Positions 1-39,513 of a stretch of 39,513 nucleotides of DNA are shown one piece after another. The stretch covers positions 1 through 39,513 of the forward strand of contig JAMPHJ010000014.1 in assembly GCA_023663465.1 (NCBI GenBank), read 5' to 3'. Each line of letters begins with the position of its first letter. Positions within the stretch are counted from its first letter, which is position 1. The notes below the pieces were generated by a model. It was not told the origin of the DNA. It did no database searches and saw only the letters and a program-made list of their open reading frames with translations. Source of the DNA: Muribaculaceae bacterium. GTDB lineage: Bacteria; Bacillota; Clostridia; Lachnospirales; Lachnospiraceae. The position numbers and the translations under genes were made by a program.

Positions 1-195
1 AAATGACTTAAATGCGTGAATACCTGTCATCGTTAATATTCCAATCAGATAATAACAAAAAACAAATGCTGTCGTAATATGAAACGGCGATTGCTTTCTT
101 TCAGATTTCCACAAAATAATAAAGTACAATAAAATGCCTGGAACAACAAAAATATATCCAGATATTGAACGAATCAGAATATCGGTGATTGACAC
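1..195 (-). CDS. VanZ-like membrane protein, N-terminal part (runs off the window)
   Basis: A GTG start at 195 follows a strong GAGGAGG ribosome binding site. The frame stays open for 65 codons to the left edge, so only the N-terminus is visible. The residues seen are very hydrophobic, with a first membrane segment of the type SGYIFVVPGILLYFIILW. A second segment, reading FCYYLIGILTMTGIHAF, resembles the start of VanZ-family proteins. VanZ members are small polytopic membrane proteins, some of which lower sensitivity to glycopeptides; here nothing beyond family membership can be claimed. The upstream gap contains a TACTACA-type motif near 253 that could be part of an operator, but it is not convincing. 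Being a fragment, it could also belong to another small membrane family. Confidence 0.6.
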   Translation of the reverse strand, partial: MSITDILIRSISGYIFVVPGILLYFIILWKSERKQSPFHITTAFVFCYYLIGILTMTGIHAFKSF

Positions 196-347
196 TTTTA
201 CCTCCTCGCCATACTTACTGGCAACATGATACATGTCTAATTACATACAAATTTTACTACAGTCGTATACATAATACTATTAAGGTTTTCTTAGTATTTT
301 CTTATATTTTCTTCAAGTGATATCTCCCATATTCAAAATGCCGGTTT

Positions 348-398
348 GCCGAAAATCCCCTTTTTTATATATCCTAAAATGCCGAAAATCCCCTTTTT
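348..398. repeat. 18-bp direct repeat pair
   Basis: GCCGAAAATCCCCTTTTT occurs at 348-365 and again at 381-398, 33 bp apart. Both copies are preceded by AAAATGCC a few bases upstream. No gene covers 196-674. Apart from this pair and the 20-bp array at 511-690 I see only AT-rich sequence, with no clear terminator for the rhamnose operon. Confidence 0.7.
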
Positions 399-510
399 AC
401 AATCAATTAATTTTCTTTTCCCCATTTTTGACCACTACAGTCAAACAGCGGCAAACCCGTTACATACAGATTCACCGCCGTTTTTAGCCGAAAATGATAC
501 TTTTCTATAC

Positions 511-690
511 AAGTCAATGCTTTTCTAACACGAATCAACGCTTTTCCATCGGAATCAATGTTTTTCCATACGAATCAACGCTTTTCCATAGAAATCAATG
601 TTTTTCCATACGAATCAACGCTTTTCCATAGAAATCAATGTTTTTCCATACGAATCAGTTCTTTCCCCTACGAATCAATGCTTCTCATAC
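511..690. repeat. Nine-unit 20-bp tandem repeat array overlapping the rhaD stop codon
   Basis: Nine consecutive 20-bp units lie at 511-530, 531-550 and so on to 671-690, with consensus cGAATCAAyGyTTTTCCATA. Units 571-610 and 611-650 are identical 40-bp pairs. The outermost unit, 671-690, is the last codons and stop codon of rhaD read on the other strand. The array therefore looks like repeated duplication of the gene's own 3' end into the downstream gap. Units farther from the gene show more changes. Confidence 0.85.
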
Positions 691-1502
691 AAAAACTTCT
701 CTGGCAGTGTTACCTTGAAATCCACAGCCAGATTCCTGAAATCATCCGGTAAGATGGTCTGGCGTTTCTGTGGCGTCATGGACAGCACTTTCACAAGGAT
801 TTCCGCCGATTTTTCCACCGTATGCATCAGTCCGAAGGTCAAATCAAAGTCCTCGCCTGCACAGAACATGCCATGATGCGCCCAGATTGCCACATCATAT
901 TCCTTCATTAGTTCGCTGGTCGCAACGGCAATATCCCGTCCGCCCGGAACCATCCACGGAACAATGCCGATACCGTCCGGGAAGACTACCGGGCATTCGG
1001 TCGCCATTTCCCAAAGCTCCCTCGTAAAGACTTCGCTTTCCAATGGAAGTACGAATGTCAGCGCGATGGTGTTGGTCGTATGCGCATGGTAAATCACACG
1101 ATAGCGTCCGTCCGTTACTTTTTTTTTCACTTCATGATTCATCAGGTGGGACGGTAGCTCACTGGTGGGCTTCCCGCCGTTTACAAGTCCCCAGCAAATC
1201 CGGTAGTTTTCGCCCTTTTCATCCAACTCGATGATGCAGATGGAATCCTCCGGTTTGATGGAAACATTTCGCATGTATTTACCGGAACCTGAAACAAGGA
1301 AATATTCTCCTGCCAGCTCTGGAACGACAGTTCCAATCGGCTGCCACGCTTTCGGGGACAATTCCTCTTTTACCGCTTCCACTTCTTCCGCTTTCATGCG
1401 GTAGCTTAGATTCCCGCCGTTTCTCTCATGCCAGCCAAGCTCCCAGCCGTCCGTCGCCATTCTGATAAAACCTTTTACAAATTCTGCGTCTAAAACTTTC
1501 AT
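675..1502 (-). CDS. rhaD: L-rhamnulose-1-phosphate aldolase
   Basis: This class II aldolase of 275 residues splits L-rhamnulose 1-phosphate into dihydroxyacetone phosphate and L-lactaldehyde in the cytoplasm. Visible active-site features match RhaD: SELPSH with the catalytic Glu at about residue 115, the zinc ligands in YHAHTTN (His139, His141) and the third histidine in WAHHGMF (about 209-210). Length matches the family (about 275). The start has a GCGAGG ribosome binding site. It is the last gene of the kinase-isomerase-aldolase operon, 27 bp after the isomerase. Its stop codon lies inside the first unit of the 20-bp repeat array, so its C-terminal YEKH tail is part of the repeat. Confidence 0.93.
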   Translation of the reverse strand: MKVLDAEFVKGFIRMATDGWELGWHERNGGNLSYRMKAEEVEAVKEELSPKAWQPIGTVVPELAGEYFLVSGSGKYMRNVSIKPEDSICIIELDEKGENYRICWGLVNGGKPTSELPSHLMNHEVKKKVTDGRYRVIYHAHTTNTIALTFVLPLESEVFTRELWEMATECPVVFPDGIGIVPWMVPGGRDIAVATSELMKEYDVAIWAHHGMFCAGEDFDLTFGLMHTVEKSAEILVKVLSMTPQKRQTILPDDFRNLAVDFKVTLPEKFLYEKH

Positions 1503-1529
1503 AATTGATACCTCGCTTTATATAATTTT

Positions 1530-2948
1530 TTACCGGGTCACGATTTCTACCGGCACGTTGAAAATCTTCGCCACTTTTAAAACCGTATCGATATGCCGTC
1601 CTGTCGCTGCTGCAAAATGGTGGGTGGGTCCGCATTCGCTCCAGCGGGTCACAAACTCTCTCGCACCGCAACTAAAGCGTGTGCGCATGTTCGTATCTCC
1701 GAAGGAAAGGATTTTTCCTTCCTCATTGACACCTTCCGCCACGATAAATTTGAAATTTCCATCGCCGTCCTGGGTAATGGCAAGGTAGGTCACCGGTCCC
1801 GTATAGGGGTAGAACTGGGTCAGATATCCGCCGCCGGTCTTTCCGTGGAATACCTTGACAATCTTCATCGTCGGTTTCTTATCGGATATATCCGCATCAC
1901 CAGAGCCGCTGTGCCCGATAATTGCGATATCATCGTTAAAATCGATGGAGTACATTTCCGCCAGTTGCCCGGTTCCGGCTATCGTTTTTAAGATGCTCAT
2001 CGCCATAGCGACCTTCATGTCGCCTTCCACTGCACACGCCGTTCCCTGTTTGATTAGCATGGAAAAAGCCGGAATCAGCATACTGTCAAGGACGCCCGCC
2101 TTGCCCTGCGCATAGCCGTCATAATGGGACGCTATCAGACCGAGCTGTTCTTCTTTGACCCATTGCTCAAAGGCTACAACATACTTCGCCATTTCCCATA
2201 CTTCTTCAATGCTTCCGCCGCCTTCGATGTCGAATGTATCCAGAATATCCTGCGCTTTTGCCCGTATTACGGCCTCATCCTCAATATCATCGGCAATCGC
2301 CCACATTTTTTCCCAATCAAACTGTTTCGTATATAGATGCATCCGTCTGTAAAGATTGGACTCGTCGATGTATAAATCCATCATGCCCGGATAGGGTCTG
2401 CCAATCTGGGCGATGTTGGTATCGCGGAATCTTCTGCGCACTTGTGCTGCCCGGCACCAATCTTCCACTTCTGCCTGGACAAGCGGGTCGCCGCCCTCAA
2501 CCACGCCTGTGATGACCGCATGTCTTTTCCCATATCGCTCCAAATCCGCCACCATCTCGCCTACCGCGCCGCATGCATAGCCCTCACCCAGCCATGAGGC
2601 GATATCCGTGTTATCGTAGTCTAGGGCTTTCAATTTCTGCACGTTGACCAGGATGACCGGAACATCCAAATCTTTTACGGCGGGCAGCATGTTATAGGAC
2701 GTCGCATAGGTGAGAAGTTGTAAAAATACAATATCTACATCCGCCGCCCGGAAAAGATTCCCCGCCTCCTGGGACTGTTCCTTGGTCGTCACCATCCCGC
2801 CATCCACAATTTCCACCGTGTCGGGAAGCGTCTTTTTAAAAGCTTCATACTGCGCCTCAAATTCCGGTACAAGCGATGGAAACTGGGGCAGGTACGCGCC
2901 TAACGCAATCGAAAATACACCAACTTTTGCCTTCGTGTTTACTAACAT
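1530..2948 (-). CDS. L-fucose/L-arabinose isomerase family protein, probable L-rhamnose isomerase of the operon
   Basis: This protein of 472 residues belongs to the AraA/FucI isomerase fold, not to classical RhaA. Metal-binding positions known from arabinose isomerase can be matched: the Glu in AVEGDMK, the Glu in LAEMYSIDF, the His in IIGHSGSGD and the late His in GPTHHFAAATG. The family interconverts aldoses and ketoses with Mn2+ or similar ions. The position between rhamnulokinase (49 bp upstream) and rhamnulose-1-phosphate aldolase (26 bp downstream) suggests that it makes L-rhamnulose from L-rhamnose. That substrate assignment is inference from context; it could act on another deoxy-sugar. 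The start is firm, with GAGGAGG before the ATG. Confidence 0.8.
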   Translation of the reverse strand: MLVNTKAKVGVFSIALGAYLPQFPSLVPEFEAQYEAFKKTLPDTVEIVDGGMVTTKEQSQEAGNLFRAADVDIVFLQLLTYATSYNMLPAVKDLDVPVILVNVQKLKALDYDNTDIASWLGEGYACGAVGEMVADLERYGKRHAVITGVVEGGDPLVQAEVEDWCRAAQVRRRFRDTNIAQIGRPYPGMMDLYIDESNLYRRMHLYTKQFDWEKMWAIADDIEDEAVIRAKAQDILDTFDIEGGGSIEEVWEMAKYVVAFEQWVKEEQLGLIASHYDGYAQGKAGVLDSMLIPAFSMLIKQGTACAVEGDMKVAMAMSILKTIAGTGQLAEMYSIDFNDDIAIIGHSGSGDADISDKKPTMKIVKVFHGKTGGGYLTQFYPYTGPVTYLAITQDGDGNFKFIVAEGVNEEGKILSFGDTNMRTRFSCGAREFVTRWSECGPTHHFAAATGRHIDTVLKVAKIFNVPVEIVTR

Positions 2949-2997
2949 AATAAAACCTCCTCGTATGATAAATTTTCTTGCATGATACTGTTTTTCT

Positions 2998-4470
2998 TTA
3001 TGACTCTCTCATCTTGCTGCCAGACATCGTGATTTCTTTTATATCAAAACTCTGTCTTATGGCGTCTCTTGCGCTCTGCAAATCCTCAAACTCGCCGTTT
3101 GCGATAAACTGCACAATCAGGTTGCCAATCGCCGTCCCCTCGATGGGTCCCGCCCAGACCGGAAGCCCGGTCGTCTTGGCTATGATGTGATTGAGATACA
3201 TATCCTGACAGCCGCCGCCCACGATGTGAATCCCGGTATAGAGCCGGTTGGTCAGACTGCTGAGTCTGATAATCGCATCTTTATAGCAGAGCGCCAGACT
3301 CTTGTAGACGCACTGCATCAGCTCCCCGATACTTTCCGGCGCCTGCTGTCCGGTATTTCCACAATAATCCCTTACGGCATCAATCATACTCGCCGGAGCT
3401 AAGAAACTTGCATGGTTCACGTCTACCACGGAAGCAAACCCTTCCGCCTTTTTCGCTTCCTTTGCCAATTCCCCAAAACTCCACTGCTTATCCGATTTAT
3501 ACTTACTCTCGCGTCCCGCCACATATTCGGTTCCATTTAGCTCCCTTCGGATGGACTGAATCATCCAGAGCCCCATGATATTCTTTAAATACCGGTAGCG
3601 ATACCATGCGCCGCCTTCGTTTGTAAAATTTTCTTTCCTGGATTCTTCCGTCGTAATTGGCACCTCACTTTCCACTCCCAGAAGGCTCCATGTCCCGCTT
3701 GAAAGATAGACCGACTGATAATTCTGCGCCGGAACCGCTAGATAGGCGGAGCCTGTATCATGCGTTGCCGGAAGAATCACTTCCGCCGAAAACCCGACCT
3801 GCTCCTGAATCCCCGGAAGTAATTGCCCTACCGTCGTCCCCGGCATGGAAAGCGGTCCAAACAATGCCTTCGGAAGCCCCAGAGTCTCGATTAACGGATA
3901 ATCCCATTTCTTGTCCGCCGCATTGACCAAGTTGGTCGTTGTGGCATTGGTATATTCCTGCTTCATCACCCCGGTCAATAGGAAATTAAAGTAATCGGGA
4001 AGCATTAGTAGGGACTTCGCTTTGAACAGTTGTTCTGGATTCTCTTCTTTTAACGCTATGAGCTGATAAAGCGTATTGAACAACTGCTTCTGGATTCCCG
4101 TCCTCTGGTACAGTTCCTGCTCCGATATCAGGCTGTCCACAATCTGGTCAATTCCGTCTGTCCGGTTGTCCCGGTAAGCTACTGCGTCGCCTATAAGTTG
4201 ACCGTCTTGGTCAAGCAGCACATAATCTACGCCCCATGTGTCGATGCCAATCGTCTTCGGTATCCTGCCCAGCCTGCCGCAGCTTTTCATGCCTTCCAGA
4301 ATCCCATTCCAGAGGTTTTCCAAATCCCAGCAGACATGTCCGTTTTTCTGTATCTGCTTATTGTCAAAGCGATAAATTTCCTCCAGCTCTATTTTCCCAT
4401 TTTCCATATGCGCTAAGATATGGCGACCGCTGGAAGCGCCGATATCAATTGCCAGATAGTAGGTGTGCAT
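2998..4470 (-). CDS. rhaB: Rhamnulokinase
   Basis: This FGGY-family sugar kinase of 490 residues phosphorylates L-rhamnulose at O1 with ATP. The N-terminal phosphate-1 motif reads AIDIGASSGRHIL, the sugar-binding region has GIDTWGVDY, and the C-terminal adenosine motif is HIVGGGCQDMYLN. These are typical of RhaB. The ATG follows AAGGAGAA at good spacing. It is the first gene of the operon and faces the divergent AraC-family gene across a 559-bp gap that contains a MITE-like repeat. A TAAAAT box near 4490-4495 (minus strand) lacks a good -35 box, which would fit dependence on an activator. Confidence 0.93.
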   Translation of the reverse strand: MHTYYLAIDIGASSGRHILAHMENGKIELEEIYRFDNKQIQKNGHVCWDLENLWNGILEGMKSCGRLGRIPKTIGIDTWGVDYVLLDQDGQLIGDAVAYRDNRTDGIDQIVDSLISEQELYQRTGIQKQLFNTLYQLIALKEENPEQLFKAKSLLMLPDYFNFLLTGVMKQEYTNATTTNLVNAADKKWDYPLIETLGLPKALFGPLSMPGTTVGQLLPGIQEQVGFSAEVILPATHDTGSAYLAVPAQNYQSVYLSSGTWSLLGVESEVPITTEESRKENFTNEGGAWYRYRYLKNIMGLWMIQSIRRELNGTEYVAGRESKYKSDKQWSFGELAKEAKKAEGFASVVDVNHASFLAPASMIDAVRDYCGNTGQQAPESIGELMQCVYKSLALCYKDAIIRLSSLTNRLYTGIHIVGGGCQDMYLNHIIAKTTGLPVWAGPIEGTAIGNLIVQFIANGEFEDLQSARDAIRQSFDIKEITMSGSKMRES

Positions 4471-4499
4471 GTGAGTTCTCCTTTTATGCTTTATTTTAC

Positions 4500-4719
4500 T
4501 GGTTTGTGAAGCCGTCCGTTGTACGTCCCATGGAACCGTCCGTTGGACAGAAGATACAGTCCAACGCAGGCCCGCTCTCGCTACGGTTCAAACGCAGCAG
4601 GTACTAAGTTCAAAAGCCGCAAAGCGTCTTTTTCACTAAGTACCGGCGTTTTCACAGTACCTGCTTATGGATTGTATCTTCTGTCCAACTACACATTGCT
4701 AAGTCCCATTTCGCAATTA
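4500..4719 (+). mobile_element. MITE-like dispersed repeat, copy 1
   Basis: The segment has inverted ends, GTTGGACAGAAGATACA near 4543-4559 against TGTATCTTCTGTCCAAC near 4673-4689. Its sequence is largely the same as the reverse complement of 9564-9769. Shared blocks include CGCTCTCGCTACGGTTCAA, AAGTACCGGCGTTTTCACAG and the outer TTTCGCAATTA end. The middle, about 4598-4640, differs between the copies. It encodes no transposase. This copy has a shortened or altered left end and no obvious target duplication. It fills much of the regulatory gap between rhaB and the AraC gene, so the remaining gap holds only promoters and a short tandem repeat. Confidence 0.75.
4512..4545. promoter_or_regulatory. 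Direct repeat CCGTCCGTTG, possible AraC-type operator upstream of rhaB
   Basis: CCGTCCGTTG occurs at 4512-4521 and 4536-4545, 24 bp apart, about 20 bp upstream of the TAAAAT box that could serve rhaB. Direct half-sites close to a promoter with a poor -35 box are usual for AraC-family activators. The second copy merges with the inverted end of the MITE-like element, so the pair could instead be a partial duplication of the element's end. Confidence 0.3.
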
Positions 4720-4914
4720 TCTATTTCTTTCACTTGTTATCTGTATTTTATCAGTTTTGTTTTCCGATTTTTAGGTCTTTATCCGCTTGATTATAGGACC
4801 TTTCTTGCAGTTTTTTTAAACCGTGTTATACTGTTGATGATACAGAATGTTTCCATCTGCTGGTTTTTTGCATGGCTAATTTGTGTATGTGGGGGGATTC
4901 TGTCTGCACAGGGC

Positions 4915-4944
4915 ATCGGATGGACGGATATCGGATGGACGGAT
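4915..4944. repeat. Perfect 15-bp tandem duplication upstream of the AraC-family gene
   Basis: ATCGGATGGACGGAT is repeated twice head to tail at 4915-4929 and 4930-4944. It lies about 85 bp before the start of the regulator. It may duplicate a binding site or simply be a slippage product. Confidence 0.6.
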
Positions 4945-5029
4945 ATAGGAGTGTTAGAGCGCTGCGCGAATTGAAATTCTTGACGCAATGTCGCTGTAAT
5001 AAATGGTTCTGGCGTAGGAGCGCGTTATT

Positions 5030-6007
5030 ATGAGGGATAAAATTGTTGAATATTTAGGAAAAATTACAGAAGAAGAACAGGCGATTCTGGATGGGAATCC
5101 TAAAGTGCAGCGGGATATCTATACATCGGATCATGAATTTATCGTAGACAGCCAGAAACTCCTTGCCAAAGGCAAACTTATCGGCATACGCCCGCACACA
5201 CGGTTTACCCATTTTCCACGCCACAGCCACAACTACATTGAAATGCTGTATGTGGTGCAGGGACAGCTTGTTACGATTATCAACGATACCGAGCGGATTT
5301 CCATGTCTGCTGGGGATATTTTGTTTCTGGGACAGCACGCTGTCCATGAAATTCTGCCCGCCAAAGAAAATGACATTACTGTCAATTTTATTATTCTGCC
5401 GGAATTTTTCCGCTATCCTATCGGTATGATGGACAGCGAAAATATCCTTATTAATTTTATTGTTTCCAGTTTATCCAAAGCCAATTCTGTTACTGACTAC
5501 ATTTACATCCAGACAAAAGATATCCTTCCCGTGGAAAATCTGATTGAAAACATGATATGGACTCTGGTGGACAAGACTTCCGCTTCCCACACGATTTTAC
5601 AGGTTTCCATGGGGCTTATTTTCCTGAATCTGTCCCGGTATGCGGAGCTGATTAACCGGAATGCACCCGCTTCCTCCCCAGACCTCAACCTGCTTTTTTC
5701 CATTTTAAATTATATAGAGAATCATTACCGGGACGGAAGTCTGCAAAGCATCGTCAGCTCCAGCGGATATCCCGATTATTACATCAGCCGGCTTCTGAAA
5801 AAACATACCGGTCTGAATTTCAAAGAGCTTCTCCAGAAAAGGAAACTCCAGCAGGCTATCTACCTGCTGGAGCATACAACACTGCCGGTTGACCTTATTA
5901 TAGAGCGCATCGGATATGAAAACAGCAGCTATTTCTACCGGAAATTTCGGGCACAGTATGGCTGTTCGCCTAAAGAGTATCGGGGAGCGCATTCGTTGAT
6001 TAATTAG
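5030..6007 (+). CDS. AraC-family transcriptional regulator, probable rhamnose operon regulator
   Basis: This 325-residue protein has a cupin-type sensor domain at about residues 50-140, with FPRHSHNYIEMLYVVQG as its sugar-binding core. The C-terminal double helix-turn-helix at about residues 225-320 contains YISRLLKKHTGLNFKELLQ and the signature GYENSSYFYRKFRAQYGCSPKEYR. This build is usual for activators of sugar operons. The gene is divergent from rhaB, which suggests it senses L-rhamnose or a product and activates the kinase-isomerase-aldolase operon. The ligand is inferred from position only. AGGAG before the ATG fixes the start. The gene is convergent with the antitoxin gene that ends at 6053, and no clear terminator separates them. 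Confidence 0.88.
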   Translation: MRDKIVEYLGKITEEEQAILDGNPKVQRDIYTSDHEFIVDSQKLLAKGKLIGIRPHTRFTHFPRHSHNYIEMLYVVQGQLVTIINDTERISMSAGDILFLGQHAVHEILPAKENDITVNFIILPEFFRYPIGMMDSENILINFIVSSLSKANSVTDYIYIQTKDILPVENLIENMIWTLVDKTSASHTILQVSMGLIFLNLSRYAELINRNAPASSPDLNLLFSILNYIENHYRDGSLQSIVSSSGYPDYYISRLLKKHTGLNFKELLQKRKLQQAIYLLEHTTLPVDLIIERIGYENSSYFYRKFRAQYGCSPKEYRGAHSLIN

Positions 6008-6052
6008 GGGGGCTTTTTGCATTATGTTCTGTGCCATAATCGTAATTAGTAT

Positions 6053-7138
6053 TTACGCCCACTCATATTTTGTTCTTGCTTTCCACGGAATTAATTCATC
6101 CTTCATCAAGCGACCCAAAACAATGTAATCCCTAACCTTCTGCGATTCTGCAAATTCTTCAATTCCGTGAGATGTTTTATATTTTGCGGATTGAACAAAT
6201 GCTTTGTATGCTTTTGAATCAATTAAAAACTCTCCTGCCATCCGGTCTGCCTTTGCTTCAGCCTCTCCCAGCACCGAATCAAAATCCACAAAATTACTTT
6301 TTGTATCTCCATTTAATATATGGGATATCTCATGAAATAAGGTGAACCAAAAAATATCCGCAAACTTTTGTCTCAACGTCATACAAAGAATCATAGAACC
6401 ATCATCCAACTTCTTTATAAATCCTTGAACCGGTGCACCTTTGAAATTGGGAACAATTCTAAAGGCAATACCACATTCAGCAAAAATACCCGTCAGCTTC
6501 TTTTGAATCTGATTTCCTCTCATAAACATAACCTGTTTAATCTCTGGAATCTTTTCACGAAGTCTATTGATATCCACTTTCCCAGCTACTTGTATATTCT
6601 TTGTAAGCAATTCACACATTCTCTGCCATGCAAATAAGACATATGGGTCTACTGTATTGTTCCTATTCTGTGCCCTATATGCGGCTGCATAACTCATTTT
6701 AGGCATATCAAGCAAGTTGCTCATCCCCAAAATCATTCTGAGGTCCAGCACAACAGATGCAGAATTTGCCTCTGTATCAATCCATTTATACGCTGACCAG
6801 CATTCTAAAACTTCTTTTAATCTTTTTAAAACATTTATTTCCTGCTCTGAAATATCATTTAATTCCTCAAACTCAAGAAGTTCCCTATCATAATTAGCCT
6901 GAAGATTCATCCAAAAAGATGCTTCTATACCCAGCGCATATTCCAGCTTTTTCGCAAATGCTGCTGATACTCCCTTTTGTCCATGAATTACCGTACTTAT
7001 ATGCTTCTCTGTCACTCCCGTGCGAATAGCCAATTCTCTCTGTGACATACCTCTGTCTTCCAGGACTTCCAATAATGTTTCTCCCGGGTGAATAATAAAC
7101 TCACGGGATAATCCAGTTGTATTTTGTTCCCTTACCAT
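6053..7138 (-). CDS. higA: HigA-type antitoxin fused to an ImmA/IrrE-like metallopeptidase domain
   Basis: This protein has about 361 residues. The N-terminal XRE helix-turn-helix (about residues 17-75) has the HigA-type lead PGETLLEVLEDRGMSQRELA. The C-terminal half carries FTLFHEISHILNGD, an HEXXH zinc site of the ImmA/IrrE (M78) kind, at about residues 269-273. Such long HigA proteins bind DNA and neutralise the partner toxin; the peptidase part may give regulated cleavage. I chose the ATG at 7138 because GGGGTG lies 10 bases before it; a TTG at 7147 is possible. The start lies inside the toxin gene, with 38 bp overlap, so translation is coupled. It is probably autoregulated through the palindrome at 7500-7514. 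Confidence 0.85.
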   Translation of the reverse strand: MVREQNTTGLSREFIIHPGETLLEVLEDRGMSQRELAIRTGVTEKHISTVIHGQKGVSAAFAKKLEYALGIEASFWMNLQANYDRELLEFEELNDISEQEINVLKRLKEVLECWSAYKWIDTEANSASVVLDLRMILGMSNLLDMPKMSYAAAYRAQNRNNTVDPYVLFAWQRMCELLTKNIQVAGKVDINRLREKIPEIKQVMFMRGNQIQKKLTGIFAECGIAFRIVPNFKGAPVQGFIKKLDDGSMILCMTLRQKFADIFWFTLFHEISHILNGDTKSNFVDFDSVLGEAEAKADRMAGEFLIDSKAYKAFVQSAKYKTSHGIEEFAESQKVRDYIVLGRLMKDELIPWKARTKYEWA

Positions 7139-7475
7139 GATAATCAATCACCCCTTCGATTATTAATGTGTCACACCGTTTAAGGCTCTCGGCGCTTCTG
7201 TCCTTCGACTTAGGTTTTAAGATTAATCGATAATTTGCCGAAACCCGCAAGGAATACGACTCCTTTCGATTTCCTTCCAGTGATTCCATTTTTCCTATAC
7301 CCGACAATTGCAGTGCGGAAAATGATGAAAAAGAAATAATCTGATTATATCTTTTCTTTACGGACTTTGTTAAATCGGCTCCTATGACTTTCTTCATTAA
7401 TCCTTTTGAACCTTGAACATCATTCAAATCATCAAATAGTTCTTTGACTTTTTCATCTTCAAACTCAATGTACAG
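7101..7475 (-). CDS. higB: HigB/RelE-family toxin, probably starting at a CTG codon
   Basis: The family is RelE/ParE-like (HigB): ribosome-dependent or free mRNA endonucleases of about 110-125 residues. The body contains ESYSLRVSANYRLILKP and the C-terminal VIDYHGKGTKYNWIIP, both typical of this group. The conventional start, TTG at 7427, has no ribosome binding site and would remove the first beta strand. In the same frame a CTG at 7475-7473 lies 9 bases after a perfect GGAGGT and yields YIEFEDEKVKELF, which family members show at their N-terminus. An in-frame TAA lies just above it and no ATG, GTG or TTG lies between. I therefore annotate the CTG start (124 residues). The gene overlaps the antitoxin start. 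Confidence 0.75.
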   Translation of the reverse strand: MYIEFEDEKVKELFDDLNDVQGSKGLMKKVIGADLTKSVKKRYNQIISFSSFSALQLSGIGKMESLEGNRKESYSLRVSANYRLILKPKSKDRSAESLKRCDTLIIEGVIDYHGKGTKYNWIIP

Positions 7476-7499
7476 AGCAGAATCACCTCCACAAATAAC

Positions 7500-7546
7500 T
7501 TACCTAAAAGGTAATTTTATTATACCATGTTTAACGCAGTTGTCAA
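7500..7546 (-). promoter_or_regulatory. higBA promoter and palindromic operator
   Basis: On the minus strand TTGACA (7546-7541) and TATAAT (7524-7519) are separated by 16 bp, a near-consensus sigma-A promoter. The palindrome TTACCTTTTAGGTAA (7514-7500) lies where transcription should start, a good place for repression by the HigA helix-turn-helix. The leader to the proposed CTG start would be about 35 bases. Confidence 0.75.
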
Positions 7547-7599
7547 CAAAGATATGCCATACTTTTTCTTACTTTTCAAGCAGTCTACGTTTAGCTGCC

Positions 7600-7617
7600 T
7601 CACTACCCAGGTAGTGA
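7600..7617. other. Perfect 8-bp hairpin covering the protease stop codon
   Basis: TCACTACCCAGGTAGTGA forms an 8-bp stem with a 2-base turn. It contains the TAG stop of the S8 protease gene (7605-7603 on the minus strand). No T-run follows on either strand, so it is not a standard intrinsic terminator; it may stabilise the mRNA end. Confidence 0.4.
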
Positions 7618-9531
7618 ATCCCTCACACACAGCGCCCCATATCCCACCCGTTCATTCGGATACTCGCTTTCCCCCCGTATCGGCGTTGCTCCTTTCCGCA
7701 GATACGCTTTTACTTTTTCCCCATACAGATAAGCATCGTTGCCGTTTACAATTCCCCACTGCATCAGAAGCGCCGCTGCGCCGGTCACAAAGGGCGTGGC
7801 AAAAGAAGTGCCTGTAACGGGTTCGTATGTGCCCTCTCTCGTGGGCGCTAAAATACCGACTCCCGGTGCCACAAGATCGGGTTTGATAAAAGAACCTTCC
7901 GTGCGTCCGCCAAGTCTGTCCTGGTATAGATATCCGCGCCCTGAAAAGTCCGCGTATGCCTCAATTGCAGTCTGATAGGCGCCCACCGTAATGACTTTAG
8001 ACGCCGTAGAGGGAATGGTCAGCGTCACCTGGGGTGTGGGTCTGACGAAACGGGTCTGTTCGGAGCGCACGGTTTCCGATGGCAGGTAAAATGTATAATT
8101 TCCGGTCACGGTTTTTACCGCTTCTAAGACAAACGTCCAGACACCGTTGTTTACATAACTTTGGTTCGCTGCCGGTAAAAAGTCAAAATAGATTTCCTGG
8201 CTGGTCAGATAGGGCGCGGGTTCCCCGTTGTAGAGAAGAATCTTTGTCTGTTCTAACCGGTAAGTCTGCTTTCCGGGTCTGTCCGTATCCACCGTAAGCT
8301 CTTCCCCCGCAGGGGATATCAGCCGTATGCGGTAACGGTCCGTATAATCTTTCCAAAGCTGGACGTTTAATCCTGTCTCATAATTGCCTACCGTTAGTTC
8401 CACGGCTGCCTGTAAATTTCTTCCGATGGCACTGCCCGCTGCGCCGCCCGCCGCGGCTCCCGGCACGCCGGATACGCCGCCCCTGCCGCTTTCCGTTATT
8501 CCCACGCTTCCCCCTGTATGCCCGGCGGAAGCGCCCTCATTTCCACTGCCTACGCATATGACGTTTCTTCCGATTTCGGAAACATTGTCGATAAACCGTT
8601 CCAGTAAAGACGTCCCATTGTGTGCCCCATAGGTATTGCCGAAACTTAGATTGACCGCCACCGGTTCTCGCAATTCTACCGCCTTTTTTACAACATAAGT
8701 AAGCGCCCGCATCAATTCCGTCGTTCTTGGAAAAGAATCCGGTCTGGGCGTTCCCAGTTTGACGATGAGCAGTTCGCTTTCTGGCGCCACTCCCGCATAC
8801 ACGCCGCCGGAACCGGCGCCGTTTCCAGCCGCAATCCCGGCAACCGCCGTTCCATGTCCCGATGTGTCCACGCTGGGAACCAATAAATTTCTTTCTATTT
8901 CAGATGTTGCATTCAAAGCTGCATTTAACATGGACTGGCTAAACTCTACACCTGTTAGGAAGCCTGCCGGCGGCGCATACTCCGCCTGGTTTTCAGAAGA
9001 AAGCAGTCCGTTTGCCGCAATCCTATCCCATACCTGTCCCGCGTCCAGACTCTGATCCCACAAATACCGGATTCTGGTAGAACCGTCCGCATTGCGAAAG
9101 TCTAGGTTCTGCCATGCGATACCGGAGTCGATGACCGCTACCAGTATCCCCTGCCCATGCAGGGAAGTTGCAAGCGTACTGCCCGGTATGATGCAGGATG
9201 CTATTTTGCCTTGCAGCGTCTCAAAAAACAGTCTTTTCGGTTTTTCAATATATTCGATTTCTTCCACAGCCGCCAGCGCGTCCATCAAGGACTCCGGGAC
9301 TGTCAGAATCGCGTATCCGGCTATCAATTCTTCTATTTGTAATAGATTCCCCTGCGGTAATGTAAAAAAAGGGGACAACCCCTGTTGCAGATTCCCGTGA
9401 TATTTCACGATAAGCTCCCAGGTATTGTCCTCTTTTTCATATCCGACATTTAATTCCAACGATTGGTCACGCTCTTCCACCGGCGTATCCAGAGCAAGAT
9501 TCAGTAAATTTTCAAATTTCTGGGAGTCCAT
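7603..9531 (-). CDS. S8 family (subtilisin-like) serine protease, Csp-like
   Basis: This protein of 642 residues carries the full subtilase triad: Asp135 in VAVIDSGI, His226 in DTSGHGTAVAGIAAG and Ser576 in GTSFATPFVTGAAALL. A region of about 100 residues before the Asp looks like a prodomain. The stretch from about 370 to 510, between the His and Ser blocks, is an inserted beta-rich domain. That arrangement is seen in clostridial Csp proteases, which process spore germination factors. No signal peptide is visible at MDSQKFENLL, so it is probably cytoplasmic or spore-associated. Whether it acts in germination is inference. AAAGGAG precedes the ATG, and a MITE-like element lies only 32 bp upstream of the start codon. 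Confidence 0.85.
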   Translation of the reverse strand: MDSQKFENLLNLALDTPVEERDQSLELNVGYEKEDNTWELIVKYHGNLQQGLSPFFTLPQGNLLQIEELIAGYAILTVPESLMDALAAVEEIEYIEKPKRLFFETLQGKIASCIIPGSTLATSLHGQGILVAVIDSGIAWQNLDFRNADGSTRIRYLWDQSLDAGQVWDRIAANGLLSSENQAEYAPPAGFLTGVEFSQSMLNAALNATSEIERNLLVPSVDTSGHGTAVAGIAAGNGAGSGGVYAGVAPESELLIVKLGTPRPDSFPRTTELMRALTYVVKKAVELREPVAVNLSFGNTYGAHNGTSLLERFIDNVSEIGRNVICVGSGNEGASAGHTGGSVGITESGRGGVSGVPGAAAGGAAGSAIGRNLQAAVELTVGNYETGLNVQLWKDYTDRYRIRLISPAGEELTVDTDRPGKQTYRLEQTKILLYNGEPAPYLTSQEIYFDFLPAANQSYVNNGVWTFVLEAVKTVTGNYTFYLPSETVRSEQTRFVRPTPQVTLTIPSTASKVITVGAYQTAIEAYADFSGRGYLYQDRLGGRTEGSFIKPDLVAPGVGILAPTREGTYEPVTGTSFATPFVTGAAALLMQWGIVNGNDAYLYGEKVKAYLRKGATPIRGESEYPNERVGYGALCVRDSLPG

Positions 9532-9550
9532 ATTATGCTCCTTTTGTGGA

Positions 9551-9782
9551 TTGACTCATCTAGGTAATTGCGAAACTAAGATTTTAAAAATGTGTAGTTG
9601 TGCAGAAGATACAATCCATAAGCAGGTACTGTGAAAACGCCGGTACTTAGATGCCGTATTCTGGCATCTTATGTACCGTTGCGTTTGAACCGTAGCGAGA
9701 GCGGACCTGCGTTGGATTATATCTTCTGTACAACGGGCACTGTCAAATCCTAGTTTCGCAATTGCTCCATTGACTCATCCAG
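9551..9782. repeat. Target-site duplication around MITE-like copy 2
   Basis: TTGACTCATCTAG at 9551-9563 and TTGACTCATCCAG at 9770-9782 are direct repeats with one mismatch. They immediately flank the element at 9564-9769. This is the expected footprint of insertion by a transposase supplied in trans. Confidence 0.65.
9564..9769 (-). mobile_element. MITE-like dispersed repeat, copy 2
   Basis: This 206-bp element has outer inverted ends AATTGCGAAACTAAGATTT (9566-9584) and AAATCCTAGTTTCGCAATT (9745-9763). Inner inverted motifs are AGAAGATACAATCCA and TGGATTATATCTTCT. It is the inverted counterpart of 4500-4719. It has no coding capacity and is flanked by a 13-bp direct repeat. The gene-free stretch 9532-9897 holds this element. 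Beyond that there is a weak hairpin (TTATCC/GGATAA) near 9820-9837 that might end copA transcripts. Confidence 0.75.
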
Positions 9783-9897
9783 TCACTTCTTCATCTACAA
9801 TATATGAGCACACCACTTATCCTATGCCGGATAATACACTCCCGTCATTTTCTTTTCCACTCATGACACGGATGTCTTATGGGCAGAAACTCCCCTA

Positions 9898-10107
9898 TTA
9901 CTGAATGGATAGCACTTCGTAATCCTTATCTTCCACTGCCTTTTTCAGTACGTCGTCTGCAATGTCAGATTCCAGATTGACTACAGCAGTCCCTTTCTCG
10001 TGGCTTACAACTGCTTCCTTGACTCCCGGCAGTTCCTCTAACGCTTTCTTAACTGTCGCCTCGCAGTGTCCGCACATCATTCCCTTGATTTCCATTGTCT
10101 TTTCCAT
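9898..10107 (-). CDS. copZ: CopZ-like copper chaperone, nested in frame at the 3' end of copA
   Basis: An in-frame ATG at 10107-10105 inside copA lies 8 bases after AAGGAGA, a full ribosome binding site. The product from there to the shared stop is 69 residues with MKGMMCGHC-type metal site (IKGMMCGHCEATVKKAL), exactly the size and shape of CopZ. The same cell could thus make both a CopA-CopZ fusion and free CopZ. An alternative is that the fusion is recent, from loss of the copA stop, and the site is a relic. The internal start is seen in sequence; its use is inference. Confidence 0.5.
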   Translation of the reverse strand: MEKTMEIKGMMCGHCEATVKKALEELPGVKEAVVSHEKGTAVVNLESDIADDVLKKAVEDKDYEVLSIQ

Positions 10108-12528
10108 GTTTTTACTCTCCTTTTTCTTTGCATTTTGTTGATTATTTTCAGGGTTTTGCCCTAGTGTCTGCTTCTCTTGATAATTGCGATTCGCATCCTG
10201 TCCCGGATTCCGCCCATCCTGATGCTTCCTGCCCGGCTTTCGCTTCTTATCCTTCTTTGTACTATATATCTTCAAGAAATTGAGTCTGAGCGCATTGCTT
10301 ACCACACAGAAACTCGAAAGACTCATTGCCGCCGGGGCGAACATGGGATTCAGTTTCCAGCCGAAAATAGGATACCATATTCCGGCGGCAAGGGGAATCC
10401 CTGTTGTATTGTAGAAAAATGCCCAGAACAGGTTTTCATGGATATTTTTCAGCGTCGCCCTGCTTAGGCGGATTGCCGCCGGCACATCGACGGGGCGGCT
10501 TTTCATTAAGACAATATCCGCTGCGTCGATGGCAATATCCGTTCCGGCGCCGATGGCGATACCGATGTCCGCTCTGGTCAATGCCGGCGCATCGTTAATG
10601 CCATCCCCCACCATTGCCACTTTGCCCTGCTTTTGCAAATCTCTGATAACATTTTCTTTTCCGTCCGGCAGTACGCCCGCGATGACTTCATCAACACCTG
10701 CCTGTGCGCCGATTGCCTGTGCCGTCCTTTCATTGTCACCGGTTAACATAACAACCTTGATGCCCATATTCTGCAATTCCTGCACGGCTCTTGCGCTGTC
10801 TTCTTTCATGACGTCCGCTACCGCAATCATTCCCTGAAAAACGCCGTCTTTACAGAAAAACAGAGGGGTTTTTCCTTCCTGGGCAAAAGCCGCCGCCTGG
10901 GCAGCCGCCTTTTCGGGCACTTCGGTCTTCGTCTGTATAAACGACAGATTGCCGCCCGCCAGTTCCTGCCCCTGCCAGGTTCCAGTCAGTCCGTTACCCG
11001 GCACCGCCTGAAACGCTTCTACAGATTCCGCCTGCAAGTCTTTTTCCTGCGCCAATGTCAGGATTGCCTTCGCCAGAGGATGCTCGCTCTTTTGCTCCAG
11101 CGCGAAGGCGAGCTGTAAAAGCGCTTCGTCCTTTCCTGCTTCCAGCGGTGCAATATCCGTCACTTTCGGTTCTCCGCTTGTAATCGTACCGGTTTTATCC
11201 AGCGCCACGATTTCTACTTTTCCCGCCAGTTCCAGAGACTGCGCGGTCTTAAACATGATGCCATGTTTCGCCCCCATGCCGTTTCCAACCATAATCGCCA
11301 CGGGCGTCGCCAGCCCCAGGGCGCAGGGACAGCTAATCACAAGCACGGAAATGGCCCTTCCCAGAGCGAAACTGAAACTTTCGCCCACAAGCAGGCAGAC
11401 CAATCCGGTCAATACAGCAATTCCTATGACGGCAGGTACGAAAACACCGGACACCTTATCCGCTACTTTGGCAATCGGCGCTTTCGTGGCGGCGGCGTCA
11501 CTGACCATCTGGATAATCTGGGATAACGTGGTATCCTCGCCAACTCTGGTTGCCTCGCAGCATAAAAAGCCCGACTGATTTAACGTCGCTGCTGAAACAG
11601 TATCTCCCGTCTTTTTATCCACGGGAATGCTTTCCCCGGTCAGCGCAGCTTCATTGACTGCACTGGTCCCTTCTATTACAATGCCGTCTACCGGAATATT
11701 TTCTCCGGGTCGTACGACAAACTTATCGCCTTTTTTCACCTGCGCTATATCTACTTCTATCTCTTGACCATCCTGGACAATCACCGCTTTCTTTGGCGCA
11801 AGCTTCATCAATCCTTTCAAAGCGTCCGTCGTCTTCCCTTTGGAACGCGCCTCCAACATTTTCCCCACCGTAATCAGAGTCAGAATCGTGGCGGCGGACT
11901 CAAAGTAAAACTCATCCATGTAAGCCATGATTGCATTCATATCCCCTTTTACCTGCGCATCGGTCATGGCAAAAAGTGCATAAATGCTGTAAACTAGAGA
12001 CGCACCCGCGCCTAATGCGACGAGAGTATCCATATTCGGCGCCCCATGCAGCAGCCCCTTCGTCCCGCTTACAAAAAATTTCTGGTTGATGATAATAATT
12101 GCCATCGTAAAAAGTAACTGCAACAGTCCCATTGCAACATGATTCCCTTCCAAAAAAGAAGGCACTGGCCATCCCCACATCATATGTCCCATAGAAAAAT
12201 ACATCAAAGGCAGCAATAGGCAGAGGGAAATTATCATCCGTCTTTTCAGAATGGGCGTTTCCTTATCTTCTAACATTCCTTCATAGTCTGCATTTCCGCC
12301 GGTCTTGCTATCCTGCGTTTTCGCCCCGGTTTTCTTCCTATCTGCGCCGTATCCCGCCGCTTCTACCGCACGAATCACAGCTTCTGCAGACGCCGTTCCC
12401 TCTACGCCCATAGAATTGGTCAGCAGACTGACGGAACAGTTTGTGACGCCAGGAACCTTCAAGACCGCTTTTTCCACCCGCGCAGAACATGCCGCGCAGC
12501 TCATGCCGGTAACTGTATATTGTTCCAT
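9898..12528 (-). CDS. copA: Copper-exporting P1B-type ATPase with N- and C-terminal metal-binding domains
   Basis: This protein has 876 residues. An N-terminal heavy-metal domain (residues 1-65) has GMSCAACSARV. It is followed by eight predicted membrane segments, the CPC metal site at about 400-402, the phosphorylation motif DKTGT at about 444-448, the HP motif SEHPLAKAIL and the hinge GDGINDAPALT. The CPC site and CsoR next door indicate Cu(I) export. Unusually, after the last membrane helices there is a basic, Asn/Gln-rich linker (about 750-805). A second heavy-metal domain with GMMCGHCEATV follows and is as long as a whole CopZ chaperone. The gene is 15 bp downstream of csoR, forming a copper-inducible operon. 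AAGGAGGTAAAGT precedes the ATG. Confidence 0.93.
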   Translation of the reverse strand: MEQYTVTGMSCAACSARVEKAVLKVPGVTNCSVSLLTNSMGVEGTASAEAVIRAVEAAGYGADRKKTGAKTQDSKTGGNADYEGMLEDKETPILKRRMIISLCLLLPLMYFSMGHMMWGWPVPSFLEGNHVAMGLLQLLFTMAIIIINQKFFVSGTKGLLHGAPNMDTLVALGAGASLVYSIYALFAMTDAQVKGDMNAIMAYMDEFYFESAATILTLITVGKMLEARSKGKTTDALKGLMKLAPKKAVIVQDGQEIEVDIAQVKKGDKFVVRPGENIPVDGIVIEGTSAVNEAALTGESIPVDKKTGDTVSAATLNQSGFLCCEATRVGEDTTLSQIIQMVSDAAATKAPIAKVADKVSGVFVPAVIGIAVLTGLVCLLVGESFSFALGRAISVLVISCPCALGLATPVAIMVGNGMGAKHGIMFKTAQSLELAGKVEIVALDKTGTITSGEPKVTDIAPLEAGKDEALLQLAFALEQKSEHPLAKAILTLAQEKDLQAESVEAFQAVPGNGLTGTWQGQELAGGNLSFIQTKTEVPEKAAAQAAAFAQEGKTPLFFCKDGVFQGMIAVADVMKEDSARAVQELQNMGIKVVMLTGDNERTAQAIGAQAGVDEVIAGVLPDGKENVIRDLQKQGKVAMVGDGINDAPALTRADIGIAIGAGTDIAIDAADIVLMKSRPVDVPAAIRLSRATLKNIHENLFWAFFYNTTGIPLAAGIWYPIFGWKLNPMFAPAAMSLSSFCVVSNALRLNFLKIYSTKKDKKRKPGRKHQDGRNPGQDANRNYQEKQTLGQNPENNQQNAKKKESKNMEKTMEIKGMMCGHCEATVKKALEELPGVKEAVVSHEKGTAVVNLESDIADDVLKKAVEDKDYEVLSIQ

Positions 12529-12543
12529 ACTTTACCTCCTTTC

Positions 12544-12918
12544 TCAGCGCATCAGTTTTTGTAATAGTATTACCAATTCGTCTATAATTTCATCATTGCC
12601 CGCGCGGATATTATCCGCCACGCAGGTGCGCACATGATTGGCAAGCAGCGCCTTGTTAAAACTGTTCAATGCCGCGTTCACGGCTGCTACCTGCATCAGT
12701 ACATCCGTGCAGTAAGCGTCCTGCTCCAACATTCCCTGAATGCCCCGCACTTGCCCTTCGATGCGCTTTAAACGGTTCATCAAATCTTTATATTCCTTCT
12801 CGGAACGCTCTTTTGTCTTATAAGAGCAGCCGCAGATTCTATCTGTATTCAGCGGCATTTCCTCAATCGCTTCCGGCTCCAATGGCTTTGCATTAACCTG
12901 TTCCCGAATTTCTGCCAT
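12544..12918 (-). CDS. csoR: CsoR-family copper-sensing transcriptional repressor
   Basis: This protein has 124 residues. The all-helical DUF156/CsoR core begins at about residue 40 with LMNRLKRIEGQVRGIQGMLEQDAYC. The Cu(I) ligands Cys70, His95 and Cys99 are all present (DAYCTDV and LANHVRTCV). An extra N-terminal stretch of about 40 residues contains ICGCS. CsoR binds GC-rich palindromes and leaves DNA when it binds Cu(I), and two such palindromes lie upstream at 12991-13007 and 13065-13081. It is the first gene of the csoR-copA operon. GAGGACAATAC before the ATG gives an acceptable start. Confidence 0.92.
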   Translation of the reverse strand: MAEIREQVNAKPLEPEAIEEMPLNTDRICGCSYKTKERSEKEYKDLMNRLKRIEGQVRGIQGMLEQDAYCTDVLMQVAAVNAALNSFNKALLANHVRTCVADNIRAGNDEIIDELVILLQKLMR

Positions 12919-12990
12919 GTATTGTCCTCTTTTCTAAATTTTCTCCTATGATACATTCTATTTTCTTAGGCATCACTTCAGTGTGTGAAA

Positions 12991-13007
12991 ATACCCCTAT
13001 GGGGTAT
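12991..13007. promoter_or_regulatory. CsoR operator 1
   Basis: ATACCCCTATGGGGTAT is a perfect 17-bp inverted repeat of the CsoR operator type, 73 bp upstream of the csoR start. It lies downstream of the promoter at 13060-13088 and so could act as a second repression site. Confidence 0.8.
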
Positions 13008-13018
13008 ATTTTTCTGCA

Positions 13019-13055
13019 AACAATAGAAAGTACGCCCGGCGAACTTTCTGTTGTT
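13019..13055. other. Stem-loop between the two CsoR operators
   Basis: AACAATAGAAAGT and ACTTTCTGTTGTT can pair over 13 positions (one G-T pair) around an 11-base loop. It would lie in the 5' leader of the csoR-copA mRNA. No T-run follows, so termination is not indicated. Confidence 0.4.
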
Positions 13056-13059
13056 ATGA

Positions 13060-13088
13060 ATTATATACCCCCATGGGGTATCTGTCAA
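13060..13088 (-). promoter_or_regulatory. csoR-copA promoter with CsoR operator 2 as its spacer
   Basis: On the minus strand a consensus TTGACA (13088-13083) and a consensus TATAAT (13065-13060) are spaced by exactly 17 bp. The spacer is filled by the operator ATACCCCATGGGGGTAT (13081-13065), so bound CsoR would block RNA polymerase. Confidence 0.88.
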
Positions 13089-13159
13089 GGATGAAATGTT
13101 GAAATTTACTTTTCACACAAAGACAACATGAGGAAAAATCTTATAACAATACTGAATCT

Positions 13160-13201
13160 ACTAAAAATTCCAGTGGATTTTTTAGTAATATAGGATATAA
13201 T
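13160..13201 (+). promoter_or_regulatory. Palindrome and -10 box upstream of the AbrB/PIN pair
   Basis: ACTAAAAATTCC-A-GTGGATTTTTTAGT at 13160-13186 is an inverted repeat with one mismatch. It is followed by TATAAT at 13196-13201, about 80 bp before the antitoxin start. The palindrome would cover the -35 region, as expected for an autoregulated antitoxin operon. No good -35 box is visible. The gene-free stretch 12919-13279 otherwise holds only the copper operators. Confidence 0.4.
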
Positions 13202-13279
13202 ATATATACAGAAAACTTGAGATTTCAAGAATACTCTAATTTTTTGTTAATGAATCAGTTAAAAGAATGGAGAATGAAT

Positions 13280-13540
13280 ATGAATTTAGCCAAAATTTCA
13301 GCCAATGGACAAATTACCGTTCCTATTGAAATACGTAAGTTATTAGGCTTAAAATCTGGAGACAAAATATTATTTTTTCAGAATACAAATGGAGAAATTG
13401 TAATAGGTAACGCTTCAGCACAAGCAATCCGCAAAGCTCAGACAGCATTTACCGGGGTCGCGGAAGAAATCGGTGTATATAATGACGATGATGTGCAGTC
13501 TCTTGTAGATGAAGTTCGATACGGAAAGGATAATAGATGA
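13280..13540 (+). CDS. SpoVT/AbrB-domain antitoxin
   Basis: About 86 residues. The N-terminal swapped-hairpin DNA-binding domain reads LAKISANGQITVPIEIRKLLGLKSGDKI, the AbrB/MazE/VapB hallmark. The C-terminal 35 residues are acidic and probably wrap the toxin. I chose the ATG at 13280 because GGAG lies 7 bases before it; in-frame ATGs at 13217 and 13274 lack proper spacing. It overlaps the PIN gene by four bases (ATGA), so the two are translationally coupled. It should bind its own promoter region and block the toxin. Confidence 0.82.
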   Translation: MNLAKISANGQITVPIEIRKLLGLKSGDKILFFQNTNGEIVIGNASAQAIRKAQTAFTGVAEEIGVYNDDDVQSLVDEVRYGKDNR

Positions 13541-13938
13541 AAATACTTGTAGATACCAATATTTTAATTTCTGCTATTCTCTTTCCAAAATCGGCTGTTG
13601 CAAAAGCACTTCTGCATATTACAGAGAATCATAGTATGGTTTTATGCGATCAAAATATTACAGAGCTTCGGGAAGTACTGCAGCGAAAGCGACCTGACAA
13701 ATTACCCGATGCCGAAGTCCTTCTTGCCGAAATGTCTTATGAATTGATTCCTGCTACCTATTATGCAGAAAAATTAATCAGAGATGTCAAAGATCAACCC
13801 ATATTGAATGCCGCAATTATTTCCAATGTAGACATTATTCTAACTGGTGATAAGGATTTTCTTAGTCTTGATATGGAACATCCTCATTGCATGAGTGTTA
13901 CTGATGATTTCCCAACCCCTGATCTATCCTACCGATAA
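13537..13938 (+). CDS. PIN-domain toxin (VapC-like ribonuclease)
   Basis: A 133-residue protein that begins MKILVDTNILISAILF, with the first catalytic Asp at residue 6. It ends in the PIN pattern NVDIILTGDKDFLSLD with further acidic metal ligands, and internal acidic residues such as ITELREVL fit the fold. PIN toxins cleave RNA with Mg2+ or Mn2+. The closest group is the AbrB-linked putative toxin PIN family (COG1569 type), not the short VapC of enteric bacteria. The gene is coupled to its antitoxin. Its 3' end overlaps the convergent M18 peptidase gene by 10 bp, so no terminator fits between them. Confidence 0.85.
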   Translation: MKILVDTNILISAILFPKSAVAKALLHITENHSMVLCDQNITELREVLQRKRPDKLPDAEVLLAEMSYELIPATYYAEKLIRDVKDQPILNAAIISNVDIILTGDKDFLSLDMEHPHCMSVTDDFPTPDLSYR

Positions 13939-15200
13939 AAAACCTTAAACCCTTCTATCAGATATCCCACATCCTTCGCCCCCGCTGTTTCCAAAGCGGA
14001 ATGCATCGCCAGCTGCGCCAGCCCGATATCCACTGTATTGACGGACACCTGCGCCGTGGAAATATTTCCAAGCGTACTGCCGCCCGGAATGTCCGAATGA
14101 TTGGCATAGGATTGATAGGGCACTCCTGCCCTCTGGCAGATATCTTTCATGACCGCCGCCGAGTAAGCGTCTGTAGCATAACGTTGACTACCGTGGTATT
14201 TAATGACAATTCCCCCATTTAACAGCGGATGGTTCGCCGCGTCTGCTTTTTCCGGGTGGTTGGGATGCAGGGCATGGGCGTTATCTGCGGAAATCAGAAA
14301 ACTGTCCGCAATCATGCGGCGGTACTCTTCCTCCCCCGCTCCCAGCCTGCTGCTGATTCTGATTAATACGTCCTTTAAAAAGGTGGAAGCCGCTCCCTGT
14401 TTCGTCCCGCTTCCGACTTCTTCATTATCAAAGACTGCGCAGAGATTCACATGTCTTTCCGGTTCACTGTTGACCAATGCAGTCATTCCAGCAAAAACGC
14501 ACATTAAATCATCCAGCCGCGGTCCTGTAAGGAAATCGTCTTCCAGCCCGACTAGACGGCACTTGTCCCGATTATAGACAAAAATGTCGGCTCCCAATAT
14601 CTTGTCTATCTCCACGCCCGCTTCTTTTGCCAAAAGCGCCGCATACTGCTCCTTAGAACAGGCTGCTCCAAGGATGGGCTGCATATCCGACTGCACTTTA
14701 TACTCCACGCCTTTATTCATATCCCGGTTCATATGAATGGCGACATTTGGAATAACCGCCACGTCTTTATCCAGATTGATTAGGCGGCTTTCCAGACCAT
14801 CAGCTCCTTTCACAATCACCCTGCCGGCAAGCGAAAGCGGTCTGTCAAGCCAAGCGGAAAGAATCATCCCGCCGTATTTTTCCACATTCAATTTCAGATA
14901 CGCGTTTTCTACAATTACTTCCGCCTCTTCCTTCACTTTAAAACACGGCGAATCGCTATGCGCCGCTACCATATGGAATCCCTCCGGGTTTTGTCCCGGC
15001 AATGTGAAGGCAATCATGGAAGAGTCGTTGCGGGTTACATAATATTTTCCTTTAGGTGAAAGATTCCAAGCGTGTTTTTCTTCCAGACGGATGAAACCTG
15101 CGTCCTGCAGGGTCTTTTCTATATTGGATACTGCATGGAAGGGAGTTGGGCTGTTGTCGATAAAGGTGCATAAGGATTGTAATTGACTTGGTTGGTTCAT
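13929..15200 (-). CDS. M18 family aminopeptidase
   Basis: This 423-residue protein is a dinuclear-zinc aminopeptidase that removes N-terminal residues, often acidic or neutral, from peptides in the cytoplasm. Metal and active-site blocks are clear: VAAHSDSPCFKVK near residue 80, FDNEEVGSGTKQGA near 260, SADNAHALHPNHPEK near 310 and the C-terminal YANHSDIPGGSTLG near 380. The length matches ApeB-type members. A weak AAAGGA lies 11 bases before the ATG. It is a stand-alone housekeeping gene, convergent with the PIN toxin. Confidence 0.93.
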   Translation of the reverse strand: MNQPSQLQSLCTFIDNSPTPFHAVSNIEKTLQDAGFIRLEEKHAWNLSPKGKYYVTRNDSSMIAFTLPGQNPEGFHMVAAHSDSPCFKVKEEAEVIVENAYLKLNVEKYGGMILSAWLDRPLSLAGRVIVKGADGLESRLINLDKDVAVIPNVAIHMNRDMNKGVEYKVQSDMQPILGAACSKEQYAALLAKEAGVEIDKILGADIFVYNRDKCRLVGLEDDFLTGPRLDDLMCVFAGMTALVNSEPERHVNLCAVFDNEEVGSGTKQGAASTFLKDVLIRISSRLGAGEEEYRRMIADSFLISADNAHALHPNHPEKADAANHPLLNGGIVIKYHGSQRYATDAYSAAVMKDICQRAGVPYQSYANHSDIPGGSTLGNISTAQVSVNTVDIGLAQLAMHSALETAGAKDVGYLIEGFKVFYR

Positions 15201-15310
15201 GAGAAAAGGCGTCCTTTCTGTTGTGATTGTTATGTTGTTGGGTGTTATGTCATTCGTTATAATTCGTTATATTATTAGCATTAGGGATATGAAAAATTCG
15301 GGGGTTGGGA

Positions 15311-15331
15311 TAAAAGCCCGTCGTACGGGGC
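15311..15331 (-). terminator. Possible intrinsic terminator of the MATE gene
   Basis: On the minus strand GCCCCGTACGACGGGC (15331-15316) can form a short GC stem with one bulge and is followed by TTTTA. It lies 9 bp after the MATE stop codon. The T-run is short. Confidence 0.4.
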
Positions 15332-15339
15332 AGCATATC

Positions 15340-16668
15340 CTATCCTTTCCACCCCTTCCCATAATAGCATACCCCAATGACATCCGCAAGAAACCATCCA
15401 ATCGGCACCGATGCCCAGATACCCGTCACGCCGATACCGGGGATTGCGGATAAAGTGTATGCCAGAACGACGCGGGTTCCAAGGGACGCTACCGTCAGAA
15501 TCACCGAAACGCCCGGTTTATTCATGGCACGGAAATAGCCGTAGAATAAAAACAGCAGCCCGATACCGAAATAAAACGCCCCCTCAATCCGCAGATAGCT
15601 GATTCCTACGGCTATCGTTTCTTGACTGTTCTGGTCAATAAACAGAGTCATAAGCTGCCCGGCAAAGCCGATTACGACCGCCGTAATGATGAGACAGAAT
15701 AAGAAAACGCTGATAACCGCGTCTTTCATCCCCTTTCGGATTCTGTCATCTTTCCCGGCTCCGTAATTCTGCGCCACATAAACGGAAAAAGCATTCCCGA
15801 AATCCTGTACCGGCGCATAAGCAAAGGAGTCTATTTTGACCGCCGCCGCAAACGCCGCCATAACCACGGGACCGAAACTATTGACCAGCCCCTGCACCAT
15901 CAGAATCCCAAAATTCATGATTGACTGCTGCAGACAAGTCAGCGCAGAAAGTCCGGTAAGTTCTTTAAAAATCCCGCCGTCCCAGCAGCAGTTTTCCTTT
16001 TTTACCCGCAGCAACGGATACTTCCAGAGGTAATAGATGAAAATCCCGATTCCAGACAGGTATTGGGACAATACCGTCGCAATGGCAGCGCCGCCCACTC
16101 CCCAGCCGAGATTACGGATAAAGAATAAATCCAATCCGATATTGACGATAGCGGATATCCCCAGAAACCAAAGGGGAATCAGGGAATTGCCCACCGCCCT
16201 GAGCAGACTCGCCACAAAATTATAGAGAAAAGTGCCCAGAATCCCGGCAAAAATCCATAGAAGATACTCTTTTATCAAAGGCAACACGGACTCCGGCACC
16301 TGCAGAAAGAACAAAATTTCATCAATTCCAACATAGACCAATACAGTCAATGCCATAGAAACCATACCGATTGACAGAAAGGCAATGAAAATCCCCTTTT
16401 CCAGACGCCCGAATCTTCTGCCGCCAAACTGCATAGAAAAAAACGCGCCGCTGCCCATGCAGAGTCCCAGAATAATTGATGTCACAAAGACCATGAGGGT
16501 ATAGGCGGATCCCACCGCCGCCAGCGCCTTTTCCCCAAGATAACGCCCTACAATCAGCGTATCCACAACATTATATAACTGCTGAAGCATATTTCCCGCC
16601 ATAATCGGCGCCGTAAATTTCAGCAGTTTCCGTATAATATTCCCTTCTGTCAAATCATATCCCGTCAT
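15340..16668 (-). CDS. MATE family multidrug/sodium antiporter
   Basis: About 442 residues with twelve hydrophobic segments in two similar halves. The start MTGYDLTEGNIIRKLLKFTAPIMAGNMLQQLYNVVDTLIVGRYLG is typical of the DinF/NorM-like MATE proteins common in Clostridia. These export cationic compounds against Na+ or H+. I use the ATG at 16668, preceded by GAGGAG with 6-base spacing; a TTG 18 bases upstream is less likely. The substrate cannot be told from sequence. No regulator is adjacent. Confidence 0.92.
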   Translation of the reverse strand: MTGYDLTEGNIIRKLLKFTAPIMAGNMLQQLYNVVDTLIVGRYLGEKALAAVGSAYTLMVFVTSIILGLCMGSGAFFSMQFGGRRFGRLEKGIFIAFLSIGMVSMALTVLVYVGIDEILFFLQVPESVLPLIKEYLLWIFAGILGTFLYNFVASLLRAVGNSLIPLWFLGISAIVNIGLDLFFIRNLGWGVGGAAIATVLSQYLSGIGIFIYYLWKYPLLRVKKENCCWDGGIFKELTGLSALTCLQQSIMNFGILMVQGLVNSFGPVVMAAFAAAVKIDSFAYAPVQDFGNAFSVYVAQNYGAGKDDRIRKGMKDAVISVFLFCLIITAVVIGFAGQLMTLFIDQNSQETIAVGISYLRIEGAFYFGIGLLFLFYGYFRAMNKPGVSVILTVASLGTRVVLAYTLSAIPGIGVTGIWASVPIGWFLADVIGVCYYGKGWKG

Positions 16669-16874
16669 CCGCAGCTCCTCGTGCAATTTCAGAATCCAAG
16701 CGAATTATAGCATACTTATGAAAAAAATTCACCGTCCACATAAGCAATGACACAAAAATCCATTTTCCATCCATAAAGGGATGCCGGCAATGATTACAGT
16801 CTTTTTCATGTGATAATTTCCATGATTATAACTAATCAGGTTTTAATGGGGGAAATATCATTGGATATAAAATT

Positions 16875-17060
16875 ATGGTGTTAATCCGCAAATGGGTTGG
16901 TAAGGGAAACGCCTTCGCTGTCACTGTCAACAGGGCTAAACCCAGCGCAAAGGAACTCGTCAGCATCTTTAAAGGACACATTGCCGATGGGACTCTTGCC
17001 CTCTGTGATGGATTAAGAAGTTGCCACGCCCTTCCCGGAATCGCAGACTGTACAGTCAGG
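16875..17060 (+). pseudogene. Remnant of an IS1595/ISXO2-like transposase
   Basis: The translated stretch from about codon 10 reads GNAFAVTVNRAKPSAKELVSIF, then HIADGTLALCDGLRSCHALPGIADCTVRG. It resembles the catalytic core of IS1595-family transposases around the second catalytic Asp. Both the N-terminal zinc-ribbon part and the C-terminal part are missing, and no inverted ends were found. It continues in frame to 17270, but that part is the antisense of the neighbouring broken ORF. It marks an old insertion beside the end of the large minus-strand locus. Confidence 0.6.
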
Positions 17061-17354
17061 GGCTGCGTGAACCAAGAGGGTGATGATGCCCGCGATGAGT
17101 ATCAAAAGGCACACTATCATACTCGCACCAAATCTGTCCTCGTTCAATCCCATTCTCACAAACATATCGTTCTGTCATGCCAATTACCCGCATGGTTTCC
17201 GCAGCACAAGGTTCTATCTCAATCAAAACCGTACCCTTATAAATCGGGTTATTCTCTATCAACTGCTTAAATCCCTCAAAATAAAGCGGTTCTGTTTTTT
17301 CTCTCACAAAAGATATCATAACGGTGTTTCTTCTTCTCAAGATATTACTTGCAT
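17056..17354 (-). pseudogene. Broken ORF of unknown family next to the transposase remnant
   Basis: A strong GGAGG (17367-17363) precedes ATG CAA GTA ATA TCT at 17354, but the next codon is TGA. After 29 bases a second ATATCT begins a long open frame, ISFVREKTEPLYFEGFKQLIENN and on (shown here in parts: ISFVREKTEPLYF, GFKQLIENNPIY). The start looks disrupted by a short duplication or insertion that separates MQVIS from FVREKTEP. The frame loses sense where the transposase remnant begins, so the 3' end is probably lost too. I do not recognise the family. It could have been the last gene of the locus upstream. Confidence 0.45.
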
Positions 17355-17439
17355 CTTTTCTTCCTCCACTGTGTTGTCCCTATCTTTTTAAGCATTGACG
17401 TCACTCCAGCCAATAATTAACATCCCCTTTATCTATGAA

Positions 17440-20112
17440 TTACATTCCTCCGTCCCGCAGCATGCGATTCATTGTATCGAATCTCGATGAATATGCCAGT
17501 TCGATCACCTTCCAGCGCTCTAATTCATTTTCATAGATCTCAAATGTTTTATTATCAAAAAGCACCCACTTTATAACATCCAGTTTTCCCGGATACTCTG
17601 CAACAAATTTTTTTGCAGCGCCGACAGCAATCTTAGCCGCTTCATCCAGTGGGAAATGATAAATGCCGGTAGAGATGGAAGGGAAGGCAATGCTCCGTAT
17701 TCCGTTCTTGACAGCCAGTTCAAGACAAGACTGATAGCAGGACTCAAGAAGCTTATACTCCTTTTTCGATTTTCCGCTGTTCCAACGTGGCCCGGGTGTG
17801 TGTATAACATACTCGCAAGGCAAGTTGTATGCCTTTGTGATCTTTGCCTTACCAGTTTCGCATCCACTCAGCAGACGACATTCCGCCATAAGCTCCGGCC
17901 CGGCAGCACGATGAATCGCCCCGTCAACGCCTCCGCCTCCAAGCAGGCTTGTATTAGCAGCATTTACGATAGCCTGAACACCATGATCTTTGGTAATATC
18001 GCCTCTTGTCATGACGAATTCAGTCTTATTGACTGCTTCAAGCCGTTCGTCTTTCCACCGCATGTCCATATATTTTCTTATCCAGTCCGGATCTTCATAA
18101 TGGCTGTATTCGCTCATCTGGCAGCCATGACACAGGTCATCCGCCATCTCTAAGATGACGTCCGCAAGTTCAAGATTATTCTTCCATTTTTCCTCTATAG
18201 CATCATATCCGAGAAGCGCGCCCAGAATATTTCCCGTTACCGCTCCTGTCGAATCACTGTCTCCTCTGTGATTTACAGCGGCAGCCACTCCGGCAGAGAA
18301 ATCATTCTGATGCCGCAGTGAGCAATAGATTGCAATACCAAGTGTTTCTTCAGCAACCCAGCCTTCACCGATTTGATGAATATTATCAAGATCGCTTTCA
18401 TCATTTTCTGAAAGCATAATAGCAAGATTGATAATCTCTGTCAGTTTCTTCAAATAACTGTCATCAGCATAAATATCTGCAACGGTATTGCGTGCCTCAA
18501 TAACAATTTCTTTCAGACTCTGCTGCTTATTCGGATAAACAATGCGTCTGATGATATGCACAAGCGCTGCCGCAGGCATATACCCAAGGGAATGTTTGTG
18601 CGTAATCTTTGCAATATCGGCTCCCTCCTGGTCAAATTTCTTTATCTGAACATTTGAATAATCCATCAATGCAAGCGGAGCAACACGCATGATGCCACCA
18701 CAACCCTTACTGTTATTCTGCGGAATCTCATCATTCTTATACTTGTCTAATGCAGACAGGCATGTATGCCCCGGCGCTCTACGGCTGTATAGCCCAGGAA
18801 CATCCGACAGCCACGAAATACAGTTGTCCAAGTATCCACATGGATGCTTTCTGCCTTCTTCAAAAGTCATCTCCTGTGTACGCAACCAGTCCAAATATGA
18901 CATTAGAATATAATCGTGCGGAAAACCAGCACTGCTTCGCATGGAGGCTCTTGTATCATATATCAGAATACCGTTTGCCGTAAAAAGCGTCATCTGCGTA
19001 TCATCCGAGATAAGCGCTTTTCCACTTTCCGGATTAAGCTCGTATTCTCTTATACCGTTCCTGCCATAGCGGGAGAAAATTTTCTCTTCGCTTAAAAATT
19101 CCACCGGATACCCCAGTGCATCGCCGACTGCCCCGCCAAAAAGACTCCCTCTGACTTTATTCAAATATACTTCAGTTTCCCTGATTCTTTGCAACACAGC
19201 ATCATTCTCTTTTTTATTTTCATCTCTATAGAAGTTATCAAAAGAAAAATTGCGATAAAATTCTTTGAAATTATACTGTTCATCTGTTCGGTCAAGGACG
19301 GCGAAATCAATTCTGCGGAAAAAGTCTTTCTCGTGCATTCCATTAAATTCCATATCTTTAAGCGCCCTATAAAACAGATCCGAAATCACATGCGCATCAT
19401 TGCCAAAAGCTCCGCATCCCCACGCACCAAGGACAAGATTCCTGTATCCGAAATAGGCGGCACATTTTAGCATCCCCATAATCCTGTTATAGACCATGTC
19501 CTGATACTCGTCTTCACTCATCCCTTCCCTGCCCTGCGTGATCATCGGAGCCGCGCAGGTAAGTACCGCAACAACCACGGTTTCATCCAAAAGAGCTCCG
19601 TTTTCATCCCGGATAATTTCCACCTCCGGCGTGAACATCATGGCATCCGAACCCATATGTGAATTTAGATTTTTATTATATTCATAGTATTTTGCCGCAT
19701 GGCTGCTCTCCAACGACAACAAAAGTGAACTTTTTCTGCAAAGGTCTTCTTCCTGGGCTCTTGCACCACGGTGGACGCCACCTCCCGGATGCACAGGATT
19801 AGCAAGATTCAGAACAAGTACAGGCTTTTCATCTCCTTTATGGAACATATAACTGCATTTTTTATACTGTTGTCTCGCAACTGCAAAAGAGTCCATATTT
19901 TCACATCCATGACCGCATCTTCCTATTACAAAGACTTTTTCAAAATCTGTGCGGCTGCAGATATCTTCTACATCCTCCGGTAACAGTACATGGACTGTTT
20001 CCATAGCTTCTTTAGAAAGTTTCAGCTCCACAGTCCTTCCGTTTATCTTATAGCTTCCACGCTTCAGTATATTCAGCGTATGATGAAGCATTTCTATATT
20101 ATCATTTTGCAT
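17440..20112 (-). CDS. Triple fusion: PARG-type (DUF2263) + ADP-ribosylglycohydrolase + macro domain
   Basis: This 890-residue protein joins three unrelated ADP-ribose-processing folds. Residues about 1-290 are a microbial PARG domain with GGG at 110-112 and the catalytic QEE at 120-122. Residues about 318-665 are an ADP-ribosylglycohydrolase of the DraG/ARH kind, with the metal motifs DDT at 370-372 and GDSDSTG at 617-623. Residues about 697-860 are a macro domain with NAAN at 717-720, GGGGVDGAIHRAAG at 725-738 and STGIY at 814-818. All key motifs are intact. PARG/macro proteins remove ADP-ribose from acidic residues or polymers, and ARH acts on arginine or serine links. The protein should therefore strip ADP-ribose from many targets, or recycle it. 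It follows the Sel1-like gene by 14 bp and ends the locus. Confidence 0.9.
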   Translation of the reverse strand: MQNDNIEMLHHTLNILKRGSYKINGRTVELKLSKEAMETVHVLLPEDVEDICSRTDFEKVFVIGRCGHGCENMDSFAVARQQYKKCSYMFHKGDEKPVLVLNLANPVHPGGGVHRGARAQEEDLCRKSSLLLSLESSHAAKYYEYNKNLNSHMGSDAMMFTPEVEIIRDENGALLDETVVVAVLTCAAPMITQGREGMSEDEYQDMVYNRIMGMLKCAAYFGYRNLVLGAWGCGAFGNDAHVISDLFYRALKDMEFNGMHEKDFFRRIDFAVLDRTDEQYNFKEFYRNFSFDNFYRDENKKENDAVLQRIRETEVYLNKVRGSLFGGAVGDALGYPVEFLSEEKIFSRYGRNGIREYELNPESGKALISDDTQMTLFTANGILIYDTRASMRSSAGFPHDYILMSYLDWLRTQEMTFEEGRKHPCGYLDNCISWLSDVPGLYSRRAPGHTCLSALDKYKNDEIPQNNSKGCGGIMRVAPLALMDYSNVQIKKFDQEGADIAKITHKHSLGYMPAAALVHIIRRIVYPNKQQSLKEIVIEARNTVADIYADDSYLKKLTEIINLAIMLSENDESDLDNIHQIGEGWVAEETLGIAIYCSLRHQNDFSAGVAAAVNHRGDSDSTGAVTGNILGALLGYDAIEEKWKNNLELADVILEMADDLCHGCQMSEYSHYEDPDWIRKYMDMRWKDERLEAVNKTEFVMTRGDITKDHGVQAIVNAANTSLLGGGGVDGAIHRAAGPELMAECRLLSGCETGKAKITKAYNLPCEYVIHTPGPRWNSGKSKKEYKLLESCYQSCLELAVKNGIRSIAFPSISTGIYHFPLDEAAKIAVGAAKKFVAEYPGKLDVIKWVLFDNKTFEIYENELERWKVIELAYSSRFDTMNRMLRDGGM

Positions 20113-20126
20113 ATATGCACCTCTGT

Positions 20127-20882
20127 CTATTTCTCAGGAACAAACTCTGTCCATAACGGAATCTGCTTCCTATCAGCCATTGCTTTTATCATTGCAGCTC
20201 TCATGGCTTCGTATTCTTCTCTGGGACTATCTAAATGGCGGATATCCCAGGTAGAAACATCATATACACAGGGGACTCCGGAAATTGGCTGAAAGAACTC
20301 ATCCATGTAATACATATCATAATAAGTTTCCGCTCCAAAGCCATCCTCGTCAGCCGGTTCGCACCCTCTTTCCTTCCATATAAGCGCAGTCCGGTTTTTA
20401 TCAAGTCCGGCTATCGTATAGTATTCATTTTGCTGAAACGCCATAAGTCCCGCCGCATTAAGCGTCTCGCCAGAATAAGAACCCGAATGCCAGTTAGGCT
20501 GCTTTCCGGGTATAAAATTTTCATATGGAATGAGACTATTTTCTAAGAAATACCGGTTTTGTTTTATCTCGTCCCATACCCTTTCCTGTGCCACAGTGTT
20601 TCCATACATAGCGGCGCGCAGCAGCCACATAACGGCGGCTTTTTTATTTGGCTTTTTTTGGCTAAAATATTCTGAAAGCTTCAGCATAGCATCGGCATCC
20701 CCTTTTGTGCAGTCAGCTGCCAGATATCTTAAATCCATATCTGCCGGCTCATGTGGGGCGTCCCATTTTTTACTGGGATTTGTCAAAAATAGTAAATCTG
20801 CATTCACAGGCGGATTCGTTGGAACTTTTTTCTTTCCTCTGTTGCAGATTAAGCTGCAAAGATTTTTTATTCCCTTAATCAT
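20127..20882 (-). CDS. Sel1-like repeat protein of unknown function
   Basis: A 251-residue protein. Residues about 45-110 resemble Sel1/TPR-type helical repeats (KGDADAMLKLSEYFSQKK followed by KAAVMWLLRAAMYGNTVAQE), used for protein binding. The C-terminal half contains Trp/Tyr-rich stretches and is not recognised. The N-terminus is basic and Cys-containing (MIKGIKNLCSLICNRGKKK) and might touch the membrane, but it is not a clear signal peptide. Its 14-bp spacing to the ADP-ribose hydrolase gene suggests joint expression and perhaps delivery of a substrate to it. The ribosome binding site is weak. Confidence 0.7.
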   Translation of the reverse strand: MIKGIKNLCSLICNRGKKKVPTNPPVNADLLFLTNPSKKWDAPHEPADMDLRYLAADCTKGDADAMLKLSEYFSQKKPNKKAAVMWLLRAAMYGNTVAQERVWDEIKQNRYFLENSLIPYENFIPGKQPNWHSGSYSGETLNAAGLMAFQQNEYYTIAGLDKNRTALIWKERGCEPADEDGFGAETYYDMYYMDEFFQPISGVPCVYDVSTWDIRHLDSPREEYEAMRAAMIKAMADRKQIPLWTEFVPEK

Positions 20883-20964
20883 AATTATCGACTTTTCCCT
20901 TCGTTCAATTAAAAAGCGCCTGATATCCTCATTATTTCAATAATAGGCAACAAAATTCCAAGCT

Positions 20965-21190
20965 TCAGTTTACTGCGTAAATCCTGCTTGTTCCGCGGTC
21001 TCCCAGGCTGTAACGCGCCGCACCAAAATCAAGCAGCTTAACCGTATGGTCATTTGAAATAAATATGTTATCCGGTATCACATCACGATGGACAAGGCTT
21101 TTCTGATGTACAGTTCCAAGCGCTTCCATGATAGGGGACATTATTTTCCATACCTCTTCCCATGACAGTTTTCCGCCGTGCTGCCAACAT
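20965..21190 (-). pseudogene. Remnant of a second Ser/Thr kinase gene
   Basis: Translation on the minus strand gives GGKLSWEEVWKIMSPIMEAL, then VHQKSLVHRDVIPDNIFIS and VKLLDFGAARYSLGDRG before a TGA at 20967-20965. This is nearly the same, also at DNA level, as residues 139-200 of the kinase encoded at 26441-28828. An in-frame TGA lies 18 bases before the match, and both the ATP-binding lobe and the rest of the kinase are missing. It is a decayed copy within the locus and fills the gene-free gap 20883-21244. Confidence 0.85.
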
Positions 21191-21244
21191 TTAGCTGATC
21201 AAATTCGTTTCCAAGATTAAATACTGGCATAACAATGTTATTTT

Positions 21245-22798
21245 TTATTGCATATTGAAAAAAATCCTAAACTGAACCCGGTTTCCAATGGAAACGATAT
21301 CGCCGCTGCGCAGCCGGTTTGGTGCAAAAATCCTCATTCCGCCTATGACCGTACCGCATATTGAATTTAAATCCTCAATGCATACAGTGCCTTCATGTAC
21401 AAATATCCTTGTATTTTGTCCAGCAACATCAGGATCCATAAATATAATGTCACACTTTTTTTCACTGCCAATTAGCAATGTATATTCCAACGAAAAATCT
21501 TTCTTTTTGGATCCATACCGCCCCGATATCACTTCCACGCGCAAATGATTTGACGCTATCTCACCCTTTCCTGGCATAAGCTTTCTTAAAATGATGATAA
21601 CTACCACGCACAGCACAATGCCGCCTAAGAAAAATGCTCCATAAACAGGCAGATTCTCCTTTATTTTTTGGACAAATGTTTCCTTATCAGATATTGAGTC
21701 TATTTCAGATCCAGATATATTTTTATCTAAAATCTGTGCCTCATCTCCATCTGATGTCTGCTCCTTTCCTGTCTGTGCCTCATCTTTGTCTTGTGTCTGC
21801 TCCCGGTCTGCCTGTGTTCCGTCATCCATATCCTGTAATTCCTCTTCTTCCTGTGGATTGTCAGTAACACCCGGCATTTCACTGTTTCCTATAACGGTAA
21901 GATTCTGCTGCTCCAATATCCTGTCATCGCTCTCACTTCCTCTAAGCCACAGCCTTATATCAAGCGCGTTTCTCTGAACCGGCTGGCTTAGTTCAAAGCA
22001 TACGGAATACAGATTATTCGTTTCAGCGGCAAGTTCTTCAGCAGCATCAACAGCCTGGCTTCTATCCTTAACAACGGCTGCCTTACGACCTGACATCGGA
22101 AGTTCTTTTTCAATGTTCTCATTCCAATTCCCAATCCCAATCACATCAAACACAATATCTGTCCTTGCCTCGACGCGCTGTTTCACCGCTTCCGGCTTCG
22201 GCTCCTCCGTTATTCCGTCAGGGCTGCCATCTGTGATTAAAATCAGCCGGTACAAATCTCCTCTGCTTCTTTCCTTTTCATCAATATAATTTATGGCAGA
22301 ATCAATTCCTTTGTACAGATTTGTCGTCTGATCAGCGTAAGAAATTTGATTTAATGCCCTTTTTACTGCATCATCCTCCATTGATGCCGCAATCACTTCA
22401 TCAAATGATTCTCCAAGTGTCATGACTGTAACCAGAGTCTTCACTTCCGTATCTTCTATAAGCTTCATCACAAAATCTTCTATCTGATCCTTTACCCGTC
22501 TTACCGAACCGGATACATCCAGCAGGATAAAATAATGCACATACTGCCCGCTATCTGTAAGTGGATATGCCTTTTCATCTATCTTCGCATTATTAAGTAT
22601 TGTAACCGTCACATCTTCCCCGGCTTCAAAAAAGGCATAGAGTTTGTTTTCCAGTACCAAGCCTGCAAACGGAGCCTCTTTTACAATGCCATCCGAAAAA
22701 GCATCCTCCGTTTCCTGCGCCGCATACACTGGAAATACCATGCTAAACGCCAACAGGCACACCAACCATATAGTCCATACTTTTCTTTTCATTGCCAA
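21245..22798 (-). CDS. Exported VWA-domain protein with a membrane segment and C-terminal FHA-like domain
   Basis: 517 residues. A signal peptide (about 1-27) is followed by an extracellular von Willebrand A domain (about 85-270) whose metal site DVSGS lies at 94-98. An acidic, Gln/Asp/Glu-rich stalk follows (about 300-370), then a membrane helix at about 393-415 (YGAFFLGGIVLCVVVIIIL) and a cytoplasmic FHA-like domain at about 430-510. In the FHA the usual GR and SxxH signatures are changed (IGSEKKCDI; AGQNTRIFV), so phospho-threonine binding is doubtful. VWA domains bind ligands through a metal ion. The start is a TTG at 22798 with good GGAG spacing; an ATG at 22792 is the alternative. It belongs to the phospho-signalling block. 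Confidence 0.85.
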   Translation of the reverse strand: MAMKRKVWTIWLVCLLAFSMVFPVYAAQETEDAFSDGIVKEAPFAGLVLENKLYAFFEAGEDVTVTILNNAKIDEKAYPLTDSGQYVHYFILLDVSGSVRRVKDQIEDFVMKLIEDTEVKTLVTVMTLGESFDEVIAASMEDDAVKRALNQISYADQTTNLYKGIDSAINYIDEKERSRGDLYRLILITDGSPDGITEEPKPEAVKQRVEARTDIVFDVIGIGNWNENIEKELPMSGRKAAVVKDRSQAVDAAEELAAETNNLYSVCFELSQPVQRNALDIRLWLRGSESDDRILEQQNLTVIGNSEMPGVTDNPQEEEELQDMDDGTQADREQTQDKDEAQTGKEQTSDGDEAQILDKNISGSEIDSISDKETFVQKIKENLPVYGAFFLGGIVLCVVVIIILRKLMPGKGEIASNHLRVEVISGRYGSKKKDFSLEYTLLIGSEKKCDIIFMDPDVAGQNTRIFVHEGTVCIEDLNSICGTVIGGMRIFAPNRLRSGDIVSIGNRVQFRIFFNMQ

Positions 22799-22835
22799 AC
22801 CATTCTCCTTTCATGCCGACGCTCTACAGTGTATG

Positions 22836-23570
22836 TTATTGCACCATAACTGCAATAAATGTTAGGTTGTCACTATCCGGCTTCATCCGATTCATTGCCC
22901 GGATAAGCATCTGCTCGCCCCACCTAGAAGCAGTGTCCGATTTCAGGCAATCAACAAGTATTTCCTCATCATAAAGATATTCCCAGAAACCATCAGAGCA
23001 CAAAAGAAACGCATCCCCCGGCATGACAGAATGTTCTGCATCAAGGCAGCCGCATTCCGGATTGCAATGTCCCTCATCCCCCATGGCGCGCAGGAGCCTG
23101 GAACGATCCTCATCAAAATTCATGCCGTCGCGACTGATTTCGCCAGACTTATACTTTTTATAAGTGACGGAATGGTCCGCTGTCAGACGCATAATACGGC
23201 CTTCCGACAGATAGTACAGCCTTGAATCTCCCACATGCGCCCATGATGCCATGCCCGCATCAAGGCATAATGTTACCACCGTACTTTTCATCTTCCCTTT
23301 CTTTTCCTTCTGAAGTTCGATAAGCGTATCATTTGCTCGTAAAATATTTTTTTCAAGCCAATCGACCCGTGATATTTTCTCTTTGTCAGTTTCCCATGAG
23401 GCTGTCAGGTTCTCTACAATGCAGTGTGACGCTATTTCACCGCCAAAGTGTCCGCCTAGTCCGTCGGCAAGAATGAAAAATGCCTGTGCATCATCTATAC
23501 GGTAATCTGCAAAGTCTTCGTTGTATTCTCTGCCACCGTTATTTGTAAACATATAAACATCCAGTTTCAA
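22836..23570 (-). CDS. PP2C-family Ser/Thr phosphatase
   Basis: A compact 244-residue PP2C/PPM phosphatase. Metal-binding motifs are present: NEDF near the start, ADGLGGHFGGEIASH, WAHVGDSRLYYL, CSDGFWEYL and the final DNLTFIAVMVQ. It has no membrane segment and should act in the cytoplasm, removing phosphate from threonine or serine, most likely on the kinase and FHA partners encoded around it. It is one of two phosphatases in the locus and lies 21 bp after the exported protease gene. Confidence 0.92.
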   Translation of the reverse strand: MKLDVYMFTNNGGREYNEDFADYRIDDAQAFFILADGLGGHFGGEIASHCIVENLTASWETDKEKISRVDWLEKNILRANDTLIELQKEKKGKMKSTVVTLCLDAGMASWAHVGDSRLYYLSEGRIMRLTADHSVTYKKYKSGEISRDGMNFDEDRSRLLRAMGDEGHCNPECGCLDAEHSVMPGDAFLLCSDGFWEYLYDEEILVDCLKSDTASRWGEQMLIRAMNRMKPDSDNLTFIAVMVQ

Positions 23571-23591
23571 AATAACCCTCCATTCTGCAAG

Positions 23592-24887
23592 CTATCCAAG
23601 TTCCGTGCGAATCTCATTAGCACGGTCGCCCAGATAAAAGCTGTCGCCTGACCTAAGGTAATAAGCTGCCCCAGGATTTAATTTCTGTCCGTTTCTCAAA
23701 AATGTACCATATGTTGATTTCATATCCATCAAAACAAATTCCCCTCTTGATGCATCCCATGATATCTGGCAGTGAAGCTTACTAACGCCAGGCGTACCAT
23801 CACGATATACAAGCTGACATGAAGATGGGTCACGCCCAATCTGCACCTGACGGCCTTCAAGCTGTACTTTCATGCCTCCATGCTGCTGCGCCATGGAGCA
23901 AATCACGGGTTTACCCTGTGGCTGCATGGGCTGCTGTGCCATGGATGCGGGTTGTGACTGTGGATGCCGCTTCTTGCCTTTCATTACCAAAAACACGACA
24001 ACGCCTGCTGCTATGATTACACCTGCCACAATTGCTACAATTATAATAGTAGAATTATTCTTGCCTGGAACCGGGTCTGGATCCGGGTCATCCGGAATCG
24101 GAACCGGATCCGGGTCATCCGGAACGACCTCCTTTGAACTATCGTCCACGTAATCATATGCTACGTTATTGCGGTCAAGGAGCGGAATCACCTCTTCCAT
24201 ACTTACCGCATAATTCATGTTCTCACTTTCAGCAGCTCCCATCGTATTTATACCTATTACATTACCGTTGGCGTTTACCAAAGGTCCGCCGGAATTTCCG
24301 CCAAATATAGGCGTATCCATCTGAATCAGCCTTCTTCCGGTTCCACTTTCGGTAATTATCCTGTTAATTGTTCCACTGGTCACAGAAGCATCCTCTATGC
24401 TTAAGTTACTGGTAGAATTTATTACCTCATCTGAAAGTCCCGGAAATCCAACTGCATATACCTGACTGCCTACATTATATGTACCTTCTACTGTTAATGG
24501 TTTTCTTTTTGAAGTTGCTTTTGCCAGACGTAAAAGCGCCACATCCATCTTGTCGTTATATTCAACAACATATGCCTCTTCAACATCATTTTGGTCAAAT
24601 GCCACATATAACCTGCTCTGGCTGCCTGACTGCCCGCCTCCTACATACACGAAATCCTCTATAACGTGGTAGTTGGTCACGATATATTGTGGATCCTCTC
24701 CTTTCTGTCCCACGAAAAATCCCGTTCCTCTTGCGGCTCCGATATATTCGCCATCAAGAACAATATCTTCTTCCACATACACGATACTTTCCAGCGTTTC
24801 CTGATTAAACTCCGATGCACACACAGGCAAGACCCATAAAACTGTAAGCATCAATGCCAGCAACATACTTCCTATTCTTCTTTTCAT
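23592..24887 (-). CDS. Exported trypsin-like serine protease with a membrane helix and cytoplasmic FHA domain
   Basis: 431 residues. A signal peptide (about 1-24) precedes a chymotrypsin-fold (S1/HtrA-like) domain with the triad His74 (TNYHVIEDF), Asp115 (KMDVALLRL) and Ser199 (GGNSGGPLV). A Pro/Asp repeat stalk (DPDPVPIPDDPDPDPVPG) leads to a membrane helix at about 278-300. The C-terminal FHA domain (about 335-425) keeps IGRDPSSC, SKLHCQI and STYGTFL. The enzyme should thus sit outside the membrane with a phospho-threonine reader inside. The FHA closely resembles that of the protein at 28931-29380. This architecture suggests that intracellular kinase activity gates or recruits an extracellular protease; that is inference. 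Confidence 0.9.
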   Translation of the reverse strand: MKRRIGSMLLALMLTVLWVLPVCASEFNQETLESIVYVEEDIVLDGEYIGAARGTGFFVGQKGEDPQYIVTNYHVIEDFVYVGGGQSGSQSRLYVAFDQNDVEEAYVVEYNDKMDVALLRLAKATSKRKPLTVEGTYNVGSQVYAVGFPGLSDEVINSTSNLSIEDASVTSGTINRIITESGTGRRLIQMDTPIFGGNSGGPLVNANGNVIGINTMGAAESENMNYAVSMEEVIPLLDRNNVAYDYVDDSSKEVVPDDPDPVPIPDDPDPDPVPGKNNSTIIIVAIVAGVIIAAGVVVFLVMKGKKRHPQSQPASMAQQPMQPQGKPVICSMAQQHGGMKVQLEGRQVQIGRDPSSCQLVYRDGTPGVSKLHCQISWDASRGEFVLMDMKSTYGTFLRNGQKLNPGAAYYLRSGDSFYLGDRANEIRTELG

Positions 24888-24920
24888 TCTAAATTCCTCT
24901 TTTCTTTTTTATTTTTGAAC

Positions 24921-25736
24921 TTAATATCTGCAGGCAATCACAAGTGCAGTATAATTGTCCTGATGCATACGCTTTTTTGTCTTTATTTCCTGTTCCATCC
25001 TCCTGCATGCCTGCTCCGGAGTCGGTTCCCCTAAACACTCCAGCAATTCCGGTTCAGTCAATACGCCTCCCACTCCATCAGAACATATCAGTAAAACATC
25101 TCCCTCCTGAATACGCCACGGACGACTAAGCGTATCTACTTCTTCCAGTTCGTCGCATCCCAAAAACTGACTCAGACGCAGACCGTCCTCATCCTCATCC
25201 GCCTGAGTCGTATCGAGGCTTCCCTCTCGCAGCAGTTCAAGATATTCATCTTGGCGGCAGGTCTGTTCCCTGTTCAGACGATAGATGCCTCCGTCGCGTT
25301 TCAGATAGAGAAAGCTGTCGCCCACACTTGCAAAATACAGTCTTTCCTGAAAAAATATGCATGCCACAATCGTTGTCCCTCCATTGCCTCTGAACGTATT
25401 AAAAAGGGCGCTGTTTGCACGAAATATGCTTTCCTTCAACTGTATTCCCATATTCTTTTTCCTGTCCATCTTCCTGAAATCGTCCGTAACCGCTTTAATT
25501 GCCGCCTCGCTCACAAGCTTTCCGTCCTGCATGCCGCCCATGCCGTCAGCCAACAGCGCAAGAAGTCCATTGTTTTTTATCTCCATGACGTCCATCGCAT
25601 TTACAAATGCAAAAGAATCCTCCTGACTCTGGCGCGTTCCTATTCCTTGCAGATTAGCCATCTGATAACTTAAAAAGCGCTGCAGAGGTTGCTGATTCTG
25701 TACCGGTTCCGGTTGTTTCCGTTTAAAAAACTGCAT
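24921..25736 (-). CDS. PP2C-family Ser/Thr phosphatase
   Basis: 271 residues. Metal motifs ADGMGGMQDGKLVSEAA, SVGDSFLYL, CSDGVGGVL and DNYTALVIACRY identify a PP2C phosphatase. An N-terminal extension of about 25 residues (MQFFKRKQPEPVQNQQPLQ) is basic and Gln-rich. The gene overlaps the end of the FHA gene before it by 14 bp, so the two are translationally coupled. The pairing of FHA protein and phosphatase parallels the Fha/PppA partnership known from other threonine-phosphorylation systems. Confidence 0.92.
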   Translation of the reverse strand: MQFFKRKQPEPVQNQQPLQRFLSYQMANLQGIGTRQSQEDSFAFVNAMDVMEIKNNGLLALLADGMGGMQDGKLVSEAAIKAVTDDFRKMDRKKNMGIQLKESIFRANSALFNTFRGNGGTTIVACIFFQERLYFASVGDSFLYLKRDGGIYRLNREQTCRQDEYLELLREGSLDTTQADEDEDGLRLSQFLGCDELEEVDTLSRPWRIQEGDVLLICSDGVGGVLTEPELLECLGEPTPEQACRRMEQEIKTKKRMHQDNYTALVIACRY

Positions 25737-26406
25737 TGTCTCCTCCTTCTCTGTTCAATCCGCCGCTCCATGAAAATTTTTCTCCACATAGAGGAATAAA
25801 CAATAGCTTAGTGGCGCCCATTTCAATTACATCGTATGCATTCAGTTTTATCTGCACATAGACTGGTTCATCATTGACATAGGTATTGTTTGCACCATTT
25901 CCCGGAATAATATGAAACCTGTTATTCTTGGGGTCATACCCTATCTTTACATGAACATCCCTGGTGATGCCAGAATCGCCACGGATGCATACATCCATTT
26001 TCTCGCTCCTGCCAATCGAGTTGATTCTTCCGTAAAGACGATAATCCTTTCCCTTGCTGCTCCCTTCTATACATACAAGCCATCCCACCACCGGCTCAAC
26101 ACCCTTATAACTCTTTAACATACCTGTGGTCTTGTTTTCTGCATCAACGCGCATCCCATATCCCCTTGGCGGCAGGGTCTTGCTTTCATCATCAATAACA
26201 CTGCGCTGCATGCTATTATACATACTACTTCCGCCCGGCATCGTCACACCGCCCTGTCCGACAGGCACTCCTCCTGGCATCGTCACGCCTCCTTCTCCGA
26301 CAGGCATCCCGCCAAAATCAACCGTCTGAAAATTGCCGCAATAAGGACATGACGAATACATGTCTGCATCATAAATATGCCCTTTTTCACACTCTACTCT
26401 TGTCAT
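25723..26406 (-). CDS. Cytoplasmic FHA-domain protein with an N-terminal zinc-binding knuckle
   Basis: 227 residues. The N-terminus has CEKGHIYDADMYSSCPYCG, a small zinc knuckle. A Gly/Met-rich linker follows with a repeated GVTMPGG unit (about 37-60). The FHA domain (about 105-215) has IGRSEKMDVCI, SGITRDVHVKIGYD and NNTYVND. No membrane segment is present. FHA domains bind phospho-threonine, so this is likely an adaptor for the kinase encoded 34 bp upstream. A GGGGGAG ribosome binding site precedes the ATG. Confidence 0.88.
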   Translation of the reverse strand: MTRVECEKGHIYDADMYSSCPYCGNFQTVDFGGMPVGEGGVTMPGGVPVGQGGVTMPGGSSMYNSMQRSVIDDESKTLPPRGYGMRVDAENKTTGMLKSYKGVEPVVGWLVCIEGSSKGKDYRLYGRINSIGRSEKMDVCIRGDSGITRDVHVKIGYDPKNNRFHIIPGNGANNTYVNDEPVYVQIKLNAYDVIEMGATKLLFIPLCGEKFSWSGGLNREGGDNAVF

Positions 26407-26440
26407 AGGTTCTATCTCCCCCTTTTTAGTATAACAATAT

Positions 26441-28828
26441 CTATTTCAGCCCCGCTTCTTCCGCGGTAATACCTGCACCGGTAAACATACCGTCCATGTC
26501 TTCTACTTTACTTGTGTCAAAACTGCTTAAATCCAGACTTGCTAAACTTTCACAGTCAGCAAACATTCTATCTATATCTGTTACATTACTTGTATCAAAA
26601 CTACTCAAATCCAGACTTGACAGATTGCTACAGCTAGCAAACATACTACGCATATTTGTTACATTACTTGTATTAAAACTACTTAAATCCAAACTTCTCA
26701 AACTTTCACATTTAGCAAACATACACAACATACTTGTTACATTACTTGTATCAAAATTACTCAAATCCAGACTTGTTAATTTGCTACAATTTTCAAACAT
26801 CCATCTCATATTTGTTACATTACTTGTATCAAAAACGCTCACATCCAGGCTTGGCAGATTGCTACAGTTAGCAAACATACTAGTCATACCTGTTACATTA
26901 CTTGTATCAAAACTACTCACATCCAGACTTGGCAGATTGCTACAGCTAGCAAACATATCACTCATATCTGTTACATTACTTGTATCAAAACTACTCACAT
27001 CCAGACTTGGCAGATTGCTACAGCCACAAAACATTCCACTCATATCTGTTACATTACTTGTATCAAAACTACTCACATCCAGGCTTGGCAGATTGTCACA
27101 CCAACCAAACATAAGCGCCATACTGCTTACATTGCTTGTATCAAAACTTCTTACGTCCAGACTTGGCAGATTAATACAGAATGAAAACATCATACTCATA
27201 TCCGTTACTTTTTCTGTATGAAAACAGTTATTAAAATTAATTTCTGTCACATACATATAACCGGCAAACAATGCCTTGCCCGAACTTGCACAAACTCCGC
27301 CTTCTGCTGCTATATATAAATCATACTTATCGCCTGACGGTTTTGCCCATGCCATTACCAGACCATTCTTATCCTTTGACACATCCCATGCATCATCAGG
27401 CATATCTGCTAATGTATCAAGAAATGTGATGGTTGCGATTGAAGAACGCTTCAATTTTTCATTTCCCAATACATATACCATATCATCATCTGGATTCCAT
27501 TCCTCTCCAACAAAATCCTCCATAAGCACATTCTTGACATATGCAGGTTCTTCCTCCGACTGCGGTTTGGTTTCAGTAGAAGCCAATGGGGTATCGTTTG
27601 CAATGGTATCTTCTGCCAACTGCAGCTTAGTCTCCGTGTTATCCACTAAGGTATTACCTGCAGTACTGTTTACCACCGTCTTCTCGTCAGCATACTGATT
27701 AACTGTAACATCAGTACTCTTTTTTGAACTTCCTTTTCCTGCAACAACTCCCACTATGACACACAATGCGGCTGCACCAACAGTAATTGCTATTTTCTTC
27801 CATGTATCTGATGCTTTACCTCCGTTTATGACATCTGCGTCATGTTTTTCGCCTGTCTTATTTCCTGTAACACTTTCCGTTATGCTTCCCATCTTATTTT
27901 CTGTCGGGTTCTGTACCGGTACAACGTTCTCACCCATAACCGCCTGTTTGAATGCTGCCATCGTCTGGTATCTGTCCTCGGCGCGTACTTCAAGCGCTTT
28001 TATAATGGCTTCGTCCGCCCTGTCAGGCAGATTCACGCCGCGGTTAGAGAGCGGTACGAGGTCGTCCTCCTCCATGCGGTCAAGGGACTCGGGCGGTATG
28101 TAACCGCACAATGCCGAATAAAAACATGCCGCCGCTGAATACACGTCGGTAAATGCACCCTGCTTTCCGCGCCGGGTATACTGCTCCTTGGGCGCGTAGC
28201 CGGGTTTTAATATGACGTCCAGGCTTTTACTGCGGTCGCCCAGGCTGTAGCGCGCCGCTCCGAAGTCGATCAGCTTTACCATGCCGTCGTTTGAGATAAA
28301 GATATTGTCGGGAGTAACGTCACGGTGGACGAGACCTTTCTTATGTACGGCATCAAGCGCGTCCATAACCGGCGACATGATCTTCCATACCTCTTCCCAT
28401 GACAGCTTTCCGCCATTCTGTTTGATGTAGGTCTTGAAATCGATGCCCTCTATGTAGTCCATCACGAAATACGCCGTGCCGTTTTCCTCAAAGTATTCCT
28501 GAACGCCAACGATATGCGGATTCCCCTGAAACTGTGCGAGCACCTTCGCTTCTTCCAAAAAACTTTCCATACCGAAACGGAAATTATCACGGCGTTCATC
28601 CGTGTAGGTTCTTACCTCAATAGAAGCGGTGCTTCGCATCGCCATTGTTTCAGGGAAAAATTCCTTGACCGCTGCTTTTAAGCCTGTTTTGTAGCTCTCG
28701 GCAAGATAAGTGATCCCGAAGCCGCCCTGTCCAAGTACGTTTTTGATCACATATTTTCCTGCCAGAATCGTGTCTTTTGGCAGCGCCGCCGGATATTTTT
28801 CCCATGCGCTATTAACTGTATCATTCAT
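26441..28828 (-). CDS. Transmembrane Ser/Thr protein kinase with a BspA/DUF285-repeat ectodomain
   Basis: About 795 residues. The kinase domain (about 20-300) shows the Gly loop LGQGGFG at 32-38, Lys55, HRD at 168-170 (HRDVTPDN in place of HRDLKPEN) and DFG at 188-190. A membrane helix lies at about 344-364. The outer part ends in ten 26-residue repeats (consensus DTSNVTDMxxMFxxCSNLPS) of the BspA/DUF285 type, used for surface contact. I chose ATG 28828 because GGAGG lies 6 bases before it; an in-frame start 30 codons upstream lacks support. The receptor layout suggests that outside contact is turned into threonine phosphorylation of the FHA proteins nearby. Confidence 0.92.
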   Translation of the reverse strand: MNDTVNSAWEKYPAALPKDTILAGKYVIKNVLGQGGFGITYLAESYKTGLKAAVKEFFPETMAMRSTASIEVRTYTDERRDNFRFGMESFLEEAKVLAQFQGNPHIVGVQEYFEENGTAYFVMDYIEGIDFKTYIKQNGGKLSWEEVWKIMSPVMDALDAVHKKGLVHRDVTPDNIFISNDGMVKLIDFGAARYSLGDRSKSLDVILKPGYAPKEQYTRRGKQGAFTDVYSAAACFYSALCGYIPPESLDRMEEDDLVPLSNRGVNLPDRADEAIIKALEVRAEDRYQTMAAFKQAVMGENVVPVQNPTENKMGSITESVTGNKTGEKHDADVINGGKASDTWKKIAITVGAAALCVIVGVVAGKGSSKKSTDVTVNQYADEKTVVNSTAGNTLVDNTETKLQLAEDTIANDTPLASTETKPQSEEEPAYVKNVLMEDFVGEEWNPDDDMVYVLGNEKLKRSSIATITFLDTLADMPDDAWDVSKDKNGLVMAWAKPSGDKYDLYIAAEGGVCASSGKALFAGYMYVTEINFNNCFHTEKVTDMSMMFSFCINLPSLDVRSFDTSNVSSMALMFGWCDNLPSLDVSSFDTSNVTDMSGMFCGCSNLPSLDVSSFDTSNVTDMSDMFASCSNLPSLDVSSFDTSNVTGMTSMFANCSNLPSLDVSVFDTSNVTNMRWMFENCSKLTSLDLSNFDTSNVTSMLCMFAKCESLRSLDLSSFNTSNVTNMRSMFASCSNLSSLDLSSFDTSNVTDIDRMFADCESLASLDLSSFDTSKVEDMDGMFTGAGITAEEAGLK
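26470..27200 (-). repeat. Ten 78-bp repeats in the kinase ectodomain
   Basis: The part of the kinase gene encoding the ectodomain consists of about ten 78-bp units, most of them over 80% alike. Recurring DNA blocks include GTTACATTACTTGTATCAAA and CTCACATCCAGACTTGGCAG. Unit number could change by recombination or slippage without shifting the frame. Confidence 0.85.
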
Positions 28829-28930
28829 AATAATCCTCCATGCTCCTAAATCCAGTTTCCCCATATAACAATATTTATTTCCGTCCTGCCCATTCTGCAG
28901 TAATTCCTTCTCCCTCAAACCCTCCTGCTA

Positions 28931-29380
28931 TTACAGATCCGATCTAAATCCGGTCTTTACTTCATTGTTAATGTCCCCAAGGTAAAAACTCTCTCCTGGT
29001 TTCAGGTAATAAAGCTTCCCCGGCGTCAGACGCTTACCACTTTTTAGAAAAGTGCCATAAGTAGAATTCATATCCGAGAGGATAAATTTCCTCCTGCCCT
29101 CATCCCATATCAGCGTACAGTGAAATCTGCTGACCCCGGGAGCGCTGTCATGGTACAAAATCTGACACCGTGCCAAATCCCTCCCGAAGCATATCTGCCC
29201 ATCTTCAAATAAAACCCACCTTCCGCCCTGCTGCCCCGACATAGGGCAGACTGCCGGAATCCCTGGCTTTATACCGGCAGAGAGAACTGCCTCTGATTTC
29301 ACGCCGCACTCAGGACAAAATTTCCCATCCTCAGGAAACTCAAAACCACATGTTGAACATTTTCTCATTCTTACACCCAT
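28931..29380 (-). CDS. Zinc-ribbon plus FHA-domain protein
   Basis: 149 residues. A zinc ribbon at the N-terminus (CSTCGFEFPEDGKFCPECG) is followed by an FHA domain at about 55-140 with FGRDLARCQI, SRFHCTL and STYGTFL. The FHA is a close paralogue of the one on the exported protease. It has no membrane segment and is probably a soluble phospho-threonine reader. The start at 29380 has a modest AAGGAA upstream; the Met at 29368, just before RKCSTCG, is an alternative. It lies 9 bp after the unknown gene before it and 102 bp before the kinase start. Confidence 0.85.
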   Translation of the reverse strand: MGVRMRKCSTCGFEFPEDGKFCPECGVKSEAVLSAGIKPGIPAVCPMSGQQGGRWVLFEDGQICFGRDLARCQILYHDSAPGVSRFHCTLIWDEGRRKFILSDMNSTYGTFLKSGKRLTPGKLYYLKPGESFYLGDINNEVKTGFRSDL

Positions 29381-29389
29381 ACATCATGC

Positions 29390-30178
29390 TTATTCCTTCA
29401 ATAACATTTTCAAATATCCTGCAACCGCCCCCAGCAGTTCTTCTTCTAACGCAGGGGATAGTTCAAATTTTCGTTCCCTTGCATCCTTCACAATTACTTC
29501 ATCCTGAATCTCGGAAAACGTCTCTTGTACAAAAACAAAATCCTCCAATTTAATGCAGAGTCCTCTTTTCTCCAAAACCTGCTCCGCCATATTCAATAGC
29601 CTGTCCTTATTTTCCCTCTGCTCTATAACAGAAATAGCTTTTCTCTCAGCCAGTTCGGGAGCTATTCCAACGGCAAACTCCGCCACGGAACCTGCTGTGT
29701 CCTCTACCACTTTTCGGAGCACATCGCTTCCGCCGAATATCGTTTTCTTTATCGTTTTACCTGCAAGATCGCCAATCTTCTGCTTAACAGTATCATTTTT
29801 CATAATACCGCTATAATTTACATTTATATTCCTGCCAATCAATGACAGCCGCCCCACTGAATCCTGCGCCATATAAATATCGCCGATATAAATATTCCTC
29901 CCCAGCTCATCCTTCTGCAAAAGCCCATTCAAAGCGGAGCGGATTTCCTGACAATATAGGTTTACAAGCCCACACAGCAGTTCCCCTTTGCTTTGCCCAT
30001 CCATCAGATTTAATATGCCAAGCGCGGCTGTCATGGAAACATCGCCCATTTTAAGCAAAAAACGGAGCGCAAGATTTGGTGCTTCCATCTGCCGGCACTT
30101 TTCCATTCCCATAGGAAACAGGTTTGCAAAACTTTTCTCGTAATGAATTTCTTTGATTGTAATATTCGCATAAATCAT
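29390..30178 (-). CDS. Protein of unknown function, coupled to the P-loop-less GTPase-like gene
   Basis: 262 residues. I do not recognise the family. No signal peptide or clear membrane helix is visible. Residues about 130-190 are rich in Gly/Ala and hydrophobics (GDLAGKTIKKTIFGG, AEFAVGIAPELAE) and might be amphipathic. The start overlaps the previous gene by four bases (ATGA), so the two products are probably made in equal amounts and may form a complex. The C-terminal part is helical and charged. Confidence 0.7.
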   Translation of the reverse strand: MIYANITIKEIHYEKSFANLFPMGMEKCRQMEAPNLALRFLLKMGDVSMTAALGILNLMDGQSKGELLCGLVNLYCQEIRSALNGLLQKDELGRNIYIGDIYMAQDSVGRLSLIGRNINVNYSGIMKNDTVKQKIGDLAGKTIKKTIFGGSDVLRKVVEDTAGSVAEFAVGIAPELAERKAISVIEQRENKDRLLNMAEQVLEKRGLCIKLEDFVFVQETFSEIQDEVIVKDARERKFELSPALEEELLGAVAGYLKMLLKE

Positions 30179-30981
30179 TTTTTGCGCTCTCCATTTTCAA
30201 ATCGTTCTTTCAATATATAAGCCAAAGCATCTTCAAATTTCTGAATTCCACTTTCTACAAGCAATTCATCGTTGCCATTTATGCGGGCATCCAACGCGTT
30301 GGAAGATGAAATGAGAAAAAACGGATATTCCTCAATTTTTGACTTTTTTTCTTCATATTTTTCAGATTCTGAACCGTAAGTTTCCGACAACTTATCCAAA
30401 GCTGTCATCAAAATTCTCTTTTTGATAGCTTCCGCCATATATTTCCGCTCGTCCGGACTAATAACATCAATATCATTAATCACAAACATCAAGCGTTCTG
30501 AATCGTTCCCCGTCAGTTCTTTGTATACAAGCTCACAATCCGCTTCACTGATAGGTTCTTCAGGATTGATTACCATGATGGTCTCATCCAGCCTGGATAG
30601 CATTATTTCGTTGAATCTAACCATATTTATATCACCATTACAAGATGGTATGTTAACAATATCAATCCCTTTCTGACAAAATTGGCAGGGATAATATATA
30701 ATAATCTCATCTATAGTCTCCGCGCTCTGTGAAATCACATAAGAGTTAATATACTTAACAATTTCATCTACTGAAATATTAAACATCGAACCATTATTCA
30801 GAATGACCTGTGCACGCGGCTGTAAATCATATGTAATCCTTAGTAAAATCGCTAAAGCAGGTGGTATGATCAACTTGCCAATAATTGCATTAATCAGATT
30901 ATTCCTTTTACGATTTAATCCCCCTATGATGACTACAGACATTTTAGGAATAGTTTGTATAACAAATTCTGGATTATCCAT
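30175..30981 (-). CDS. Dynamin-like GTPase paralogue lacking the P-loop (pseudo-GTPase)
   Basis: 268 residues that line up with the GTPase domain of the 685-residue protein at 34751-36808. Matches include YDLQPRAQVILNNGSMF, YYPCQFCQKGIDIV and SGIQKFEDALAYIL. The nucleotide-binding positions are lost: P-loop GEFKRGKS has become GGLNRKRN (20-27), and switch-2 DTPG has become NIPS (110-113). The long helical stalk and membrane part are absent. The frame is intact and the ribosome binding site (AAGGGGAAG) good, so it is a retained protein and not an obvious pseudogene. It may bind a true GTPase and regulate it. Confidence 0.85.
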   Translation of the reverse strand: MDNPEFVIQTIPKMSVVIIGGLNRKRNNLINAIIGKLIIPPALAILLRITYDLQPRAQVILNNGSMFNISVDEIVKYINSYVISQSAETIDEIIIYYPCQFCQKGIDIVNIPSCNGDINMVRFNEIMLSRLDETIMVINPEEPISEADCELVYKELTGNDSERLMFVINDIDVISPDERKYMAEAIKKRILMTALDKLSETYGSESEKYEEKKSKIEEYPFFLISSSNALDARINGNDELLVESGIQKFEDALAYILKERFENGERKK

Positions 30982-31014
30982 TATATCTTCCCCTTTTAAT
31001 TACCTGCCATTGCC

Positions 31015-31293
31015 TTATTTGTTGAATATTTTCTTACAGATGAAAATAATAATAAAAATAAATATCGCAACCAATACCACGCTTGGCAATGGAACCAATC
31101 CAAGCGCTATGACGCCTCCTATAACCAGGCCTATTGATAACATCTTTTTCCCCTTAGGCGGAGGATCCGGAATGATCGGTCCTGTTGCTTCAATCGTGTC
31201 AGAAACTACGCCGGATATCAGAGGGTTTCCACATTTCGGACAGAACATCTTGCCGTCATCATACTCTATGTTGCAATTTGTACATCTTTTCAT
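31015..31293 (-). CDS. Small zinc-ribbon membrane protein
   Basis: 92 residues. The N-terminal zinc ribbon CTNCNIEYDDGKMFCPKCG is followed by a short linker with PDPPPKGKK. Two hydrophobic stretches at about 50-85 (LSIGLVIGGVIALGLV and VVLVAIFIFIIIFIC) make it a membrane protein with its ribbon in the cytoplasm. Its function is unknown. It sits between the other zinc-ribbon gene and the pseudo-GTPase gene. Confidence 0.75.
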   Translation of the reverse strand: MKRCTNCNIEYDDGKMFCPKCGNPLISGVVSDTIEATGPIIPDPPPKGKKMLSIGLVIGGVIALGLVPLPSVVLVAIFIFIIIFICKKIFNK

Positions 31294-31320
31294 ATTTTTC
31301 CCCAGCCTCTTCTTTCTACT

Positions 31321-31968
31321 TTAGATTTTGGTTCCGCACTCTGCGCAGAATAACATCCCAGGCTTTACTTTGGCGCCGCAATAAGGACAGTCCTTTTCCG
31401 CAGGCTGCTCTGCGAACAGTTTCGACTGTTCCGATTCAGGCGCAGGCTTCCCGCAGTAAGCGCAAAAGTTTCCTTCCCGCATCTGGGTAACCCCGCAATA
31501 AGCACATTTAAAAAATCGGGGTACAACACTACCGCCTGCCGTAACAGGCAATGGCACATCCTTCGCGGTCACTTCTGAAACTTTCTGGGAAACAGGTTGT
31601 AGCGGTTGCTCCGGCTGCTTTGTCATAGACTGCTGCGGAGTCGTTTCCTGAAAAGATCTTGTCGCGGCTGACCAGCCTTTCGCCTTCGCTTTACTCTCAA
31701 AAATAAGCTCCTGCCCTGTCGTCTGATTGAGCAGATACCCTGCCCATTCCGCTGAACAGAATTCTCCATTTTTGCACTTTTTACACACAACAGCATACCT
31801 TGATTTGAGAGTCAGCGTAGGAATCCAGAATACATCAATTTTCTGGTTCGCTTCATCCAGTGTAAATTCCGTAAGTTTTTTGCAATTAGGACAATGATAC
31901 ATACCCAGACTTTTTATGCTCTTTAAATGGTCTGTCACTCCGCAGCCATTAATACGATAGCCTCCCAT
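31321..31968 (-). CDS. Multi-zinc-ribbon protein
   Basis: 215 residues with several Cys pairs. The N-terminal domain has CPNCKKLTEF and CKKCKNGEFC, of the type found in zinc-ribbon proteins linked to membrane or protein quality factors. The C-terminus carries two ribbons in a row (CAYCGVTQMREGNFCAYCG and CPYCGAKVKPGMLFCAECG). A Pro/Gln-rich linker lies between. No membrane segment is seen. It probably works as a scaffold with its GTPase neighbours. AGGAGG lies 9 bases before the ATG. Confidence 0.78.
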   Translation of the reverse strand: MGGYRINGCGVTDHLKSIKSLGMYHCPNCKKLTEFTLDEANQKIDVFWIPTLTLKSRYAVVCKKCKNGEFCSAEWAGYLLNQTTGQELIFESKAKAKGWSAATRSFQETTPQQSMTKQPEQPLQPVSQKVSEVTAKDVPLPVTAGGSVVPRFFKCAYCGVTQMREGNFCAYCGKPAPESEQSKLFAEQPAEKDCPYCGAKVKPGMLFCAECGTKI

Positions 31969-31984
31969 AACTCCCTGCCTCCTC

Positions 31985-33730
31985 TTAAATCAACTGTGTA
32001 ATATCCTCTAATGTTTTCCGAAGTTGTTCTACTGCCTGTCGGATCTCCGCTTTTTTCTCCTCACCCTGACGGGCAACGGCAGCCGACTGTTCCATTTGTT
32101 GTTCCAGTGCCTGTAGCTTGCCATTATGGAACTCCATCAGATTCTTTTTCGCCTGCTCGCTCATTTTCTGATAGGTATCAGCCACTGTTTTTTGTACGGA
32201 AACAAAGAGCGCATCATACTGCCTCTGGATTTCCTGAACAATCTGGGGCTTGCGCTCTTTCAGCTCCTTTTTCCTCATTGCGCCGCCAATACCATCAGCC
32301 ACCAGCGACAAAAAGCCGCTGCTGACCATAGATACCGCAAATCCTACGCTGTCGCCTTTTGTCCAAGTCTTGTTATCCAGTACAAAACGAAAGTTATACT
32401 GTGCATTAGTGTGATGCTCGGACATAGTGCATGTCAGTTCATCAGAAATCGAGTTAAGCTCATCAAACATCCTGACCATATGATGATCGACACAACATGC
32501 CAAGGCTTCCTGCATGGTATCAATGCAGAAGAACGGATAATACTTGGTCAAATCCGACTCAGAATACATTTCCAAAGAAGCGGTTTCTCTTTTCATCCGC
32601 CCTAAAAGTTCATTAATCCACCCAATAGCCTCCCCCTGCATAGAACGAATCATATCATCAATTTTATGGTTGTTTTCCTCCTGTGTCTGTGCCTGTTGCT
32701 CTTTCTGCATCTGAACATTATCCATTGCATGCTGCACATCCTGACTGTCCATTTGAAGTCCCCTTTCCAGCGCAGACAAATCATCATTGATATCTGCTGC
32801 CATGATACGGAGCATTCGCTGCATACGATCCGGCAGGATAGTTTCTTTTTTATTCTGTATCAACTCAGTGAATGTGCTGCGAAACTCCTGAAAGCTTGTC
32901 CCCATTATATCGGCCAGTTGTCGGTTCGGACGCTCCTCCTCCAGTTGGCGGCACCGTTCATCCAATGCACTGAGCATCCAGATTGACTGCCCCGGCAACA
33001 GACCGCTGACTCTATCCTCCAGCATTTCTTTCATTCGTGTGTAATCCACTTCATTTTGAAGCATATCCGTAAAATTGGACACTAAGAATAAGCTGGTGTA
33101 ACGCTGGGGAATAATAGAAGTTTTCAAATATAATTGTTCGCTGCGCGACAGTGGATATGTGACAGAAAAAACATAGATTACAGCATCCGCCTGCTGTAGC
33201 GCTTTACTGACAGCGCCTGTAAAATCCTTTTCAGAATCTTCCAATCCGGGAGTATCAATTACCGTAATATTTTTCAGAATATCAATATTGCGATGGAGTT
33301 CCAATTGCTCAACCGGCTCATCCAATTGTCCAATTACTGCTTCCAAAGCATCACGGCAGAGTTCCTCGTCTGTTAGGGAAAGCCGCTTTCCGCCTGAAAG
33401 AACGATTTCATTACTGTGGGCGCCGTAAGAAATACGGTTCAGCGTAACAGTCTCAGTAGTCACATTTATCGGAACTACATCTTCCCCTAATAAAGCGTTG
33501 ATTAAACTGGATTTTCCACGTTTAAAATCACCACAGATGACCAATGTAAAAGGATCGTTCTTCCTTTGCCGGATATTCTGCTCCCATTCCGTAATCTTTC
33601 CTACCAGCAGTTCTCCCAAAAGTTCCCGATACTTGCTGTCATATTGGTAGGGTTTAAGCTGATCCAGCGAAACCTCAATGTGCTTCATCAATTCCACTGC
33701 GTCATAATAAATTCTATCATTCAATCCCAT
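31985..33730 (-). CDS. Dynamin-like GTPase C
   Basis: 581 residues. The GTPase domain has the P-loop GDFKRGKS at 67-74 and DTPGLED as switch 2; the base-recognition motif is degenerate (LVSNFTD). After residue 300 comes a long helical part rich in Gln/Glu. A hydrophobic patch near 455-480 (VGFAVSMVSSGFLSLVADGIGG) could dip into the membrane. The C-terminal 100 residues are strongly coiled-coil. Dynamin-like proteins bend, fuse or cut membranes with GTP. It lies 15 bp after the M48 protease gene. TAAAGGAG precedes the start. Confidence 0.88.
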   Translation of the reverse strand: MGLNDRIYYDAVELMKHIEVSLDQLKPYQYDSKYRELLGELLVGKITEWEQNIRQRKNDPFTLVICGDFKRGKSSLINALLGEDVVPINVTTETVTLNRISYGAHSNEIVLSGGKRLSLTDEELCRDALEAVIGQLDEPVEQLELHRNIDILKNITVIDTPGLEDSEKDFTGAVSKALQQADAVIYVFSVTYPLSRSEQLYLKTSIIPQRYTSLFLVSNFTDMLQNEVDYTRMKEMLEDRVSGLLPGQSIWMLSALDERCRQLEEERPNRQLADIMGTSFQEFRSTFTELIQNKKETILPDRMQRMLRIMAADINDDLSALERGLQMDSQDVQHAMDNVQMQKEQQAQTQEENNHKIDDMIRSMQGEAIGWINELLGRMKRETASLEMYSESDLTKYYPFFCIDTMQEALACCVDHHMVRMFDELNSISDELTCTMSEHHTNAQYNFRFVLDNKTWTKGDSVGFAVSMVSSGFLSLVADGIGGAMRKKELKERKPQIVQEIQRQYDALFVSVQKTVADTYQKMSEQAKKNLMEFHNGKLQALEQQMEQSAAVARQGEEKKAEIRQAVEQLRKTLEDITQLI

Positions 33731-33745
33731 AGACTCTTCTCTCCT

Positions 33746-34729
33746 TTAACAATTCTTGCTCAGATCAATATATCGTTTACAGCGTTCATCGGTTTCCGAC
33801 TTAGTCCGCATAAGCTGCCCTGGGGTCTTCTGGTCAGGGCGCCATTCATAATATTTCTCACATTCACAAAATTCCTGTAGCGCTGCGATACGGCGCGCAA
33901 TTGCGGGGTGGCTGTCTAAAATCTCACTGTACTTGGCAACGCTGGATACCGTGTGTTCAAGCTGTGCCCGAATGGCATCAAAATCAATCTCGTGTTCATC
34001 ACCAATGACGCCTCCATATATAAGCTTTGCCAACGCCGAATAGCAGTCCTCCCGGCAGTCAGCACAGAGCATTCCGGCACGGTCTGCAGTGACCTCAGAC
34101 GCTCTATTCCACGCAGACAACATGGCCATGCTTCCCACTGTCATCAGACTGGCAAGTAACTGTATAATACCGGTAGTGACGCCGACGGCAACGTTTAGTC
34201 CTGTATTTAATACTAACTGGCTGAGATAGGAATATGACGAATGATAATTCTGAATATGCCCGCATTCATGCCCAATTATATACTTCAACTCGCCGAGGTT
34301 CATACGCTCTATCAGTCCACTATTAATTACGACCATTGGCTCAACGTCATCCATAGCATAAGTAAAAGCATTCATAACTGGATTATTATCAATGAAAACA
34401 TTTGGTATGCCTATTCCCAGAGTCTTGGCACAATCGCAGGAAATCTGGTATATCTCCGGGAATTGTGAAGGTCCTGCCGCCATTGAGGTACGGGTGTATT
34501 CATGAATCTTGCGACTGAGATTTGTTGATGTAATCATCTTCGCCGTATCGTAAAAGCGCGGAATGGAATCCAGCTTTTTGCGGCACTCATAGTCCATTGC
34601 AAAGGCATAATTAGGAATACCGTTGCCGTCCATTCGGTTACTGTCCATCATTTTCCGTTTGGTCAGATAATTGCCGAAGCTACAGTCTATGCCGCTTAAA
34701 GGGGTATTGACAGATTGAAATTGTTCCAT
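33746..34729 (-). CDS. M48 family metalloprotease
   Basis: 327 residues. The zinc site HECGHIQNYH is at 154-163, and the third ligand is probably the Glu or Asp in ASEVTADRAG near 212-220. Hydrophobic stretches after the zinc site (LNTGLNVAVGVTTGIIQLLASLMTVGSMAML) suggest membrane contact. M48 enzymes such as HtpX cut damaged membrane proteins on the cytoplasmic side. There is no signal peptide. Placed between two dynamin-like genes with gaps of about 20 bp, it could mature or remove them. AGGAGAAAATAGAA precedes the ATG. Confidence 0.9.
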   Translation of the reverse strand: MEQFQSVNTPLSGIDCSFGNYLTKRKMMDSNRMDGNGIPNYAFAMDYECRKKLDSIPRFYDTAKMITSTNLSRKIHEYTRTSMAAGPSQFPEIYQISCDCAKTLGIGIPNVFIDNNPVMNAFTYAMDDVEPMVVINSGLIERMNLGELKYIIGHECGHIQNYHSSYSYLSQLVLNTGLNVAVGVTTGIIQLLASLMTVGSMAMLSAWNRASEVTADRAGMLCADCREDCYSALAKLIYGGVIGDEHEIDFDAIRAQLEHTVSSVAKYSEILDSHPAIARRIAALQEFCECEKYYEWRPDQKTPGQLMRTKSETDERCKRYIDLSKNC

Positions 34730-34750
34730 TTCTATTTTCTCCTCTCTTTA

Positions 34751-36808
34751 TCAGCCAGCCAGGCTGCCGCTCTTGATTGTTTCCATGACAGGTGACAGTT
34801 GCCTTATAATCTCATCCACGGATGCAATAATTTTCTCACACTCTTTCGACGCCTGCTCACGCTGCATGGAATTTTTCGTCAAATCCTGCTTAATAAGATC
34901 CAGCGTCTGTTCCGTGTCATGCAGCGCTTTTTCCAGTTCCTCGTTCATAACTGTGGTAAGAGAACCAAAAGCGGCCTCAATACGCTGTTCCAACGTCCTT
35001 TCCAATTCTCCCGAAGCCCTCATTTGTGCTACGGATTCCTTAATCTGCTTTCTGGTATTGTCTATCAATGTCTTATACTCCTGCTCCCCCTTGGATGGGA
35101 ACAGACTCTGAGCTGCAAATTTACCAACTACGCCGCTGGCCGCACTGGCAATCACACACAATGGCAGACCAACGATACCTGCCGGACCCAAAACCACTGC
35201 CGTTGCAAACGTCGTTGCAACGCCCGCGGCAAGCCCTACTGCCGCGCCTTTCACACCTGCTTCCTGATATCCTTTCACTAACCCCGTCAACCCCCATGGA
35301 CCGCCTGCAAAGTCAGTCAGAATATCCAATGCCAATCCCGCAATACCAATAGCATTTTTAACCTTTGGTTCAGAAGCATCGCTGGAAGAAGATAAAGACA
35401 GCTGAACTTCTGAATTCAATTTACCAATCATATCGGAGGCAAAAGCAGCGCTCTGGGCGGCCTGTTCTCCGACTGCATCCATAAGCTGTTTTTGCATACG
35501 CTCACTGAAATTTGACATTTTAGTCTTAATTGTTTCATTGATAACTTCCTGCATTTTCTGCGCAGCCGCCTGCTGACCCGCCTTTTTTGTCAACGATTTT
35601 TTGTCTATAGAAGTCTGCTCCACGATATTGTTCAAATCTCCTCCCAGTTCATCATAGAATGCCTGCATCTGGGTCAGCAGATTCGACTTTGTCTGCTGGG
35701 CAGCGGCATTAATACGGTTGGTTTCTTCCTTTTTACTATTGCGGAATTCAGCGATTTTCTCCATAGCCTGTTTTTGTTTCTGTTCAAATTCTTCCGCACT
35801 GAGCTGTAAGCTGTTTTTCCGCGTTTCAGCGGCATTCAACACATCTGTGGCAGCCCGCGAAATTACAGCAAGGGGAGCTGCCAGCTCCAATGTGCCCCTC
35901 TCTATTGTCAGCATATACGTCAGGGCATCCTCAAATTTGCGTATTCCGCTTTCCTCAAGCAATTCGTCATCCCCCTCTATCCGGGCATCCAACGCATTCA
36001 ACGCAGATATGGGAAAAATATTAATATTTCCGATTTTTGACTTCGCATCTGTATATTCCTTGGATTCCTCCCCGTATATTTCCGCCATCTTATTCAAAAC
36101 CGTTGTCTGAATCTTACGTTTAATGCCATCCACTGCACGTTCACGATCTTTTGGACGAATGGTATCAATCCTGTTTACCAGAAACAGCAGACGTCCCAAA
36201 TCGCTTCCCATAAGTTTATTACGTACAAATTCAGCTTCACTTTTACTGAAAGGCGCATCCGGCACAATTACCATGATAACCGCATCCAGTTTGGGAACAA
36301 TTTCCTCGCTGATCTTATCCATGCGCTCATCATCGTTTAGACCCGGTGTATCAACGATATCCACTCCATTTTGGCAAAACTGGCAAGGATAGTAGACAAT
36401 TGCCTCATCCACCATTTCCGCCCTTCTGGCATTATCATCATTGGTTTTGGTTACATAATCCGCGATTTTATCCACAGGGACTTCTATTACCGAGCCGTCA
36501 TTTTTGATAACCTGCGCATGAGGCTTCAGGTCATAGGTAACCCTGTTCATAGTCGCCGTAGCGGGAAGGACATCCGCCGGCATAATTTCCCTTCCCAGCA
36601 GGGCGTTGATTACCGTACTTTTACCCCTCTTAAACTCACCCATGATTCCTACGGAAAATTTATGACTGGTCAGCTTATGCCGACTGTCTTCAATAGCTTT
36701 TTGACTTTCTTTAAGTTCTAATTGTCCGCACAATTTGCTCATCTGTGTCAGCGCAGTATTGACCTCCGCCACCTTGCCATGATAGCTTGTGTAATCCTTA
36801 TTTTCCAT
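34751..36808 (-). CDS. Dynamin-like GTPase B with a membrane-inserting hydrophobic region
   Basis: 685 residues. The GTPase domain has GEFKRGKS at 57-64, DTPGLND and LVNRIDT in place of NKxD. Residues about 330-460 are helical and Gln/Glu-rich. A long Gly/Ala hydrophobic block (about 490-575, including GLAAGVATTFATAVVLGPAG) is the likely membrane paddle, as in bacterial dynamin-like proteins, and a coiled-coil tail follows. The P-loop-less protein at 30175-30981 derives from this GTPase type. GGGAGGAAG precedes the ATG. A weak internal promoter (TTAAGC, 17 bp, TAAAAT) may lie in the 86-bp gap before it. Confidence 0.9.
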   Translation of the reverse strand: MENKDYTSYHGKVAEVNTALTQMSKLCGQLELKESQKAIEDSRHKLTSHKFSVGIMGEFKRGKSTVINALLGREIMPADVLPATATMNRVTYDLKPHAQVIKNDGSVIEVPVDKIADYVTKTNDDNARRAEMVDEAIVYYPCQFCQNGVDIVDTPGLNDDERMDKISEEIVPKLDAVIMVIVPDAPFSKSEAEFVRNKLMGSDLGRLLFLVNRIDTIRPKDRERAVDGIKRKIQTTVLNKMAEIYGEESKEYTDAKSKIGNINIFPISALNALDARIEGDDELLEESGIRKFEDALTYMLTIERGTLELAAPLAVISRAATDVLNAAETRKNSLQLSAEEFEQKQKQAMEKIAEFRNSKKEETNRINAAAQQTKSNLLTQMQAFYDELGGDLNNIVEQTSIDKKSLTKKAGQQAAAQKMQEVINETIKTKMSNFSERMQKQLMDAVGEQAAQSAAFASDMIGKLNSEVQLSLSSSSDASEPKVKNAIGIAGLALDILTDFAGGPWGLTGLVKGYQEAGVKGAAVGLAAGVATTFATAVVLGPAGIVGLPLCVIASAASGVVGKFAAQSLFPSKGEQEYKTLIDNTRKQIKESVAQMRASGELERTLEQRIEAAFGSLTTVMNEELEKALHDTEQTLDLIKQDLTKNSMQREQASKECEKIIASVDEIIRQLSPVMETIKSGSLAG

Positions 36809-36894
36809 TCAACTTCCTCCCTTATGGTATCTTTTTTATTTTATTCATAAGTTAGAAAATGCTTAATTTTCATACTTTAGAATTTCATTTTTCA

Positions 36895-38652
36895 TTAGCC
36901 TGCCTCGGCAATAAAATCTTCCCTCAGCTCCCGAATATCTATTTCCAGCTGCTGCAGCCTTTCCAAAAGAAACTCTTCTTCTTTATACTTCTGTAGCTGC
37001 TCTATATATTTTGACGTTTTATCGTATACATTCCTGACAAGATTCTGAATCTGATTATCCAGACGTTGCTTAGCCTGCCCAAATATCTGTACAATCTGCT
37101 GCCAACACCGGTTTTTATAATCCGCCAGGGATGATCTAATTACCGGATCAACATATGCCATAATATTCCAATCTGTTCCAATTGCCGCCATATCCGGTAT
37201 TGGAGAACGTAACCAATAAAAATCTTGAATATCTTCTGTTTCCTTTAACGACAAATAATCCGGCAGCGTATCAAGTTCAGGCTCCATAACCTGATACATT
37301 TCCGGAAATGGCTGAACTATTACCTCTAATTCCTTGCGCAGGCCATGACTGCAGGGATCCAATACATTTTTCTGATATTGATACAGATAAGCGCTTTCCG
37401 CTTCATGGCACTGCATATTTATCTCCTTGAATACTTCCTTTATGACTGGGATGAAAACCCTTTTTAATTCCTCATGGGACAATGCTTTCATCTCTCCAAG
37501 AGCATGCGTAAATTTCTTGCGCGCATACGAAAACAATTCTCCTTCATCCGGTATAAAGCGTGCTGTTTCCGCCTCAGACAAGGAAAATAGCTTCGCAGTT
37601 GTTTCATAGCTTACCTGCGCAAAAGCCATTTTCATTTCATTTAGTTGTGCTTCTAAATATCGCTGCTGCAAAAGCCATTCACGGTATTTACATATAAGCT
37701 TATCCAGTTTCCGTTCCGTATTTAAAACAATACTGCTGTTCTGGCTGCTCATAATAATCTGCGGAAGCTTGTCATTCAGATGCCGAAAGCCGCTCTTATT
37801 AAATAGCTCCATATTGTTACAGGAAAGCGCCTCCAAAGCCTCTATTGCAGATACTGCAAAGACGCAGGGATTATCAAAAATAACATGATATTTCCGCATA
37901 ATCTCACTGTCCGGCGCATGAGTCATGGACAGACGTTCTTTTATACTCCCCCTGACACGCTCAACCATATAATCAATAACCTTCTGCCGCTCACATTCCT
38001 TTATATTATCAATCTTGGTGACAACAATGATAATCTGGCATATCTGCGGACTTTCCAGCAATTGTGTTGTAAATGCGCACTCCGTTATGCTAAACGGTAT
38101 GTTTGCGTTTACAGTCACAATTGCCAAGTCAATACTTTCTAAACGTGATATAGTTACCCGGTTCATATCAGCCTCATCATTCATACCGGGGGTGTCAATC
38201 AAATCAACGCCATTTCTGCAAAACAATGACGGATACTCCAAAACTGCTTCATAAATCTGCGATGCGTTCTCTGTTGCATCAGTGGTCAGCTTCGTAATGT
38301 ATTCCGCCAGTTCTTCAATAAGGACGGATTTCTTTTGTCCGTTTTTCATGATAATATAAGCGCTGGGATTATCACCATATGTAATGCGGTTAATTGCCGC
38401 TGTAGTGGGCAGATAATCAGTCGGAAGAAGTTCTTTGCCCAGCAGCGCATTCACAAATGTCGTTTTTCCTCTGTTGAACTCGCCAACAACCGCCACGCGA
38501 AAATTTTTTGTCTCAAAATCCTGACGCAGTTTTATTACTTCTGACTGTAGGCTCTTCAGTTCTTCTACACTGCCTCTTTCCTGCAACAATTTGTCAAATC
38601 GACTAATATGCTCATAAACCCGAAACTCATAGCTTTTATAGTTTACTGACAT
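36895..38652 (-). CDS. Dynamin-like GTPase A, first gene of the locus
   Basis: 585 residues. The GTPase domain shows GEFNRGKT at 57-64, DTPGMND and VVTKIDN, a full set of nucleotide motifs. The rest is mainly helical, with no long hydrophobic block, and ends in a charged coiled coil. Pairs of bacterial dynamin-like proteins often work as hetero-oligomers, so A may partner B and C. GGAGGAGTTT precedes the ATG. Its leader reaches directly into the inverted-repeat segment at 38670-38820, which makes it the gene most directly under that switch. Confidence 0.9.
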   Translation of the reverse strand: MSVNYKSYEFRVYEHISRFDKLLQERGSVEELKSLQSEVIKLRQDFETKNFRVAVVGEFNRGKTTFVNALLGKELLPTDYLPTTAAINRITYGDNPSAYIIMKNGQKKSVLIEELAEYITKLTTDATENASQIYEAVLEYPSLFCRNGVDLIDTPGMNDEADMNRVTISRLESIDLAIVTVNANIPFSITECAFTTQLLESPQICQIIIVVTKIDNIKECERQKVIDYMVERVRGSIKERLSMTHAPDSEIMRKYHVIFDNPCVFAVSAIEALEALSCNNMELFNKSGFRHLNDKLPQIIMSSQNSSIVLNTERKLDKLICKYREWLLQQRYLEAQLNEMKMAFAQVSYETTAKLFSLSEAETARFIPDEGELFSYARKKFTHALGEMKALSHEELKRVFIPVIKEVFKEINMQCHEAESAYLYQYQKNVLDPCSHGLRKELEVIVQPFPEMYQVMEPELDTLPDYLSLKETEDIQDFYWLRSPIPDMAAIGTDWNIMAYVDPVIRSSLADYKNRCWQQIVQIFGQAKQRLDNQIQNLVRNVYDKTSKYIEQLQKYKEEEFLLERLQQLEIDIRELREDFIAEAG

Positions 38653-38669
38653 AAACTCCTCCGAGCACT

Positions 38670-38689
38670 AAAAAGTGTACTTTTGCAAA
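38670..38689 (+). repeat. Left inverted repeat of the putative invertible segment
   Basis: AAAAAGTGTACTTTTGCAAA. Inside it AAAAGT and ACTTTT form 6-bp arms around a central GT (38677-38678). Its exact reverse complement is at 38801-38820. It lies 17 bp upstream of the GTPase A start codon. Confidence 0.85.
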
Positions 38690-38744
38690 CTGTCTGATTT
38701 TATTGGAAATATTTAAAATGTTTTGGAAATGTTTTGCTAATTTG

Positions 38745-38773
38745 TTGAAAAATCAATTTTTAAATGATAAAAT
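38745..38773 (+). promoter_or_regulatory. Promoter inside the inverted-repeat segment, pointing rightward
   Basis: TTGAAA (38745-38750), a 17-bp spacer and TAAAAT (38768-38773) form a good sigma-A promoter. In this orientation it reads toward the 3' end of the recombinase gene, antisense to it. The minus strand of the segment has only poorer matches. AT-rich DNA gives chance hits, so confidence is moderate. Confidence 0.55.
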
Positions 38774-38800
38774 GTAAAACAAGTATTTAAAAATGCTAAA

Positions 38801-38820
38801 TTTGCAAAAGTACACTTTTT
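38801..38820 (-). repeat. Right inverted repeat of the putative invertible segment
   Basis: TTTGCAAAAGTACACTTTTT is the exact reverse complement of 38670-38689. Its core dinucleotide is AC at 38812-38813. It ends 13 bp before the stop codon of the recombinase gene. Confidence 0.85.
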
Positions 38821-38833
38821 CAAATTTTCTTTT

Positions 38834-39490
<657 letters not shown>

Positions 39491-39513
39491 TTATTTCTAG
39501 CGTGAAAGGCTTG

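Follow-up and report, generated by a model that had tools for sequence, protein, structure and literature searches.

A probable invertible promoter switch, adjacent to a small serine recombinase gene, in front of a dynamin and kinase gene cluster

The stretch of DNA analyzed here, referred to as the window, is 39,513 nucleotides long and constitutes a whole contig (C55) of a genome that is 86% complete. Its features are collected in Table 1. Close to one end, with the contig ending 62 bases upstream of its start, lies a gene for a small serine recombinase, and a short segment bounded by inverted repeats separates it from a long series of genes on the same strand. A first-pass annotation, made from the letters alone, had placed the repeats between a serine recombinase gene and the first gene of a long locus, and domain searches confirmed both neighbors.

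Table 1. Predicted features of the window, ordered from the recombinase gene into the downstream locus
Feature	Position	Strand	Basis or remark
Small serine recombinase, 205 aa, likely invertase of the switch	38834..39451	-	Pfam Resolvase 7.3e-27, residues 6-150
Recombinase-proximal 26-bp crossover site (predicted)	38800..38825		Core AC 38812-38813 (+ strand), i.e., GT inverted; sequence reading
Segment between cores, predicted to invert	38679..38811		Site geometry; homologous segments flipped in other genomes
Promoter match TTGAAA-17-TAAAAT, extended -10 (TG)	38745..38773	+	Consensus scan; points away from locus (OFF)
Locus-proximal 26-bp crossover site (predicted)	38665..38690		Core GT 38677-38678 (+ strand); sequence reading
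Ribosome-binding-site-like GGAGGAG	38656..38662	-	Direct reading; before first locus gene, outside segment
Dynamin-like GTPase A, first locus gene	36895..38652	-	Pfam Dynamin_N 1.7e-26
Dynamin-like GTPase B, bacterial dynamin helical domain	34751..36808	-	Pfam; PADLOC LeoBC 1.2e-29
M48 metallopeptidase (HtpX-like)	33746..34729	-	Pfam 6.6e-26; HtpX models below cut-offs
Dynamin-like GTPase C	31985..33730	-	Pfam 5.2e-20
Zinc-ribbon protein	31321..31968	-	Pfam
Small zinc-ribbon protein	31015..31293	-	Pfam
Shortened dynamin-B paralogue	30175..30981	-	47.6% identity over 254 aa to L003 dynamin-B gene; 0 Pfam families
Protein with 0 Pfam families	29390..30178	-	Pfam
FHA-domain protein	28931..29380	-	Pfam 9.3e-13
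Ser/Thr kinase with DUF285/PARCEL repeats (surface-type)	26441..28918	-	Pfam, NCBIfam
FHA-domain protein	25723..26406	-	Pfam 2.3e-7
PP2C-type phosphatase	24921..25736	-	Pfam 6.8e-7
Trypsin-like protease with FHA domain	23592..24887	-	Pfam 3.1e-27 and 2e-14
PP2C-type phosphatase	22836..23570	-	Pfam 4.5e-12
VWA plus FHA protein, last of packed run	21245..22798	-	Pfam
Protein with 0 Pfam families, after 362-bp gap; membership uncertain	20127..20882	-	Pfam
PARG-like + ADP-ribosylglycohydrolase + Macro fusion; membership uncertain	17440..20112	-	Pfam

Positions are those of the window. Start codons in gene coordinates were assigned mechanically.

Fifteen co-directional genes, running from 38652 to 21245 (17.4 kb), follow one another with gaps of at most 86 bp. 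Beyond 21245 come 362 bp in which no same-strand gene was taken, then two more genes and a gap of ~750 bp. Scans of positions 17000–36950 returned 48 promoter-like sites (vs. 39.9, sd 6.4, in shuffles) and 17 terminator-like sites (vs. 14.8, sd 4.0); because these counts are near shuffle levels, consensus scans do not settle the extent of the operon. The controlled unit is likely the 17.4-kb run, and a unit of 21 kb reaching to 17440 is possible. The “21-kb locus” of the first-pass annotation thus stands as an upper bound, whereas tight packing ends at 21245, before the last two genes. By annotation, the product of the outermost gene (17440–20112) combines three ADP-ribose-related activities (microbial PARG, ADP-ribosylglycohydrolase, and Macro).

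The three full-length dynamins (A, B, and C) match the PADLOC LeoA/LeoBC models at 2.2e-14, 1.2e-29, and 2.1e-15, respectively, models that carry no curated cut-off. They resemble Leo dynamin-like systems to this extent, but in the window the dynamin genes number three and are joined by genes for a peptidase, FHA proteins, a kinase, and phosphatases. The Ser/Thr kinase matches 35 PADLOC families, as expected of a generic kinase, and the other six of the ten proteins scanned with PADLOC gave none, or a marginal match for one phosphatase. Neighborhoods of kinase, zinc ribbon, PP2C, and vWA genes are described in PMC7159879, in whose available text the word “dynamin” occurs 0 times. A role of the cluster in defence or membrane stress is a guess. 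Within dynamin B, ~150 bases (window 35276–35423 vs. 9230–9391 of L003) are strongly diverged between genomes that are otherwise ~98% identical here; more loosely, the divergence spans residues 370–600. Inversion was considered as the cause and rejected, as the sequence does not look inverted; on its sequence, the stretch resembles an allelic replacement.

The recombinase has the Resolvase catalytic domain expected of a small serine recombinase, with the predicted catalytic serine in the motif YMRVSS. Its best match among solved structures is 2r0q (4.4e-28, residues 2–155), listed as putative transposon Tn552 DNA-invertase bin3; close entries grouped with it carry the names Sin or plasmid resolvase, followed by the gamma-delta and Tn3 resolvases, with the DNA-invertase chains 4m6f and 3uj3 matching more weakly (about 1e-12). 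The protein scored below the cut-offs of the NCBIfam Mpi invertase model (NF009949; 39.5 vs. 272 bits), the XisF model (48.9 of 375), and the CcrA model (20.1 of 700). Family membership alone does not decide between an invertase and a resolvase; the arrangement of the sites does. A second recombinase in the same genome, on contig C59, ends 205 bases from the contig end, and its retrieved flank contains no 14-bp repeat.

The inverted arms at 38670–38689 and 38801–38820 are 20 nt each, 100% complementary, and 111 nt apart, exactly as first noted. They are the only inverted pair that a repeat search (seed 9, minimum 12) reported in 37500–39513, and 2 of 20000 sequences from first-order Markov resampling of 38451–38870 reached a repeat score of 20 or more. 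One repeat reads AAAAGT-GT-ACTTTT and the other its inverted copy, AAAAGT-AC-ACTTTT, so that the earlier reading of GT cores in inverted orientation also holds. Dyad symmetry around each core reaches 26 bp, which yields two predicted crossover sites with the half-sites ATTTGCAAAAGT, ATTTGAAAAAGT, GTTTGCAAAAGT, and the poorer GCACTAAAAAGT. The pattern RTTTGMAAAAGT fits three of the four 12-base half-sites, while the outermost half-site on the locus side, GCACTAAAAAGT, retains the inner part only. A dyad, a central 2-bp core, and cores in inverted orientation together make up the site type of small serine recombinases, and by sequence 38665–38690 and 38800–38825 are such a pair. Inverted repeats of this type around a short segment are what is expected of an inverton, and the stretch between the two genes has them.

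Apart from these two sites, no crossover site with two or fewer mismatches was found in the same genome. Three matches appeared at three mismatches; one is the recombinase-proximal site on the opposite strand, and the remaining two are no more than given by a reversed-pattern control (4). A second copy of the segment was also absent from this 86% complete genome. Since there is neither a second segment nor another site at two or fewer mismatches, the sequence suggests that the recombinase is dedicated to the adjacent switch (38665–38825).

The best promoter match of the segment on either strand is the TTGAAA-17-TGaTAAAAT sequence listed in Table 1, with a score that 2 of 5000 resampled segments matched or exceeded. 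In the opposite direction, the top-scoring match is unremarkable (1808 of 5000). Across 38600–39513 there are 6 promoter-like sites, compared to 3.3 (sd 1.9) in shuffles. By promoter direction, the assembled orientation is OFF, with the strong match facing away from the dynamin-like gene; 61 bp lie between its -10 box and the end of the recombinase stop codon, and it points antisense into that gene. Judged by the sequence match, inversion would turn this promoter toward the locus, with the -10 box ending ~65 bp before the start codon at 38652. The GGAGGAG before that start codon is outside the segment and is retained in both orientations. Another 10-of-12 match, lacking the TG, lies outside the segment at 38819–38847 and also faces away from the locus. 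The OFF state may be leaky rather than necessarily silent, because a 9-of-12 match inside the segment (38791–38764) already faces the locus in the present orientation.

A looser site-pair pattern matched only the window's own genome among 397 sampled across the family, a sample that excludes the near-twin genome G039 discussed below. Relatives were for this reason sought via the recombinase protein. When 77 genomes of the genus were searched, 38 of them yielded 64 matches in total (E up to 1e-40); 43 distinct recombinases were examined, 42 of them with enough 3′ sequence to be testable. A repeat was counted if its length minus twice the mismatches was at least 14, its gap was 60–300, and its start fell between -30 and +150 from the stop codon. 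By this rule, 27 of the 42 testable relatives have a repeat just 3′ of the recombinase gene, although they are not all independent (a single homologous group accounts for nine, and the window and its near-twin for two). The same rule was satisfied by 2 of 38 5′ flanks, 2 of 248 placements at seven alternative offsets downstream, and 4 of 2100 flanks made by resampling. The other 15 testable relatives have no 3′ repeat by this rule. Viral contigs contained 5 matches to a 17-base pattern; in the viral DNA examined, no recombinase relative accompanied any of them at 1e-5.

In the 27 passing elements, the repeat starts 11 to 60 bp past the recombinase stop codon, and the half-site end AAAAGT is common to related elements. 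One of them, L075 in genome G030, has 25 bases (ATTTGAAAAAGTGTACTTTTGCAAA) in common with the recombinase-proximal site of the window. Disregarding the near-twin, 18 of 26 elements have GT/AC cores, 7 have AT/AT cores (L083, L084, L089, L091, L092, L103, and L108), and one was mis-centered by the script. The non-symmetric 2-bp core proposed in the first-pass annotation therefore describes the window sites but fails as a general rule; because an AT core is palindromic, core polarity cannot select inversion over deletion in these seven. Scored by consensus promoter match alone, with a best promoter that in many relatives is not exceptional against resampling, 20 of the 27 segments are OFF (the window and its near-twin included), 4 are ON, and 3 are unclear. 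Across nine homologous segments, 22 of 29 columns in the promoter block are invariant, compared with 54 of 150 in the remainder, so the block is the better conserved part. At L100 (G058:C139) there are two tandem recombinase genes with site-like sequences on both sides of the second, which may thus lie inside its own invertible segment.

Pairwise comparison of 30 segments (the 27 plus three with a repeat below the rule) turned up homologues that face opposite ways. The segments of L074 (G009) and L075 (G030) run in opposite directions: 150 of 153 columns are identical after flipping one of them (local score 289 vs. 20), while the flanks are unflipped, with the recombinase end and the first gene oriented alike in the two. 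Seven further homologues also lie opposite to L074, and L103 (G112) is flipped relative to L092 (G018; score 98 vs. 15). These two cases are comparative evidence that the cassette family inverts, although the flipped pairs could be single old inversions. The window segment and that of G039, the only near-identical genome found, have the same orientation (score 207 same vs. 20 flipped), so both genomes that hold this segment show one orientation. The comparison of related assemblies proposed in the first-pass annotation accordingly found both orientations among homologues and an unflipped near-twin. Its reading of the repeats as an inverton has gained from the internal promoter match, the repeats 3′ of related recombinases, the common site motif, and the two flipped cases; for the window's own segment, seen in one orientation in two of two genomes, we infer flipping from these.

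We consider it very probable that 38665–38825 is an invertible promoter switch that is run by the adjacent serine recombinase and controls the packed dynamin/kinase gene run. The recombinase would bind the two 26-bp dyad sites, cut at their 2-bp GT cores, and flip the intervening segment. As sequenced, the strongest promoter would direct transcription away from the locus and, in antisense, into the recombinase gene from its 3′ end (OFF); in the inverted orientation, it would drive dynamin-like gene A and the packed run to ~21245, perhaps beyond (ON). We infer four elements of this scheme from sequence: the action of the recombinase on these sites, flipping in living cells, promoter activity, and the extent of the controlled genes.

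It is improbable, but the best surviving alternative, that the repeats are a dead or locked switch that once inverted and is now fixed OFF in the species. The single orientation in both genomes would agree with this, as would a relative, G047, in which the dynamin module stands behind a fixed promoter-like sequence. G047 retains dynamin A, dynamin B, the M48 peptidase, dynamin C, and a zinc-ribbon gene (59, 78, 81, 81, and 46% identity, respectively), with no recombinase match in the genome at 1e-40 and no repeat with 10-bp arms in the 700 bases upstream of dynamin A. Upstream of 22440 on contig C13 it has TAGACA-17-TAATCT with an extended -10, and a weak, site-like remnant matches 17 of 26 bases of the locus-proximal site, as well as do 52 of 5000 resampled sequences. 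The sequence of G047 is compatible with loss of the switch there. In the window and its near-twin, however, the arms are free of mismatches and the same in both, and the recombinase reading frame is uninterrupted (99% identical), and one orientation in two assemblies is expected if OFF is common, as the 20 OFF segments among 27 relatives suggest.

G047 is also informative about the cluster itself. In the G047 stretch C13:2000–21999, nothing matches the window's FHA, kinase, or phosphatase genes at 1e-6, and the window gene at 20127–20882 matches weakly (25%). As the FHA, kinase, and phosphatase genes are unmatched in the stretch compared, the dynamin/M48 part is the core that is conserved, and the FHA/kinase part may form a module of its own.

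Dyads near a gene can also serve regulators, and some resolvases repress their own genes; the repeats might then be sites for a dimeric repressor or for an autoregulating recombinase, with no inversion. We regard this as very unlikely, since the repeats lie 3′ of the recombinase gene with a promoter match between them, and since homologues of the segment are found in either orientation. Least credible of all is that the 151-bp stretch, which is like a miniature transposable element in its size and terminal repeats, is a chance repeat or a small non-autonomous transposable element with terminal inverted repeats, given that it is single-copy in its 86% complete genome rather than present in several copies, that 27 of 42 recombinases have a repeat in the same 3′ position, and that chance gives such arms in about 2 of 20000 sequences.

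An invertible promoter run by its neighboring recombinase is a switch type that is already known; its dynamin/kinase cargo is unusual. Invertible promoters of gut bacteria are reportedly the subject of Jiang et al. (2019), and the window shares with gut invertons the inverted repeats around a promoter, the nearby recombinase gene, and an orientation that would set target expression. Hin, of the Salmonella flagellar switch, has 26-bp dyad sites with a 2-bp core, with a promoter and the recombinase gene on the segment, and inversion by Hin or Gin requires a Fis-bound enhancer. The Hin switch and the one proposed here both have a serine recombinase, but the window recombinase gene lies outside the segment. 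Mpi of Bacteroides fragilis is a small serine recombinase that acts on invertible promoters at many sites, whereas the window recombinase has no other close site in its own genome and falls short of the Mpi cut-off. RecV is a tyrosine recombinase that acts at several loci; its switches also occur in a clostridial gut bacterium, and the window instead has a local serine recombinase. For Clostridioides difficile, the source text available lists the flagellar switch, pdcB, pdcC, and cmrRST as invertible regulatory segments.

The available text of PMC11868660 has Hin as a serine recombinase acting at the switch site. Invertible promoters were profiled in PMC11892184, whose accessible text gives a median of 3 per genome in Firmicutes_A (Clostridia-like Firmicutes). 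There, the inverton group with the most significant invertase link (group 139, with 32 of 33 from Clostridia) is associated with recombinases of the tyrosine type, and the word “serine” occurs 0 times in the main text as available. Compared with that group, as the source text available describes it, the window switch and its relatives adjoin a small serine recombinase, with dynamin/FHA/kinase cargo in the window. A search of open-licence papers found none that deals with an inverton in Blautia or with phase-variable dynamin loci.

Several other kinds of cargo lie behind the same type of recombinase. A second, distinct dynamin case is found in G024, where the recombinase and repeat precede an M48 peptidase gene and two dynamin-like genes, and where the promoter score gives the segment no clear orientation. 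At L092:10089–11558 (-) and L111:9271–10575 (-), a Cas12f/TnpB-like gene follows the recombinase and repeat (PADLOC Cas12f 2.9e-20 and 6.1e-11), the repeat of L111 being below the strict rule; L103, flipped relative to L092, may precede the same kind of gene, its contig ending after the first codons. L089:9885–11952 (-) encodes an EcoRI-type adenine methyltransferase and a type II restriction enzyme (PADLOC 1.4e-121 and 5.9e-135) behind an invertible promoter called OFF by promoter score. Flagellin genes are 3′ of recombinase relatives at L110:8238–10418 (-), with a weak repeat below the strict rule, and at L104, with no repeat by the rule, and flagellar phase variation is possible at both. 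The remaining cargo includes a family 2 glycosyltransferase, an MBOAT acyltransferase, a radical SAM/SPASM protein, and an RCC1-repeat protein.

A broader reading, which we offer tentatively and hold to be rather less than an even bet, is that a portable co-directional cassette (recombinase, invertible promoter, operon) has been placed before many loci of the genus, both conflict-type (dynamin/M48, Cas12f/TnpB-like, EcoRI-type pair) and surface genes. With the segment placed immediately 3′ of the recombinase gene, an OFF promoter faces that gene's 3′ end. Transcription antisense to the gene could then dampen the recombinase and hold the switch in the OFF state, leaving costly defence-like systems ON in only a minority of cells. 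A phase-variable Cas12-like system, if true, would be striking. The common cassette offers a simple rule for finding phase-variable loci from assemblies alone. If the reading of the window is true, a gut genus applies dedicated serine recombinase switches beyond surface structures, to a large defence-like dynamin/kinase/FHA cluster, and would provide a testable case for bet-hedged expression of defence-like systems.
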